A stretch of DNA of 64,000 nt from Gracilimonas mengyeensis (GCF_900182705.1 NZ_FXTP01000009.1:1-64000); one strand, 5' to 3'; counted from the first letter of the stretch, positions 1-64,000 are shown. Program-made: numbers and translations. Notes: a model not told the origin generated them from the sequence alone.

Positions 1-46
1 CAGCGCCGATGGTACTGCTTACGCGGTAGAGTAGGTCGTCGCCTCC
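1..46 (+). rRNA. rrf: 5S ribosomal RNA, 3' end (partial)
   Basis: The first ~46 bases match the 3' end of a bacterial 5S rRNA: the CGCCGATGGTACTG stretch, a short loop, then GTAGAGTAGGTCG. The rest lies before the window, so this is the distal end of an rRNA operon. A strong terminator follows directly. The exact mature 3' end is uncertain by a few bases. Confidence 0.85.
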
Positions 47-64
47 TTCCTTTTTGTACCCCAC

Positions 65-97
65 AAGCCCCGGATCAACATCCGGGGCTTTTTTTTT
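65..97 (+). terminator. Rho-independent terminator of the rRNA operon
   Basis: A perfect 10-bp stem (65-74 with 81-90, AAGCCCCGGA/TCCGGGGCTT) closes a 6-base loop and runs into a T tract ending at 97. It sits just after the 5S end, so it most likely ends the rRNA transcript. Confidence 0.93.
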
Positions 98-214
98 AAC
101 TATGATGAAGTCTTCTTTTCGGTGTACCTTTACATTTAAATTACAAGAGGATGTAAATTTGGTATTTGCTATATTCACTGATTTATTGGCATATTTTGAA
201 TCCACTTTATCTTT

Positions 215-487
215 ATGATCAAAAAGAAAGTAACAATCAAGAATTCTTCCGGGCTTCATGCGCGCCCTTCAGCAGCTTTGGTTAAATTAGCTGGTAAATT
301 TAAATCTGATTTTTTTATACATAGCTTCGGTTACAGGGTTAATGGAAAAAGCATTTTGGGTGTAATGACTTTGGCAGCTGAATCTGGTGCTGAACTTGAA
401 TTAGAAGTTGACGGGCCTGATGAAAAGGAAGCGATGGAAGCTATTGTAGAACTGATTGATGCCAAATTCGGGATGGAAGACGAATAG
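215..487 (+). CDS. ptsH: HPr phosphocarrier protein
   Basis: A 90-aa HPr of the PTS phosphorelay, which takes phosphate from EI-His and passes it to EIIA domains. The active-site motif SSGLHARPSA puts the catalytic histidine at residue 15. Ser46 lies in NGKSILGVM, the site used by HPr kinase/phosphorylase in species that have it. Length is typical. The ptsI start follows 5 bp after the stop, so the two are co-transcribed. No EII component is visible in the window, so the pair may serve a distant EII or a regulatory PTS. No clear Shine-Dalgarno site is seen. Confidence 0.95.
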   Translation: MIKKKVTIKNSSGLHARPSAALVKLAGKFKSDFFIHSFGYRVNGKSILGVMTLAAESGAELELEVDGPDEKEAMEAIVELIDAKFGMEDE

Positions 488-492
488 AAAAA

Positions 493-2217
493 ATGGATGT
501 AGACGTGGAGCAAAAAGTACTTGAAGGCATAGGGATAGATGACAACATTGCAATAGGTAAGGCTGTCATTTTTAGTACCGATTCGTTAGAGCCTGTCACT
601 CCACAAAAAATTGCAAAAAATCAGGTTGAGAAGCATAAAAAAAGGTATAAAACGGCTCAGCAATTACTATTAGAAGACCTGGAAACTTTATCTAACCAAG
701 TAAGTGACACGAGCACGAGAGATATCATTGAGACTCAGAAACAGATTGCTTCAGATCCTGAGATCGAACGAAATGTGTATAGTATTATAGATGGTAAACT
801 GTTAACAGTAGATTTTGCGGTCTATCAAACTTACGACCTTTTCATAGAACGGCTTAAGGAAAGTGGTTCAGCACTTTTCAGGCAACGAATTGTAGATCTC
901 GAAGATTTACGGGATCGTTTTGTTTCGATTATCAAAAATAAACCCAAGAATAACGCCGTAACAAAAAAATCGATTATTGTTACTAAGGATATAAGTCCCA
1001 CAGAATTGGTGTCTTATTATGAGGATGGCATCCAGGGTTTGATAATGGAGAAAGGTGGAATTACCTCCCATGCAGCTATTATTGCCAAATCCTTGGGTAT
1101 TCCATGCATGGTAAGTGTGAAATCTGCCACTGATTCAATACCCAATCAAAAAGAAATTATTCTGGATGGTACGGTAGAAAAAGTATATGTAGATCCATCC
1201 AAAAAACTGGTTAAGAAGTACCGTGATAAAATCGCCAAAATACGTGCCGGTGAGGCGAAAGTAGAAAATCTTGTAAGTGAGACAAAAGACGGCAAGAGCT
1301 TCCACCTGATGGCTAACATTGAATTTGAGGCTGAATTGCCGGAAGTAAAGAATAACGGTGCTGCCGGTATTGGATTACTCAGAACGGAAAGTTTGCTTTT
1401 TGGTCATAGAATTAGAAAAAGCTCAGAAGAGCAAGAAGTGTTTTACGGACATATTTTAGAGGATTCTTCCGGGGAAGTGATTATTCGGTTATTTGATATC
1501 GGGGGAGATAAGAACAATAGTTTTTCTAATAAAGAAGCGAATCCCTTTTTAGGTTGGAGGGGCATACGTCTTTTATTGGATGAGGATAAACTGCTCAGAA
1601 ATCAACTTACAGCTATTTTAAAAACAGCAGGCAAGTATCCGGGGAGGGTTAAAATTCTGGTACCTATGGTATCAGTAATGGAAGAAGTACAGGAGATAAA
1701 AGCTATTATTGGAGGCATTCAGCAGCAATTGGAAGAAGAAGGGGAGAAAGTAGATAAGGATATTCCAATTGGTGTGATGGTAGAGGTACCCAGTGTGGCT
1801 GTTTCCGCCTTTAAATTTGCCCAGGAAGTTGACTTTTTTAGTATTGGAACCAATGATCTTACCCAATATACCATGGCTGTGGACCGTGGTAATGAACGTA
1901 TTTATAATTTATTCCAGCATTACCATCCCTCGGTCCTTCAACTTATAAAAACTACCATCGAAGGGGCTAAAAAGGCGGGGATAACCGTAAGTGTATGTGG
2001 AGAGCTGGCTGCCGATAAAATTGGAGCAGCTTGTGTGTTAGGAATGGGAATCACCGATTTAAGTATGGTTCCCAGAGCTATACCTAAAGTAAAATCTTTG
2101 TTGAGTTCAAGATCCATGGATGACTTTGCAGAATTGGCAAAAGCTGCGCTGGATCAATGTTCGGCCAGAGGGGTCAAAGAAGTATTCGACGAGTGGCACG
2201 TTCCTGCTATTGATTAA
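493..2217 (+). CDS. ptsI: PTS enzyme I (phosphoenolpyruvate-protein phosphotransferase)
   Basis: A cytosolic 574-aa enzyme I that autophosphorylates from PEP and phosphorylates HPr. The N-terminal HPr-binding helices cover roughly residues 30-145. The swivelling His domain carries GGITSHAAI with active His193. The C-terminal PEP-binding barrel has LLRTE, a GGDK loop, SIGTNDLTQYTMAVDR and the catalytic-Cys motif VCGELAAD. Length matches the family (about 570-580 aa). It is translated directly downstream of ptsH. All key residues seem intact. Confidence 0.96.
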   Translation: MDVDVEQKVLEGIGIDDNIAIGKAVIFSTDSLEPVTPQKIAKNQVEKHKKRYKTAQQLLLEDLETLSNQVSDTSTRDIIETQKQIASDPEIERNVYSIIDGKLLTVDFAVYQTYDLFIERLKESGSALFRQRIVDLEDLRDRFVSIIKNKPKNNAVTKKSIIVTKDISPTELVSYYEDGIQGLIMEKGGITSHAAIIAKSLGIPCMVSVKSATDSIPNQKEIILDGTVEKVYVDPSKKLVKKYRDKIAKIRAGEAKVENLVSETKDGKSFHLMANIEFEAELPEVKNNGAAGIGLLRTESLLFGHRIRKSSEEQEVFYGHILEDSSGEVIIRLFDIGGDKNNSFSNKEANPFLGWRGIRLLLDEDKLLRNQLTAILKTAGKYPGRVKILVPMVSVMEEVQEIKAIIGGIQQQLEEEGEKVDKDIPIGVMVEVPSVAVSAFKFAQEVDFFSIGTNDLTQYTMAVDRGNERIYNLFQHYHPSVLQLIKTTIEGAKKAGITVSVCGELAADKIGAACVLGMGITDLSMVPRAIPKVKSLLSSRSMDDFAELAKAALDQCSARGVKEVFDEWHVPAID

Positions 2218-2474
2218 CTGTTTTTAATCTCGGTTCAGGCACGATGTAAGCGGTTTGATAACCTTTTCTTTTTTAAAATGGAAGTGAGTTTCTGTTAGAT
2301 ATGTAAGTTATGGAAACGATTTTACAACTAAATTAATAAGGAAATAATTATTTATTTATTTAATAATTTAATAAAAAAATTAATTCAACTATAATAATTT
2401 TGCCAATTGTTGATAATGAGTAAAAAACTGAATAGCTTGATTAAAGGAATTTCACTCTTAAAAACACAATTATC

Positions 2475-2774
2475 ATGATTAGCAAAAATTATACTCCTAA
2501 AAGAACAGTTTGTAAGGTAACTTTTTCCCTTCCTGAAGAATGGGCTAATGAGAAAGTAGCCATTGCCGGCGATTTTAACGATTGGGATACCAGTGCCGAT
2601 GAGCTCGAGAAGAAAGATGGAAGCTGGGAAACAACACTTCGCCTGAAGCCTGAGAACACGTACCGGTTTAAGTACTTTGTAGATGGTGAACGATGGGAAA
2701 ATGATGATGACGCCGATGAATACGAAGCCAATGAATTTGGTACAGAAGACTCAGTACTTGTAATTGGCGAATAA
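2475..2774 (+). CDS. Small CBM48/isoamylase early-set domain protein
   Basis: A 99-aa stand-alone E-set domain of the type found in glycogen-branching enzymes and AMPK beta subunits (CBM48). Diagnostic features are VAIAGDFNDWD, the aromatic-rich strand GSWETTLRL and the segment YRFKYFVDGERW, which holds the sugar-stacking aromatics. No catalytic domain and no signal peptide are present. Family knowledge points to binding of alpha-glucan or to a regulatory role; its partner is unknown. The 257-bp upstream gap is very AT-rich (about 2325-2400) and has a TAATTTTG element near 2395 that fits the Bacteroidetes -7 consensus TAnnTTTG, so the gene is probably transcribed alone. Confidence 0.85.
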   Translation: MISKNYTPKRTVCKVTFSLPEEWANEKVAIAGDFNDWDTSADELEKKDGSWETTLRLKPENTYRFKYFVDGERWENDDDADEYEANEFGTEDSVLVIGE

Positions 2775-2859
2775 CGTCAATTAGGCTGTCAGGTTTTCAT
2801 CCCATAACCTATATTGGGGCGTTAAGTTAGTTAACAACCATCCTTTAATATGCGCCCCT

Positions 2860-3639
2860 TTGTTTGATCAGCATTTATATAAGCAAAAATTAGCTACGTC
2901 ATGGTTAGGGCGTAGCTTTTATTTTTTTGAAGAAATTCCCTCAACGAACTCTTACTGCAAGACTATAAAGATGGAGGAAGGGTTGCATGGAGCAGCTTTT
3001 CTTACCGACTATCAAACCGGGGGCCGAGGACAGCATAAGAGAAAATGGGAGACAAGTAAGAAACAGAATCTCACTTTTAGCTTGGTTTTCTGTCCTCAAA
3101 GAAAAGATGGATTCATCTTACTCACGCTCGCATGCGCCCTTGCGGTACTTGAAGCAATAAATGATTTAGAAGGATTACAAGCTAAATTGAAATGGCCAAA
3201 TGATGTGTTGGTCGATTCGAAGAAGTTATGCGGTATTCTTACGGAAACTCAATTTACCGGAAATCAGCTGGAGAAAATTATCATCGGGATTGGTTTAAAT
3301 GTAAATCAGTCAAAGTTTCCGGCCTCCCTGGATGATTACGCAACTTCAATAGCTCTGGAAAAAGGCTCTCCTTTAGATCGGGAAACTTTGCTGGCCAACA
3401 TTTTTCTTAAATTGGAAAAGCGATTTCATCAATGGGAAAATTATAATCCACGATTGCCAAGAAGTATCAACAAGCATATGATTGGATTTGGCAAGTGGAC
3501 ACGACTCAGTGTAAATGGCGAAATGCTGGATGGCAAACACAAGTTTTTGGGAATAGACGGTACGGGAAAATTGCTCACCTTGGATAAAGACTTAGAACTG
3601 AATACATATACCTATGAACAAGTACGTGTATTTTTATAA
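2860..3639 (+). CDS. birA: Biotin--[acetyl-CoA-carboxylase] ligase
   Basis: A 259-aa biotin protein ligase that activates biotin to biotinyl-AMP and transfers it to a lysine of a carboxylase carrier protein. The biotin/ATP loop appears as GGRGQHKRKWET (about residues 58-69), and KLKWPNDVLVDSKKLCGIL is the conserved catalytic strand-loop. There is no N-terminal HTH, so it is the monofunctional class, not a BirA repressor. The start is uncertain: TTG at 2860 is the best in-frame choice, since the nearby ATG at 2850 is out of frame and soon stops. A likely substrate is the biotin carrier of the acyl-CoA carboxylase whose beta subunit lies at 11.1 kb. Confidence 0.92.
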   Translation: MFDQHLYKQKLATSWLGRSFYFFEEIPSTNSYCKTIKMEEGLHGAAFLTDYQTGGRGQHKRKWETSKKQNLTFSLVFCPQRKDGFILLTLACALAVLEAINDLEGLQAKLKWPNDVLVDSKKLCGILTETQFTGNQLEKIIIGIGLNVNQSKFPASLDDYATSIALEKGSPLDRETLLANIFLKLEKRFHQWENYNPRLPRSINKHMIGFGKWTRLSVNGEMLDGKHKFLGIDGTGKLLTLDKDLELNTYTYEQVRVFL

Positions 3640-3784
3640 CCTTTAGGTAAGTTTTTGAGGGCTATATTATAAATATTCTCATCTATCAGTCTAATAGAAT
3701 AGAAAATAGTTTAATATTAAACGAATTTTTATTTTTGAGTGTTGTCTAAGGTGAACAACAAATAATACTAAACCCAAACTTATC

Positions 3785-4732
3785 ATGGCACATCATAAAG
3801 GTATACACCACATAACGGTTTTGGCTGGGGATGCCCAGAGAAATGCGGATTTTTACACTGAGCTTTTAGGCATGAGACTGGTCAAAAAATCAGTAAACCA
3901 AGACGACCCAGGTACATATCACCTATTTTATGGCAATCAATCGGCTGAACCTGGTTCCAGTTTAACTTTTTTCCCTTGGCCGAATGCAGTAAAGGGAAAG
4001 CCCGGCGTAGGGGAAGTAGTAAATGTAGGATTACAAGTACCGGAAGCATCAGAAGAATATTGGCAAGTACGTCTGAGCGAGTATGATGTCAATTATGAAG
4101 TTGTTGAAGTTTTCGGGAAAAAAGCACTTCGTTTTGAAGATCCTGATGGACTGGAGCTTGATCTGGTATTTGAAGGTGGCGCAAAAGAAAAAGTAGAAAA
4201 TGTAGATTACATAGTGCCAGCTGAATACACCGTTCAGGGATTCTGGGGAGCGAAAATGTTGCTTGCTGAAAAAGATCATACCCAAAAATTAATTCAGGAA
4301 TTATTTGGCTTTGAGAAAGTAGCTGAAGAAGGAAGCCAAACGTTATACCAGACTGATGCAACTATTGGTCGCAACGTTATTATTGAAGTTGCTGAGCAGC
4401 ATGAGCATGGTACAAACGGTCGCGGTATTGTACACCACATAGCATACCGCGCTGAAAACAAAGAGGAACTGGGTGAGCTCCGGCAAAAAGTAGGTTCTAA
4501 AGGATTACAACCTACCCAAATCATAGATCGGCACTGGTTTAACTCGGTGTATTACCGGATTCCAGCCGGAGTGCTTTTTGAAATGGCAAGCGATGATCCG
4601 GGCTATACCGTAGATGAAGAGTTTGAACATCTTGGCGAGCAGCTGATCCTTCCGCCCTGGCTGGAAAACAAACGTGATCGAATTGAGGAAGTGTTACCCG
4701 CACTGAAGATCAAAGCCGGTGCAGCTTCCTGA
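3785..4732 (+). CDS. Ring-cleaving dioxygenase, VOC superfamily (MhqE/MhqO-like)
   Basis: A 315-aa protein with two glyoxalase/VOC modules. The first begins IHHITVLAGDAQRNADFYTELLGMRLVKKSVNQDD and the second near residue 150 at VQGFWGAKM. Metal-ligand candidates include the His in GIHHITV, the His in GIVHHIAYRA and the Glu in LFEMASDDPG. Family knowledge: such proteins (Bacillus YkcA/YdfO/MhqE) open hydroquinone or catechol-like rings and belong to quinone-stress regulons. A carboxylesterase and a Kef-like antiporter follow in the same direction, which fits an electrophile-detoxification operon. The true substrate cannot be told from sequence. Confidence 0.88.
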   Translation: MAHHKGIHHITVLAGDAQRNADFYTELLGMRLVKKSVNQDDPGTYHLFYGNQSAEPGSSLTFFPWPNAVKGKPGVGEVVNVGLQVPEASEEYWQVRLSEYDVNYEVVEVFGKKALRFEDPDGLELDLVFEGGAKEKVENVDYIVPAEYTVQGFWGAKMLLAEKDHTQKLIQELFGFEKVAEEGSQTLYQTDATIGRNVIIEVAEQHEHGTNGRGIVHHIAYRAENKEELGELRQKVGSKGLQPTQIIDRHWFNSVYYRIPAGVLFEMASDDPGYTVDEEFEHLGEQLILPPWLENKRDRIEEVLPALKIKAGAAS

Positions 4733-4808
4733 TACACCCTAAATCACATTAAAATTTAACCCTATGCTGGGGAATAATAGATTTTCCAGCATATAAGTTT
4801 TATCAGCT

Positions 4809-5474
4809 ATGAGTTTATTTAGAGTAGAAAAAGACACCAACTTTTCAGGTCCTCACCAAGGTACTCCAACCGCAGAGGGTGGAGTATCTTTAAATGAAGC
4901 CGATGCCGCTATGATCATGATTCACGGACGCGGGGCCACGGCACAAAGCATTGTGGGGCTATCCAGTGAGTTTGAAATCCAACAGAAACTGGCATACAGA
5001 GCTCCACAAGCAAACAGTAATACGTGGTATCCCTACTCTTTTATGGAGCCAATCGAGAAGAATGAACCCGGTCTTTCATCAGGTCTACAGCGTATTCATG
5101 ATTTGATCGTGGAATTAGAGGAAGCAGAAATACCCAAGAATAAAATTTATTTATTGGGCTTTTCTCAAGGAGCTTGTCTGGCTTCAGAATATGTGGCACG
5201 TCATCCCGCAAAATATGCAGGTTTAATTGCCTTGAGCGGTGGTTTGATTGGTGATTCCGTAAATCCTGATCAATATGAAGGCGATTTAAAAGGCACACCC
5301 GTTTTTATGGGCTGTAGCGATGTTGACCCGCATATTCCGAAAGAACGTGTAAATACTTCGGAAGAAGTGCTCAGTGGTCTTGGAGCACAGGTTACCAAAA
5401 AATTATATCCAGGTATGGGGCATCTTGTAAACCAGGATGAGATTGATCATATTAATAGCATGATCAATTCTTAA
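4809..5474 (+). CDS. Alpha/beta hydrolase, carboxylesterase/phospholipase family (MhqD-like)
   Basis: A 221-aa cytosolic serine hydrolase. The nucleophile elbow is GFSQGACLA, the oxyanion region is MIHGRGATAQS, the acid is probably in SDVDPHIP and the histidine is in GMGHLVNQDE. Length and motifs match the carboxylesterase 2/YodD-MhqD group. It starts 76 bp after the ring-cleaving dioxygenase, a pairing also known for mhqE-mhqD in Bacillus, so a role in hydrolysing products of quinone breakdown is likely. The substrate is not known. Confidence 0.88.
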   Translation: MSLFRVEKDTNFSGPHQGTPTAEGGVSLNEADAAMIMIHGRGATAQSIVGLSSEFEIQQKLAYRAPQANSNTWYPYSFMEPIEKNEPGLSSGLQRIHDLIVELEEAEIPKNKIYLLGFSQGACLASEYVARHPAKYAGLIALSGGLIGDSVNPDQYEGDLKGTPVFMGCSDVDPHIPKERVNTSEEVLSGLGAQVTKKLYPGMGHLVNQDEIDHINSMINS

Positions 5475-5535
5475 ATTCGGGGACAGTATCAGGTAGTCTT
5501 ATTCCTTCCATCTCCGCATCAAAACCAATTATAGT

Positions 5536-7113
5536 ATGGAAATTTTGTGGCTTATTGCCGCTTATGTTTTAGGTATGGCGGTTTCCAAAGTAAAAGTACC
5601 TCCTTTGGTAGGCTTTCTTGGAGCAGGAATTTTACTTTCATTTTTCGGATTTGAAGCCACTGATACGCTCCATCAGATTGGGCATCTTGGAGTATTATTG
5701 CTTCTTTTTACGGTGGGTTTGCATCTCCGTATCAAAAGTATTTTGAGGCTGGAAGTTCTGGGGGCCGGCGGACTTCACTTAGTTGTGAATACCGGCATCT
5801 TCATGCTGGTTGCCTCATTCTTTGGCTTCAGCTGGCTACAGGCGTTGATTATAGGTGTCTTACTGGGTTTTTCCAGTACCGTTCTGGCAGCCAAGGCATT
5901 AGAGAGCAGGGGAGAGCTTGGTGCATTTCATGCCAGGGTCTCCATAGGTATACTTATTCTGCAGGATATTGTAGCCATTGTGGTACTGGCATTAACAGGC
6001 GGCAGTACTCCTTCGGTGTGGGGATTGATTTTATTGGGATTGCCACTCCTAAGGCCCTTACTTATCCGCACGCTGATAGCCAGCGGCCATGAAGAGCTAC
6101 AGCTCTTGTATGCTTTGATTCTGGCTATTGGGGGCGGAAGTTTATTCGAGGTCATGGGCTTTTCTTCAGAACTTGGCGCTCTTGCTTTCGGAGCGCTATT
6201 GTCAGGGCACAAACTGGCCGATGAACTCTCTGAAAAATTATGGGGACTCAAAGAAGCCTTTCTTGTTGGATTTTTCCTGGAAGTGGGACTTTACGGCTTA
6301 CCGGACTATGAAGCCATTGTATTTTGTTTGGTGATCCTGGCTCTGCTGCCTTTGAAATCAGCCCTTTATTATTACATGCTCACAGGTTTCAAATTGCGGG
6401 CCCGGAATGCTTTTATGGTGATGGGGACCCTTTCTTCATATAGTGAATTCACCCTGATTGCCGGGGTCGTTGCTGTATCGGGTGGGTTTATACCTGAATC
6501 CATAGTTACCAGTTTCGCCCTGTTGGTAGCCATTTCCTATGCTATCAATGCGCCATTTACCGCAAATATCAACGCTTTTTGGGATTCCTTTGAACATTCG
6601 GCTTTGTATTGGGAACGGAATATCAAGCATCCGGGCGATCAGGTGGTTTCATTGGGAGGTGCCCAATATCTCATCGTTGGCATGGGGCAAGCCGGTTCCT
6701 CCGCTTACGAATATCTCAAAGAAAGAGAATACCCTGTGATAGGACTGGAGGCTGACCCTGCGAAGCTGGAAGAAAATCGGCAGAAAAAACGGAAAGTAGT
6801 GTATGGTGATGCCCAGGATCCTGAGCTGTGGGAAAATATCAACCTCACAAAAATCAATGCTATCATCCTGGCCATCCCCAATCATGATACCAAGCTTGAA
6901 GCCACCAAGCTTATTCGCAAGTATGGTTTTACCAGGGATGTAATGGTGCTTACCATCAGGGAAGATGAGACCATAGAATTACGTGAAGCCGGTGCCACAT
7001 CGGTCTGCCTGCCGGTGAGTGAGGCTGGAAGAAAACTGGCAGAGCTTAGTATTTCGGATCATGATGGTAAAGATAGGCCGGGATTATCTCTGAATCTTTC
7101 CTATGAAAGCTGA
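5536..7113 (+). CDS. CPA2-family cation/proton antiporter with TrkA-N domain (KefB/C-like)
   Basis: A 525-aa inner-membrane protein. About 11-12 hydrophobic segments fill residues 1-360, including the GFSSTVLAAKALESRGE region typical of CPA2 exchangers. A cytosolic TrkA-N/RCK domain follows from about residue 375, with dinucleotide-binding loop VGMGQAGSSA and the acidic strand end GLEAD. Kef systems release K+ and acidify the cytosol to protect against electrophiles. It starts 61 bp after the esterase, which makes a detoxification role plausible. Whether it is glutathione-gated cannot be seen; many relatives of this organism lack glutathione. Confidence 0.88.
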   Translation: MEILWLIAAYVLGMAVSKVKVPPLVGFLGAGILLSFFGFEATDTLHQIGHLGVLLLLFTVGLHLRIKSILRLEVLGAGGLHLVVNTGIFMLVASFFGFSWLQALIIGVLLGFSSTVLAAKALESRGELGAFHARVSIGILILQDIVAIVVLALTGGSTPSVWGLILLGLPLLRPLLIRTLIASGHEELQLLYALILAIGGGSLFEVMGFSSELGALAFGALLSGHKLADELSEKLWGLKEAFLVGFFLEVGLYGLPDYEAIVFCLVILALLPLKSALYYYMLTGFKLRARNAFMVMGTLSSYSEFTLIAGVVAVSGGFIPESIVTSFALLVAISYAINAPFTANINAFWDSFEHSALYWERNIKHPGDQVVSLGGAQYLIVGMGQAGSSAYEYLKEREYPVIGLEADPAKLEENRQKKRKVVYGDAQDPELWENINLTKINAIILAIPNHDTKLEATKLIRKYGFTRDVMVLTIREDETIELREAGATSVCLPVSEAGRKLAELSISDHDGKDRPGLSLNLSYES

Positions 7114-7242
7114 TTTTCAATCAACCGAAAAATATAGTTTTCACTGTTTCGTTTGGACAGTTGATTAACCGTTGGAATTTTTTTTAAAGTCAGGATGGTT
7201 ACATTAGGGCAGATATAGTTTAGGTAATTTATAAAAGATATT

Positions 7243-8607
7243 ATGGTTATAAGACAGCGTATGCATAGAGTGTTGGCTTTTCTCTTAATTGGATTTTTTG
7301 CGGTATCGTGTTCACTATTCGATAATGACCGCAAAGCTTCGGTTCCTTTTCCTTGTGAGGATGGCATGGCCGATGGGTATCCTTGTGAAAACGTGGATAT
7401 GTTTGCTCATCTATCCTTATATGAATTGACGGGTGATAGTGTCGATACCCGCTTGAATGATATCTGGGGCTGGACTGATCCCCAAACCCAAAAAGAATAT
7501 GCACTGGTAGGCTACACTACCGGAGTTTCTTTCGTTGATATATCAGATCCCGCGCAGCCTTTGGTAGTAGGACGTTTGCCCGAATCGAATTTACGGGCCA
7601 AATACAAGCGTTTAAGCTTTGATCAGTATCCATCCTGTAATCTAAGTATTGGCAACACAGAATTTTCCAGAAGCCTGACTGAGGGCTCTACCTGGCGGGA
7701 TGTAAAGGTCTATGATAATCATGCCTTTGTAGTAAGCGATGCCCAGCCGCATGGCATGCAGGTATTTGATTTAACCAAATTGCGCAATTATAGCGGCGAA
7801 GTGATGACTTTGGAACAGGATGCACTTTATGACCGCTTTGGCAGTGCCCATAATATTGTTATCAATGAAGCCACGGGATATGCTTACGGTGTGGGTATCA
7901 CTCAGGGAGAAATTTGCGGAAGCCGTGATAGCACTGGTTTGCACATGGTAAATATCCAAAATCCGAAGAACCCTGAATTCGCCGGATGCTACATTGATGG
8001 TTCTCCGGGCAATTACCGTATTGCCAAGGGATATATCCATGATGCCCAGTGCGTGATTTATGACGGCCCGGATACGGAATATAGCGGCAAAGAAATTTGC
8101 TTCAACTCATCAGAAGGCAATGTGGTAATTGCGGATGTTTCTGATAAAGCCAATCCCCAAACTCTTGGGTACAAGCGTCAGGTTGATATGCAATACTCTC
8201 ACCAGGGATGGCTGACGGAAGATCATTCCTTCTTTTTGATGAATGATGAACTTGATGAGAGAAACCTGGGCCGTGAAACCAAGACCTATGTGTGGGATGT
8301 CAGGGATCTGGAGGATCCAAAATTTATAGGATACTATTCACATGAAACTCCATCCATTGATCACAATCTGTATGTGAAGGGGCAGTATGCCTACGAAACC
8401 AATTACAATGCAGGCCTGCAAATACTGGATTTATCCGGAGTAGCTGATGCCCAGCTCGAACGAATAGCGTATTTTGATACTCAACCACAAACGGATGCTC
8501 CCAATTTTACAGGTACCTGGAGTAACTACCCGTTTTATGAAAGCGGGTTGGTGGTGCTAAGTGATATCGAGACGGGCTTATTTGTGGTGCGTCCTAATTT
8601 GGACTAA
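7243..8607 (+). CDS. Choice-of-anchor B family lipoprotein (LVIVD repeats)
   Basis: A 454-aa exported lipoprotein. The signal peptide ends in a lipobox at FFAVSC, so Cys near residue 23 would be acylated. The body is a beta-propeller-like array of LVIVD-type repeats, seen in segments such as GVSFVDISDPAQPLVVGRL, GLHMVNIQNPKNPEFAG and AGLQILDLSGVADAQLERI. The layout matches the choice-of-anchor B family, in which orthologues carry different surface anchors. Biochemical function is unknown. ATG at 7261 is an equally good start, six residues in. It converges with the ABC gene at 8626. Confidence 0.85.
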   Translation: MVIRQRMHRVLAFLLIGFFAVSCSLFDNDRKASVPFPCEDGMADGYPCENVDMFAHLSLYELTGDSVDTRLNDIWGWTDPQTQKEYALVGYTTGVSFVDISDPAQPLVVGRLPESNLRAKYKRLSFDQYPSCNLSIGNTEFSRSLTEGSTWRDVKVYDNHAFVVSDAQPHGMQVFDLTKLRNYSGEVMTLEQDALYDRFGSAHNIVINEATGYAYGVGITQGEICGSRDSTGLHMVNIQNPKNPEFAGCYIDGSPGNYRIAKGYIHDAQCVIYDGPDTEYSGKEICFNSSEGNVVIADVSDKANPQTLGYKRQVDMQYSHQGWLTEDHSFFLMNDELDERNLGRETKTYVWDVRDLEDPKFIGYYSHETPSIDHNLYVKGQYAYETNYNAGLQILDLSGVADAQLERIAYFDTQPQTDAPNFTGTWSNYPFYESGLVVLSDIETGLFVVRPNLD

Positions 8608-8625
8608 AGAACGGTCTAAACCAGA

Positions 8626-9240
8626 TTAGCTTAATTCCAGAACTTCATCGCATAATGCTATTTCACGCTCATCGTTGGATGCAAGTATGACCATGGTTCC
8701 TGATTCTGCCGATTCTTGCACTATGCTTTTCACAAGGGCTACTCCCTTTTCATCCAAATTCGATCCCGGTTCGTCCAGCATAAGCACCCTGGGACTGCGC
8801 ACAAGCGCAGCTGCCAGCTTTGTTCGCTGCTGTTGTCCTGTTGATAAGCTTCCAAAAAGTTGATCCCTAAGCTCCGGAATTTGAACGCGTTCCAACAATT
8901 GTATCAACTTGCTTTCTTTTGCAGGATGTCCTCCAGCCTCGAGTAAAAACCGAAGGTTCTCTATCACGGAAAGTTCGGCATATAAATTAATGTAGGGCGC
9001 TGCATAGCCGATAGCAGCTTTTACTTCAGAAGAGCTAAGCTGCTTTCCGTCATCTTGCCATTCAATTGAGCCGGAATTAGGCCGCAACAGACCTGCGAGG
9101 CATTTCATGAGTGTTGACTTTCCACTACCGTTTGCCCCGGATATCCCCAATATTCCGCGGCTATGCTGAAAACTCATTTCAGAGAATATCAGGTGTTGAT
9201 TGAATTTTTTGGTTACATCTTGCGCGCTGACAGTAATCAT
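8626..9240 (-). CDS. ABC transporter ATP-binding protein (CcmA-like, orphan)
   Basis: A 204-aa single ABC ATPase with Walker A GANGSGKST, signature LSTGQQQR, Walker B VLMLDEPGSNLD and a C-terminal switch region (ILASNDEREI, where the usual His is Asn). Its small size and LTKxF-like start resemble the heme-exporter ATPase CcmA, but no ccmB/ccmC permease gene is next to it. The partner therefore lies outside the window, or this is a different small ABC exporter. Missing the switch histidine may lower ATPase turnover. The upstream 145 bp holds divergent promoters for this gene and for the acidic protein. Confidence 0.85.
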   Translation of the reverse strand: MITVSAQDVTKKFNQHLIFSEMSFQHSRGILGISGANGSGKSTLMKCLAGLLRPNSGSIEWQDDGKQLSSSEVKAAIGYAAPYINLYAELSVIENLRFLLEAGGHPAKESKLIQLLERVQIPELRDQLFGSLSTGQQQRTKLAAALVRSPRVLMLDEPGSNLDEKGVALVKSIVQESAESGTMVILASNDEREIALCDEVLELS

Positions 9241-9384
9241 GGACCAAAGGTAGTAAGTTTGAAATAAAGTTTATGCCGCAAACCCCGTTAATCTTAAAAA
9301 ATGAAAACAATATCCTATTGATGAAAACCTTAATTGTATAGACAGACCGGAGACGTTATTTTCAATAAAATTACTCCTTCAGAT

Positions 9385-11037
9385 ATGCATCATACTACAG
9401 AAAAAAATATTCAGCGATTTCTTGATTTGGTTCCAGCCAATAAAGAATACTATTTACCTCAGGATTTACAATCTGCAGGTTTTCCTACTTTTATCACGGA
9501 GAGGATTCGTTTAGAAATAGCCGATAAACTGGAAAATGAATTTCAGCTCACTGATAATCCCTGGACCAATGTTCAATCAACCCGGGTGAAAGCTTCCTGG
9601 AAAGATTTCCAAAATGCGCTACAGGCTAATATCCGGATTCCCCAAAGGCGGCTGAAGGAGGTAGTAAGTGGAATTATTTCAGAGATTGTACAGGTATTGA
9701 TTGATCCCCGTTCTTTTCTGGCCGAATATATTTATCGGGATGACGACAGCCTGACCCTGCAGGAAGTACGGGCGAGATCGGCACGTCTGACGGTCTACAA
9801 GCATTTTGCACAAGCCATTCCCCTCTATATGGATAAAAGAGGTTTGGGCACATTGGACAAAGAACGCTGCCAATTGCTCATTCAAAAACTGGATGCGAAT
9901 CTTGCCAAGACCTATTCTGAAAACGACTGGTGTACTATTTTAGATCCTCTTTTTAAGATCGGAAATGGGACGGTACACGCAGATTTACTTTGTGAGTTTT
10001 TTGAAGGGAAAGAGTTGTATCAAACAGCTGCAGTATTCAAGTCGTTGGATAAGAAGCTTACTCCTAATGATTTCGTGGATAAACTAAAAAATGCAGATTT
10101 ACCGGATGCCAGTACACAAATTGAGCAGGGTAAAGTTCTGAAAGGAAAGTCCAATAAGTCTGATGATGGGAATAACATTGCTGCAGGCACGCCTCCAAAA
10201 GATGAACGGCTGGTAGATAACTTTTTAGAATCCACTGAAGAAGAAAATGAAGAGCCTGAGCCTGATGAAGAGGATTCTTTTAACGCACTTTTTAAAACCG
10301 AAGAGGCCGGTCGATCTTTCTTTGAGGAGTTTGACGAGGAAGAAGAGGGTAATCAAGAGGAAGTATATACAGAACAGGTAGAAGAAACGGAAGAAACTGA
10401 GGCTGAATCTTCGGAAAATGACATGACTTCATTATTGGATGAAGCCGCCGATTCTTACAGTCAACTTTTTGATGAAGAAGATCAAGAGGATGAAGAGTTT
10501 GACGAAGAGCCTGAACTTGAGGAAGATGAGGTTGATATTTTTGGGGAAGAGGATGGCCCTGGGTTTGAAGAAGAGGGCCTTAGCCTTTACTCAGTGGAAG
10601 AGGCCGCTGATGATGAGGAAGAAACACCCATGTGGCAGCAATTTTTGAGCCCGGATCAGCTTCAGGAGTTAAAAGACAAGGATGAAGAGGAGGAAATCAT
10701 TGTAGGGGAAGATGATTTTGTAGACGACTTAATTGATGAAGAAGAGTCAGAGGAAACGGAGCTTTCTTCAAACGGTCGTGAAACCCCAGGCAATTCTCCA
10801 GGCTTGAAAAAGTATCTTTCAGAGAATGAGACACTTTATGTGCACGAATTATTTAATGGCTCTGAAAAAAAGTATAACAAAGCGCTAAAAAAAATCCAGA
10901 AATTTGACCAATGGAAGGAAGCTGCGCCTTATATTCACAAAAAAGTATTTACCGCTCACAACATCGATATGTTTTCGGATAAGGCCGTTGAATTTACGGA
11001 TGGCCTCCAATCCTACTTTAAAAAATTTAAAACCTAA
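9385..11037 (+). CDS. Highly acidic protein of unknown function
   Basis: I do not recognise this 550-aa protein (counted from ATG 9385; an in-frame TTG at 9334 would add 17 residues). Three zones are visible. Residues 1 to about 260 are a helical, ordinary-composition domain starting [15 protein letters not shown]. About 270-480 is an extremely Glu/Asp-rich low-complexity segment, probably disordered. The last ~75 residues are a Lys/aromatic-rich helical domain ([20 protein letters not shown]). No signal peptide or membrane segment is seen. It ends 23 bp before the carboxylase gene, so the two may be co-transcribed. The domain-linker-domain layout suggests a scaffold or DNA-mimic-like protein, but that is a guess. 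Confidence 0.75.
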
Positions 11038-11060
11038 CCAAACCAGATCAGAGAATTCTT

Positions 11061-12611
11061 ATGGCATCTAATCCAAAGGCAGAACGTCTGCAAGAACTAC
11101 GGAAAGAAGCACTGAAGGGCGGTGGTGAAGCGCGCATTGAAAAACAACACGACAAAGGGAAATTAACCGCCCGTGAACGCATCGATTTGCTGCTGGATAA
11201 AGGCAGTTTTGAAGAAATTGACAAGTTTGTAACCCATCGCAGCACGGCTTTTGGGTTGGATAAAAAGAAAATTTATGGAGATGGGGTTGTAACCGGACAT
11301 GGTAAAATTCATGGCCGGCCTGTGTATGTATTTAGCCAGGATTTTACCGTTTTTGGCGGTTCCCTATCCGAGACCCATGCCGAGAAAATTTGCAAAATTA
11401 TGGACCTGGCCATGAAAAATGGTGTACCACTAATTGGGTTGAATGACTCAGGAGGGGCTCGTATACAGGAGGGCGTTTCGTCTTTGGGTGGTTATGCCGA
11501 GGTATTTTGGCGCAACAGTATGGCTTCGGGCGTGATACCTCAGATTTCTGCAGTGATGGGACCCTGTGCCGGTGGAGCCGTGTACAGCCCGGCTTTGACC
11601 GATTTTGTGTTTATGGTTGAAAATACCAGCTATATGTTTGTGACCGGACCCAATGTGGTGAAAACGGTGACGCACGAAGAAGTGACTTCCGAAGAACTAG
11701 GTGGGGCGTCTGCACATAATACTAAGTCAGGAGTCTCCCATTTTTCCAGTCCAAATGATGCCGTTTGTCTGAATGATATCCGGGAACTGATGAAATACAT
11801 TCCCCAAAATTGCGAGGAAAAAGTACCGGAAATTGAATCCAGGGAACCGGATGCGGCTAAAGCCAAAGCCCTGGATGATTTGGTACCCCTGAATCCCAAC
11901 AAGCCCTACGATATCCACGATGTGATAGACGGTATCATGGACAAAGATTCTTTTTATGAAGTACACAAGGATTATGCGGATAATATTGTAGTAGGTTTTG
12001 CCCGACTCGACGGCAGGAGTGTAGGTGTTGTAGCCAATCAGCCGTTATCACTGGCTGGTGTGCTTGATATTGATGCTTCGCTGAAGGGCGCACGTTTTGT
12101 TCGCTTCTGTGATGCTTTCAACATCCCGCTGGTGGTTTTTGAAGATGTGCCCGGATTCCTGCCGGGAACGGACCAGGAATGGGGCGGAATCATAAAACAC
12201 GGCGCGAAGCTGCTATATGCTTTCTGTGAAGCTACTGTTCCCAAGATGACGGTAATCACCCGTAAAGCCTACGGTGGCGCTTATGATGTAATGAACTCCA
12301 AGCACATCCGCGCGGATTATAACGTAGCGTGGCCAACCTCCGAAATTGCCGTGATGGGAACCAAGGGAGCTGTTGAGATTATCTTCCGCAAGGAAATTGC
12401 GAAAGCCGACGATCCTGAAGCGAAGCAAAAAGAGCTGGAAGATGAATACAGCGAAAACTTTGCTCATCCTTATTTAGCTGCAGGACGCGGATTTATTGAT
12501 GATGTGATTCATCCACATGAAACGCGGGAAAAACTAATTAAAGCGCTTGAATTATCGCACAACAAGGTAGACAGTATTCCCAAGAAAAAGCACGATAACC
12601 TGCCGATTTAA
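11061..12611 (+). CDS. pccB: Acyl-CoA (propionyl-CoA) carboxylase carboxyltransferase, beta subunit
   Basis: A 516-aa biotin-dependent carboxyltransferase with two crotonase-like halves. It transfers CO2 from carboxybiotin to propionyl-CoA, giving methylmalonyl-CoA. Visible motifs are [20 protein letters not shown] at the N-terminus, the oxyanion loops [19 protein letters not shown] and [14 protein letters not shown], and in the second half [19 protein letters not shown] and [15 protein letters not shown]. Length is standard. The biotin-carrying alpha subunit is not in the window. The 12S subunit of transcarboxylase or a decarboxylase (MmdA) is a close alternative. Confidence 0.92.
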
Positions 12612-12646
12612 TTCGCTGGTAGTTTTTTAAATTCATCCATCTAAAT

Positions 12647-12684
12647 AAAAAAGGTGCTGCTCAATTAAGAACAGCACCTTTTCT
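12647..12684. terminator. Bidirectional terminator between converging genes
   Basis: A 9-bp stem, AAGGTGCTG at 12651-12659 with CAGCACCTT at 12672-12680, is flanked by an A run on one side and a T-rich run on the other. It lies between the stops of the carboxylase gene (plus) and the CHRD gene (minus), so it can end transcription from both sides. Confidence 0.9.
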
Positions 12685-12712
12685 TTGTTACCGAGATTTT
12701 TCTAAATCAATG

Positions 12713-14995
12713 TTACTTGATTAGTGTCATTTTCTTGCTGATGGTCTGATTTTCAGCGGTAAGCCGGTATAAGTAGATACCTGATGACAAGTTGCTTGCG
12801 TCAAAGTTAACGGTATGCTGACCTGCATTTAAGCGCTGATTGGTAATGACAGAAACCTCTTGTCCAAGCATGTTATATACGGTCAGTGTTGCCTGCCCCG
12901 CTTCAGCCAGTGAGAACGTGATCTCAGTGGTTGGGTTGAAAGGGTTCGGATAATTTTGCTCAAGTCCAAACTCGGCAGGATTAGAGTCGATGGTTTCATT
13001 AGAAGTAACCATACCGCGTTCAATATTAGCGGTTTTTGGTTCACTTGCTGTCTCCTCACTTCCATCGGTTACCACAACGCGGTGATAAACGGTTGCAGAA
13101 CCTCCGACCGTAATTCCAAGATCTCCAAGCAGGCCATCAAGAGTTTCAAAGGTAGTCTGGAATGATGTTTCCATTCCTACATTGGCATTAACTACGATAT
13201 TTTCGAAATCGGCATCCGTAGATAGTTGCCAGATGTAAGCCAGCTCGTTACTGTTGGTGTCACTGGCAGCATCCCAGGTAGCTTCAAACATGGTGCTGCT
13301 TTCACCTTCCAGCATCAGGTTAGCACCATCAGCCGGTGCAGTAATTTCAGTCATGCCCGGTGCGGCATTGGCTGCAAGCAAAACTTGCCCGCGAAGCTCT
13401 CCACCGTTGTAGTTTTCACTATGGATATTCACATACATTTGCTCTTCGAAAAGCGCATCTTCCTGATTGGACTCCAACTCAAACATATTATTTGAGGCTA
13501 CAAATACGCCGGAAGTATCACTTTCTCCAAGGGTGATTTCAATAGGTAATGCAACATCGCCGTTTTCAGCAACCGAGCCGATGTGGAGATGTCCACCGCC
13601 GGCAATACTGGTAGCTACGGCACTGCTCAGGCCTTGAAAGCCACCGCTAAGCATAATGTTACCATTGCTCATATACTCAACGGTTGCTGCACCAGAAGCA
13701 GAACTCATGATGGGCTGTACTTCATGAATACCTGCCAGATTGGTGTGAAAATATGCAGCTGCATCACCTAAAACTTGTCCCCGGATTTCGCCGCTTCCAA
13801 TATCCACGCTATGTACATTTACATACATGTTACGTGCAAATAATTCAGCTTTTTGATCGGTGGATAAGGTATACATGTTATTTTCGGCAGCATAAACACC
13901 GGCTCTCATCTCAGCATCCAGATCAACGGACAGGGTAACTTCAACGCCACCATTTTGTCCGGCATGCCCAAGATGCAGATGTGAACCTACATTACTGTTG
14001 AAATCAGATTCTAATCCTGCAAAGGAACCGGTTACCACAAGGGTCTCTTCATGAACTTCAAGTACAGCGGCTCCCATGGCGTCTGTAGCTACAGAAGGTT
14101 GCTCTGCACTGCCTGAAAGTTGTGCAAAAAAGGTGGTTGCGCCGGCTGGCACTACCTGGCCGCGCAATTCTCCGGAAGCATATTCCGTGCTGTGGATGTT
14201 TACGTAAAACTCACGGTTCATCAACGCTGTGCGTTGCTCGCTTGTCAGTTCAAAACGGTTCTCAGATGCATGATAGCTTCCTGATAGTCCGTCTTCGGCA
14301 ACATCTGCATTTAAAGAAATAGCTACGCTGCCATTGGTTCCCGCAGGAGCAATGTGTAGATGTGAGCCTCCGGCTACATCAGCGTTAAAAGAACTGCCCA
14401 GATTGGAGAACGATCCGGATACAAACAGGGAATCTCCGACCAATTCGAATATTACGGAGCCGCTGGCCATCGTGCGTACAGAGGGTACTTCAAATGCACC
14501 TGAAAGATTAGCGCGATAGTAAGCGTCAGCTTCGGGTTGCAGCTGGCCGCGTAACTCTCCACCGGTGTAATTTTCCGAATGGATGTTTACATAAAAGCCA
14601 CGAGCCATTAAGGTATCAACCTGACCGGCTGTGAGTTCAAAGGTGTTTTCGCTGGCAAGAAAGCTGCCTCCACGGTTGTCGGCATCCGCTGAAACGGTAA
14701 GCGGAAATAGTACACCGCCGTTTGAACCAGCCATTGCAGTGTGGATGTGCGCTCCACCTGCAATATCGGTTGCAAGGTCGCTGCTAAGTCCCTCAAAATT
14801 TCCCTGAACGGTTAATTCGTTACCGGTTAGGGTAGCGGTTACTGAGCCAGTGGCCATCGAGGTGATGGGCGTGGCTTCATTGCTTCCGCTTAGTTGCGCT
14901 TCAAAAGTGGTTTGGGCCGATGCCGAAGAGTTGACTCCGAACATCATAGCTATTCCTACCACCATACTAAGTAGTATCTCTTTTGATAAATTCAT
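12713..14995 (-). CDS. Secreted protein with four CHRD domains and T9SS sorting domain
   Basis: A 760-aa exported protein. A signal peptide ends at SSASAQ (about residue 27). Four tandem CHRD (chordin) domains follow at roughly 28-157, 158-285, 286-410 and 411-540. Each begins like AQLSGSNEATPI and ends with the repeated (Y/F)VNIHSENYxGGELRGQ block. A fibronectin-like domain covers about 545-660, and the type A sorting domain begins at NYPNPFNPTTEITFS and ends in KKMTLIK. It should cross the outer membrane by the type IX system and stay on the surface or be released. CHRD function in bacteria is poorly known. An ECF/anti-sigma pair lies upstream on the same strand. Confidence 0.92.
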   Translation of the reverse strand: MNLSKEILLSMVVGIAMMFGVNSSASAQTTFEAQLSGSNEATPITSMATGSVTATLTGNELTVQGNFEGLSSDLATDIAGGAHIHTAMAGSNGGVLFPLTVSADADNRGGSFLASENTFELTAGQVDTLMARGFYVNIHSENYTGGELRGQLQPEADAYYRANLSGAFEVPSVRTMASGSVIFELVGDSLFVSGSFSNLGSSFNADVAGGSHLHIAPAGTNGSVAISLNADVAEDGLSGSYHASENRFELTSEQRTALMNREFYVNIHSTEYASGELRGQVVPAGATTFFAQLSGSAEQPSVATDAMGAAVLEVHEETLVVTGSFAGLESDFNSNVGSHLHLGHAGQNGGVEVTLSVDLDAEMRAGVYAAENNMYTLSTDQKAELFARNMYVNVHSVDIGSGEIRGQVLGDAAAYFHTNLAGIHEVQPIMSSASGAATVEYMSNGNIMLSGGFQGLSSAVATSIAGGGHLHIGSVAENGDVALPIEITLGESDTSGVFVASNNMFELESNQEDALFEEQMYVNIHSENYNGGELRGQVLLAANAAPGMTEITAPADGANLMLEGESSTMFEATWDAASDTNSNELAYIWQLSTDADFENIVVNANVGMETSFQTTFETLDGLLGDLGITVGGSATVYHRVVVTDGSEETASEPKTANIERGMVTSNETIDSNPAEFGLEQNYPNPFNPTTEITFSLAEAGQATLTVYNMLGQEVSVITNQRLNAGQHTVNFDASNLSSGIYLYRLTAENQTISKKMTLIK

Positions 14996-15059
14996 ATCGA
15001 TTTTAGGTTTGGTTAATATTTATTCTGTCCTCATAGGGAGGTGATTTCACTCTTGACTA

Positions 15060-15484
15060 CGAAGATTAAAACAAAGCGGATGGGGAATTAATTTAGTTTT
15101 TTGGGAATCAGTGGATAGGTAGTGTGCACCCGACATAACAGGCTCATATTTGTCCTGCAAAAAGAAAAGCTAGAAACTTAGTTATTTATTGGTTCCAACC
15201 GAGGGTTTAAAACCCTGCACTTTAGTATTGTGAAGAAATCTAATGCTAAAATCATGGAGTCATTCAGAGGGTACTCCCGAAGAACCTTAGCCAGAAAATG
15301 ATTACCAACCTACCATTGGCAACAGCGCTTGGACTACTGGAAAAGTGATTTAGGAATGCATTACTGATGCTCTGCAAAATCTAACATCTACAAGCATGAC
15401 CGTGTGGAGAGTAGAATGTCAATCCAAATCCATACATTTTTAGTGCAGGGTGATTTAGTATTTGAAGAATGAGACTATATGCTC
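15060..15484. other. Gene-free gap with repeated ends
   Basis: No convincing gene lies here. At 15202-15216 there is a palindrome, AGGGTTTAAAACCCT, overlapping ACCCTGCACT; the reverse complement of ACCCTGCACT recurs near 15441-15450. A direct repeat, TTTAGTATT(g)TGAAGAA, occurs at 15221-15237 and 15454-15469. The ~270-bp block between these ends looks like an old insertion remnant, which is an inference. One frame from 15254 is broken by TGA at 15299 and 15365. Confidence 0.45.
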
Positions 15485-16273
15485 TTACATATTGCCAAGC
15501 AGGTACATGTCGCCGGTGGGTTGGGGCATGCCGCCTTTGGGTTCCATCGTAATGGCAAAAGCACCTTGGTTAGCGGAACTGCTCAGCTGTTCAATTTTAA
15601 AGAAATTATCACGTTCGGGATCATCAACAGAAAAAACACCGGCACTTATAGGCTGCCCATCCAATATAAACCACAACTGATAATCCTTATCACTGGGCAC
15701 GGATGGAATATTAGCAACCTGCAGCAGTGCCCGTCCGCCCTCTTTATCCCAAACGACTTTACCATACCCATTAGGACTCATTTCTTCGGTGCCGTCCATC
15801 ATTACCAGGTCAACATCGCGGGCTTCCAGAATGGTTAACAATTCTTCCTTCTGTTGCACTTCGGTTTCAAGGCGCTGGATGGCAGATCGCTGTTGTGAGA
15901 TTAGTTGCTCACTGGATTGTAGCTGATCCTGCAGGGATTGGGAATAGTAAAACAATCCAAGTGTAGCTGCTACCAGGATAAAGGATGCCGCAACCGCAAC
16001 ACGGTACCAGCGCATTTTGTGCACAGGGGCACGTGTGGCTCCGGATTCTTCAATCTTATTTAGTAAGGAAGTCTTTAGCTCCTCAGGTGGGGTTTCCAGT
16101 TTAGTTAACAGCGCCATCTCTGCGGCAGCTGCTTTCATATCTTCAAATAGTGCCAGTTGTTCCTCACTGGCACTGGCCAACAATTGCTCAAATTCCTGTT
16201 TTTCTTCTTCTGACAGGATATTGAGCACATAACCGGAACATAACTCCTCAAATCTTTCGTTTTCTGTGCTCAT
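15485..16273 (-). CDS. Anti-sigma factor, RskA family
   Basis: A 262-aa membrane anti-sigma factor. The cytosolic N-terminus (ELCSGYVLNILSEEEKQEFE) is the anti-sigma helix bundle without a zinc motif. One membrane span lies near residues 88-107 (WYRVAVAASFILVAATLGLF). A coiled coil follows, and then the RskA C-terminal domain in the periplasm with the typical DYQLWFILDGQPISAGVF and AITMEPKGGMPQPTG segments. The ATGA overlap with the sigma gene stop/start (16270-16273) shows tight coupling. By family analogy it holds the ECF factor inactive until cut by envelope proteases. Confidence 0.93.
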   Translation of the reverse strand: MSTENERFEELCSGYVLNILSEEEKQEFEQLLASASEEQLALFEDMKAAAAEMALLTKLETPPEELKTSLLNKIEESGATRAPVHKMRWYRVAVAASFILVAATLGLFYYSQSLQDQLQSSEQLISQQRSAIQRLETEVQQKEELLTILEARDVDLVMMDGTEEMSPNGYGKVVWDKEGGRALLQVANIPSVPSDKDYQLWFILDGQPISAGVFSVDDPERDNFFKIEQLSSSANQGAFAITMEPKGGMPQPTGDMYLLGNM

Positions 16274-16887
16274 AGTTCCAACTCCTTTGACAAAATCTCC
16301 TTTAATTTCATCATTCCATCTCGAATCCTGGATTTAACCGTTCCCAGCGGTATTTCAAATTTGTCAGAAATTTCACGTTGGCTCATTCCTCCAAAATATG
16401 CTATTTCTAACATTTTTCGCTGCTTATCCGTTAGTTTATCCAATGCATCACGCACCCGTTTTGCCCGGTCCCGGAAAATGGTTTTTTCCATGGGATTGGC
16501 TTCCTCGGTGTATAGCGGGTGATAGACATCTTCATCATCAAGGCTTGTAGATTGCTTTTTTTGTTCTTTGTATACTTTGGAGCGCAGCCGGTCGATGGAT
16601 TTATTTCTTGCCAACGAAACAATCCATGTATACACGGTTCCGCGTTCCAGATCATAACTGTCTGCTTTTTGCCATACGTTGATGAATACTTCCTGAAGGG
16701 TGTCTTCAGCCTCTTCTTGTTTTTTTAGGATGGTGCGAATCAACCCAAAAAGCAGGCGATTATAATGGTCATATAATTCGGAAAGGGCGGAAGCATCACG
16801 CATTTTAATACGTGCCATTAGCTCGCGGTCTCTTTCCTCGTCCTTCGTCAGGATTTTGCCAATCGCCGATAATATGAAAAAAAGCAT
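16270..16887 (-). CDS. ECF sigma factor (SigK-like)
   Basis: A 205-aa sigma-70 family ECF factor. Region 2 runs from LYDHYNRLLFGLI through AEDTLQEVFINVWQKADSYD. Region 4 carries LTDKQRKMLEIAYFGG and the recognition helix in SQREISDKFEIPLGTVKSRI. The gene overlaps the anti-sigma start by 4 bp. The first ~23 residues (MLFFILSAIGKIL...) are hydrophobic and may not be translated; the internal Met in LMARIKMRD is a good alternative start. Likely targets include its own operon and perhaps the downstream CHRD gene. The latter is only an inference from position. Confidence 0.93.
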   Translation of the reverse strand: MLFFILSAIGKILTKDEERDRELMARIKMRDASALSELYDHYNRLLFGLIRTILKKQEEAEDTLQEVFINVWQKADSYDLERGTVYTWIVSLARNKSIDRLRSKVYKEQKKQSTSLDDEDVYHPLYTEEANPMEKTIFRDRAKRVRDALDKLTDKQRKMLEIAYFGGMSQREISDKFEIPLGTVKSRIRDGMMKLKEILSKELEL

Positions 16888-16975
16888 AGGTTCTGTGAGT
16901 TATTATACGCAGGCAAGCCAAAACCGGATTGACATCCTGAATGATTATTATCCTAAGAAAAAGAAAAAAACCGGA

Positions 16976-19009
16976 TTAACCCAATGCCTTCTGTATTGCT
17001 GTTTTTCCTGAAATTGGTGCTTTACAACTGAAATCCTGGCAAATGTATACCGTAGGCTGTCCCTCATTTTTCTTTTGGGATGAAGTATAGCTGGCTATAC
17101 CGGCAAGAGCATCCCGGTTTTCGTTATGGATAAGATGAAAGACGGAGAAAGGGGAAAGGCTCTTCCTAAACTCATTCAGTATCGGGGCTGCTTCTTCCGG
17201 TGTTGCACAGAGTGTGATTTCCCGCGCATCCGCATGTAAGAATTGAACAGCCTGCATAGACTGGGTGATGCTGGCGCCTGATCGAATTAAATCGGCGGAG
17301 AAAGCCCGACCGGTTTTATCAGCATATTCTTCAAGCTCGGTATTACACGTCAAACGGCTAAGGCGAATCAGGTTTAGCATAGCAGTTGAATTGGCTGAGG
17401 GCAGGGCCCCGTCAAAAATTTGTTTCTGCCGGCCGTACACCTGGTCTTCATCGGAGATACTTGCATAGAAACCGCCTTTGTCTTCATCCCAAAAGAGATC
17501 AATAAACTGCTGATTCCAGTCAGATGCTTTTTTCAGGTACTCAGGATTCCATGTGCTTTCATATAACTCGAGGTAGGCCCGGATAAGAAAAGCATAATCA
17601 TCGGCCATAGCTGGAATGGCGGCATCGCCGTCTTTATACCGGTGCAGAAGATTTTCTTCATCAACTAAATTCTCTTCGATAAAACCAATGGCTTTCTCTG
17701 CAGCTTCAATAAACCGTTCCTCATTAAAAGCAAAACCCGCTTTTGCTAAAGCGGCAATCATCAACGCATTCCAGTCCGTCAAAATCTTATCGTCCAAAAA
17801 TGGACGCTCTCGTTTTTCGCGTTCCTGAAATAGCTGAGAGCGGATGTTTGCAAACCATTGCTCTTGTTCGGAGTTCAATGGTTTTTGAAGATGTGGGATA
17901 TTGGCTCCGGTTCGCTTTCCGGTAGCTTCTTCTGCAAAGTTTCCATCTTCCTCAAAGTTGAAAAGGGCAGCAAAGTTTCCAGCCTCTTCAAGCGATAGGA
18001 TGTCGGCAAGCTCTCCTTCTTTCCACACATAAAACTTACCTTCTTCGCCTTCGCTGTCGGCATCTTCGGCAGAATAGAAAGCGCCCTCGGTATGGGTTAA
18101 ATCACGAAGTACATATTCCGCAATTTCATACACCGTTTGTTTGAATAGTGGATTCTGTGTGGCTTGCCAGGCTTCGATATAGGCCATCATCAGCAGTGCC
18201 TGATCGTACAGCATTTTCTCAAAATGAGGCAATAGCCACTGGGCATCGGTGGAATAGCGGTGAAAACCAAACCCGATATGATCCCAAAGTCCGCCTAAGC
18301 GCATTTTTTCTAACGTGGTGGTAACCATCTCGAGAAAACGGGTTTCACCGGTAAGCTTCCATTGCCGGAGCAGAAACATCAGGTTATGAGGGCTGGGAAA
18401 TTTCGGAGCTTCGCCAAAACCACCATGCTGTTCATCAAAACGCTGGGCAAATTGCTCAGCCGCAAAATCGGTGGCTTCGATTCCGGGAAAAGAGCCGCTT
18501 TCAAACTCTTGGGAGCGACCAAAGCCTTCCCTGATTTTATCAGTGGCTTTCTGTACCCGTTCGGGTTGATTTTGCCACATGCCCTGCACGCCTGGAATCA
18601 ACTGTCGAAGCCCGATTCGGTTGGCCCGGGCTTCTTTGGGAATATACGTACCTGCAAAAAAAGGCTCCTTGTCCGGTGTCATGATGATATTCAACGGCCA
18701 GCCGCCTTGCCCCGTAAGCATTTGGCACACCGTCATGTAGGTACTGTCGATATCAGGCCGTTCTTCACGATCTACTTTTATATTTACGAAAGCTTCATTC
18801 ATGAGGTCCGCAATTTCGGGATCTTCAAAACTTTCATGGGCCATCACATGGCACCAGTGGCAGGTAGCATAGCCAATGGATAGGAATACAGGCTTGTTTT
18901 CCGCCTTGGCCTTTTCAAAGGCCTCATCACCCCATGGATACCAATCCACGGGGTTATCGGCATGTTGTTGCAGGTAAGGACTTTTCTCGCTAGCGAGTTT
19001 ATTGGGCAT
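16976..19009 (-). CDS. yyaL: DUF255 thioredoxin-domain protein (YyaL/SPATA20 family)
   Basis: A 677-aa cytosolic protein. The N-terminal thioredoxin-like DUF255 domain has the motif [14 protein letters not shown] (CxxC, about residues 49-52) followed by [13 protein letters not shown]. The rest is an (alpha/alpha)6-barrel resembling glycan isomerases/hydrolases, with [22 protein letters not shown]. Length is normal for the family. Molecular function is not settled for this widely conserved family. Its start overlaps the end of mgsA by 11 bp, so the two form an operon with mgsA first. Confidence 0.92.
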
Positions 19010-19490
19010 CGAAATCTTTTTTGAACCGCTGACTATAATCTACAATGAAGCGGTCGTATTTAGTTTTCATTAAAGGGGAGGTGATAAGAAAATCAGCTGA
19101 TGAGCGGTTACAGGCCATAGGAATATTGTACACAATACTAATTCGCTGCAGGGCTTTCACATCTACATCGTGTGGCTGGGCTTGCAGGGGATCCCAGAAA
19201 AAAATCATTACGTCAATTTCATTTTGAACAATAGCCGTACCAATTTGGAGGTCTCCGCCCAAAGGACCACTTTTGAAGGCAAAAACGGGCAAGTCTAATT
19301 TCTTGGAAACCAGAGATCCGGTAGTACCTGTTCCAAAGAGGTTGTGTTCAGAGAGATGTTCCCGGTTATATTCGGCCCAGTCCAGCAGATCAGCTTTGCG
19401 GTGATCGTGAGCAATCAGCGCAATATTTTTTTTGGGTTTCATGGCCTGTATGGAATCCTTGATCATTGGATTCGATTTCTTTGCTGACAT
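18999..19490 (-). CDS. mgsA: Methylglyoxal synthase
   Basis: A 163-aa enzyme converting dihydroxyacetone phosphate to methylglyoxal plus phosphate, a bypass of lower glycolysis when phosphate is short or sugar-phosphate piles up. Visible signatures: [16 protein letters not shown] at the N-terminus, the phosphate-binding GTGTTGS, the catalytic-Asp motif [11 protein letters not shown], the [18 protein letters not shown] block with active Asp/His, and [13 protein letters not shown]. It is about 10 residues longer than E. coli MgsA at the N-terminus, so Met9 or Met17 are possible starts. It is first gene of an mgsA-yyaL operon, with a heptad-repeat tract in its upstream region. Confidence 0.95.
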
Positions 19491-19799
19491 AATCTTTTCG
19501 TTGGTTTAGGATGATATTCAGGGCAAAGATGCAAAGCCTGAGGCAATTATAAAAGCATATTTAGCAATAATTTGAGGTGGTAACGCTTTTTGTTTTTTAT
19601 GGAAGATTGGGGGGTGATATAGTGATAAGTTTTTAGCGGTGAGTTTTGAGTTATAGAGTAGGATTTTCATGTTCAGCACTCAGCACTCAGCACTCAGCAC
19701 TCAGCACTCAGCACTCAGCACTCAGCACTCAGCACTCAGCACTCAGCACTCAGCACTCAGCCCGAATCACGCAACCTGTAACCCGTAATCCCAGCTCCT
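19491..19799. repeat. Heptanucleotide tandem repeat in the mgsA upstream gap
   Basis: The 307-bp gap upstream of mgsA carries 12 perfect copies of CAGCACT at 19674-19757. The 7-bp phase continues into imperfect flanks: upstream units such as GTGAGTT, TTGAGTT, ATAGAGT (about 19618-19673) and downstream units CAGCCCG, AATCACG, CAACCTG, TAACCCG, TAATCCC (19758-19792), reaching the stop codon of the cyclase gene. The remaining part (19491-19617) is AT-rich and should hold the mgsA promoter. The repeat resembles cyanobacterial short tandemly repeated heptanucleotides. Confidence 0.95.
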
Positions 19800-21645
19800 A
19801 AATAACCAGACGCATAGGTGGGCGCTCAAGGCGAATCTGTTTTACTTTAAATTCCTCATCATCAAAACCCTTGAGCTCTTTCATGCTTTCTTTAACGAAA
19901 AAGGTTTTGGAGTTTTTCTCGAGATAAAGCTGCACATCAGGATGATTGAAAACAGCTTCAGAAACCATAATTTCTTTCTCAGAGGCCAGGTCTACCATCC
20001 GGGATGCAATATTAACGGTAGTGCCAAAATAGTCGATGCGACCATTAAGGTTTACGGCCGTGCAATCGCCAAAATGGACTCCGGCTTTAATTTTGAAAGC
20101 TTCGCCGACCGGGGTAGAGGTTGTGAAAATTTGTTGAATACGCTGAACCGCTTTAAGGGCTGATACCGGTTCGGAAAACACAGCCATTACCGAATCACCG
20201 ATGGTTTTTACAATACCACCCCGTTCTTCGGCTACAATATGCTGGATAATCTTAAAGTGCCCCATCACGCGACCAATTGCGGATTCGTCCCCTTCCTGAA
20301 CATACAATTCGGTGGAGTTCATCAGGTCGGTAAACAGCATGGTCACCTCAGAGGCTTTAACCTTGCTGGTGTCTTTCAGGGTTTCTTTGGCAAACAGGGA
20401 AATAAAGTCGACTGAAGAACTGACTTCGCTGGCGTAAATGGCTTCTTCCTTCCAATTCAGTTTTTCAAGATAACAAACCACCTTCTTGGAGGATTTGTTT
20501 TTGATAATCAGGTTGGGTTTGCAAGATAATGTGATTTCCTGGCCATTCAGCTCATCATCGGTCAGGTGGATCGTAATGTTTTCGGCGCCATCATCCCGCA
20601 CGTGGAATTTCAGATGGCCATCATGTTGCATGGAACGGAATACATAGGTGCCTTCAGATAATTTAACCTGAGGGTAACGTTCATCTCCAATTTCCAGATA
20701 TTGCTGAACCTTACGGTGCGGCTTGGAACCCGGCCCGCCCAGGCAATATTTCTTGTCAGCTACTTTTCTGATAAGCGGATGGGGAGTAAAAACGAGATGC
20801 ATGTTGCGGTTGAAATCCAGGGCGTAATCCGCTTCACAATCATCACAATACAAATGCACCCGAACATCTTTCATCTTCCTGAAATTATGCTTGGGTGATT
20901 TACAATGTGGGCAGCATACATCCCAGCTAAAATCGAGGATATCCAGTTTAGCCGCATGCAGAAACACGTTCAGGACCGAGTATTTCTTTTCTCCCCAATA
21001 CTCAGCAAGGGTGTAGGGGTGAATTCGTTCTAAATCGTCATCCTCAGCATATCGTAACAGATCAACCAGTCGGTCAGCGATACGTTTGCGTTTACAAACG
21101 TCGATCAATTTTTCTTTGAGGAAACCCAGCTTGCGGTCAACGCCCCGCTGCAGTTTAGACTTATTGCTTAGTTCGTAAGGTCTTAAGTCTTGAGAAAGAC
21201 TCTCCTCCAGTGTATTCATATACTGGGTAAGCTTTCTCTTTACAAAAGACTCGATATAAAATTTCACCAGCAGAGAAAGATACAGGCTGGATGGAGTTAC
21301 CTTGATTTTAAAGACAATCTTAGTGCCATTCTGGGTGCCGGTGAGTTCGCAAAAGATATCGAGGTCTTTCATAATCCCCATCTTGTAATACCTTTTCATC
21401 CCGTATCGGTAAGGATATTCCCAGGTATAAGGCTCTTGCAGCCAGCTTACGTAAGATTTGAGATTGTTGTGGCTCAGCTCTAAAAAACCTTTGGTGGTAT
21501 TGCGAGAGAGGGAAGTCTGTTGAACCGGGGTGGCGCCTAATTTTTTAAACAGACGGTTAGTATCAGATAGATACGGCCATAGCTTCTCAGGTGTGGCCTG
21601 GAGAGAGTATTGCCATTGGTAAAATTGCTGTTGTCCTTCTTTCAT
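19798..21645 (-). CDS. Class III adenylate cyclase with SRPBCC and DUF5939 domains
   Basis: A 615-aa soluble cyclase. Residues ~5-150 form an SRPBCC/START-like fold (LQATPEKLWPYLSDTNRLF). The middle DUF5939-type region has a zinc-ribbon candidate (CCPHCKSPKH ... LYCDDCEAD). The C-terminal catalytic domain (about 430-590) has the two metal Asp in LFTDLMNST and TIGDSVMAVF. The purine-selecting Lys is in GGIVKTIGD with Asp in GRIDYFGTTVNIASRM, and the last Arg is the transition-state residue. This Lys/Asp pair indicates ATP use. No membrane segment is seen, and the SRPBCC domain may bind a hydrophobic ligand. A Crp-like protein occurs at 62.8 kb, but a link is unproven. Confidence 0.9.
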   Translation of the reverse strand: MKEGQQQFYQWQYSLQATPEKLWPYLSDTNRLFKKLGATPVQQTSLSRNTTKGFLELSHNNLKSYVSWLQEPYTWEYPYRYGMKRYYKMGIMKDLDIFCELTGTQNGTKIVFKIKVTPSSLYLSLLVKFYIESFVKRKLTQYMNTLEESLSQDLRPYELSNKSKLQRGVDRKLGFLKEKLIDVCKRKRIADRLVDLLRYAEDDDLERIHPYTLAEYWGEKKYSVLNVFLHAAKLDILDFSWDVCCPHCKSPKHNFRKMKDVRVHLYCDDCEADYALDFNRNMHLVFTPHPLIRKVADKKYCLGGPGSKPHRKVQQYLEIGDERYPQVKLSEGTYVFRSMQHDGHLKFHVRDDGAENITIHLTDDELNGQEITLSCKPNLIIKNKSSKKVVCYLEKLNWKEEAIYASEVSSSVDFISLFAKETLKDTSKVKASEVTMLFTDLMNSTELYVQEGDESAIGRVMGHFKIIQHIVAEERGGIVKTIGDSVMAVFSEPVSALKAVQRIQQIFTTSTPVGEAFKIKAGVHFGDCTAVNLNGRIDYFGTTVNIASRMVDLASEKEIMVSEAVFNHPDVQLYLEKNSKTFFVKESMKELKGFDDEEFKVKQIRLERPPMRLVI

Positions 21646-21776
21646 TCTATCTAATCCTGTAACTCTATTACAAAAGGTTCGAATGTTGATATTTGAACCC
21701 TTATCTTAGGTTTCTACAAGTAAAGAGTTACTGACACCCTAAATGTTACAAAAATTTTAATAAACGATTATAATTA

Positions 21777-22208
21777 ATGGCTAAAGAACGAACACTCACC
21801 ATTCTGAAACCCGATTGTGTACGCAAAGGACTCATTGGAGAAGTAACCAAACGCATTCAGGAAGCTGGATTTGACATCCTTGCGATGAAAATGACCCGAC
21901 TTACTAAAGATACCGCAGGTGGATTTTACGCGGTGCACAAAGAGCGTCCTTTTTATGATGAACTCTGTGAGTTCATGAGCAGCGGTGCTTGCGTGCCTAT
22001 GATCCTTGAAAAGGAAAATGCCATTGCTGATTTCCGCGAGCTTATTGGCGCTACCAATCCTGATGAAGCGGACGAAGGAACCATCCGTGCGGACTTTGCC
22101 GATAGCGTGGGCGAAAATATCATCCACGGATCCGATTCTGTTGAAAACGGCAAAATTGAAGCCTCTTACTTTTTTGCTGAGTCTGAAGTGGTAGCTAATC
22201 AGGCCTAA
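21777..22208 (+). CDS. ndk: Nucleoside-diphosphate kinase
   Basis: A 143-aa housekeeping kinase moving gamma-phosphate between nucleoside tri- and diphosphates through a phosphohistidine. The N-terminus [14 protein letters not shown] holds the conserved Lys. The catalytic His lies in [12 protein letters not shown] (about residue 117). Length and all motifs are standard. It is divergent from the cyclase gene; GTTACAAAAATTTTAAT lies 30 bp upstream. A weak hairpin with a T tract around 22244-22276 may terminate it. Confidence 0.96.
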
Positions 22209-22478
22209 TAGCTTCCAGCTTTTTTTCTTTAAAAAGTTTGATTAACCCTGCGATATAAACCGTGGGGTTTTTTTATGTCGAAGATTCTCAAACCACCGGG
22301 CGTAATTAGTATTTCCTAATATTTGAATAGAGAAAGGATTATTTGTTTTAAATGGCTTTTTTTTATGAGCAGGCTTTAAATGACAACACTAATTTAACAG
22401 CACAATTCTACAAAGCTTAACATTTTAAGGAACTGGTTTTAGGGATTTTATCAACTAAGGGACTTTAAACACTTAATC

Positions 22479-25456
22479 ATGATTATGAAAACGTTTACGA
22501 ATTTTCTTTTTTCAATTGTAATGCTTCTGGGTTTTTCGATGGGGGTGATGGGGCAGGATATATTATTAGATGATGATTTCGAATCTGGCAATCTAAATAA
22601 TTGGACAGATGCCGCGTCAGATTGGGAAGCTTCTACTACAAGTCCGCTCAATGGAACATATTCATTAAAACATGCTCTGGATAGAGTTGAGTCTGAGAGT
22701 ACTATTTATACATCTATAACAGCCAGCGATTTATCTACAAAAGTTACTATATGGCAATTAAATTTGAAGAACGGAAGCTGGGACCCATCAGGAGGCAATG
22801 ATTTTAGTTTTGTTTTGATGGCAGATGAGTCTGATCCAAGCAGTGAAACGCTAAATGGTTACGTAGTTGGTATTAATTTTAGTGGAACTGATGATCTTTT
22901 AACTTTATGGAAAATTACAGGTGGGAGTGCTAGCTCGTTAATTACTACTGAATTTGATTGGGGTAGTGGCGATTTAGTAGGTATCAAAGTAGAGCGAAGT
23001 AGTTCTGGAGACTGGCAACTATTTTATGATAATGATGGTGATTTTGATAACCTAACGTTAGGTGGTTCTGCAACAGACACTGATCATTCTACATTTTTAT
23101 ATTCTTCCATTTTCTTCGATTATACAAGTACAAGAGCAGGGGAACTTTGGATTGATGATATATTGATTCAGCAAAACGATGAGACTGTTAAGGGGGAGCC
23201 TGCCGATTACCCTTCGACCTTATCAGCAACTGGTTCAATCAAGTCTGTAAACTTGAGCTGGACCGATGCCTCAAGCTCACCCACTCCAGATGGGTATTTA
23301 ATTAAAGCCAGTGATACAGGTTTTGGGACTATTACAGATCCCGCAGATACAAATCCGGAAGCAGAGGATACGGATATTTCAGATGGAATAGCTGCACTTA
23401 ATGTATTGCAGGGGGCTGAAGAGGTTTCCTTTTCAGGATAACAGAAACAACCACCTACTATTTTAAAATCTATCCATATACAAATTCTGGAAGTGATATA
23501 GATTATAAAACAGATGGAACCGTACCTGAAGCCCAGGCAACCACATTGGATACTCCTGATATAGTTTTAAATGAATTTTTGGCAGATCCACCGGGAGGCA
23601 GTGAAGGTGATTTGGAAGGTGATGCAAATAATGACGGAAGTAGAAGCTCGGATGACGATGAGTTTATAGAATTTGTAAATACCGGGAATTCAGATCTCGA
23701 TATTAGTAACTGGATCATTGAAGATGCCGGAGGAACTACGCACACTTTTAGTGATCCAACCATTCTAAAACCTTTACAGGCTGTGGTAGTTTTTGGTGGA
23801 GGAAGTCCTTCCGGAGAATTCGGTGGAGCTTTAGTTCAAACAACAGGTTCTTTAAGTCTTTCAAATACGGGAGATGACATCGTCCTTAAAAATGATTCAG
23901 GAATAGAAATCATAAATTATACGTACGGTAGTGAGGGCGAGGATAATCAGTCTTTAACTAGAAATCCGGATTTATCTGGGAACTTTGAAAAGCATACCAC
24001 TGCTGATACCGAGGACGGCACTGCCTTTTCCCCCGGTACACGTATTGATGGTTCTACTTTTCAGCCCTCTGTAACCATCTCCGGCGATGCCGGTTGGCGC
24101 CTACTTTCATTCCCTGTAACGGGTGGCACGGTAGAAGACATTTCTGATAATACAGCCATACAAGGCATTACCGGCGGTGATAATCCTGATAATGACGCTA
24201 ACATTATCTTATATAAATCAGGTACTGACTTTGGAACTCCTACTAACGCGAGTACAGCCATCGGTGATGGGTATGGGTTTGCTGTTTATTTCTACAATAA
24301 TTCTGTAGCAGGAAGTTCTCCTTTGCCTATCACGCTGGATGCTTTTGGGAGTGAACCGTCAAGTGATGTTACCGTTGATTTGAACGATGCGGATGACTAT
24401 ACCCTGGTGGGTAATCCATATGCTTCCAATTATGATTTATCTCAGGTTTCTGCTGCAGGAGGAACCATTCAGAATGTGATTCATTTCTGGGATGATAACA
24501 ACAATACCTATGTAGAGCAGGATCGCACCACACCATTTATCGTAAGTGACTGGCAGGGTTTCTGGGTAGAATCTCAGGACGGAGCTGAAAGCATTACGTT
24601 CCCCACTTCGGGTAAGACTTCTGATTCTGCTACTCAAAGTTACTTTGCAAAAGCAAAACAGCAGAAAGCAGATATTCACTTTACGTTAAGCTCCGACCAA
24701 TCACTCGATAAAGCTATTCGACTTAGTTTCAGAGAACAAGCACTGGAGGGATGGGACGTGGATGATGCTTCTAAATTCATTCCGATGGTTGCTAATTATG
24801 CGACTATGGCTTTTGTAGGAACGGATGATAAGCCTCAATCTGTATTATCACTTCCAATGGATATTGATGAATCCTATGAGATCAGTCTTAGAGAGTCGAT
24901 TGTGGGGATTGAAAAAGGCACCTATACATTTAGCTGGGAAGGATTGGAAACTGTACCTCAGGATTTCGAAGTGCTGTTGCATGATTATGAAACCGGCGAA
25001 ACACTGAATATGCGTGATTACAGCGAGTACGTGTTTGAGGCCGAAGCAACGACCATGCCCAAGCAAATTGCTCAAAGTTTTTCTGAGCGGCCTGTAGCCC
25101 GTATCCAAAAAGCGAAAACAGAAGAGGCCGGCCGCTTTGGCATTTCTGTGATTTCTGGAACATCCGTGTCAAACGAAGAAGTAGCTGAACCCCAAAAGTT
25201 TGCACTTGATCAAAATTATCCGAACCCATTCAACCCGGTTACGAATATCAAATACTCTATTGCAGAGTCTGGTCCCGTTCAACTATCAATATTCAACGTT
25301 ATGGGACAAAAAGTTACTGATTTAGTAGCTGAAGATATGAACCCGGGAACTTATCAGGTAAGCTGGGATGCCTCAAACATGGCAAGTGGCGTTTATTATT
25401 ATCGTCTGCAGACCAATGCAGAAGTGCTTACTCGTCAGATGACACTCATTAAATAA
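22479..25456 (+). pseudogene. Secreted lamin-tail/fibronectin T9SS protein, split by a frameshift
   Basis: Two reading frames form one gene. The first (22479-23441) has a signal peptide ending near MGVMGQ, a lectin-like domain (about 27-235) and most of a fibronectin type III domain, and stops at TAA 23439-23441 just after EEVSFSG. The other frame picks up exactly there (from 23438) with ITETTTYYFKIYPYTNSGSD, the normal end of that fibronectin strand. The frame then carries a lamin-tail domain (IVLNEFLADPPGGS) and a C-terminal sorting domain starting NYPNPFNPVTNIKYS and ending RQMTLIK. The downstream frame has no good start of its own (TTG 23546). One missing base near 23436-23438 explains it; repaired, the protein would be 992 aa. 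A sequencing error, a recent mutation or a switchable gene are all possible. Confidence 0.9.
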
Positions 25457-25499
25457 TTCAGGATTACTAATTAATAGTTGATTTCCTAATATCAAGATT

Positions 25500-25706
25500 A
25501 TGAAAACTACAATTTACATCGTACTAAGTTTTGTTTTTTCGCTGCTGTTAATACAATTGTTAATGGCCCAGCCGCCAGGGTTGCCTCAAACTCCCTCACA
25601 AGCCCCCATCGATGGAGGCCTGGCATTACTTGCTGCTGCGGGGGGAGGATATGCCCTTAAAAAACTACGTGACCGCAAGAAAATGGATGACAATATTGAT
25701 ATGTAA
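25500..25706 (+). CDS. Small PID-CTERM-like membrane-anchored protein
   Basis: A 68-aa protein. An N-terminal hydrophobic signal (IYIVLSFVFSLLLIQLLMAQ) is followed by a short Pro/Gln spacer and then a tripartite tail: PIDGG, a hydrophobic Ala/Gly/Leu stretch and the basic KKLRDRKK. That tail matches the layout of PID-CTERM sorting signals known from Bacteroidetes, which are thought to be handled by dedicated sorting enzymes. Almost nothing remains between the two signals, so any mature product would be only about 15 residues. It begins 43 bp after the T9SS gene and may share its transcript. Function unknown. Confidence 0.75.
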   Translation: MKTTIYIVLSFVFSLLLIQLLMAQPPGLPQTPSQAPIDGGLALLAAAGGGYALKKLRDRKKMDDNIDM

Positions 25707-25994
25707 GTTGTCAATTTGCCCTCCCAATAATAGAAAGGTTCGGTTGGAGCCTTTCAGATACTGAAATATTTTTGAGCTGTCCATCTAAAGCTAATTAGAT
25801 ATTTATATCGGTTACCAAATCAAATGCTTGCTTTATTTAAAATTGTTGGAATAATTGCGTATATTAGCCAATTGTAAAATTCATTAAGCCGCAGACGCAA
25901 TATCTAAGCTTTCCGTACGTCAGTTTAGTAAAGCTTGAAGGACATATCATCTGCGCAAGCGCATTCGCAAACATTCATTAAATCAGATTAAACA

Positions 25995-26849
25995 GTGGCA
26001 AAAAGTTCTGGAATCTCTACCCGCGAGTCAGAGTCATTAGATCGCTATCTGCACGAAATAGGCAAAGAGAAACTAATTACCCCGGATGATGAAGTCCGGT
26101 TAGCCAAAGAAATTCAAAAAGGTAGTCAGAGAGCATTAGAAGACCTCACCAAAGCTAACTTACGCTTTGTGGTTTCGGTTGCTAAGCAATATCAAAACCA
26201 GGGACTCTCCCTCGGTGATTTGATTAACGAAGGAAACCTCGGCTTGATTAAGGCTGCCAAGCGTTTTGACGAAACCCGTGGTTTCAAATTTATTTCATAC
26301 GCCGTTTGGTGGATTCGTCAGTCTATTTTGCAGGCACTTGCAGAGCAAAGCCGTATTGTACGCCTGCCGCTAAACCGTGTTGGTGCTCTTAACAAAATTG
26401 GTAAAGAGCTTTCTAAGCTGGAGCAGGAATACGAACGTGTTCCTTCTGCTCACGAGCTTGCTGAAAGTCTTGAGATGAGCGTTGGTGAAGTTGCTGATAC
26501 TCTTAAGATATCAGGTCGTCACCTCTCTATGGACGCACCTTTTGCCCAGGGCGAGGATAACCGTCTGCTGGATGTGCTCGAGAACGAAGAAATTCCTAAT
26601 CCCGATTTCGATCTGATGGGTGAGTCCCTAAAAGTGGAAATCGAGCGGGCATTATCTAAGTTGACAACTCGTGAGGCCGAAGTGATTCGTCTGTATTTTG
26701 GAATTGGACGAGAGCACTCGCTTACACTTGAGGAAATTGGCGAACGCTTTGATCTGACTCGCGAACGTGTTCGTCAGATTAAAGAAAAAGCACTCCGTAA
26801 GCTGCGTCATCACAACCGCAGTGCAGCACTGAGAGCATATCTCGGGTAA
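25995..26849 (+). CDS. rpoD: Primary RNA polymerase sigma factor (short RpoD/SigA)
   Basis: A 284-aa group 1 sigma factor of the compact type found in Bacteroidetes and relatives, which lacks the long region 1.1 and non-conserved region. Region 1.2 is [20 protein letters not shown]. Regions 2.1-2.4 include [35 protein letters not shown] and [17 protein letters not shown]. Region 3 is [20 protein letters not shown], and region 4.2 is [22 protein letters not shown] at 25995 is the likely start. The 288-bp upstream gap has no gene and probably carries the promoter. A clear terminator follows. Confidence 0.96.
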
Positions 26850-26875
26850 TAGCCACTTACATATTTACTGTTTTC

Positions 26876-26911
26876 AGCCCTGTGTAATATCGATTGCACA
26901 GGGCTTTTTTT
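26876..26911 (+). terminator. Rho-independent terminator after rpoD
   Basis: A perfect 9-bp stem (AGCCCTGTG 26876-26884 with CACAGGGCT 26897-26905) is followed directly by a run of seven T. It lies 27 bp after the sigma-factor stop. Confidence 0.94.
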
Positions 26912-27038
26912 ATTGATTTAGATTCCAAAAGATCAACACTATAGCTTAGGACTCTTAGAGCAAACATAAAGCTGAATAGCATCAAAAAAATCTAAAGAGG
27001 ACTTATTATAGTCCAATTGATTGCGTTACATTTAGGTT

Positions 27039-29918
27039 ATGAGAAAAATACTTGCCATTATATTCATATTAATTGCGCTTTCTCAATTAGCGGAGGCACA
27101 GCGCTATCCTTTTCGCACCTATTCCATTGAAGAAGGATTGAGTGAATCGGTAGTGTATGATATTGCACAGGATGATGAGGGGTTTATATGGCTGGCTACT
27201 GGTTATGGGCTGAACCAGTTTGATGGGGTTCGCTTTCAGAATTACTTTGAAGAACAGGGTTTGAACAGCAGCCGGATTCGCTCTCTACACAAAGGAAACG
27301 ACGGTCGAATTTGGATTGGCTCGGAAGCAGGTGTTAACTATTGGCAGGCTGATAGTATCTATTCAATAGATGTATTGGCTCCACTGGAAAACACTACAGT
27401 GATAAGTATTTTTCAGGACCGATTGGGAGATATGTGGTTTGGTACCGATGGAAGCGGAGTATGGCAATTAAGAGATGGATCCATATTAACCCAATATTCA
27501 ACCAGCAATGGGCTGGCTAATAACAGGGTACGGGCAATAGCAGAATCGCCAGCTGGAGATTTATGGTTCGCAACACGGGGAGGAGTAACGGTTTTAAGTA
27601 ACGGCAACTTTAGAACATACACCATTGAAAATGGTCTGCCTGCAAACCGTATTCGCGATATTGAAATAGACAATAGTGGTACGGTGTGGATTGGAAGCCG
27701 TAATGGTTTAGTGAAATTTAAGGATGACTCACTTCAGGTATTCAATACCACCGATGGATTGGTAGATAATTTAATACGTTCTATTTCTATAACAGACAGG
27801 GGGGAACTTTGGATTGGCACAGAAGGTGGATTGAGTAATTACGATGGCAGTAAGTTTAGCCGGTTTAACACCTCTTCAGGCTTGTCAAACAATATGATAT
27901 ACTCCTCAATTATCGACCGGGAAGGGAATATATGGCTTGGAACCTATGGAGGAGGCGTAAGTTTGTTTTTGGGAAATTATATAGCAAGTTACGATGAAGA
28001 AAACGGCCTCCCCAATAACCTGGTTACCACTTTTGCTGAAGATGGAGAAGGTCGGCAGTGGATTGGAATGTATGGTGGCGGGATTGTAGCTCTTGAATCA
28101 GAATCTTTTGAGGATTATGGCAAAAATCGTCAGTTGCCGGATGATCAAATATACAAGTTGTTTACAGATTCAAAGCAACGTATGTGGATTGGTATGAGAG
28201 AGGGGCTTGCCAGATTAGAAGATGACGAAATTAGCGTTTTTAGTGATGAAGAGTTTCCCTTCAGAAAAGTACGTCATATTCTGGAAGCATCTGATAGCTC
28301 ATTCTGGATTAGTACCTATGATGATGGTATAGTACGGTACAAGGAAGGCAATTTTGAGCAGATTACTACGGAAAATGGGCTGCCTAATAACACGGTTTTG
28401 GCTGCTGTGGAAGATAACGAAGGTGCCATCTGGATAGCTACTTACGGGGGAGTGAGTAGATATTTCAACGGTGAGTTTCAAAATTTTTCGTTGCAGGATG
28501 GTTTGCCAAATAACGGGGTAATGAACCTTCTAAAAGATGAAGAGGGCCGGATATGGGCTTCAACATTTGGGGGTATTGCTTGGTTTGATGGCCAACGTTT
28601 TAGAAGTATTACCACTGATGACGGATTACCGGACCGGGTGTGCTACTTTATTGAGCAAAGCGAGGACGGTTACTACTGGATTGGAACCACAAATGGAGTA
28701 GTCCGTTTCGACGGACAGGCTTATCTCAATGATGAAGTAAATGAACAGGACCAGCCTGTCTTTCAAGTTATCAATAAGGAAATCGGGCTGGTTGCAGATG
28801 AATTAAATCTGGGCGCGGTGTATGAAGACTCAGAAGGCCGGCTTTGGTTTGGAACCGTAGAAGGCTTTAGCCGTTTTAACCCGGATTTGTACAAACAAAA
28901 TCCAGCTCCTCCCATTGTTCATATTCGTGGGATTAATGCCTCGGGTAGAGAGTATCAACCCGGAAAAGAATTCACCTTATCTCACCAGGAAAATTACATT
29001 GAAATATTTTATACCGGAATAAACTTCACTTCGCCTAACCAGATTTTGTATGAGTATAAACTCAGCGGAATTGATCCGGAGTGGCAGCAGACTTCATCAC
29101 GGAGTATTAAATATCCGTCATTGCCGCCTGGAGAGTACACGTTCAAGGTACATGCCAGAAGTTTAAACGGAAGCTGGAGTCCGGAAATTGAAGAGGTCAA
29201 TTTTCATATCACAGCCCCTTTTTGGATGCAGTGGTGGTTTTGGCTAATAGTTACTTTGATGATACTGGGGATTATTTATTTGTTTTATAACTATTACAGA
29301 GCCCGCAAGATGGTTGATATTGAACGTATGCGGGTCCGGATTGCGAGCGACTTACATGATGACGTAGGAGCTAGTTTAACAGAAATTGCCTTGCAGTCCG
29401 ATTTTCTACAGGCTGGCGATGCAGATTCTGAGTTCAAACAATCGTTGGAGCAAATTGGTAAACAGTGTCGCAAAATTGTATCTAGTTTGGATGATATTGT
29501 TTGGTCTATAGATGCCCGAAACGATACCCTTGGGGATTTAACCGATCGTATGCAGGATTACATCTTACACACACTGGAACCCAAGAATATGGTGGTTCAC
29601 TACGATTTTGATAATCTCAATATGGATAATAAACTACCCGTTGAGGTTAAAGAGAATCTGTATTTGATATTTAAAGAGGCAGTAAACAATATTGCTAAGT
29701 ACTCTAACGGTGATAAAGTGGACATTAAGATGGAAAACCAAAATGGTAGTTTCGAGTTTTTTATCACCGATAATGGAGATACTGGTAAAAGCACGAAGAA
29801 AACCGGTCACGGTTTACGTAACATGGAAATGCGGGCAAAAAGAATTGGCGCAAATATTACTATTGATACTAATGACGGTTTTACCATACAGGTAAAAGGA
29901 AAATTACACTCAAACTAA
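27039..29918 (+). CDS. Two-component sensor kinase with Reg_prop propeller (HisKA_3)
   Basis: A 959-aa membrane sensor. A signal sequence ends near AEAQRYPF, and about 14 periplasmic two-component-propeller repeats (recurring IWIGTxGG.SRF / ENGLPNNxV) fill residues ~25-620. A Y_Y_Y domain follows (about 640-725; FTGINFTSPNQILYEYKL), then one membrane span near WMQWWFWLIVTLMILGIIYL. The HisKA_3 domain has phospho-acceptor His773 in SDLHDDVGASLTE and the HATPase_c domain ends the protein (ENLYLIFKEAVNNIAKYS, GHGLRNM). The response-regulator gene starts 12 bp later, so they are partners. In Bacteroidetes such propellers often sense glycans, but these kinases also occur without glycan loci, as here. 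Confidence 0.93.
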   Translation: MRKILAIIFILIALSQLAEAQRYPFRTYSIEEGLSESVVYDIAQDDEGFIWLATGYGLNQFDGVRFQNYFEEQGLNSSRIRSLHKGNDGRIWIGSEAGVNYWQADSIYSIDVLAPLENTTVISIFQDRLGDMWFGTDGSGVWQLRDGSILTQYSTSNGLANNRVRAIAESPAGDLWFATRGGVTVLSNGNFRTYTIENGLPANRIRDIEIDNSGTVWIGSRNGLVKFKDDSLQVFNTTDGLVDNLIRSISITDRGELWIGTEGGLSNYDGSKFSRFNTSSGLSNNMIYSSIIDREGNIWLGTYGGGVSLFLGNYIASYDEENGLPNNLVTTFAEDGEGRQWIGMYGGGIVALESESFEDYGKNRQLPDDQIYKLFTDSKQRMWIGMREGLARLEDDEISVFSDEEFPFRKVRHILEASDSSFWISTYDDGIVRYKEGNFEQITTENGLPNNTVLAAVEDNEGAIWIATYGGVSRYFNGEFQNFSLQDGLPNNGVMNLLKDEEGRIWASTFGGIAWFDGQRFRSITTDDGLPDRVCYFIEQSEDGYYWIGTTNGVVRFDGQAYLNDEVNEQDQPVFQVINKEIGLVADELNLGAVYEDSEGRLWFGTVEGFSRFNPDLYKQNPAPPIVHIRGINASGREYQPGKEFTLSHQENYIEIFYTGINFTSPNQILYEYKLSGIDPEWQQTSSRSIKYPSLPPGEYTFKVHARSLNGSWSPEIEEVNFHITAPFWMQWWFWLIVTLMILGIIYLFYNYYRARKMVDIERMRVRIASDLHDDVGASLTEIALQSDFLQAGDADSEFKQSLEQIGKQCRKIVSSLDDIVWSIDARNDTLGDLTDRMQDYILHTLEPKNMVVHYDFDNLNMDNKLPVEVKENLYLIFKEAVNNIAKYSNGDKVDIKMENQNGSFEFFITDNGDTGKSTKKTGHGLRNMEMRAKRIGANITIDTNDGFTIQVKGKLHSN

Positions 29919-29930
29919 AAACCGGATAAG

Positions 29931-30563
29931 ATGGCAGTTATAGGAATTGTTGAAGACAACAAAAAAATCAGAGATCTAATACAGCGTTATCTTGATATGC
30001 AGGATAAAATGGACTGTCCGGTTGCGGTTGATTCCGTTGAGGAAATGCTGGAGCATCTGAAAGAGCATCAAAAGCCTGATGTTATTTTGATGGATATTCA
30101 GCTGCCGGGGATGTCGGGTATAAAAGGGATGGAAATCATCAAAGAAAAATACCCTGAAATCGAAATCATCATGCTGACGGTTTACCATGATTCTCACAAA
30201 ATCTTTGATTCCCTGAAAGCAGGCGCATCCGGTTATCTGTTGAAGCATACTTCTTTACCTGAAATTAAGGAATCAATTGAAAGCCTGTTGAAAGGTGGTG
30301 CCCCGATGTCACCACAAATCGCCCGTAAAGTGATCTCACATTTCAATGAAGAGACGCCCAAGAAAAATGAGAACAGTGCACTTACCAATCGTGAACAAGA
30401 CATCGTAAATGGATTGGTGGATGGTCTCAGTTATAAAATGATTGCTGATCGCTACGATATTTCTATTGATACGGTGAGAGCGCATATCCGGAACATCTAC
30501 AAAAAATTACACGTTAATTCTAAGGCCGAAGTTATAACCAAATCTTTGCGTGGCGAGATCTGA
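29931..30563 (+). CDS. NarL/LuxR-family response regulator
   Basis: A 210-aa response regulator. The receiver domain has acidic residues in GIVEDN, phospho-acceptor Asp55 in VILMDIQLPGM, a conserved Thr/Lys pair (LTVYHD, YLLKHT) and an intact output domain. The LuxR-type HTH is NREQDIVNGLVDGLSYKMIA followed by SIDTVRAHIRNIYKKLHV. It is transcribed with the propeller kinase. Targets are unknown; the lipoprotein and outer-membrane genes just downstream are natural candidates by position. An imperfect CACATT/AATGTG inverted repeat follows the stop. Confidence 0.95.
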   Translation: MAVIGIVEDNKKIRDLIQRYLDMQDKMDCPVAVDSVEEMLEHLKEHQKPDVILMDIQLPGMSGIKGMEIIKEKYPEIEIIMLTVYHDSHKIFDSLKAGASGYLLKHTSLPEIKESIESLLKGGAPMSPQIARKVISHFNEETPKKNENSALTNREQDIVNGLVDGLSYKMIADRYDISIDTVRAHIRNIYKKLHVNSKAEVITKSLRGEI

Positions 30564-30651
30564 TTTCACATTAACATGTTATACAATGTGAGATTGTGTA
30601 CTTGTATTTTAGATACAGAAACCTGAGCCAAAGTAGTAAATGGAGCATATT

Positions 30652-32073
30652 ATGAAACGTTCGATACTTCCCAACTTCCTGACGATAGCCTTACTGCCCT
30701 TATTATTTACAGGCTGCTACACGCAATTACAAACTGCAGATCGGTTTCCCGTAGAGGAAGATCGTTACACTGATTACTATGCCTGGGATGGTTCGGAGCA
30801 AGCACGAGCTGATACCAGAAATCAGGAAACTACTGCTCAGCCTTATACATACACCAATCCACAGCAGGAAACGGGCTATTATGATGAAGATGTTTATGTG
30901 GATCAGGAATTGGCACTCGAACAGGAAGGTATCTACTACAAAGATTTTGAAACCGCACAGTGGTACAAGGATCATTACGCTGATAAATATTACTGGATGG
31001 GGTACGATGACGGATACGACCGTGGCTACAATAAAGGATACACCCATGCAGTAGACGACTACCTTGATTATTACGTATATGGTTACACTCCCTGGAGCTA
31101 TCACCGTTGGTACCGACATAATATTTACTACTCCAATTTCTTCAATCCAAACTTTTATGACTACGGACCTTATTTAGGAGTAGGTTTTTATCACGGATAT
31201 GGTTATCGCTGGAATGCAGGTTATTACTGGGGATTTAATTATGGTTACCGCATGCCAGGATATTCCTGGGGATACTGGGCGCATCCTTATTACACCAGTG
31301 TAAGCGTGTACAATAATTATCACCGATCAAAAAGATATAGCAGATCTTCAGACTTATACAGAAAAGGTCCAAGAGGTAACGGGCTGGTCAATAGAGAGTC
31401 CCAAATAAGAACGCGATCGGGTTCAGCCACTAATACAAATCGAAATACGTTACGCTCAAGAAGTGATTTGACGGAACGTTCACGAAGCTTATTAAATGGC
31501 TCAACCCGTACTCGTTCAACCGGTCGTACAATTAATTCAACCGGTATAACCCGAAGCCGAGACCGATCTACCACTGGTACAAATGTCAGAAGCAGAGGTA
31601 CATCAACTATCGACAGCAGAAGCAGAACTACAGGCCGTAGCATCAATTCAAGAAGTGGTTATAATGGCCGTTCCGGTTCTTCTGTAAACAATAATCGCTC
31701 ACTACGAGTGAACAGAGATGTGACTCCGTCAGTTAGCGACGTTCGATATAGCATTCCCACCCGTAAGATTAAAATGCGTAGCAGGGATGTGACTCCCAGC
31801 AGGTCCTCATTTTCAATAGATGATTACTTTGAAAGTAAAAGAAGACAATTGGATCGATCTTCATTTATGGATTCCAGAAGCAGAAACACTTCAAGAAGTA
31901 CGGATATTCGTTCAAACAGATCGAATACGAGCCGTCCAAAAATTAACCGAAGTAGCAGTCGCTCCAGTTCGCCTAAGATTAAAAGAAGCTCCTCTAGCTC
32001 TAATTCTCGCAGCCGGGGTTCCAGTTCTTCCTCATCTTCTTCAAAAAAGAAGAGAAGCAGAGGCGGTAACTAA
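30652..32073 (+). CDS. Lipoprotein with Tyr/Trp-rich core and Arg/Ser-rich tail
   Basis: A 473-aa lipoprotein that I do not recognise as a named family. The lipobox is LLFTGC (about residue 22), so the protein is anchored in the envelope. Residues ~25-110 are acidic, and ~110-225 are packed with Tyr, Trp, Gly and His (GYDDGYDRGYNKGY, YHGYGYRWNAGYYWG). From ~225 to the end the chain is almost only Arg, Ser, Thr, Asn and Lys, with many RSR/SRS words and a final poly-Ser then KKKRSRGG. I start at ATG 30652, which has GGAG just upstream, rather than ATG 30640. The basic tail could bind polyanions such as LPS, exopolysaccharide or DNA; this is a guess. The barrel gene follows 41 bp later. Confidence 0.8.
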   Translation: MKRSILPNFLTIALLPLLFTGCYTQLQTADRFPVEEDRYTDYYAWDGSEQARADTRNQETTAQPYTYTNPQQETGYYDEDVYVDQELALEQEGIYYKDFETAQWYKDHYADKYYWMGYDDGYDRGYNKGYTHAVDDYLDYYVYGYTPWSYHRWYRHNIYYSNFFNPNFYDYGPYLGVGFYHGYGYRWNAGYYWGFNYGYRMPGYSWGYWAHPYYTSVSVYNNYHRSKRYSRSSDLYRKGPRGNGLVNRESQIRTRSGSATNTNRNTLRSRSDLTERSRSLLNGSTRTRSTGRTINSTGITRSRDRSTTGTNVRSRGTSTIDSRSRTTGRSINSRSGYNGRSGSSVNNNRSLRVNRDVTPSVSDVRYSIPTRKIKMRSRDVTPSRSSFSIDDYFESKRRQLDRSSFMDSRSRNTSRSTDIRSNRSNTSRPKINRSSSRSSSPKIKRSSSSSNSRSRGSSSSSSSSKKKRSRGGN

Positions 32074-32114
32074 AAATACCTGCACCCATTAATTTTCACT
32101 TAGCCTAGAACAAA

Positions 32115-33650
32115 ATGAAGAGGATATTTTTCCTTTTAATGCCCTTGGTGTTTGTGTTCAACACCGCTTTAGCCCAAGACGGGCATAACCAATTCTCATA
32201 TTCAAATCTCGCATTACAATACAGCAGCTATAACCTTGATGGCAGTGGGAGTTCTAACATGTATCCCACGGTGGCTAATGCCAACGGCTATGGAAGCTAT
32301 CTTCAAAACTCGGCCAGCGCTGCACTGATGAAGCAGGATTTCATGAGTTTTAGCTTATACCATCAACAGTCCGATTACGAAAACTCCTATTTGGGTAATA
32401 GCCTGAATACCAGTGAGCAAGAGACGAAACTGGGAAATATTGGTTTTGTCTATCAGTTTCCTGTTAGCCAGGGTAGTTTGGTGATTGGAGCCGGTTACAA
32501 CCGGGTGAATAACCAAAGCGGAAACTTTCGGGTAAGCGGGCGTAACAATCAGAGTACGATTACCGATGCATTTAAAAACCCGGGGAGTGATTATTTTGAT
32601 CTCGCTTTCGAAACCTATGCGATTGATTATGGAGATGTTGATTCTACCTACTTTGAGTCAATATTTCGGATTGGATTTACACCAAACCAGTATCCGGGGA
32701 TTAATCAGGAAGCGAAAATTTCGTACGAAACTGATTTAGGAGAGTATTCTTTCTTCCTGGGGACTGAATTTCAGAAAAACTTATTCATTGGAATATCAGG
32801 TGGATTGGTCACAGGTTCCTACAAGTATCGTCGTGATTTTCTGGAGACCGATTCTCAGAACGACTATGCAGGAAATTTTATCCCATCTGATGTATCGGAA
32901 GAAGGAACGGATATTTATCAAATCTTAACCCATGATGAAATTGATGCAGATATTACCGGTTTCGATTTTCGTGTAGGAGCAATTTATAAATTAACTCCTT
33001 CGTTCAGTGCGGGGGTAGGTGTGTTGTTACCTTCTATCCTGAGGGTAGAGGAAGACTATTACGCTTCTATTGAAACAGAACTGGATGATAATTCAACTCC
33101 TTTTTTCTACGATATATCCAATGAACAGGATTTTAATTACCGCATAAGAAAACCGGCGCAGTTTAATGTAGGAATTGCGGCCACCGATTTGAATGGTTTT
33201 GAATTTGCAGCCTCCGCTGAATACACGGATTATGCAAATTTAAGTCTTGATTTTATCTCTGATTCAGATACCGATTTTTCTGGTGAAGTAGTTTTAAGAG
33301 AGCAACAGGCAGCCTTAGACAGTGTGATGAATGCTGATTACAAAAAGGTAGTAAATATTAAACTCGGCGCGGGTTATAACTTTAACGATGACGTAAAAGT
33401 TATGGCCGGATACGCCTTTCTCCCAGGTCAAAGTAAAAGATATGAAGCTGATAAAAATGTAGTATCAGCAGGTATTAAAGCCAGAATTTTTGAAAATGTG
33501 GAACTGAATTTAACAACTCAGTATCAATTCTGGCAAGACCGGTCTGAGCTCTACAATTACTATGATTTTGATGGATTCCAACAGTCTGAAACAATGTCTC
33601 ATGAAAATTCACGGTTGAATATTCACGCAGGCATAAAATTTATTTTTTAG
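32115..33650 (+). CDS. Outer-membrane beta-barrel protein, OmpP1/FadL-like
   Basis: A 511-aa outer-membrane protein. The signal peptide ends at NTALAQ (about residue 21). The body alternates short amphipathic strands rich in Tyr, Gly and Asn, including LGNIGFVYQFPVSQGSLVIGAGYNRV, and closes with the usual C-terminal aromatic strand HAGIKFIF. Early segments about ANANGYGSYLQNSASAALM resemble the hatch region of FadL/OmpP1 transporters of hydrophobic compounds. The assignment to that family is moderate; an uncharacterised barrel is the alternative. It is likely transcribed with the lipoprotein upstream, and a terminator-like hairpin follows. Confidence 0.75.
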   Translation: MKRIFFLLMPLVFVFNTALAQDGHNQFSYSNLALQYSSYNLDGSGSSNMYPTVANANGYGSYLQNSASAALMKQDFMSFSLYHQQSDYENSYLGNSLNTSEQETKLGNIGFVYQFPVSQGSLVIGAGYNRVNNQSGNFRVSGRNNQSTITDAFKNPGSDYFDLAFETYAIDYGDVDSTYFESIFRIGFTPNQYPGINQEAKISYETDLGEYSFFLGTEFQKNLFIGISGGLVTGSYKYRRDFLETDSQNDYAGNFIPSDVSEEGTDIYQILTHDEIDADITGFDFRVGAIYKLTPSFSAGVGVLLPSILRVEEDYYASIETELDDNSTPFFYDISNEQDFNYRIRKPAQFNVGIAATDLNGFEFAASAEYTDYANLSLDFISDSDTDFSGEVVLREQQAALDSVMNADYKKVVNIKLGAGYNFNDDVKVMAGYAFLPGQSKRYEADKNVVSAGIKARIFENVELNLTTQYQFWQDRSELYNYYDFDGFQQSETMSHENSRLNIHAGIKFIF

Positions 33651-33684
33651 CCTCACTGATTTTATAGTTCCAACCCATGTAGCT

Positions 33685-33717
33685 GAAAAAAGGTCTTTTG
33701 ATTAAGGCCTTTTTTTC
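33685..33717 (+). terminator. Probable terminator after the barrel gene
   Basis: An A-rich arm with AAAAAAGG (33685-33693) can pair with CCTTTTTT (33708-33715), leaving a small loop and a T-rich end. It lies about 35 bp after the stop. Confidence 0.7.
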
Positions 33718-33850
33718 TTTTTAGATGCTTTTCTGATAGCTCGCAGTTTTCTTTTTTTGGGTAAAATAATTCAAAATATATCTATCGGTGGTTTCAACTA
33801 AGAGCTGAATGCCCGTTATTTGAGCAGAAACTTCAATCAACGGGATTTTT

Positions 33851-36595
33851 ATGCGATTTTTTAAAAATGTCAGCTTTTTGCTGATAGTACTTGGCTTTAT
33901 TTTTTCAACTTCTTTGAAGGCACAAGGCGTACTTACCTTCCAGGATGTAATGAAATTTGAGGATATCGGGGATATTGAGCTTTCGGCTGATGGTAGTTGG
34001 GTGGCTTATGAAGTATGGCCCGACCGCGGCGATGGGGTGGTAGAAGTGAAGAGCACTGATGGCCGCCAGACTTTTACCATTAACCTGGGAGCTTCCCCTA
34101 AAATCACCCCGAAAGGAAAATGGGTGGCTGCCGAGCGTAAAGTGCCCTTGGCCGATCAGCTAAAAGATAGTAAGGATAAGCCTCAGCCCGGACTCTCTGT
34201 TTTGTCTACGGCTGATGGAGGAATAGTGCAGTTTGACAGCGTAAAAGCATTTCAGTTTTCGGAAGATGGTAAGTGGTTGGCTATCCATCACCTGCAAAGC
34301 AAAGAAGTGGAAGAGTTAAAATCTGAGAATAAGAAGCTTGGCTCGGAGCTGGTGCTTCGTGAGTTAGAATCGGGTACGGAATTTAGCTTTCCTTTTGTGC
34401 ATGAAGTGGCGTTTGATAGTCTTTCCAATTACTTGGCGTATTCAGTGGTAGACACCACGGATGAAGAAAACGGGCTATTCTTATTTGATTTGAATACCGA
34501 AGAAACCATACCCGTAGATGCCAGTGCAAGCGGCTATTACACCAATCTGACCTGGGATTATGATCAACAAAAACTGGCGTTTACCAAGGCAAGCTATGAT
34601 ACTTCGTATGTAGAAAGTGATGCCTCGCTGCATGTGTGGAATGCCGAAAATGAATCACTAACGACACTATTTTCTGAGGGAGATGCGAGTGATGAATTTG
34701 TCCTTCGATCCAACAATGAGCTCACATTTACTAACGATGGCAACCGTCTGTTTTTTGGTTTGATGGATGCCGAAATGGCTGCGATAAATGCCCAAAAAGA
34801 GGAAGAGAATGAAACTCCGGCGGTGTATGATGTTAATGATATTGTGGAAGAACGCGGTTTGGACATCTGGCACGGCGATGATTCCCGAATCAAACCTCAT
34901 GAAAAGAAAAGCTGGGAGTCGCGCAAAAATCATTTATACACCGCGGTGTATCTCTTAGATAAAAACGAGTGGGTGCAATTGGCTGATCACGAGATGCCGG
35001 ACCTTCGAGTGGCTCATAATCCCGACGTCGTACTTGGCAGTTCTCAAGAACCTTACTTAAAGGAAATGACTTGGGAAGGCTTTTTCAATGATTGGTATCA
35101 CGTGGATTTGGAAACCGGCGAGCGTAAGCTGATTGCCGAAAAATTATCGGAAGGAGCGTATCTGTCGCCGGGAGGGAAGTTCGTTGTGTACTACGCTGAC
35201 AAAGACTGGCACTTGCTCGATATCGGCTCTGGAGAAAGCAGGAACCTGACTGGTGATCTTGAGGTGCCATTTTATGATGAAGACCATGATTATCCATCCA
35301 GAGTACCTGATTATGGATTAGCGGGCTGGATTGAAGACGACCGGGCCGTGCTGATTTATGACAAGTATGACGTCTGGCGCTTTGAAACCAATGGAGGGGA
35401 ACCCAAAAACATTACCGGTGGGGAAGGTCGGGAAAACAAACGAATCTTTCGCATTGAGCGGATGAATAAGAAATGGGACGAAGCCTTTGCTAACAACGAA
35501 GAGCTGCTGTTGACTTCTTATCATGATTTGAACAAAAACTTTGGCTTTTACTCTGCCCATGCCAATCGCTCTGGAGCAAGCCGGTTATTGGAAGAAGACA
35601 AGAAATTCACCTTTGTGGAGAAAGCCAAGGATGCCAATGCAGTGCTATATAAACGGGAGGCGTATGACGAATTTCCAAACATCTGGGTGGCTAATAACTG
35701 GGAGTTTAAGCAAACCGAGCAGCTGACAATCCTGCATGACGATCTCAAAGAAAAATGGAATTGGGGTAGTGCCGAGCTGATCGATTGGCGAAGCGTGGAT
35801 GGAACTTTTATCCAGGGGATTGTCATCAAGCCGGATAATTACGATCCTGAGAAACGCTACCCCATCATGACCTATTATTACCGGTTTTTCACTAATCGCT
35901 TGCATGATTTTAACGAGCCAAAAACAAACCATCGCCCGGTGTTTGCCCAATACGTGAGCGACGGTTATGTAGTATTTCTTCCGGATATTCGGTTTGAAAT
36001 CGGTAGACCCGGTTTTGCGGCTACCAAGAGTTTGGTGCCGGGCATTCAAAAACTAATTGAAATGGGGATTGCCGATGAGGATAAACTGGGGCTGCACGGA
36101 CATTCCTGGAGTGGCTATCAGACGGCCTTTATGGTTACCCAAACGGATATTTTTGATGCAGCGGTATCCGGCGCCCCGGTCAGTAATATGACGAGTGCCT
36201 ACAGTGGCATTCGCTGGGGATCTGGGCTGGCCCGTCAGTTTCAGTATGAAAAAACACAAAGCCGTATTGGAGAAACGCTGGTGGACGCTCCGCTCAAATA
36301 CATCGAAAATTCTCCGGTATTTTATGCCGATCGCATCAAAACGCCCATGTTGATTATGCACGGGGATGCCGATGGGGCCGTGCCGTGGTACCAAAGCATT
36401 GAATTGTATCTGGCTATGCGCCGTTACAATAAAGATGTGGTATTTCTGCAGTATCATGATGAACCGCATCATCCCCAAAAATTTCCGAATAAATTGGACT
36501 ATGCCATTCGAATGAAGGAGTATTTCGATTATTACCTGAAGGGTGTAGGCCAACCAGATTGGATTTTGGAAGGAGAGGCTTATAGCGGCGAGTAA
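33851..36595 (+). CDS. Secreted S9-family (prolyl oligopeptidase-like) serine peptidase
   Basis: A 914-aa exported peptidase. The signal sequence ends near STSLKAQG. An N-terminal beta-propeller (about 30-600) gates the C-terminal alpha/beta-hydrolase domain. The catalytic Ser is S752 in LHGHSWSGYQ, the Asp lies in MHGDADGAVPW (about 839-841) and the His in DEPHHPQ (873/874). The family cuts short peptides, often after Pro or Ala, in the periplasm. Length and motif order fit. It is a single gene, with a 200-bp upstream gap and a convergent AI-2E-family gene downstream. Confidence 0.93.
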   Translation: MRFFKNVSFLLIVLGFIFSTSLKAQGVLTFQDVMKFEDIGDIELSADGSWVAYEVWPDRGDGVVEVKSTDGRQTFTINLGASPKITPKGKWVAAERKVPLADQLKDSKDKPQPGLSVLSTADGGIVQFDSVKAFQFSEDGKWLAIHHLQSKEVEELKSENKKLGSELVLRELESGTEFSFPFVHEVAFDSLSNYLAYSVVDTTDEENGLFLFDLNTEETIPVDASASGYYTNLTWDYDQQKLAFTKASYDTSYVESDASLHVWNAENESLTTLFSEGDASDEFVLRSNNELTFTNDGNRLFFGLMDAEMAAINAQKEEENETPAVYDVNDIVEERGLDIWHGDDSRIKPHEKKSWESRKNHLYTAVYLLDKNEWVQLADHEMPDLRVAHNPDVVLGSSQEPYLKEMTWEGFFNDWYHVDLETGERKLIAEKLSEGAYLSPGGKFVVYYADKDWHLLDIGSGESRNLTGDLEVPFYDEDHDYPSRVPDYGLAGWIEDDRAVLIYDKYDVWRFETNGGEPKNITGGEGRENKRIFRIERMNKKWDEAFANNEELLLTSYHDLNKNFGFYSAHANRSGASRLLEEDKKFTFVEKAKDANAVLYKREAYDEFPNIWVANNWEFKQTEQLTILHDDLKEKWNWGSAELIDWRSVDGTFIQGIVIKPDNYDPEKRYPIMTYYYRFFTNRLHDFNEPKTNHRPVFAQYVSDGYVVFLPDIRFEIGRPGFAATKSLVPGIQKLIEMGIADEDKLGLHGHSWSGYQTAFMVTQTDIFDAAVSGAPVSNMTSAYSGIRWGSGLARQFQYEKTQSRIGETLVDAPLKYIENSPVFYADRIKTPMLIMHGDADGAVPWYQSIELYLAMRRYNKDVVFLQYHDEPHHPQKFPNKLDYAIRMKEYFDYYLKGVGQPDWILEGEAYSGE

Positions 36596-36611
36596 GCCTC
36601 TGTCACAGTAG

Positions 36612-37727
36612 TCAGAAAATGTTCTTCCCTTCGAGATTTGTAGAAGCGGGCATATTAATAGGATCTTTGAGGATGTCCTGGATGTACAGACGTTTTACAA
36701 TGATCATACCGCAGGCTACAAGGGGCATGGCTAAGAGCACGCCCAAAAATCCAAGTAGATAGTAGAATAAAAACTGGCAGGTTATGATGAGCACCGGCGG
36801 GACTGATATGGCTCTCCGGTGAATCATCGGGGTGATAAAATAGCCTTCAACGCACTGTACAAAGGTGTAAAAAATAGCCACGTAAATGGTTAGCTCAATC
36901 CCCTCGGTTATGGCAAGCAGCAGGGTAGGGATTGCGGCAATAATGGGGCCTAAGTTTGGGATGAAAGTCATTAGCGCTGTAAATATTCCCAATAACAGCG
37001 GGTAGGGCATGCCTAACAACCAGAGTCCCAAGGTAGTTAGCGTACCCAGAATTAACATTGAAAATACCTGTCCCACCAGCCAGCGTTGGATGGTTAGCGA
37101 AATTTCATCAATAATTTCATTCACGCGTTGTCTGCGGCCGGGAGGGAAGAGCCGAATAAAGCCTTCGGTATATAATTTAGGCTCTGCCGCAATGTAGATG
37201 GCAGTAATGAAAATGAGGAAAAAGGCGGCAGTTATAGTGGTGAGGTTGCCAAAGAAATTGAGGATGCTTTTGGTCATGTCATAATCCTCACCGGTTTGAT
37301 CGGTTTCATCCTCAAAGAAATCACGGAAGTGCGGATTCTCCTGGGCCAGTTCTTTGCCCCATCCGTATGGACGGATTTGTACTTTTATTTCCTCCCATTT
37401 TTCGGGTACTTCTTCGTACAGCATTTGTCCCTGTTGATACACCCTGGGCCCCAACAGGTACGCCATCCCCATAAACAAAGAAACCACGAATAGGACAACG
37501 CCGGTTAACGAAAGGCTTTTAGGTAACCCGGTTTTTTTGTAGATAAAATCACGGGCGGCACGAAAAATAACACCGAGTAGAATACCTGCAAAAATGACTA
37601 ACAGAGTATCTATAGCACGGCCTACAAACATCAATAGCAGCGTTATTGACACTACGATTAGCACAACAATTAAAACCTTTTTCAGGAAAGAATACGTGTG
37701 GTTAGCTCTCTCTTGCTCTTGATCCAT
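36612..37727 (-). CDS. AI-2E family transporter
   Basis: A 371-aa polytopic membrane protein with about eight spans. An N-terminal pair is VLIVVLIVVSITLLLMFVG and TLLVIFAGILLGVIF, a large loop covers ~95-165, and a C-terminal block has family-typical motifs (FIPNLGPIIAAIPTLLLAI, YFITPMIHRRAISVPPVL, GVLLAMPLVACGMIIVKRLY). Members of this family have been linked to export of autoinducer-2 or to Na+/H+ exchange, so the substrate is open. Confidence 0.92.
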   Translation of the reverse strand: MDQEQERANHTYSFLKKVLIVVLIVVSITLLLMFVGRAIDTLLVIFAGILLGVIFRAARDFIYKKTGLPKSLSLTGVVLFVVSLFMGMAYLLGPRVYQQGQMLYEEVPEKWEEIKVQIRPYGWGKELAQENPHFRDFFEDETDQTGEDYDMTKSILNFFGNLTTITAAFFLIFITAIYIAAEPKLYTEGFIRLFPPGRRQRVNEIIDEISLTIQRWLVGQVFSMLILGTLTTLGLWLLGMPYPLLLGIFTALMTFIPNLGPIIAAIPTLLLAITEGIELTIYVAIFYTFVQCVEGYFITPMIHRRAISVPPVLIITCQFLFYYLLGFLGVLLAMPLVACGMIIVKRLYIQDILKDPINMPASTNLEGKNIF

Positions 37728-37939
37728 TAATACGCTGTTATGTGTCGTTTAGAAGTTTGTGTATGTGATTTTTTTAAGGATAATTCTCTCTGTGGTTATT
37801 CCATGGCGCAGACCTGGAATCTTTTTTTGTTAAATATCAAAAGTTGACCTCAAAACAACTATTAGCTCTCGGCTTTTTCGGGGATGCCCTTAAAGCTCTG
37901 ATTTGTCCGATTTCTACTAACTTCTTTCTCGAACGCAGG

Positions 37940-38476
37940 TTAATTAGAATATCCTTCTACTTCTTTTAATAACTCAGAATCCAGCTGATGTTCCGAATCG
38001 TGGTGATGGAGTACAGAAACATCCCCGGTAGCCTCCATAACGACGGCTTTTACCTGGCTCAGTTGGGTGATATTGGCTTCCCTTAATTTCGCCCGTAGAT
38101 CATCGTGAGTAACTTTAGCCTTCTGCATGTTTTTCTCGATGATGTGGGTACCGTTCATTAACAAAAGAGGCTTATTGTCAACGAGGTCACTTATAAAACT
38201 GGAATGATTTCGGAGGGAGGCTACCGACATTTGCAAAGCGTAGAGTATCCCAAGCGCAATCATTGCCTGCAATAAAGGCGGACTTTTAGTCAAAATAGTG
38301 CTCGCAATGATGGAACCGATAGCTACGGTTATGGCAAAGTCGAAGCTGGACATTTTGGAAAAGGAACGAAGTCCGGCAATCCGTGTATAAATGATAAGTG
38401 CGACATAGATCCCTATGCAGGAAATGAGAACCATTAGCAATGAGGTTGGGGAAGTATTGATCCAGGAAAAGTCCAT
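37940..38476 (-). CDS. DUF421 (YetF-like) membrane protein
   Basis: A 178-aa protein with three membrane helices in residues ~12-85 (family motif FDFAITVAIGSIIASTIL) and a cytosolic C-terminal domain with family-typical KPLLLMNGTHIIEKNMQKA and HDDLRAKLREANI. Relatives include Bacillus YetF and spore-germination-associated proteins; function is not well defined. It is slightly shorter than many members. The gene stands alone and is divergent from the EcsC gene. The 212-bp gap after it (37728-37939) shows nothing notable. Confidence 0.9.
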   Translation of the reverse strand: MDFSWINTSPTSLLMVLISCIGIYVALIIYTRIAGLRSFSKMSSFDFAITVAIGSIIASTILTKSPPLLQAMIALGILYALQMSVASLRNHSSFISDLVDNKPLLLMNGTHIIEKNMQKAKVTHDDLRAKLREANITQLSQVKAVVMEATGDVSVLHHHDSEHQLDSELLKEVEGYSN

Positions 38477-38597
38477 AAGTCGTGGTATTGAAGTAAGTTT
38501 ATAGTATTGTGCAACTTCTCTTATTCTAACTCATAAACGGTTAAAATGGTCCGAAAAACTGACATTTAAAAGTGAAAGAGCATTGAAGAGGAGCTAC

Positions 38598-39266
38598 ATG
38601 TTCAAATCAATAAGAGATTCTATGTTATTTGTGAACCCTGAGGATGTAATTAATCATGCCCGGAGCGAACACCATTTAGAGGTACATAAGGTAGAAGACT
38701 TTCGCAACATGAATAATCAGTATCATTTGATTGAGCAGGTGGTGGAAGATTATCAGGAATCATATATCACTGAAAGTTCCCTTAGTGGTTTAACCGCAGG
38801 TATTGGGGGCGTTGCCACTTCTGCTGCGCTATCCGGAATGGATTTGATCTCCTTTTCTATCCGTTTATACAGGCTTGCTCAGCAATGTGCCATACTGAAT
38901 GGTTTCGAAGGGGAGGACCCGGCTGAAAAGGAGCAAATGTTGGATATATATTTTGAGGCACTCGGACTGAATGCTGTTGCTCAAGCCACTTTAAAACCAC
39001 ACTTTTTAAAAGCCAGTGCTGTGGCAGGAACCAAGCAAGCTTCTCAAAGTCTTCTTTTGAAACTAATCGTACAAACTGCCAAATTATTGGGTAAGAATAT
39101 TTCAAGCCGAAGTGCAGGTAGGTTAATACCCGTTGTTGGGGGATTAATAGGTGCTTCTTTAAACCACTCCTTTGCTCGGAAAACCAGTAGTAGCCTTAAG
39201 CAAGCCTATAAGAATGAATACTTTAAAAGGTGGTACGGTGGAGTAACCGTAATAGAAGCTAAATAA
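38598..39266 (+). CDS. EcsC family protein
   Basis: A 222-aa protein with Gly/Ala-rich hydrophobic helices (ESSLSGLTAGIGGVATSAAL, RLIPVVGGLIGASLN) and a C-terminal block ARKTSSSLKQAYKNEYF typical of EcsC-domain proteins. I chose ATG 38598 because GAGGAG lies 6-11 bases before it; the in-frame TTG at 38583 is less likely. The family is named after Bacillus EcsC, but its role is unknown. It may attach to the membrane. A REP-like element follows the gene. Confidence 0.85.
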   Translation: MFKSIRDSMLFVNPEDVINHARSEHHLEVHKVEDFRNMNNQYHLIEQVVEDYQESYITESSLSGLTAGIGGVATSAALSGMDLISFSIRLYRLAQQCAILNGFEGEDPAEKEQMLDIYFEALGLNAVAQATLKPHFLKASAVAGTKQASQSLLLKLIVQTAKLLGKNISSRSAGRLIPVVGGLIGASLNHSFARKTSSSLKQAYKNEYFKRWYGGVTVIEAK

Positions 39267-39590
39267 CCTGAGTTCGAAATAACATCTCAACTTTTACAGT
39301 AATTGCTCCGGCCTTCAGGTGAAGAAAACAAGAAAAATAAAGCTTTGCCCCAATGGATGTACGAGCATACACGTTCTTCAAAGCTTTGGCTGTATGACCC
39401 TTTACAATTCTTGCCGCCAACCCTCGACCAACGTATGGACTTTAATACCGTCACAATTCGGGTTCTTTACAAAATAGATACGCTTTCACCGGCCTGAAGG
39501 CCGGAGCAACTTATTTCTTATCTCGAACTCACGCTAAATAAGATGTAATTTGGATCCAGAGTTTGGTTATTACAGTCGTTCTGTATTAGC
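39267..39590. repeat. Inverted REP-like pair (REPIN-type) in a gene-free gap
   Basis: The gap carries an inverted repeat: TTGCTCCGGCCTTCAGG at 39303-39319 and its exact complement at 39493-39509 (17/17), about 170 bp apart. The right copy forms a strong hairpin (CCGGCC-TGAA-GGCCGG). The left copy lacks the last four bases of the hairpin. The inside shows no recognisable gene; a 64-codon open frame there is probably chance. This looks like a short mobile element of the REP/REPIN or MITE kind. Confidence 0.8.
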
Positions 39591-40244
39591 TTACTTCTGT
39601 TGTGACCATTCTTTAAGAAAGCGGTTGAAAAACTCTTCCATAAACCGGTGACGTTCTTCCGCGATTTCTCTGGCAGATTCGGTATTCATTCGATCCTTTA
39701 GCAAAAATAATTTTTCATAAAAGTGATTGATGGTTGGGCCGTTGCTCTTTTTGTAGGCCTCAAACGAAGTATGCTTTTCCGGGTTGATGTTGGGATTATA
39801 AAGAGCGCGCCCTTTGTGGCCGCCGTAAGCAAAAGCCCGGGCTATACCTATGGCCCCGATAGCATCCAGGCGGTCAGCATCTTGCACTACTTTACCTTCT
39901 ATGGTTTTCATAGGTGTTTCCACCTCAGATCCTTTAAAGGAGACACCTCGTATGATATCACAAACCTGATCGATGACCCGATCATCGACTTCCAAACTTT
40001 TTAGCCACTTTCGCGCGGTAGCGGGACCAATATCTTCATCACCTTCATGAAATTTATGATCAGCAATATCATGAAGGAGAGCAGCCAGCTCTGCCACAAA
40101 GAGATTAGCCGATTCTTTTTCTCCAAGCTTCAGGGCCATATTTCGTACCCGGTGGATGTGCCACCAGTCATGCCCGGTGCCTTCGCCTTCCAGTGTTTTG
40201 CGTACATATTCTTCAGTTTTTGAAATAATTTCAGTTTCTTTCAT
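39591..40244 (-). CDS. HD-domain metal-dependent phosphohydrolase (YedJ-like)
   Basis: A 217-aa cytosolic HD-superfamily protein. The metal ligands are the His in GHDWWHIHRVRNMAL, the HD pair in AALLHDIADHKF, and the Asp in VVQDADRLDAIGAIGIARAF. The C-terminal HFYEKLFLLKDRMNTESA is usual for the YedJ/YpgQ group, thought to act on nucleotides or other phosphates. The exact substrate is unknown. The gene is divergent from the lactonase-like gene, with a 75-bp shared promoter region. Confidence 0.93.
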   Translation of the reverse strand: MKETEIISKTEEYVRKTLEGEGTGHDWWHIHRVRNMALKLGEKESANLFVAELAALLHDIADHKFHEGDEDIGPATARKWLKSLEVDDRVIDQVCDIIRGVSFKGSEVETPMKTIEGKVVQDADRLDAIGAIGIARAFAYGGHKGRALYNPNINPEKHTSFEAYKKSNGPTINHFYEKLFLLKDRMNTESAREIAEERHRFMEEFFNRFLKEWSQQK

Positions 40245-40319
40245 CTCTTTGTATTATAGGTTTTGGAACCGAAATGTTTTAATTACATTCACAATCAACA
40301 ATAAACTAAATAAAGGGTT

Positions 40320-41222
40320 ATGAAAAAGGTTGTATATCGGAGTTTACTAATTATTGGGTTGGTTTCATTTGGAGGATTTGTTCAAGCACAAGATCTTGTT
40401 AAAGAAGGAGCTGAAATTCAACAAATTACAGCAGGGCATCAATTCACGGAAGGACCATTTTGGCATGAAGATGGGTTTTTATTGTATAGCGATATTCCTG
40501 CAAACAAAATTTTTAAGTGGACTCCAGAAGAGCAGAAAACCATATTTTTGGACCCTTCAGGGAATTCTAATGGCATTACTGACGATCTCCATGGGGGGAT
40601 GGTGATTGCACAACACGCGGGTAAAGTTTCTCAATTGGATGCGGAAGGAAATACAACCTTATTGCTTGATTCCTATCAAGGCAAGCGGTTTAATAGCCCA
40701 AATGATCTGATGGTCACTTCGGATGGAACCCTCTATTTCACCGATCCTCCCTACGGAGTGCAGCCTGAAGATCGGGAACTTGACTTCTGCGGGGTATATC
40801 GCTGGAAGGATGGTATGGAAGAAGCTGAACTTTTATTTGATGAATTTGAAACTCCTAACGGATTAGTTTTTGCCCCTGATGAAAGCCGCTTTTATGTAAA
40901 CGATACGCAAACAGGACAAATCTATGTGTTTGATATAGATGATGATGGCACGGTATCAGAAGGGAGTCTATTTGCCGAAGTTGGTCCGGCCACCAATAAC
41001 GGTGCTGCTGACGGCATGGTAGTAGATGAAAACGGCAATCTTTATTCAACAGGACCCGGAGGCATTCATATCTTTGATGCAGAAGGAAACAAGCTTACCC
41101 ATATCGAAACCCCGGAAACTGTAACCAATCTGGACTGGGGACGTGAAGGAAATCAAACCTTATTTATGACCAGCCCGACTGGCATCTACACCCTTGAGAT
41201 GAACGTCAACGGTTGGTGGTAA
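40320..41222 (+). CDS. Secreted SMP-30/gluconolactonase family protein
   Basis: A 300-aa six-bladed propeller lactonase-like enzyme. The signal peptide ends at GGFVQAQ (about residue 24). Metal-site candidates are the Glu in FTEGPFWHEDG, Asn/Asp in KRFNSPNDLMVTSDGTLYF with TDPPYG, the Asn in LFDEFETPNGLVF and the Asp in NGAADGMVVDENGN. Family members open sugar lactones or organophosphates with Ca2+ or Zn2+. Export suggests it works on a periplasmic or outer sugar lactone. Confidence 0.92.
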   Translation: MKKVVYRSLLIIGLVSFGGFVQAQDLVKEGAEIQQITAGHQFTEGPFWHEDGFLLYSDIPANKIFKWTPEEQKTIFLDPSGNSNGITDDLHGGMVIAQHAGKVSQLDAEGNTTLLLDSYQGKRFNSPNDLMVTSDGTLYFTDPPYGVQPEDRELDFCGVYRWKDGMEEAELLFDEFETPNGLVFAPDESRFYVNDTQTGQIYVFDIDDDGTVSEGSLFAEVGPATNNGAADGMVVDENGNLYSTGPGGIHIFDAEGNKLTHIETPETVTNLDWGREGNQTLFMTSPTGIYTLEMNVNGWW

Positions 41223-41224
41223 AC

Positions 41225-41310
41225 AGTAGGACGGATAGATTTATCCGTCCTTACAAAATATAGCAGGTAGGTTGCTTTCTACAATGGTCGGGCAAATCTG
41301 CCCGACCTAC
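41225..41310. repeat. Inverted pair of REP-type hairpins
   Basis: Two hairpins face each other. The first is a 10-bp stem with loop GATT (41228-41251). The second is a 9-bp stem with loop AATC (41286-41307), which reads GATT on the other strand. Aligned in the same sense both fit GTAGGwCGGryA-GATT-TryCCGwCC. Shared loop and stem bases with opposite orientation define a REPIN-like doublet. It lies 3 bp after the lactonase stop and could also act in RNA processing or stability. Confidence 0.85.
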
Positions 41311-41666
41311 GTTGGATATAGGCACAAAAAATCTGTGATTATTAGCTTAATCTGCGTTCTATGCCTGCATTCAACATTGGAATGAGGACGCGGTTGACGC
41401 TGATCTTGCGGATTGAAACTGATTTGAACTGTGATAGTTGTGATGATTATTGATGCATTGTGATATTTTTCATTACCGTATTAAAAATTATTATTGATAT
41501 CACAGGTTTACACGAATAATACAATACCCAACATCTGATTAACAAATGTCAACAAATGCCACTGGGCGAAGCTTTTCTATAATTTTTCTTCACTTATCCG
41601 CCCAATCCGTGTCATCCGCATTCCATTCAAATGTAGCCTTATAAAAGGATACCCAACTCATCCCAA
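41311..41666. repeat. Gene-free gap with diverged inverted repeat
   Basis: No gene is seen. Arms at 41377-41414 and 41594-41630 are imperfect inverted copies (roughly 70% by eye), both built of short GCGGAT/GACACGGAT-like words that look about 9-nt periodic. The ~180 bp between them is AT-rich. I read it as an old repeat element; a promoter for nothing in particular is visible, since both flanking genes end here. Confidence 0.5.
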
Positions 41667-42836
41667 TTAATTCTCCGGATCATTCAGAAAATCCATGCAG
41701 GAACACAGCGGGGCAATGACTTCTTCCTTGAGTGCATCAACCCGGGCTAAGGCTTTTTCAACGGTTTCTTTTTCTACCTTGCCTTCACGGAGTAATTTTT
41801 GGATGATGCCGATGGCCCGCTCGGCAATATCCTCTTCATACACCAGGTTGTTTCCAAATATCAGGATATCCACGCCGGCATTCAGCGCCTGCTGGATTGC
41901 GGTCTCCAACCCATATTCTTCCCGGATGGCATCCATCTGCATATCATCCGAAAACACTACGCCTTCAAAACCAAGCGAATCTCTTAGTAGGCCATTAATG
42001 GTTTTATCTGACAGCGTAGCCGGCCAAACCGAATCAATCTTGGCGTTGAAAATGTGGGCTGTCATTACCGCCCGGATAGTATCTTGGGCAAACAGTTCCC
42101 GGTAGGGAATTAGCTCCTCTTTTGACCAGGTATCTGTTACATCGGTAAAGCCAAGGTGACTATCGGTGGTAGAGCTGCCATGTCCGGGAAAATGCTTCAA
42201 TACGCTTAACATGCCTTCCTTGGAGTACTCATCGATAGTGTAGCCGGCATGTTCGGCCACTTTTATGGGATTGGAAGAGTAACTGCGTTCCAATTTGCCA
42301 ATAACCGGGTTATCGGGATTGGTGTTTACATCCAACACCGGCGCAAAATTGGTGTTTGTTCCCACTACCATAAATTCCTGCGCCATGATGCGGGCATAAT
42401 GCCGTGTTGAATCTTCATTATCCAAATTTCCCAAATACTCTGCCGATACGGACTCCGGAAAGCCTTTGCTTTCCTTTAGGCGGCTCACCAGTCCACCTTC
42501 CTGGTCCACGGCAATAATAGGAGAGGTCGGAGCAGAAGCAATGATGTCGTTAGTAAGCTGCATCAGTTGCGAGGGATCTTCAATATTCCGGCTACGATTA
42601 CCTGTGATCACATCACGGTCAAAGAGAACCACTCCGGCTATGTTTCGCTCGGTAAGGTCTTCATAAACGGGACTGTCTTCGGTCAGCTCGGTGCCTCTAA
42701 AACCAACCAAAATAAGTTGCCCCAGGCGTTCTGCCGGGATGATTTCATCCTCATGATCAGCCTTGGGATTTTCCTGGGCGCATCCCAAAAAGGAAAAGGC
42801 AGCCAGCCATAGTAAAACAGCGATTATTCGAATCAT
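41667..42836 (-). CDS. GH3 beta-N-acetylhexosaminidase-like lipoprotein (NagZ-type)
   Basis: A 389-aa glycoside hydrolase family 3 protein. The lipobox is FSFLGC (about residue 19), so it is a lipoprotein, unlike the cytosolic NagZ of E. coli. Family motifs: IAVDQEGGLVSRL, the NagZ loop KHFPGHGSSTTDSHLGFTDV with its Asp/His acid-base dyad, and the nucleophile Asp in GVVFSDDMQMDAI. It probably removes GlcNAc from peptidoglycan fragments or chitin-like sugars in the periplasm. Its start overlaps the TlpA-like gene stop by 4 bp (ATGA). Confidence 0.92.
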   Translation of the reverse strand: MIRIIAVLLWLAAFSFLGCAQENPKADHEDEIIPAERLGQLILVGFRGTELTEDSPVYEDLTERNIAGVVLFDRDVITGNRSRNIEDPSQLMQLTNDIIASAPTSPIIAVDQEGGLVSRLKESKGFPESVSAEYLGNLDNEDSTRHYARIMAQEFMVVGTNTNFAPVLDVNTNPDNPVIGKLERSYSSNPIKVAEHAGYTIDEYSKEGMLSVLKHFPGHGSSTTDSHLGFTDVTDTWSKEELIPYRELFAQDTIRAVMTAHIFNAKIDSVWPATLSDKTINGLLRDSLGFEGVVFSDDMQMDAIREEYGLETAIQQALNAGVDILIFGNNLVYEEDIAERAIGIIQKLLREGKVEKETVEKALARVDALKEEVIAPLCSCMDFLNDPEN

Positions 42837-44290
42837 TGGTTCATATGTTGTCGGGTTGATAAGAGACTGTCAAGTACCGTGCGGAAGTTAAAAGAGGGGC
42901 GGATATCGTTATAGCGGGCAATATTTCCATCCGGATCAACTAAAACATAAAAAGGGATGCCTCCGCCTTTGTACGCTTTAAAAGTTTCTTCCTGGAAGCC
43001 ATCGCCCCCATAAAGTTGTGGCCAGGGTAAATCCAGCCGGTTGATATCCTGCAGCCATACCAAGCTATCGGCTTCGTTGGAGATCCCGATGATTTCCAGC
43101 TCATCCCGTGAATATTCCTGGTAGATATCTTTCATATGAGGAAACTCATCCAGGCAGGGCTGACACCATCCCGCCCAAAAATCAAGCAATACAAACTTAC
43201 CGCGGTAGTCTTCCATGGTGTGCATGTCTCCCTCACGATCAGGCAAAGCAAAAGGTACGGCAGGCTGACCCGGAGAAACAGATTTGATTTCATTATAGAA
43301 CCAGGTCAAAAGTTCAGTGTATTCGGGATAATCCTGGAATTCCTCTAAATAGTCTTCGTAACTGGGTTTGGCAATTTCAATACCTTGCTCGCCGATTCGT
43401 TCAGCTACCAGGTACATGCGGGCATGGGCCAGGGCATCGCGGCTCTCAATATAATCCAGCACCTGCAGGCGCTTCTCATTTAGTTCTTCATAGGCCAATT
43501 GCTTGATGTCATATTCAGAAAGGTCCATTCCATAGGCTGCCTTCACGCTATCATAAATACCAAAAGTACGTGCATAATAATGCGCAAAGTCCCGGATACC
43601 GGCGCGTTGAGCTTTAAGGGATTCGATGGTGAAAAAGTTGTGGGTTTTAGCCTCAGCAAAAACAGCCTTTCGAGCGGAATCTGAGTCAAAATTATCCAGA
43701 TGACGTCCGTTGTATTCGATAGTGCGAATTTTATAAACCAAGTGTTCACCGAGTGCTTTCCAGTAATATTCTTTTAACGGAGTATCAAAAAGGTATTGAT
43801 GAGCAGCGTCAACCTTTTGCTGGCTGAGATCGGTCAAATTATTTGAGGTTCCATTTTTACTCTTTTCCACTTCTTCTGAAATCCGAGAAGATAAACCATC
43901 TATAGATTGCAGATACTGCTGGTAATTTTGATCCCATGCTTGTTCATAGCCTTCTACAGTTACGCCTTGAGGAAAATCTGCCCGCCTAATCTGAATGTTT
44001 AGTTCCTGATTGTCATTTATTACTACCGGATACGAATTATCTTCAATAAGTATGTATCGGAGGGTTTGGTTTTCAGCTATAACCTGGTATTGAAAGTCAC
44101 CATTTGCATCAACGTTGATGGTATCCTGCTGAAGTGGGGCATACTTATAGTGAATGGGGCTTTCTTCAATTATTAATGGTGTATCTCCCATATAATCGAT
44201 GTTACCATCAATACTGGCTGAATCCTCCCCACAACCAATAGATAGGATAGAGGTAAATATAAGCAGGGCACTTAGTCTGATATTTTTCAT
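42833..44290 (-). CDS. TlpA-like thioredoxin lipoprotein
   Basis: A 485-aa envelope thiol-disulfide protein. The lipobox is ILSIGC (residue 20). Residues ~28-110 form a DUF4369-like beta domain (DTINVDANGDFQYQVIAENQ), ~120-340 are helical, and the C-terminal TlpA/AhpC-type thioredoxin domain has the active site FWAGWCQPCLDEFPHM (CQPC). The cis-Pro site is in GGGIPFYVLVDPDG. It probably reduces or oxidises disulfides in secreted proteins. First gene of a two-gene operon with the GH3 lipoprotein. Confidence 0.92.
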   Translation of the reverse strand: MKNIRLSALLIFTSILSIGCGEDSASIDGNIDYMGDTPLIIEESPIHYKYAPLQQDTINVDANGDFQYQVIAENQTLRYILIEDNSYPVVINDNQELNIQIRRADFPQGVTVEGYEQAWDQNYQQYLQSIDGLSSRISEEVEKSKNGTSNNLTDLSQQKVDAAHQYLFDTPLKEYYWKALGEHLVYKIRTIEYNGRHLDNFDSDSARKAVFAEAKTHNFFTIESLKAQRAGIRDFAHYYARTFGIYDSVKAAYGMDLSEYDIKQLAYEELNEKRLQVLDYIESRDALAHARMYLVAERIGEQGIEIAKPSYEDYLEEFQDYPEYTELLTWFYNEIKSVSPGQPAVPFALPDREGDMHTMEDYRGKFVLLDFWAGWCQPCLDEFPHMKDIYQEYSRDELEIIGISNEADSLVWLQDINRLDLPWPQLYGGDGFQEETFKAYKGGGIPFYVLVDPDGNIARYNDIRPSFNFRTVLDSLLSTRQHMNQ

Positions 44291-44582
44291 ATAGTCCTAT
44301 TTTTTAAATCAACATATAAACGCATAATTCTGAAGAAAGGTTTAATATTTAAGTACTAAATAATGGTGTTTACTAATATAAGATGACTTATGCGGGTAGA
44401 TTCAAAAAAAAATGAAAAAAATTTGTAACAATCAGCGGTTTGCTTACTCTTGTTACTAAATGAGCCGCAACATGGGCTAAACAAATTTATAGTGCTATTG
44501 GGTTTATAAAATTGTTGCTTGAAAGCAAGCCCGGTGACATGATGGCTATTGTGGCACTGTTGGTAAATATAAATGAACGAAA
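44291..44582. promoter_or_regulatory. Divergent intergenic region with TTGTTAC elements
   Basis: This 292-bp gap separates the TlpA-like gene (minus) from the anti-sigma-like TPR gene (plus). It contains TTGTTACA on the minus strand at 44431-44424 and TTGTTACT on the plus strand at 44450-44457, each pointing toward the gene it precedes. The same octamer, followed by T-rich DNA, occurs twice upstream of the ECF sigma gene at 49.8 kb. A role as a promoter -35 element is an inference. Confidence 0.4.
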
Positions 44583-45326
44583 ATGATTGAAAATAAAGCA
44601 AATAAAGACCTCGAGAGGAAAATAGATCTCTACATAAACGGTGAGTTGGATGCTGAGGCTGCCGATGATTTATGGGCTGAACTGATTCAGGACGACTATT
44701 ATCTAGATTACATGAAAAGTGCAGCTAATGTAAAAGCTATTGTTGAACAGAGAAGATCTGAAAAACCTGAATCAGACATCTATTCGATCAAAAGAGCAAT
44801 GCAGTATGCTGCAGCTGCCGCTGTTATATTAATTACTGCCACTTTAGGGGTATTGAATATGGATTCTTCTGGAAATTTAACGGTAAGCCCATTATCTGAT
44901 ATTGGACTTGAGGTTATACGAAATACAGAAGGCGTATCTGAGTCGGTAACAAATGAAGTAGTTCGTAAAGCAATTCGGCTTGCCACAGATGGACAAGTGG
45001 AGCAAGCGATTGGCTTATTGGAAAACGAGTTGGGCGAAACCTCAGATTCTCAAACCAAAGCAGAAATTGCGCTAAGTTTAGGTTCTATTCAATATAATAA
45101 AGGTGATTATCTTGCCTCAGTTAATAGTTTTGAGTTAGTTGTACAGCAACAGGATGTTGAGGCCTTGACACTTGAAAAAGGCTATTGGCTTTTAGGTAAT
45201 ACTTATTTTCAGTTAGACAGGCTGGAAGATGCAGAACAGGCTTTTCAGAGAGCTTATGAGCTGAACGGTGCATACAGCCGAGTTGCTAAAACCTACGTAG
45301 ACGCTTTGGGTAGCGTTTCTGAATAA
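44583..45326 (+). CDS. Anti-sigma-like single-span protein with periplasmic TPRs
   Basis: A 247-aa protein. The cytosolic N-terminus (KIDLYINGELDAEAADDLWA, residues ~13-32) resembles the first helix of non-zinc anti-sigma factors (xLYLxGELxxEE). A membrane span follows at about 72-92 (AAAAAVILITATLGVL). The outside part (~120-247) has TPR-like helices: ALSLGSIQYNKGDYLASVNS and YWLLGNTYFQLDRLEDAEQA. I infer that it anchors a sigma factor and senses an envelope partner through the TPRs. It converges with the TPR-CHAT gene, and a terminator follows it. A proven anti-sigma match is lacking. Confidence 0.7.
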   Translation: MIENKANKDLERKIDLYINGELDAEAADDLWAELIQDDYYLDYMKSAANVKAIVEQRRSEKPESDIYSIKRAMQYAAAAAVILITATLGVLNMDSSGNLTVSPLSDIGLEVIRNTEGVSESVTNEVVRKAIRLATDGQVEQAIGLLENELGETSDSQTKAEIALSLGSIQYNKGDYLASVNSFELVVQQQDVEALTLEKGYWLLGNTYFQLDRLEDAEQAFQRAYELNGAYSRVAKTYVDALGSVSE

Positions 45327-45409
45327 TACCTGAAGAAATTCGATAGTAAATTAAATCACCCAAAACATAACTTTAAAAGAGAGACCTGCAAATTACCGAT
45401 ACTATTATT

Positions 45410-45446
45410 AAAGGCTGAATTCACGAAAGTGATTTTCAGCTTTTTT
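45410..45446 (+). terminator. Terminator after the anti-sigma-like gene
   Basis: A hairpin with arms GGCTGAATTCAC and GTGATTTTCAGC around a GAAA loop (45413-45440), with one bulge, runs into six T. It lies about 85 bp after the stop. Confidence 0.85.
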
Positions 45447-45603
45447 ATGTTTATGATGTATATGATTAATGTCCACATGGCTAGATCGAAACACCGAGAG
45501 AAAGCTATAATGATGGGAATCTTTTTTAGGATGTTGTTAGAACAGGCGATAAATAATTATACAGAATTAATTGGATTGTATATAGATATTAAACTGCCCT
45601 GTC

Positions 45604-48600
45604 TTAAAACCAGGATTTTCCTCTGCGTTCTCTCTTGTATGAGATATAACCGGAGAGCAGGATGGTGGCGGCAAGCAAGCTATAAAGAAACATGGGATGA
45701 TTATTTCTGGAAGTAATGGGGGCCGGATTGCCAATCATCATGTAAGCTCCCCAGAAGTGAGGATTTGCGTTTGCCGACTTTAGTTGATTTAGTTTTGCAT
45801 TACGCATGGCCTCATGTTTAGGTAGCCCTTCATCCAGGTACTGATAGAAATCCGTTGAAATCTGCGCAGCAACTTTATCATTAACAGACCACAAATTAAG
45901 AGCCATACCTTTGACACCGGCATATCTTAATGCGCGGCTAATACCGAGAATTCCGGTGCCCTGCATATAATTGCCAGAACCCGAACTACAGGAGTTCAGC
46001 ATTATAAATTCACTGTTCAGCGGAGTATCGAAAAGCTCATAAGCATAGAGTGCCTGTTCAGATTCTAACGAATCAGCGTTATCTCTTCCTTTGAGGTAGA
46101 TGGTAGAGAAAAGCGGATCTTGTTCTGAGATTTCACTGTGAGTGGCCACATGAACAATTCGGGAAGAAGATATTTCCTCTTTAAAAGTTTCTTTAGTTGC
46201 TGCGTCACCAATGTGAATTTTTTTACTTTTTAAAGAATTTAATGCACCGTAAATATCTTTAGTTTCTTCTGTAGCATAAGGTAACGAGGGAAGGTCAGCT
46301 GATTCAAATTCACTAAAATCAGAAATGGCGAAAGCGGTAAAATCCTGCTTTGTATTGATATCAAAAATCCGTCGGTTAGCATCTAACTCTGCTAATGAAT
46401 TAAAGTAGCTTATATGATAATCCTCGATCAAGTATTTGGTACTTCCAAAACTATAATCTGAGTCAGGTTTATGAGTTGGCAGAATTTCTAAAGGTATACG
46501 GTAAATAAATTGATCAGGGATGATTGAAATCTTTGAAATAGATGCTGGAACTTCATCAAGGTCTAATTTTTGATACAGATCATACAGATGTTGCAAATTG
46601 GTTTTACCTGAAGCAATTTCGTCTCCGATGGAAGAGAACCTCTGTTGAAGACTGAAAGGATAATCGTGTTTGCGAACCTTTACGTCATCAGAAGTAATCA
46701 TGGTGACATAGAAATGTTCGCCCAATTCAGTGAAATGAAGAGCTAATTCATCTTCTTCAATAGCCCGTTGTATTTTCCAAAGCGGAGGTAAGGATTCTTC
46801 CGCCGCTACATTAATCTTTGCCAAGATCTCTTCACGTTCTGCAGAAACACGTTCGATTTCAGTTTTTATAGCAAAACGATTTGACTCAGGAGCATTAAGA
46901 TATTTCTTTCTAAGATTCTGTAATTGATTGTTTAATCGTTTCTCTTTTGCAAGTTCCTGTTCAGTTAATTTGGCGGCCTTTACCAAAGGACTGTTATATA
47001 AAGAGGCATCGTTAATGGTTTTCAATTCATCCAACACAATTAGCGCCTGCTCCGGATTTCCGCTCTCTAAGTATAAATCTACCATCAATTCGAAAGCATC
47101 AAGATATTCTTCTTCAACGGACCAATACCCTTCTTGAGAATCGGTATTATTTTTTGACAAACTTATAATCTGCTGGATTACAGGGGCTAGTGTGCTAATT
47201 GCACCTCTGTAGTTATTCTCCTTAAGAAGATATTCAGATTTAATTCTGAAATAAGTAGTGAGAGTAGGGAAATCTAAGATGTCTAATGAGTATAGTTCTA
47301 TTTCATTGAGTTTCTCGGATGCTTGTTCTATTTCGTTTTGCTGAAGGTTTATTAAAGCTTTGTTAATGATTCCCTGTAGATATTTTTGAGTATCCGACTT
47401 AGATAACGATAACTTTACAACTTTATCAAAAACGAGTTCTGCTTTTTCTAAAGAATCCGTTTTTATATAAATTAACCCTTTCTGGACAAGCAACTGTATG
47501 TACTTGGAATAATTATTATCAACGTTTAAAATCTCTTCTGCAGATTCTAAATGCTGAATAGCTTTTTCTTGATCTTTGTATGTAGACCAGTAAAAAGTCC
47601 CTAAATATGAATCAATAAGTGCTAATTCTGTTGTATCAGCATTTTCTAAAGCTAAATTTTTTGCTTTTTCAATATAAGTCAGAGCAGAAGCAATATCTTT
47701 GGCATTTGTATAGTAAAGAAAAAGGTTTCTATAGACATTTAGTAAATTCTTATAATTTGCAGCATCGTGTTCCAATGCTTTTAGTTGAAATGAAATATAT
47801 TTATTCGAATATCCTAATCGATAGTAATTGATTCCAAGGTTGGTGAAAATATAAAAATCACTTTGCCCATTGTTTCTGTAAATGTCTTCATAGATATTTT
47901 TAGATTCTTCATATTTTCCTAAAGAATATAGATATACTCCTTGGCGCTTTTTAATCTGCTTTATTTCGTCTTTATCTCCAATGTACTCTGCAAGTGGAAG
48001 AGAATAATTTCTTTGGATGTCCAAAGATTTGTCATATCTGTCAAGAAAAAAATATGAATAATCAATGGCACTATATACTCTGTATAAAAAGTTGGAGATA
48101 GGTAATATATCTGAGTTTATTATGTCTTGGGAATATTTGTTAACCAAGTTGTATTCATCCAACATAAAAGCAACCCAAGTAGCTTCTGAAACGATCAAGT
48201 AATACTCTAAATCCTTTTTGGTCTTATTATTTTCGATATAATTGTCCCACGTTTCCAATGCTTTCAATAAATATTCCTCTGTATAATAATTACTATGATT
48301 TCTGTTCATTAGTAATTTGAGGTGAAGGTAAGGAGCTTCTAGAAACCCCAATTCTCTTTCAGTAATATCAGTTTTATTGTCAATTATGTCATAGTACAAT
48401 TGCTGATGAGACTTAGGCCAAAAATGCTTTATAGTGAGACTGTCAAAAGTATTTTTATCATTATTGCAAGACAATTTACTCTTGTAATCATCAAAGCTGG
48501 TATGATCATCAATAGAAGATTTGACAATTCTTAATGCCTGACAGTTTGTCTGTGCAATTTCATTGATCGCCCAAAAATTTAGAATAGACAGATCATTTCT

Positions 48601-48732
48601 CTCGACATTCTCAATAAACCCGTTAAGTTGTTTTTTAATTTCATTATCAAGGTTAGTAGAGTCTTTGTCTACAGAAGAAAAAGATGAAAATGAAAATATA
48701 ACAATGATAATGTATAGCAAAGGAGGAGACAA
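45604..48732 (-). CDS. TPR-CHAT protease, membrane anchored
   Basis: A 1042-aa protein. A hydrophobic N-terminus (LLYIIIVIFSFSSFSS) looks like a signal peptide. TPR-type helical repeats cover about 170-600, with a coiled segment near 600-660. The caspase-like CHAT domain spans ~690-1010, with catalytic His865 in IVHVATHSE and Cys915 in MLNSCSSGSG. A C-terminal span (FLYSLLAATILLSGYIS) ends in basic KRERRGKSWF, which should stay in the cytosol; the protease would then face the periplasm. The start is TTG 48732 or TTG 48720, as a stop lies directly upstream. Family knowledge: CHAT proteases cut specific partner proteins. The target here is unknown; the small lipoproteins and anti-sigma-like protein next to it are candidates. 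Confidence 0.9.
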   Translation of the reverse strand: MSPPLLYIIIVIFSFSSFSSVDKDSTNLDNEIKKQLNGFIENVERNDLSILNFWAINEIAQTNCQALRIVKSSIDDHTSFDDYKSKLSCNNDKNTFDSLTIKHFWPKSHQQLYYDIIDNKTDITERELGFLEAPYLHLKLLMNRNHSNYYTEEYLLKALETWDNYIENNKTKKDLEYYLIVSEATWVAFMLDEYNLVNKYSQDIINSDILPISNFLYRVYSAIDYSYFFLDRYDKSLDIQRNYSLPLAEYIGDKDEIKQIKKRQGVYLYSLGKYEESKNIYEDIYRNNGQSDFYIFTNLGINYYRLGYSNKYISFQLKALEHDAANYKNLLNVYRNLFLYYTNAKDIASALTYIEKAKNLALENADTTELALIDSYLGTFYWSTYKDQEKAIQHLESAEEILNVDNNYSKYIQLLVQKGLIYIKTDSLEKAELVFDKVVKLSLSKSDTQKYLQGIINKALINLQQNEIEQASEKLNEIELYSLDILDFPTLTTYFRIKSEYLLKENNYRGAISTLAPVIQQIISLSKNNTDSQEGYWSVEEEYLDAFELMVDLYLESGNPEQALIVLDELKTINDASLYNSPLVKAAKLTEQELAKEKRLNNQLQNLRKKYLNAPESNRFAIKTEIERVSAEREEILAKINVAAEESLPPLWKIQRAIEEDELALHFTELGEHFYVTMITSDDVKVRKHDYPFSLQQRFSSIGDEIASGKTNLQHLYDLYQKLDLDEVPASISKISIIPDQFIYRIPLEILPTHKPDSDYSFGSTKYLIEDYHISYFNSLAELDANRRIFDINTKQDFTAFAISDFSEFESADLPSLPYATEETKDIYGALNSLKSKKIHIGDAATKETFKEEISSSRIVHVATHSEISEQDPLFSTIYLKGRDNADSLESEQALYAYELFDTPLNSEFIMLNSCSSGSGNYMQGTGILGISRALRYAGVKGMALNLWSVNDKVAAQISTDFYQYLDEGLPKHEAMRNAKLNQLKSANANPHFWGAYMMIGNPAPITSRNNHPMFLYSLLAATILLSGYISYKRERRGKSWF

Positions 48733-48806
48733 TTAATCCAAATTAGATTTAAATTTACTTAAAATTTTATCGAATTCAATTTAGATTAGATAGGTATTTG
48801 ATCTTA

Positions 48807-48986
48807 TTACCAGGGTTTTTCGATAACGGGATCCATTTCGTTTCCACCGTTAAATACAGCGTCATCGGCAGTGATTTCGGTGTCAGGCTGGTCGGCGTCG
48901 TTCAGGGAAGCATCGGTAACGGAAGCACATCCGAAAGACAGGGTTGCGATGACGAGGATAGCGAAGATAGACTTGAGAGCTTTCAT
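48807..48986 (-). CDS. Small acidic lipoprotein, copy A
   Basis: A 59-aa lipoprotein, starting MKALKSIFAILVIATLSFGC, with lipobox Cys at 20. The mature part is ~40 residues, strongly acidic (NDADQPDTEITADD) and ends in VIEKPW. It differs from copy B by two residues (Ala3/Ser, Val12/Ala). It lies between copy B and the TPR-CHAT gene, all on the minus strand, 74 bp before the latter. I know no named family for it. It could be a ligand, substrate or inhibitor of the CHAT protein; that is only from position. Confidence 0.8.
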   Translation of the reverse strand: MKALKSIFAILVIATLSFGCASVTDASLNDADQPDTEITADDAVFNGGNEMDPVIEKPW

Positions 48987-49043
48987 GGTGATACAAGGGT
49001 TTGATTAAAAGAGTGTGATGTAATGAGCGTGAGTTGTTGTTGA

Positions 49044-49223
49044 CTACCAGGGTTTTTCGATAACGGGATCCATTTCGTTTCCACCGTTAAAAACAGCGTC
49101 GTCGGCAGTGATTTCGGTGTCAGGCTGGTCGGCGTCGTTCAGGGAAGCGTCGGTAACGGAAGCACATCCGAAAGACAGGGTTGCGATGGCGAGGATAGCG
49201 AAGATAGATTTAAGTGATTTCAT
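49044..49223 (-). CDS. Small acidic lipoprotein, copy B
   Basis: The second copy of the 59-aa lipoprotein, starting MKSLKSIFAILAIATLSFGC, 57 bp upstream of copy A. The two genes are about 95% identical in DNA (some 8 differences in 180 bases, mostly silent), so the duplication is recent or kept alike by recombination. The open frame extends upstream to 49448, but the signal peptide shows the start at 49223. It should be first in the transcript leading to copy A and the CHAT gene. Confidence 0.82.
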   Translation of the reverse strand: MKSLKSIFAILAIATLSFGCASVTDASLNDADQPDTEITADDAVFNGGNEMDPVIEKPW

Positions 49224-49807
49224 GGTGTTTAAGTTTGAAATGGTTATATGTGTTGTAATTAAAATGATGGTATCAAGAAGAAATTTGGCAGGTATATGGT
49301 GTTGGATAAAGGGTGCATCATAATTATGATATCCCTGATAATTGTCATAAAGATTTAAAGTGGTTGTGGCATTTATAGTGTCCTTCAATACTGTAATGCC
49401 ATTAAATTCGAAAGGCTCAAAGCCCAAAAGTCCCATAACCAAAGCCAACGTATTAGTTCTACTTATTGATAATTTTCGTAAATCACTAATTTTAAAATGT
49501 AGTGATAGTTAAGTACAAGAGTATTTCAATGCCGTTTTGTTACAATTTTTTCTAAAATTTTATAATCTGGCAAAAACACAGTTATACTTAAGCATAAGAG
49601 TATTGAAACTCCTATTTGTTACACATTTAATCTAAATTTTAATATTCATAGCTGCCACTTCCTTTCCAAAAAGCATTAACAATTCAAAAAAAATAACTTA
49701 TTATTAACAGGTAAAATGAATCAGAACTAAATAGTTCGTTAGTATACCTTGTCTGTATTCGTATAAGGAGAATACAATTAAGGAATTGAAATTTTCAAAA
49801 ACTATAG
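49224..49807 (+). promoter_or_regulatory. Long divergent intergenic region with a duplicated ~60-bp block
   Basis: This 584-bp gap separates the lipoprotein operon from the ECF sigma gene. A block with TTAAG, AAGAGTATT, TTTGTTACA and TCTAAA-TTTTA occurs at about 49508-49567 and again at 49586-49648, offset by 79-80 bp. Both copies read toward the sigma gene. Each TTTGTTACA (49536-49544, 49616-49624) could be a -33/-35 element. No RNA or further gene is visible. Confidence 0.6.
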
Positions 49808-50377
49808 TTGGTTAGTTTGGCAAATAGAGTTGATTATTCAGAACTCGTAGAGGCACTCCAAAAGGGAGATGATGAGAAAGCCAGCGAGCTGTTATCGGAA
49901 GTAATACCACGTTTAGAGGATTATTTACGGGTTTCTCTCAAGGCTGATCGTAATGCAGCAAAGGAATGTGTGCAACAAGCTTTCCTGGATGTATTTGAGC
50001 AGATACGGAAGAATAATATCAAGAACAGCCAATATATCTACAGCTATTTGATCAAATCATGCAAACACGAGTTCTACCGATATAAAAAGCGACAGCATCG
50101 GTTTGATTACGATGACAGTGCTTTTACAGATATCTATGACCCCGAAGAGCAGTATGAAAATTTGCTGGATAAAGAGCGTCAGCGGATATTAGAAGAGTGT
50201 CTGGATGAATTAAGGGATGAGTCACGTGAATTTATCGAGTACTTTATTGACAAGCCATATGCAAGTACGCAAGAGGCTGTCGAGAAATTTGACATCTCAA
50301 ATGCGAACGTACGCACCCGTAAACATCGTATTTTGAGCCGTTTGCATCATTGCTACAAGCGAAAGTCAAATCAGTAG
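49808..50377 (+). CDS. ECF sigma factor
   Basis: A sigma-70 family factor of 189 aa. Region 2 includes YLRVSLKADRNAAKECVQQA with FLDVFEQIRKNN and the IYSYLIKSCKHEFYRYKK helix. Region 4 is ECLDELRDESREFIEYFIDK followed by TQEAVEKFDISNANVRTRKH. The frame opens after TAG 49805 and offers only TTG starts (49808, 49817), so translation is expected to be weak. No anti-sigma gene overlaps it; the anti-sigma-like TPR protein at 44.6 kb is the nearest candidate. It is divergent from the lipoprotein/CHAT operon, which it may control. Confidence 0.9.
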   Translation: MVSLANRVDYSELVEALQKGDDEKASELLSEVIPRLEDYLRVSLKADRNAAKECVQQAFLDVFEQIRKNNIKNSQYIYSYLIKSCKHEFYRYKKRQHRFDYDDSAFTDIYDPEEQYENLLDKERQRILEECLDELRDESREFIEYFIDKPYASTQEAVEKFDISNANVRTRKHRILSRLHHCYKRKSNQ

Positions 50378-50389
50378 GGTTATTCCTTC

Positions 50390-50998
50390 CTAGAAGTGAA
50401 TACGTAGGCCGCTGGCGGTAATTTCAAGCTGATCCGATATATTTATTAGGCCGTTGGTTAAAGGGCTGTGCAACAGATATAAGACCACATCGAATGCAAA
50501 TAAAAAGCCACCTTGCAAAAGCAAAGATTTTCCATACCCTATCAGTCGATTGGAATCTTTTCGCAAACCTCTTTCCCAGAGCCAGGCTCCCGTTGCCATG
50601 TAACCGATATCCAGGCCGGCATTAAAAAGCAGAATCTTATCTAAGCTTTGAAGCTGTTGTAAAGACTCAGAATAATTCCAGGATAATACATCGTTTTGTG
50701 CGATTTGATAGTAAGCAAAACCAGCAATTCCAAGATTAACAAGATTCCATGCGGCATTCATTTGGTGGAAATATCTGGGACTTTTCTCGCTCAAAAAATA
50801 CCCTGTTGATCCCGATAAAATATTCAACGTAGCCCAACTACCCAGTAAAATCATACCCTTTTTTTGAACTTGTTGTGATTTTTGTGCGTAAAAATCGGCC
50901 TCAAAAGGCATGTTTTGAGCGTGTAACAGCGTCGGTAATAAGGCCAATAAGAAGATTAAAAAAGCAATTGAGAGGTTTTGAAAAGGAGTGTAACACAC
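50390..50998 (-). CDS. DUF6992-like membrane protein
   Basis: A 202-aa protein. A signal-like hydrophobic N-terminus ends near LLHAQ. Several weak membrane segments follow (GMILLGSWATLNILSGSTGYF, LVNLGIAGFAYYQIA, LLLQGGFLFAFDVVLYLLH). This layout, with the repeated MILLGSWA and LLLQGGFL pattern, matches small Bacteroidetes membrane proteins named DUF6992. Function unknown. It lies 8 bp after pdeM in the same direction and may share its transcript. Confidence 0.72.
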   Translation of the reverse strand: MCYTPFQNLSIAFLIFLLALLPTLLHAQNMPFEADFYAQKSQQVQKKGMILLGSWATLNILSGSTGYFLSEKSPRYFHQMNAAWNLVNLGIAGFAYYQIAQNDVLSWNYSESLQQLQSLDKILLFNAGLDIGYMATGAWLWERGLRKDSNRLIGYGKSLLLQGGFLFAFDVVLYLLHSPLTNGLINISDQLEITASGLRIHF

Positions 50999-51006
50999 TT
51001 TTAGCC

Positions 51007-51675
51007 TTATCTAAATTTTGGAGATATTTTTACTATGCTATCTTCAACAATGGCAAACACGGTATCATTCTGTGCGGGGGAAATGTGATATGTTCCGGTA
51101 AAGGCTCCAAAGGCAGGAAGGATGGCTTGTTGGTTTCCAAAAAAGAAACAGGGGACATGCAAACTTTGCCGGCCTTTGCTTTTTAATTGAACAGCTGGAT
51201 GAATATGGCCCGAGATGGTGTAACTACCTTTATCTTGTTTTTCGGCTTCATCGTGTAAAAAAAGAAAAGGGCCGCATTGATAACGGTTTACACATTCAAG
51301 TTCCATCTTCTCGTACTCAAACCGTGTTAACAGGTCATGATTGCCAATGGTTAATATCATTGAAATGGAGGCATGCGATTTTCTCCAGTCACCAAATCGT
51401 TCTATTTCTTCATTGGGATCGCTGTGAAAAAGATCACCAAGAAATAAAATGGTTTTTGGACGAAGTTCTTCTACTAGTCCATTGAGCCTTTTAATATTGG
51501 ATTGATTTACGGTATCAGGTATGGCAATTCCGTTTTTGCGGAAATGAGCGGATTTACCCCAATGAACATCAGAGACGATCAGCATATCCTGTTCTTTCCA
51601 AAACATAGCCTTTTGTGGCAGAAGCAGCAGAGTTTGATCCTGAATACGTATTTTTTGGCTTTGATTTTGAGTCAT
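51007..51675 (-). CDS. pdeM: Ligase-associated DNA damage response endonuclease PdeM
   Basis: A 222-aa calcineurin-type metallophosphoesterase. Metal motifs are VSDVHWGKSAHFR, LGDLFHSD, GNHD in TIGNHDLLTRF, and SGHIHPAV. Length and motif spacing fit PdeM, which is found with an Lhr-like helicase, an ATP-dependent ligase and a beta-CASP exonuclease. Its start overlaps the helicase stop by 4 bp. Only helicase and PdeM are present here; the ligase and exonuclease must lie elsewhere or be absent. Confidence 0.93.
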   Translation of the reverse strand: MTQNQSQKIRIQDQTLLLLPQKAMFWKEQDMLIVSDVHWGKSAHFRKNGIAIPDTVNQSNIKRLNGLVEELRPKTILFLGDLFHSDPNEEIERFGDWRKSHASISMILTIGNHDLLTRFEYEKMELECVNRYQCGPFLFLHDEAEKQDKGSYTISGHIHPAVQLKSKGRQSLHVPCFFFGNQQAILPAFGAFTGTYHISPAQNDTVFAIVEDSIVKISPKFR

Positions 51676-54284
51676 TTGACGTGTTTCTCTAATTGAACCT
51701 GCATCTTTTTGATGCGATCAATCAATTTTTCTGAGCTTAGCTTTTCCCGAAGACGGTCTACCATAATTGGGAAAGCATAGGGCGTGAACCGTTCGGTTTC
51801 CTTAAAGATAATATCCTGTTCTGAGATCTTTTTTAAAGCTTTACTCAAACGGACTTCATCCAGCTGATAACTTAATACTTCATCAAAAGCTTGTTGAAGT
51901 AGTAAATGGTCGGGTTCATATTCCATAAACACTTCGAAGAATAAACCGCTTGACATCTGCAGGTGCCGGTTGGTTTTGGCCTGACCGGGAAAGCCCTGGA
52001 ATACCAAGCCTGCGATTTGGCAAATTTCCCGAAACCGGCGTTTTGCTAACTCTGCACTGTTGATGCTGGCCATAATATCCTCAACCAGGTTTTTTGAGGA
52101 AAATAAATCATTACCCAAGGCTTCTTTAATGGGGATATCTTTATCAGAGAGTAATTCAAAGCCATAATCATTCATAGCAATGGAGAAGGTTATGGGCGTC
52201 ATTTCAGAGATTCTGTGTGCAATCAACGCAGACATCCCCTCATGCACATAACGACCTTCAAAGGGAAAAAAGAAAACGTGACATCCTTCCCGGGAAAATG
52301 ATTTTTCAATCAAGAATTGATTTTCATCCGGTAAGATAGACCAATCGCGCTGGATACTAAACAGAGGTTCAAGCGTTTTCAGCTCAATGTCTTCAGCATT
52401 GCCGGCTACGGCTTGGTGCATCTTCTTGCGTAAGATGTGCGTCATATTCGAAGATAGGGACATCCGTCCGCCCATATACGCCGGTACTATGGAAGAGGCT
52501 CCTTTTGCCCGGCGAACATACACCGTCATATCTTTGATCTTAACCAGTTCAAGGTTGCGCCCCGCAAACCAAAAGGTATCGCCGGTATTCAGTTGCGCGA
52601 TAAACCACTCTTCTACACTTCCTAAAGACTTTCCACTCATATATTTCACCCGTAGCATAGCGTCACTGGAAATGGTGCCAATACTCATTCGATGGCGACG
52701 GGCAATTTTACGGCTGGTGACTTTATGAAGTCCGTCCTCATCCATCTCCACTTTGGAATATTCATTGTAACTGCTCAGCGATTTTCCGCCTGAAGTAATG
52801 AACTGAAGGATTTGCTTCCATTCTTTTTGTGAAAGTGTTTGATAGGCAAAAGTGTTTTTTACTTCTTCAAAAATTTCATCCGGAAGAAAACCATCTGAGA
52901 CGGCAAGTGTCACCAAATACTGGATCAGAACATCATAGGGTTTTAGGATAGGATCCCGGCTTTCCATTTCTTCTTCAGAAACCTCTATAGCTGAACGCAG
53001 AGCGGCGGCCTCTACCAATTCCAGGGCATGGGTGGGTACAAAGTAAATAGAGCTCGTAGAGCCGGGTTGATGACCGCTACGACCGGCCCGCTGCATGAAA
53101 CGGGCTACTCCTTTAGGACTTCCAATTTGGATCACGGTTTCTACAGGGGTAAAGTCTACTCCCAAATCCAGGCTGGAGGTACATACTACGGCTTTTAGTA
53201 TTCCATCATGCAGCGAAGCTTCCACCCAGTCGCGTACTTTCCGATCCAATGAACCATGATGAATAGCGATAGTGCCCGCTAAATCAGGATTGGCTTCCAG
53301 CAGGTTTTGGAACCAGATTTCAGATTGGGCACGGGTATTGGTAAAGATAAGCGTAGATCGGCTTTTCTCAATTATAGGTAAAATTTTGGGTAGTAATTTC
53401 AGCCCCAAGTGACCATGCCAGGGAAAGTTTTCCATTTCATCAGGGAGAATGGATTCAGCTTTAATGTTCTTTTTTACATTAGCTTTGATGATTTTTCGGT
53501 TTTTCTGTGGCTCAGGCCCGGTCAAAACATCCAGAGCCTCATCCAGATTTCCAATGGTGGCTGAAATTCCCCAAACTGCTAAATCGGGTCGTAATCCCCT
53601 CAACCGTGAAAGAGCCAGCTCTGTTTGTATCCCCCGTTTAGAGCCCAACAGTTCATGCCATTCATCAACAATTACAGCATCCAGATTTTTGAAGTGCCGT
53701 TCATAGTTTTTTTGAGCAAACAAAATATGGACGCTTTCCGGCGTAGTGATGAGCACTTCCGGCATCTTCCGGTTCTGCTTTTGTTTGATGGATTGAGAGA
53801 CATCGCCGGTTCTTCGGCCGATCTCCCATGGAATATCCATCTCATCTACCGATTGCTGTAGTGCCTTTTGGATATCTTTTGCCAAGGCCCTTAGCGGAGT
53901 TATCCAAAGAACTTTTAACCCGTTTTTTGTCGTTTCCTGGTAGTTGTCGGGATGCTTATTTATCCATTTTATCAGGTTGGGCATCCAGAGCGCAAATGTT
54001 TTTCCGCTACCGGTAGGAGCATTCAAAAGCCCGTTTTTCCCCGACAAAAAAGCATCCCAAACCTCCTGTTGAAAAGGAAAGATGTCCCAGTCTTTAGAGG
54101 CAAACCATTCTGAAATACGTTGATGACCTTTGGTAGACAAGTGCAAAAAATTCGGGGTGATAAGTTGTTCAGCAATGGTAAAAAAATTGCCGGCTAAAAA
54201 GTTCAAAGAATTAGGTAGAGTTCCCTCATCAAATGAAATATCTGATGTATTTAAAGAGCGTGCCAGAAAAATAGAGTTGTGCAA
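51672..54284 (-). CDS. Ligase-associated DEXH-box helicase (Lhr-like)
   Basis: An 870-aa SF2 helicase. Walker A is NAPTGSGKTFALW, the Walker B/DExH box is VIVDEWHELLG, motif III lies in WGISATIGN, motif IV is FTNTRAQSE and motif VI is QRAGRSGHQ. A DUF/winged-helix C-terminal half is typical of the Lhr-core group. The first ~50 residues before GHQRISEWFASKDWDIFPFQ have no counterpart in the usual family start, so a later TTG (in LHLSTKG) could be the true start. First gene of the helicase-pdeM operon. Role: DNA repair with PdeM and a ligase. Confidence 0.93.
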   Translation of the reverse strand: MHNSIFLARSLNTSDISFDEGTLPNSLNFLAGNFFTIAEQLITPNFLHLSTKGHQRISEWFASKDWDIFPFQQEVWDAFLSGKNGLLNAPTGSGKTFALWMPNLIKWINKHPDNYQETTKNGLKVLWITPLRALAKDIQKALQQSVDEMDIPWEIGRRTGDVSQSIKQKQNRKMPEVLITTPESVHILFAQKNYERHFKNLDAVIVDEWHELLGSKRGIQTELALSRLRGLRPDLAVWGISATIGNLDEALDVLTGPEPQKNRKIIKANVKKNIKAESILPDEMENFPWHGHLGLKLLPKILPIIEKSRSTLIFTNTRAQSEIWFQNLLEANPDLAGTIAIHHGSLDRKVRDWVEASLHDGILKAVVCTSSLDLGVDFTPVETVIQIGSPKGVARFMQRAGRSGHQPGSTSSIYFVPTHALELVEAAALRSAIEVSEEEMESRDPILKPYDVLIQYLVTLAVSDGFLPDEIFEEVKNTFAYQTLSQKEWKQILQFITSGGKSLSSYNEYSKVEMDEDGLHKVTSRKIARRHRMSIGTISSDAMLRVKYMSGKSLGSVEEWFIAQLNTGDTFWFAGRNLELVKIKDMTVYVRRAKGASSIVPAYMGGRMSLSSNMTHILRKKMHQAVAGNAEDIELKTLEPLFSIQRDWSILPDENQFLIEKSFSREGCHVFFFPFEGRYVHEGMSALIAHRISEMTPITFSIAMNDYGFELLSDKDIPIKEALGNDLFSSKNLVEDIMASINSAELAKRRFREICQIAGLVFQGFPGQAKTNRHLQMSSGLFFEVFMEYEPDHLLLQQAFDEVLSYQLDEVRLSKALKKISEQDIIFKETERFTPYAFPIMVDRLREKLSSEKLIDRIKKMQVQLEKHVK

Positions 54285-54425
54285 TTCAGGTATGGAATAA
54301 GTGAGAGATTGAACCTCGGCAAAAACCTTTTACAGCATTAATCGCATAAAAAAGCGTTTCCACTTGATTCTCCGCTAAAAAAATCCCAACATCACCTAAA
54401 ATTTCTAATCATTTAAAAATCAACT

Positions 54426-56324
54426 ATGTGGTTAAATATTAAATCCTTTGAGGAATACCAGCAGACATTCAGGGAAAGCGAAAAAGATCGCTTACGGTTT
54501 TGGGAACATGAAGCGGGAACATTTTATTGGCGCAAACGATGGGAGAATACCCAATCCGGCAGTTTCGAAGATGCGAACATAAAGTGGTTTGAAGGCGGCA
54601 AACTCAATATCACCGAAAATGCTTTGGACCGCCATCTGAATACCATTGGGAACAAGACCGCTTTTATTTTTGAACCTAATCACCCGGATTCATTTCGCCG
54701 GACTATCACCTATAAACAATTGCACGAAGACGTATGCCGCTTTGCTAATGTCTTGGAAAGTAAAGGCATCAAAAAAGGCGATCGCGTGGTTATTTATATG
54801 GCCATGACGCCTGAACTGGTCATCTCAGCTCTGGCATGCGCTCGAATTGGAGCGGTGCATTCTATTGTTTTTGCAGGATTTTCAGCCCAGGCACTTTCTG
54901 AACGTATCAATGATTGCGATGCCAAAATGTTGATTACCAATGACGGACTCCGTCGTGGCGACAAGCACGTTCCCTTAAAAGATATTTCAGATGAAGCTCT
55001 GGAAAGCAGCCCTTCAGTAGAAAGCGTTATTGTTTGCCAGCGCACCAACCGTGATATCGACTGGAAAGAAGGGCGTGATGAATGGTGGCATATGCTCATT
55101 CGGAATGCGTCCAAAGATCACGAGGCGGTAGAGATGGATGCGGAAGATCCGTTGTTCATTCTTTATACGTCCGGTTCAACAGGCAAACCCAAAGGCGTTG
55201 TGCACACCTGTGGAGGGTACATGGTGTATACGAGCTATTCATTCAGACAGGTGTTCCAGGTAGGAGCCGATGATGTCTACTGGTGTACGGCCGATGCCGG
55301 ATGGATTACCGGGCACAGTTATATCATCTATGGTCCATTATTCAACGGCGCTACCGGTATCATCTTTGAAGGAACGCCAACCTATCCGGATGCCGGCAGA
55401 CTTTGGGAGGTAGTAGAGAAATATAAAGTAACGCACTTCTATACCGCACCAACGGCCATTAGAGCGCTCATGTCTTATGATCTGGACTATGTGAAAAAGT
55501 ATGATTTAAGCTCGCTGAAAGTGCTAGGTACGGTGGGGGAGCCCATTAACGAAGAGGCTTGGCACTGGTATCACGATCACATCGGCGGAGGCAAATGTCC
55601 TATTGTGGATACTTGGTGGCAGACGGAAACGGGCGGCATTATGATATCCCCAATGGCGGGTATCACCCCAACCAAACCCGGTTATGCTACCTTACCGTTG
55701 CCTGGCGTGTTTCCAACACTGATGGATGAGAATGGAGATGAAATTGAAGGCAATGCCGTGGAGGGGAACCTTTGTATTAAGCATCCGTGGCCCGGTATTG
55801 CCAGAACCGTGTATGGAGATCATGACCGGTACATTCAAACCTATCTGAGTACCTATGAAGGATACTATTTTACCGGTGACGGCTGTAAGCGGGATGAAGA
55901 CGGCTACTATCGTATTACGGGTAGAGTAGATGATGTGCTTAATGTTTCCGGCCACCGACTGGGTACGGCGGAGATTGAAAACGCACTTGATGAGCATCCC
56001 AAAGTAGTGGAGACTGCTGTAGTGGGCTATCCACACGATGTGAAAGGACAGGGTGTTTACGCTTTTATGATTTGTGATGAAGAAATCAAAGATCCAGAAG
56101 AGTTCAAAAAGGAACTGCTGAATTTGGTGACGAAGATTATCAGTCCGATTGCCAAGCCGGACAAAATCCAGATTGTAAGTGGATTGCCCAAAACCAGGTC
56201 AGGAAAAATTATGCGTCGTATTCTTCGCAAAGTTGCTGCTGAAGACCTCGATAATCTTGGTGATACCTCTACCTTGTTAGATCCAAGTGTAGTAGAGGAT
56301 ATCAAGAATGGGAAAGCGTATTAA
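54426..56324 (+). CDS. acs: Acetyl-CoA synthetase
   Basis: A 632-aa AMP-forming acetate--CoA ligase. The phosphate loop is LYTSGSTGKPKGVVH. The acetate/AMP site includes DTWWQTETGG and GYYFTGDGCKRDEDGYY, and the C-terminal lysine is in PKTRSGKIMRRILRKVA. In other bacteria that Lys is acetylated to switch the enzyme off. Length is slightly below E. coli Acs (652 aa), without visible loss of a domain. It stands alone with its own terminator and likely feeds acetate into the TCA cycle. Confidence 0.96.
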   Translation: MWLNIKSFEEYQQTFRESEKDRLRFWEHEAGTFYWRKRWENTQSGSFEDANIKWFEGGKLNITENALDRHLNTIGNKTAFIFEPNHPDSFRRTITYKQLHEDVCRFANVLESKGIKKGDRVVIYMAMTPELVISALACARIGAVHSIVFAGFSAQALSERINDCDAKMLITNDGLRRGDKHVPLKDISDEALESSPSVESVIVCQRTNRDIDWKEGRDEWWHMLIRNASKDHEAVEMDAEDPLFILYTSGSTGKPKGVVHTCGGYMVYTSYSFRQVFQVGADDVYWCTADAGWITGHSYIIYGPLFNGATGIIFEGTPTYPDAGRLWEVVEKYKVTHFYTAPTAIRALMSYDLDYVKKYDLSSLKVLGTVGEPINEEAWHWYHDHIGGGKCPIVDTWWQTETGGIMISPMAGITPTKPGYATLPLPGVFPTLMDENGDEIEGNAVEGNLCIKHPWPGIARTVYGDHDRYIQTYLSTYEGYYFTGDGCKRDEDGYYRITGRVDDVLNVSGHRLGTAEIENALDEHPKVVETAVVGYPHDVKGQGVYAFMICDEEIKDPEEFKKELLNLVTKIISPIAKPDKIQIVSGLPKTRSGKIMRRILRKVAAEDLDNLGDTSTLLDPSVVEDIKNGKAY

Positions 56325-56357
56325 TTAATCTGCAATCACAATTTCTCCAGAAAACAA

Positions 56358-56388
56358 AACCCCGTGTCTAAATGGCCGGGGTTTTTTA
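56358..56388 (+). terminator. Rho-independent terminator after acs
   Basis: A 7-bp stem AACCCCG (56358-56364) with CGGGGTT (56377-56383) ends in a T run, 34 bp after the stop codon. Confidence 0.92.
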
Positions 56389-56403
56389 TTGGTGATATTT
56401 TTT

Positions 56404-56424
56404 GTGCTATGTGCTATGTGCTAT
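56404..56424. repeat. Short heptanucleotide repeat
   Basis: Three exact copies of GTGCTAT lie just past the acs terminator. It is the second of three heptamer-repeat sites in the window, each with a different word. The rest of the gap to 56551 shows only a small AATCAC/GTGATT hairpin near 56516-56534. Confidence 0.85.
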
Positions 56425-56551
56425 AAAGGGATAAGCTCTGGATAAGCGCTATCATCAGCATAAGATAAAGCCCTGTGAAAATAAGCCGAGATGAGTTTAA
56501 GCCCTAGTGGGACGAAATCACTCTACTCGTGATTAGTAGCAGTTAAAAAAA

Positions 56552-57460
56552 TCAAAAAGAGATAAACCGGTCAATGAATACCGCAATCCAAACCAGCGGG
56601 AGGTAGGCAATGGAGGCAAACATCATTTCCTTGGCATTTTGTTTGGTTCGGTTCAATCCAAACTTGATAGTGTAGGCTAAAAATCCACCAGCTACTAAGA
56701 AACCACCAATCAGAAAGGTTAATCCGGAAATTTCAAGCTGATATAAAGCCAAGCTTACAGGAAATAAGCCCAATACACAGATCAATGAAAAGAGGGTGGT
56801 TTTGTAACCCTTTTCATCACGTTTAGGAAGCATCTTAAAGCCGGCACTGGAGTAATCATCCTTACAAAGCCACGCGATAGAAAGCACGTGTGGAACTTGC
56901 CATAAAAACATGATGCCAAACAGCAGCCACATGCCGGGATCAGATACATTACCCGTAGCCGCAGCCCAGCCGCCTACCGGAGGCAAAGCACCAGGAATGG
57001 CACCGATGGCTATGTTAGCAGCCGATACCCGTTTCATTGGGGTATATGCAGCCAGGTATATCAGAGTAGTGAAAAAAGAAACCGCTCCTGCTACTGGATT
57101 AACCATCAGGATCAGATAAAACAAGCCGGAGAAAATCAGCGTTAGCGAAAAAATCATTCCGTTTCTGGAGCCGATACGTTGATCGGGGAGCGGACGCTTG
57201 GATGTGCGTTTCATCATGCCGTCCAGCTTGCGTTCCATAAACTGGTTATGGGCTCCGGTTCCGGCCGCAATCATCCAGGTGCCAAGGAGTGCGTGAATGA
57301 GCGTAATAAAATTTATGTTAGCACCACTGCCTAAAATAAAACCTACCAACATACTCACCAGAACCGACATGGTAATTCCCGGTTTGGTTAGTTGGTAGTA
57401 ATCGGCAACAACGCTAGAAAAAGTTCTCTTGATGAGAATGTTATCTTCTGCTGATTTCAT
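56552..57460 (-). CDS. ctaB: Protoheme IX farnesyltransferase (heme O synthase)
   Basis: A 302-aa inner-membrane UbiA-family prenyltransferase that adds farnesyl to heme B. The first Asp-rich/N motif is in GTGAHNQFMERKLDGMMKRTSKRPLP, with later conserved blocks TPMKRVSAANIAIGAIPGALPPVGGWA and WQVPHVLSIAWLCKDDYSSAGF. About nine membrane helices are visible. The start is 76 bp from that of ctaA on the other strand. Together they make heme A for an aa3-type cytochrome oxidase, whose genes lie outside this window. Confidence 0.95.
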   Translation of the reverse strand: MKSAEDNILIKRTFSSVVADYYQLTKPGITMSVLVSMLVGFILGSGANINFITLIHALLGTWMIAAGTGAHNQFMERKLDGMMKRTSKRPLPDQRIGSRNGMIFSLTLIFSGLFYLILMVNPVAGAVSFFTTLIYLAAYTPMKRVSAANIAIGAIPGALPPVGGWAAATGNVSDPGMWLLFGIMFLWQVPHVLSIAWLCKDDYSSAGFKMLPKRDEKGYKTTLFSLICVLGLFPVSLALYQLEISGLTFLIGGFLVAGGFLAYTIKFGLNRTKQNAKEMMFASIAYLPLVWIAVFIDRFISF

Positions 57461-57536
57461 GTAAATTTGATATCGTAGAATTGCTTAGGCAGAATTTAAT
57501 TTAACCATTATTCCCCATATTTGACAGCTTTTTAAC

Positions 57537-58493
57537 ATGAAATTAAATGCTTTCCAAAAAACCGCCATAGTAACCGTGGCGGCTACTTTATTTCTGATTT
57601 TAATTGGCGGACTGGTTCGTGCGGCCGGTGCCGGTTTAGGCTGCCCCGATTGGCCTAAATGTTTTGGTCTGTGGATACCGCCTACAAGCTTGGCTGATTT
57701 ACCCGCCGGGTTTTCTCCCGAGCAGTTTAACGTATACAAAACCTGGATTGAGTATGTAAACCGGTTGGTGGGGGTGGTTATTGGATTGCTGATTACAGCC
57801 ACTTTCGTGCTTTCTTTTAAGTACCGAAAAGATAAGCCAGCGGTTTTTTACAGCTCATTTGCTGCATTTGTTTTGGTTTTATTCCAGGGATGGCTGGGTG
57901 GCGTGGTTGTAAGAACCGGCCTCCACAGCGGTATGATTACCGCTCACATGCTGGTTGCCATGCTGATAGTGATGGTCTTGGTGTACGCCACTTTCAAAGC
58001 TACCAGCGGATTCTTTTCGATCAAGATTGAAGAAAGCTTTAGGAAAAAACTGCTTTGGTCGGTATGGATTCTGCTCACCGTTTCAATGATACAGCTGGTG
58101 CTGGGTACGCAGGTTCGGGAGGCCATTGACGTCATTAAAAATGCGGCAGAAATCCCCGCCCGAAGTGAGTGGCTCAATATGGTTGGTAATATCTTTGAGG
58201 TTCACCGCAGTTCGTCCTGGGTTGTGTTGATTGCCGGGGTTTATATGTTCTACCTGCTCCGCAAAAATGAAGCTGAGGGTATTTTGCTGTGGCTTGGGCA
58301 GGTTAATCTGTTGCTGATTATTTTCCAGATTGCAGTGGGTGTGGGATTACTTTATCTGGATATGGCCCGGATTCTCCAGGTACTACACCTGGTGGGAATG
58401 GCCTTTATGATTTGTGCTCAGTTCCTGATGATTATGGTGCTGAGGTCGGGGAATGAGGGGATTAAAGATTCAAGATTAAAAATGGAAGATTAA
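57537..58493 (+). CDS. ctaA: Heme A synthase (COX15/CtaA)
   Basis: A 318-aa inner-membrane enzyme that oxidises the C8 methyl of heme O. The N-terminus has the typical LFLILIGGLVRAAGAGLGCPDWPKCFG, and heme-ligand histidines fit GLHSGMITAHMLVAML, FEVHRSSSW and LQVLHLVGMAFM. Eight helices are expected. The last ten residues (IKDSRLKMED) are not a usual COX15 end; they come from the heptad-repeat DNA that begins at 58462. Divergent from ctaB. Confidence 0.95.
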   Translation: MKLNAFQKTAIVTVAATLFLILIGGLVRAAGAGLGCPDWPKCFGLWIPPTSLADLPAGFSPEQFNVYKTWIEYVNRLVGVVIGLLITATFVLSFKYRKDKPAVFYSSFAAFVLVLFQGWLGGVVVRTGLHSGMITAHMLVAMLIVMVLVYATFKATSGFFSIKIEESFRKKLLWSVWILLTVSMIQLVLGTQVREAIDVIKNAAEIPARSEWLNMVGNIFEVHRSSSWVVLIAGVYMFYLLRKNEAEGILLWLGQVNLLLIIFQIAVGVGLLYLDMARILQVLHLVGMAFMICAQFLMIMVLRSGNEGIKDSRLKMED

Positions 58494-58616
58494 TGTTGAA
58501 TGCTAAATGTTGAATTTTGAATTGTATAAAGTAGCTTTATTCATGACGTTGCCCCATTGAAGTTTAGAAAAAGACCAGAACAATCTTTAATCTTTAATTT
58601 TCAATCTTGAATTGAT
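58462..58616. repeat. Heptad-periodic inverted repeat across the ctaA/merR ends
   Basis: Nine consecutive 7-mers at 58462-58524 (TTAAAGA, TTCAAGA, TTAAAAA, TGGAAGA, TTAATGT, TGAATGC, TAAATGT, TGAATTT, TGAATTG) all have T at position 1 and A at position 4. Five complementary-type units (AATCTTT, AATCTTT, AATTTTC, AATCTTG, AATTGAT) lie at 58582-58616. ATTCAAGATT near 58467-58476 and its complement near 58602-58611 can pair, so the whole may also serve as a loose two-way terminator between the converging genes. Confidence 0.85.
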
Positions 58617-58617
58617 A

Positions 58618-58938
58618 CTAAATCCGTTCTAACAGATCCTTCAGAAATACCCGAACTTCTGTAAGATCTCGCTTGGCCTGGGGGCTTAACTGTGATTTTG
58701 TTTCTTCCTTATCCCCATTTAGAATTTCCTGTACGCCCTCGGCGCTGTATTTTTTCTCGTGCAACAACTCTTTAATCCTAAAAAGCAAAGACAGCTCCTG
58801 CTCTTTGTAAACCCGGTTCCCGGCACTGTTTTTTTTGGGACTTAGCTGGGTGTAGGTCTTTTCCCAGTTACGCAACACATGCGGTTCAAGCCCGGTTAGT
58901 TTGCTAACTTCTCCCATTGAGTAATACAATTTTTTCAT
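58618..58938 (-). CDS. MerR-family transcriptional regulator
   Basis: A 106-aa DNA-binding protein. The N-terminal winged helix has YYSMGEVSKLTGLEPHVLRNWE with the wing KKNSAGNRVYKEQEL. The remaining helices (LLFRIKELLHEKKYSAEGVQ) and a short coiled tail replace the effector domain, so it is the minimal MerR type common in Bacteroidetes. No metal Cys is present. Its target is not evident; it is divergent from the glycosyltransferase gene and could control it. Confidence 0.92.
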   Translation of the reverse strand: MKKLYYSMGEVSKLTGLEPHVLRNWEKTYTQLSPKKNSAGNRVYKEQELSLLFRIKELLHEKKYSAEGVQEILNGDKEETKSQLSPQAKRDLTEVRVFLKDLLERI

Positions 58939-59016
58939 AGCAGACAGAAAGTGTATTTTAGGTCGTTTTAGTGGCTTGAAAGTAAACCATTTCTGAACAT
59001 ATTAAAAGAAGCTATT

Positions 59017-59967
59017 GTGGACGTATCGAAATCAACCGACCAATTGGATATCAGTATTGTGGTACCGGTTTTTAATGAAGAAGAATCACTGCCCGAACTG
59101 GAGGCTGCCATCCGGGAGGCGTTAGCGGCAGATTTTAGTTATGAGGTAATTTTTGTAGATGATGGTTCCTCGGATACTTCCTGGCAGGTGATCAAAAATC
59201 TGGCTAATGAAAAAGCGGAAGTATCTGGTATCGGTTTTAGCCGTAATTACGGTAAAAGTGTGGCCCTGCAATCTGGTTTTGAAGCCGCAAAAGGCCGCTA
59301 TGTGGTTACCATGGATGCCGACTTACAGGATGATCCACAGGAAGTACCGGCTATGGTAGAGATGCTTGAGAATGGCTATGATTTGGTGAGCGGCTGGAAA
59401 AAAGAACGCCATGATCCCGTTTCTAAAACCATACCCTCCAAGTTTTTTAATTATGTGACCCGCAAAGTGGCCAGAATTGAACTCAATGATTTTAACTGTG
59501 GGTTGAAAGCGTATAAATCTGAAGTGGTCAAGAATATTTATTTGTATGGGGAACTGCACCGGTATATCCCCATGCTGGCCAAACGTGAAGGGTTTACCAG
59601 GATAGGGGAGAAAGTCGTGAAGCATCATCCCCGAAAGTATGGTAAAACAAAGTTCGGGTTATCCCGGTTTATGAACGGTTTTCTTGATTTGATAACCATC
59701 ACCTTTGTACAGCGGTATTTGCAAAAACCCATGCACTTTTTTGGGACAATTGGGGTGCTTTTATTGCTGGCAGGTGGCGGGATCAACTTTTACCTGGCCT
59801 TTATAAAATTTTTCTATGGAAAAGGAATCGGCGATCGTCCGTTACTGTTCTTAGGAATTCTGCTAATGGTGCTGGGCGTTCAGTTATTTTCAACCGGATT
59901 GATTGGTGAGCTTATCAACAAAAACCATGTAGAGAAACAGAAGCCAAGCGTTCGAGAGAGGGTCTAA
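59017..59967 (+). CDS. Family 2 glycosyltransferase, DPM1/GtrB-like, with C-terminal membrane helices
   Basis: A 316-aa enzyme starting at GTG 59017. The GT-A domain has ISIVVPVFNEEESLPELEA, the DDGS loop in FVDDGSSDTSWQ, the DxD-like MDADLQDDP and a product-site FNCGLKAYK. Two membrane helices follow near residues 238-255 and 274-296. This is the layout of polyprenyl-phosphate sugar transferases such as GtrB/ArnC. The sugar and acceptor are unknown. An 'EKQKPSVRERV' basic tail ends the protein. Confidence 0.92.
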   Translation: MDVSKSTDQLDISIVVPVFNEEESLPELEAAIREALAADFSYEVIFVDDGSSDTSWQVIKNLANEKAEVSGIGFSRNYGKSVALQSGFEAAKGRYVVTMDADLQDDPQEVPAMVEMLENGYDLVSGWKKERHDPVSKTIPSKFFNYVTRKVARIELNDFNCGLKAYKSEVVKNIYLYGELHRYIPMLAKREGFTRIGEKVVKHHPRKYGKTKFGLSRFMNGFLDLITITFVQRYLQKPMHFFGTIGVLLLLAGGGINFYLAFIKFFYGKGIGDRPLLFLGILLMVLGVQLFSTGLIGELINKNHVEKQKPSVRERV

Positions 59968-60049
59968 AACCGACTTATGTAGCGATAGGGCATTGAGCTT
60001 CGTAACGGTAAGTAACAGCTCTCAAACTCACCAATTACCTATTCTGATT

Positions 60050-60439
60050 ATGAAGAAAATCATTTTTGCTCTGCTCCCTATAGTTCTTTTTGCTAGTTGT
60101 GTTTTATCATTCTCTGATGAGGAAGTAAAAATCAGAATTGAGAATAATTCAGAGTTTGCTATGGACAGCGTCCTGGCGATTTATCCGGAAGATGAAATTT
60201 TATACGGTTTGATCCCTGCTGGTGAGGCTAGTTCCTATCAAACTGTTACCAAAGCCTATCGTTATGCCTATATCGAAACGAAAATCAATAGCGAATTAAG
60301 CGTACTTCAACCCATTGATTATATGGGGGAAAGTTTACTTAAATCCGGCAGATACACCTATGTGCTTAGCGTTCTGGAAGAAAATGGAGGTACAAGCGAA
60401 CCTCACTACAATTTGTCACTGGAGTTAGAGAAAGATTAA
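60050..60439 (+). CDS. Small lipoprotein of unknown function
   Basis: A 129-aa lipoprotein when started at ATG 60050, where the signal peptide begins (KKIIFALLPIVLFASC; Cys near 17). An upstream ATG at 59993 would only add an unlikely 19 residues. The mature part looks all-beta and has no recognised domain. It begins 82 bp after the glycosyltransferase and may share its transcript. The 239-bp gap after it (60440-60678) shows no gene. Confidence 0.75.
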   Translation: MKKIIFALLPIVLFASCVLSFSDEEVKIRIENNSEFAMDSVLAIYPEDEILYGLIPAGEASSYQTVTKAYRYAYIETKINSELSVLQPIDYMGESLLKSGRYTYVLSVLEENGGTSEPHYNLSLELEKD

Positions 60440-60678
60440 GCTCTTTAAGACAGAAGGGTATCTGGAAGAGAGCTATTTACCAGCGGTGAGATTTTGATTT
60501 TAAGTTTATTCTAATAACTTACTATCAGTTTCGGGGACGGAAAATATAGCGCGGGTACATGTGCAAGTCTATTTGTGGATACACATCAGCATGAAACTAT
60601 GAGAATTCCATGCCATGATTGCCCAGAATTCCTTCCTTAGATCATGGAGATTATCTGTAATCATAAATCAAGACTATT

Positions 60679-61644
60679 ATGGCCATTCGAAAAGTACTTT
60701 CCATTTCAGGCGGAGGCATTCGGGGTATTATTCCAACTATGGTGCTATCCGAAATTGAAGAAAAGACAGGAAAATCCACATCCAAATTATTTGATTTAAT
60801 TGCCGGAACATCAACGGGAGGAATCCTTGCGCTGGCACTAACTTGTCCTGACTCTGAAGGACAGCCCAGATATACCGCAGAGGAGCTTATTGGCTTATAC
60901 AGGCAAAAAGGGCCAGATATATTCAATCGGTCAAAGTGGTACAAGGTCAAGACGATGGGAAGCCTGTTTGATGCAAAATATCCAGCCGATGGTATCGAAG
61001 AAGTGCTGAAAACCTATTTTCGGGATAGTGCTGAAGACGCAATCATGTTGCGAGAGGCACTAACTCCACTGCTCATTACCAGTTATGATATTGAAATGCG
61101 GTCGCCCTGGTTCTTCAGAAGTGAAAAAGCTAAGCAAGATCCGGAATACGATTTTCCTATGGAAATTGCAGCGCGCGCTACCTCAGCGGCTCCCACCTAT
61201 TTTGACCCGGTTAAGGTGAAAAGCACAGATGGAATGGATTACTATTCGTTAGTGGATGGTGGCGTTTTTGCGAATAACCCTGCGATGTGTGCTTATGTGG
61301 AAGCGAAAAATCTGTTTCCCGAGGATGATATCTTGGTCGTGTCGCTGGGAACCGGTGAGCTTACCCGAAGAATTCCTCACGAAGAAGCCATCGAGTGGGG
61401 GTTGGCGCAGTGGGCAAAACCAGTGCTGGATGTTGTTTTTGATGGCATCACAGATACGACCAATTATCAGCTACAAAGCATTCTTCCGGAAGACCGCTTT
61501 TTTAAGTTCCAGATTCGATTAACTGAAGGAAATGATGATATGGATGATACCAGCAACACCAACTTGCGGGTACTGCAACTGCTGGCCAAGCAAATGATTC
61601 AAAAAGAACAAAGTAAGCTGCAAGAACTTGTCGACATGCTGTAG
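60679..61644 (+). CDS. Patatin-like phospholipase
   Basis: A 321-aa lipid acyl hydrolase with a Ser-Asp dyad. The oxyanion loop is SGGGIRGI (residues 10-17), nucleophile Ser45 lies in AGTSTGGIL and Asp193 in LVDGGVFANNP. It is close in shape to cytosolic patatins used as membrane-degrading effectors in CBASS (CapV type), but no cyclase or sensor gene is next to it and no signal peptide is seen. A plain lipid-turnover enzyme is the simplest reading. Confidence 0.93.
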   Translation: MAIRKVLSISGGGIRGIIPTMVLSEIEEKTGKSTSKLFDLIAGTSTGGILALALTCPDSEGQPRYTAEELIGLYRQKGPDIFNRSKWYKVKTMGSLFDAKYPADGIEEVLKTYFRDSAEDAIMLREALTPLLITSYDIEMRSPWFFRSEKAKQDPEYDFPMEIAARATSAAPTYFDPVKVKSTDGMDYYSLVDGGVFANNPAMCAYVEAKNLFPEDDILVVSLGTGELTRRIPHEEAIEWGLAQWAKPVLDVVFDGITDTTNYQLQSILPEDRFFKFQIRLTEGNDDMDDTSNTNLRVLQLLAKQMIQKEQSKLQELVDML

Positions 61645-61753
61645 CTATTTAAAGCTTAGTCATCAAGTAGCGCATCTTTTTTACCAAATGGTAAATGGAT
61701 CCTGATATCGGTTTTCTATTATTCAGCTGCGATATAGAACCAAATCAACTATC

Positions 61754-62782
61754 ATGGATACAAATAAAAAAGTACTGCTTACCGGGATCACCGGTTTTCT
61801 GGGATCTCACACGGCTATTAAACTTCTTGAAAAAGGATATAAAGTTATTGGCAGCCTCCGGAATATGGAGCGCGCTAATCATATCAAGAAAATAATAGGA
61901 GAACGGACTGATAGGGTAGACCGGCTTCAATTTGCCGAGGCCGACCTGTTGGATGACAAAGTTTGGAGAGGATTAGTGGAAGGCATTGACTTTGTACAAC
62001 ACATCGCTTCTCCTTTTCCCCGAAAGCTTCCGGATAATGAAGAAGAACTTATCAAGCCGGCACGGGGTGGCACGCTGAACATTCTCCAAGCAGCAGAAGC
62101 TCATAATGTAAAGCGTGTTGTGATTACATCATCAACAGGATCTATAGTTTATGGTAAACAAAAGGGCCATAGGAGTGGCACTTTTTCTGAGGAAGACTGG
62201 ACGAATGTACAGAACAAAAAAGATACAACCCCTTATTTCCGCAGTAAAACCATAGCAGAACAAGCCGCATGGGAGTTTATGGAAAAAGAAAGAAGAGACA
62301 TGGAATTAGCGGTGGTTTGTCCGGGAGCGATATTAGGTCCGGTTTTGGAAAAAGATTTTGGTACTTCGGCCAATATTGTCATCAAAATGCTGGACGGAAG
62401 TACACCTGTGCTACCTGATATTGGATTTGATATCGTTGATGTACGTTCTGTAGCAGATCTGTTAATCAGGGCCATGGAGCAACCGGAAGCGGCCGGTCAA
62501 CGCTTTATTGGTTCAGCAGGATACCTCAAATTTAAAGATGTTGCAGATATTCTAAGGGAAGCCTATCCTTCCAAAAAAATCCCCAGAAGGGTAGCACCGG
62601 ATTTTATGGTTCGTCTATTTTCTTATGTTGATGCCTCTCTAAAGCCGATATTGATAGATCTTGGGGTAGAACGAAAAGTTGACCACTCCAAAGCAAAAAG
62701 ATTATTGAACTGGACGCCCATCCCCAAAGAAGAGGCTGTGCGGGCTTGTGCAGAAAGTGTACTGAAATTAGAAATTGTTTAA
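61754..62782 (+). CDS. NAD(P)-dependent SDR, epimerase/dihydroflavonol-reductase type
   Basis: A 342-aa extended SDR. The nucleotide loop is LTGITGFLGSHTA, followed by DLLDDKVW and the HIASPFP segment. The catalytic Ser/Thr block is VVITSSTGSIVYG, and Tyr/Lys appear as YFRSKTIAEQA. The layout resembles dihydroflavonol-4-reductase-like and cinnamoyl-CoA-reductase-like oxidoreductases; the substrate is unknown. The Crp-like regulator gene begins 11 bp later, so the two are linked. Confidence 0.92.
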   Translation: MDTNKKVLLTGITGFLGSHTAIKLLEKGYKVIGSLRNMERANHIKKIIGERTDRVDRLQFAEADLLDDKVWRGLVEGIDFVQHIASPFPRKLPDNEEELIKPARGGTLNILQAAEAHNVKRVVITSSTGSIVYGKQKGHRSGTFSEEDWTNVQNKKDTTPYFRSKTIAEQAAWEFMEKERRDMELAVVCPGAILGPVLEKDFGTSANIVIKMLDGSTPVLPDIGFDIVDVRSVADLLIRAMEQPEAAGQRFIGSAGYLKFKDVADILREAYPSKKIPRRVAPDFMVRLFSYVDASLKPILIDLGVERKVDHSKAKRLLNWTPIPKEEAVRACAESVLKLEIV

Positions 62783-62793
62783 ATAAGCTAATC

Positions 62794-63363
62794 ATGGAAA
62801 GTTTAAAAAATGCCTTGACCTTCGGAGGTATATTATCTGAGAAGGAGGTAGAACATGTCGCTAGTTCATTTGAAGTAGAATGGCTGGATTCCGGGGACAA
62901 TTTTCTAAAGTTAGGTGGATATTCTAACCATATCGGCTTTGTGGATGAAGGCATACTAAGAGTATTTATAGTAGGCGGAGAAGCTGAAGAGACAACCAAG
63001 TATTTTGTACGTAAAGGGCAGTTTGCCCTGGATATTGAAAGTTTCTATGAAGATTCTCCCAGCCGGTCAGCTATTCAAGCAGTTGTAAAGAGCAAGATAC
63101 TGTCCATAAGTCGCAAAAAATGGAATCGTCTCTATGAGGAAATACCTAAGCTCTACATTCTCACCAAAAGTCTGACTGAAGCCGGATTGCTGAATAAAAT
63201 CAAGGACAATGAGTTTTTGGACTTTGGCTCAGCTAAGGATAAATACTTGGAGTTTATCAAAAGATACCCGGATTTAGCAGTTAAGGTGCCGCAAAAATAC
63301 ATCGCTTCGTATTTACAAATCACGCCACAGTCATTGAGTAGAATCAGGAAGGAGCTGCTATAG
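62794..63363 (+). CDS. Crp/Fnr-family transcriptional regulator
   Basis: A 189-aa protein started at ATG 62794. The cyclic-nucleotide-binding beta roll covers ~25-125 (GIGFVDEG-type turn in SNHIGFVDEGILRVF; FVRKGQFALDIESF). A short C-terminal HTH appears as VPQKYIASYLQITPQSLSRI. The roll lacks the usual Arg of the cAMP-binding loop, as is common in Bacteroidetes members, so the ligand is unclear. It likely controls the SDR gene just upstream. Confidence 0.9.
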   Translation: MESLKNALTFGGILSEKEVEHVASSFEVEWLDSGDNFLKLGGYSNHIGFVDEGILRVFIVGGEAEETTKYFVRKGQFALDIESFYEDSPSRSAIQAVVKSKILSISRKKWNRLYEEIPKLYILTKSLTEAGLLNKIKDNEFLDFGSAKDKYLEFIKRYPDLAVKVPQKYIASYLQITPQSLSRIRKELL

Positions 63364-63406
63364 TTTGAATACGGGAAGTTGATTTTGCAACCAATTTTGC
63401 AAGGCA

Positions 63407-64000
63407 CTACTTCTCATATTTTTTCATTATGATAGCTGCACAGTGCCCGCCAAATCCAAAGCTGTTGCTTAATGCAAGACGGATATCTTTTTGTTTTTTC
63501 TCCTTGAGAGTAAGGTCTATTGTCTTAGGAATTTGTTCATCAATCTCTTCCGTGTTGATGGTAGGAGGAATAATGTTTGATTCTAAAGCCAGGCAGGTGG
63601 CAATAGCTTCGACAGCACCTGCAGCTCCAAGCAGGTGTCCGGTCATGGACTTTGGAGCACTTATATGGACGCGATTTATATTTTCTTCCATGACCCTTTC
63701 AATGGCCCTGATTTCAGATAAATCTCCCGGACCTGTAGAGGTGGCGTGAGCATTGATATGATCGATATCAGAAGAAGATATGCCGGCTTCCTCAATCGCC
63801 TGGCTCATAGCTAGGTAAGCTCCCTCGCCGTTTGGATGAGTACCTACAATGTGGTGGGCGTCGGAGCTTTCGCCGCCTCCTACAATTTCAGCATAAATAT
63901 GGGCGTCTCTTCGTAAAGCACTTTCAAGACTTTCTATAACCAAAGCGCCAGCACCTTCGCCCACTACAAATCCGTCTCTGCTTTTATCAAAAGGCCTGGA
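63407..64000 (-). CDS. fabF: Beta-ketoacyl-ACP synthase II, C-terminal part (partial)
   Basis: The frame is open through the window end, so the N-terminal part and catalytic Cys are missing. The visible ~197 residues match KAS II: RPFDKSRDGFVVGEGAGAL, the His motif INAHATSTGPGD, Lys/His in SAPKSMTGHLLGAAGAVEA, and LSNSFGFGGHCAAI near the end. It condenses malonyl-ACP with acyl-ACP in fatty-acid elongation, or serves a related pathway. The C-terminus lies 44 bp from the convergent Crp-like gene. Confidence 0.94.
   Translation of the reverse strand, partial: SRPFDKSRDGFVVGEGAGALVIESLESALRRDAHIYAEIVGGGESSDAHHIVGTHPNGEGAYLAMSQAIEEAGISSSDIDHINAHATSTGPGDLSEIRAIERVMEENINRVHISAPKSMTGHLLGAAGAVEAIATCLALESNIIPPTINTEEIDEQIPKTIDLTLKEKKQKDIRLALSNSFGFGGHCAAIIMKKYEK

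Follow-up and report, generated by a model that had tools for sequence, protein, structure and literature searches.

A conserved TPR-CHAT protease, ECF sigma factor, and lipoprotein gene block of Balneolales as a putative membrane-spanning sigma-factor switch

We report a five-gene block, conserved across the order Balneolales beyond what chance would give, which we read, with the evidence leaning modestly in favor, as a membrane-spanning sigma-factor switch in which a TPR-CHAT protease would cut the inhibitor of an ECF sigma factor. Shown for this reading are the conservation of the genes, a shared promoter that co-evolves, topology signals, intact catalytic residues, and an invariant Arg together with an invariant Asp. 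The window, i.e., the whole 64,000-nt stretch of DNA that was analyzed, comes from the 4.67-Mb genome of Gracilimonas mengyeensis and holds the following genes:

44583-45326, + strand: inhibitor gene, encoding an anti-sigma-like single-span TPR protein of 247 aa (Pfam TPR; AlphaFold)
45604-48732, - strand: TPR-CHAT protease gene, 1042 aa (PF12770, E=5e-47)
48807-48986 and 49044-49223, - strand: two small acidic lipoprotein genes of 59 aa each (96% repeat)
49808-50377, + strand: divergent ECF sigma factor gene (TIGR02937/TIGR02989)

Of 58 relatives, 53 had a homolog of the CHAT protein, in most as a full-length ortholog. Among 40 fetched neighborhoods, 39 contained a CHAT ortholog, and in all 39, within the reach of the contigs, the order was ECF, one to six tandem lipoprotein genes, CHAT, and, on the opposite strand, the inhibitor. 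An alignment-based scan of named genomes, partly covering the same loci as the first neighborhood set, recovered the CHAT family from Gracilimonas, Balneola, Aliifodinibius/Fodinibius, Rhodohalobacter, and other Balneolales. The inhibitor gene lay 3' of CHAT at 54/58 testable loci by script (55/58 including L141, where the two genes overlap by 66 nt), and the ECF gene lay 5' of CHAT at 27 of the 30 loci where sequence reaches it. These synteny counts were not corrected for phylogeny, and most of the genomes are drafts. Flanking genes are also conserved in the nearest family, and the order of the block persists in families with different flanks. Some Balneolaceae (L132, L129) carry two tandem CHAT genes within one module. 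An Rfam search returned no match, and in a scan for consensus sigma-70 promoters and terminators shuffled sequences scored as well.

The ECF protein matched TIGR02989 (E=2.4e-12) and TIGR02937 (E=4e-11; 42.8 bits against a cut-off of 42.9), with the Pfam sigma domains remaining below threshold. No anti-sigma gene overlaps the ECF gene in the window. A bipartite motif, TGTAACA-N14-TACTCTT, has exactly three perfect copies there, each read as a predicted promoter:

44424-44451, + strand: predicted ECF promoter of the inhibitor gene (exact motif match)
49517-49544, - strand: predicted ECF promoter of the lipoprotein-CHAT operon, proximal (exact match; position conserved)
49596-49623, - strand: predicted ECF promoter of the lipoprotein-CHAT operon, distal, in tandem (exact match; position conserved)

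A copy with one mismatch is intergenic at 21723-21750 (- strand). The -35 element TGTAACA was present upstream of the inhibitor at 38/38 loci and on the lipoprotein side at 28/28 where the loci reach it, and the full motif, required to match at ≥12/13, was found in 26 of 38 inhibitor regions and 19 of 26 lipoprotein-side regions, with none in shuffled sequences. Upstream of the ECF gene itself, no motif met that threshold at any of 26 loci. Across ten genomes of the genus there were 34 motif sites versus 0 for a reversed control pattern. The -10 element differs by clade and agrees between both promoters of a locus, its core being CTCTT in most, CTCCT in family f3, ATCAT in L080, ATCCT in L085, and ATCAG in L086; -10 mismatches averaged 0.29 within a locus versus 1.03 in permuted loci, and 0 of 20,000 permutations were as low (phylogeny was not corrected for in this test). 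Fodinibius roseus and F. sediminis (L118, L124) have kept CHAT, inhibitor, and lipoproteins and have lost the adjacent ECF gene; the motif is gone from both of their promoter regions, and the ECF that remains is a paralog beside scpA. This natural knock-out is confined to one lineage and is probably a single event. Read most simply, the motif data have the ECF sigma factor transcribing the lipoprotein-CHAT operon as well as the gene of its own inhibitor, which remains an inference.

Elsewhere in the genomes the motif stands before genes that we read, from their sequences, as pilin-like, AraC-like, PAS-kinase, TspO-like, and lipoprotein genes, each in few genomes. For example, two congeneric genomes (L244, L251) have a pilin-like gene (MGQQQLLLVILVTIIVGIATVVAIN...) behind the motif. 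In the window genome, at C11:160706-161091 (L197), two perfect motifs stand 356 nt apart without a clear downstream protein gene, and the same sigma factor might drive small or non-coding RNAs there.

The CHAT protein matched PF12770 over residues 716-1002 with 161 bits against a curated cut-off of 24, and three of its codons concern the putative active site:

46138-46140, - strand: catalytic His865 codon (HVATHS context; invariant column)
45988-45990, - strand: catalytic Cys915 codon (LNSCSS context; invariant column)
45877-45879, - strand: Asp952 codon (W-x-V-x-D), candidate Arg-binding S1-pocket residue (invariant)

All three residues are invariant in 33 orthologs, and their equivalents are kept in 31/31 diverse CHAT relatives. 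The protein runs from an N-terminal hydrophobic signal through a TPR/helical region and the CHAT domain to a C-terminal transmembrane segment (~1013-1035) and a basic tail; signal and C-terminal segment are retained in 35 orthologs and likewise in the majority of the distant CHAT proteins beside ECF/inhibitor pairs. Topology, here and for the inhibitor, was judged by hydropathy only. The AlphaFold model (pLDDT 84.5) matched the folds of Csx29 (Z 21-25), separase (Z ~20), and DdvA (Z ~19), in agreement with Foldseek. Searched against the PDB, a single CHAT sequence gave only TPR-level noise, and a CHAT-domain profile found DdvA and Csx29, with DdvA as the best sequence match (E=1.4e-10; His and Cys kept). 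We infer from sequence and model that CHAT is a periplasmic, membrane-tethered, separase-like protease, its proteolytic activity being itself an inference. Exported CHAT proteins, mostly anchored at the C-terminus, also occur in other Rhodothermia (L203-L216), with neither an ECF gene nor a separate inhibitor detected nearby.

The inhibitor is predicted to comprise a cytosolic N-domain (residues 5-60), a transmembrane segment (~74-95), and a periplasmic TPR domain (119-247); AlphaFold gave a three-helix N-domain, the transmembrane region, and the TPR domain (mean pLDDT 78.8), and a fold search with the TPR part only matched peptide-binding TPRs at Z ~15. In a Pfam scan of 37 Balneolales inhibitors the N-domain matched no anti-sigma profile, and in the window the sigma and inhibitor genes are not adjacent, with the lipoprotein and CHAT genes between them. 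The wider group shows other arrangements: ECF, inhibitor, and CHAT lie in one direction or operon in L166 (Ignavibacteria) and in L226/L227, the ECF and inhibitor genes overlap beside CHAT in L223, and a KSB1 inhibitor carries a zf-HC2 anti-sigma domain (E=2.5e-9) and adjoins its ECF. Since such clusters exist and a relative has this domain, we infer, and consider the inference strong, that the inhibitor is an anti-sigma factor; sigma binding and inhibition are inferred without an assay. Outside the class, 15 of 26 CHAT loci had an ECF gene in the fetched stretch and 13 had both ECF and inhibitor, against a chance expectation for ECF that we estimate at ~7% (ECF density 16-39 per genome), though these 26 loci are not fully independent. 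Two genomes hold equal numbers of the two proteins (5 CHAT and 5 inhibitors in G138, 4 and 4 in G142), and 12 genomes poor in or without CHAT of this kind had no full-length inhibitor.

A receiver-domain gene (~200 aa; PF00072, E=5e-23 in L078) separates the shared promoter from the inhibitor gene at 12 loci, in families f3, f4, and f5 and in L075 (among them L076, L078, L079, L080, L081, L082, and L084), and is absent from close relatives of the window; it gives no more than a hint of two-component input. The window genome also holds an adjacent paralogous ECF2-inhibitor2 pair beside scpA at C8:120831-122274 (L195 3832-5275) and, ~5 kb from it, a second exported TPR-CHAT at C8:112528-115455 (L087 4438-7365), possibly forming a second system.

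These results bear on a first-pass annotation, made from sequence alone, which had placed in this region a CHAT protease with His865/Cys915, a lipoprotein pair, a divergent ECF gene, and a single-span TPR protein, and had proposed that they form an envelope signaling module. The five genes and their features held, and the module largely held, with the action of the protease on a partner still an inference. Its linkage of the genes had rested on position and domain layout, to which gene order, a co-evolving promoter, ECF co-loss, the DdvA fusion (below), and ECF-inhibitor-CHAT operons of other phyla can now be added; the shared promoter motif had been missed. Its periplasmic placement of CHAT is supported, by hydropathy only, through export and C-terminal anchor signals in 35 orthologs. 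It had counted CHAT genes in relatives lacking a nearby sigma factor or lipoproteins as evidence against the proposal, and such cases were partly met: the two Fodinibius lack an adjacent ECF gene, and no lipoprotein gene was recognized outside Balneolales loci.

For the putative substrate, attention falls on one residue of the inhibitor:

44919-44921, + strand: R113 codon, predicted P1 (LEVIR|N), between the transmembrane segment and the TPR domain (invariant in 37/37)

R113 is one of just 11 invariant columns in the inhibitor alignment, and its context is mostly [DE]xxR followed by a small residue. Residues 112-114 have pLDDT <50, and we read the linker as flexible. At this place the majority of the distant inhibitors have an Arg, or rarely a Lys, with Ser, Gly, or Asn as the next residue (e.g., PITRSE, PTVRGE, FVTRSE, SVSRG), with exceptions in L217, L219, and L288, which have no clear Arg site, and in L242 and L296, which have Lys. 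Separase cleaves behind an Arg where its target is unstructured, the Arg being bound by a conserved Asp (PMC10317155). Asp952 aligns in register with the separase Asp through a weak profile match (E ~0.5), and the aligned Csx29 chains have no Asp there; despite the weak register, Asp952 is likely its counterpart. Since an invariant Arg in a flexible linker and an invariant CHAT Asp952 fit the separase rule, we predict that CHAT cuts the inhibitor after R113 and frees the sigma factor, a cleavage that is inferred without experiment. R113 could instead be a structural or docking residue.

The two lipoprotein genes of the window lie within a 183-nt direct repeat (96% identical), and the family is present in every complete Balneolales locus examined, in one to six copies. 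A signal peptide followed by a lipobox Cys after Gly/Ala/Ser, of the loose Bacteroidota type, was found in 31/31 aligned sequences, from which lipidation is inferred. Within a locus, tandem copies mostly share 87-100% identity, with a single case at 55%, and between species they diverge, which suggests concerted evolution or repeated amplification. Their C-termini are conserved as hydrophobic residues followed by Lys/Arg-Pro (29/31 by a loose pattern; e.g., IVEKPW, IVDRPE, IIKPD), and the CHAT-proximal copy ends in DPVIEKPW. They might be pseudosubstrate inhibitors of CHAT, CHAT substrates that release a peptide, or TPR ligands; we favor modulation of CHAT, with little confidence in its exact mode.

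In the proposed switch, the cytosolic N-domain of the inhibitor would hold the ECF sigma factor, and its periplasmic linker and TPR domain would face the membrane-anchored TPR-CHAT protein. An envelope signal of unknown kind would activate CHAT, which would cut the inhibitor linker after R113 as a site-1 step, like DegS on RseA, and further proteolysis would set the sigma factor free. The freed sigma factor would transcribe the lipoprotein-CHAT operon as a positive arm and the inhibitor gene as negative feedback; a small number of further envelope genes are probable targets too. The lipoproteins co-produced with CHAT may modulate it, perhaps as inhibitor or cofactor. Sigma binding by the N-domain and the CHAT cut at R113 are inferred, as are the signal and what the lipoproteins do. 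A bolder version, which we consider unlikely, is a periplasmic separase/securin-like switch in which the lipoproteins, with their Lys/Arg-Pro, would be uncuttable pseudosubstrates restraining CHAT, CHAT would cut the anti-sigma factor after the invariant Arg, and the protease/anti-sigma core would be ancient in Bacteroidota, Ignavibacteria, and KSB1.

Several known systems resemble the favored switch in part. In type III-E CRISPR (Craspase), Csx30 inhibits CASP-sigma and is cleaved by Csx29 within the cytosol (PMC10028731). A TPR-CHAT protease, an ECF-like sigma factor, and a sigma inhibitor cut by CHAT, here only by prediction, are common to both; however, Craspase is cytosolic, is RNA-activated through Cas7-11, and has a soluble inhibitor, whereas the system here is predicted to be periplasmic and membrane-anchored. 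Membership in CRISPR/Craspase was rejected within the stretch covered: no repeat array was found in window positions 30000-64000, PADLOC gave no match for the four module proteins tested, and the open reading frames at window positions 38000-56000 resemble genes other than Cas7-11 or Csx30. The DdvS/DdvA pair of Myxococcus xanthus (PDB 8rot, 8rw5) likewise combines an ECF sigma factor with a transmembrane anti-sigma factor containing a TPR-CHAT fold, and DdvS controls a defense island (PMC12288465); our statements on DdvA come from PDB titles, alignment, and that paper. In DdvA the anti-sigma, transmembrane, and TPR-CHAT parts form one polypeptide, whereas here two separate genes encode a CHAT with its own C-terminal anchor and an inhibitor with its own TPR domain and linker Arg, with lipoproteins added. 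The earlier suggestion that such logic outside CRISPR and across a membrane would be new was too strong, given this membrane anti-sigma factor. In RseA/DegS/RseP-RpoE and RsiW-type pathways, an extracytoplasmic cut of a single-span anti-sigma factor frees an ECF sigma factor. Such pathways are also reviewed in PMC10028731. DegS, however, is a PDZ trypsin-like protease, and the one here is a clan-CD CHAT protease with a TPR sensor domain. With separase-securin it shares a TPR-like region with a clan-CD protease and, here only by prediction, the Arg cut in unstructured segments and the conserved Asp for P1 Arg (PMC10317155), but that system is eukaryotic with cohesin as substrate, and a securin-like lipoprotein role is speculation. 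TRADD-N/EACC2 caspase systems (PMC8195603) also have a caspase-fold peptidase gene near ECF sigma and TPR (DUF1822) genes, but they are conflict systems with variable sensor/effector domains and other protease and TPR families. Because the literature searched held no description of a separate membrane-anchored TPR-CHAT with an ECF sigma factor, a TPR anti-sigma factor, and lipoproteins, we call this split system a new variant of protease-controlled ECF signaling.

One rival, itself unlikely, is that CHAT trims the lipoproteins and not the anti-sigma factor, the freed C-terminal peptides binding the inhibitor TPR and altering its grip on sigma. For it speak the consecutive lipoprotein and CHAT genes behind one promoter region in Balneolales, the one to six near-identical copies, suggestive of dosage, the conserved lipoprotein C-terminus, and the likeness of the inhibitor TPR to peptide-binding TPRs, with a weak RNPP_C match in the paralog; RRNPP-like peptide sensing is kept only within this weak rival. 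Against it, the lipoproteins are unrecognized outside Balneolales, unlike the CHAT-inhibitor-ECF linkage, and they have no conserved cuttable Arg, their conserved Lys/Arg preceding Pro. Equally doubtful is CHAT as a non-proteolytic sensor subunit, a split DdvA that would bind signal and inhibitor and release sigma without cutting: in DdvA a single chain carries both anti-sigma and TPR-CHAT, and control by binding is possible, but the invariance of His, Cys, and Asp in 33 orthologs and 31 relatives is as expected of an enzyme. Still less probable is CHAT as an output effector of envelope damage or defense, turned on by the ECF sigma factor while another protease releases the inhibitor. CHAT is itself in the predicted ECF regulon and DdvS controls a defense island (PMC12288465), but PADLOC gave no match, CRISPR-like repeats are lacking in window positions 30000-64000, the core-genome location is stable, CHAT and inhibitor pair near 1:1 in two distant genomes, and the invariant inhibitor Arg would be left unexplained. 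Finally, chance adjacency of functionally unconnected neighbors, for which vertical inertia and the flanks conserved in the nearest family could be cited, was rejected and is all but excluded by the order kept where flanks differ, by ECF genes at 15/26 distant loci versus ~7% expected, and by a promoter that is shared, co-evolves, and disappeared together with the ECF gene.

If the proposed switch is true, it would extend caspase/separase-type proteases to cell-envelope signaling in a large bacterial phylum and tie Csx29 and DdvA to a chromosomal system that is widespread. A substrate, a cut site, and a promoter would then be assignable for a CHAT family without known function.
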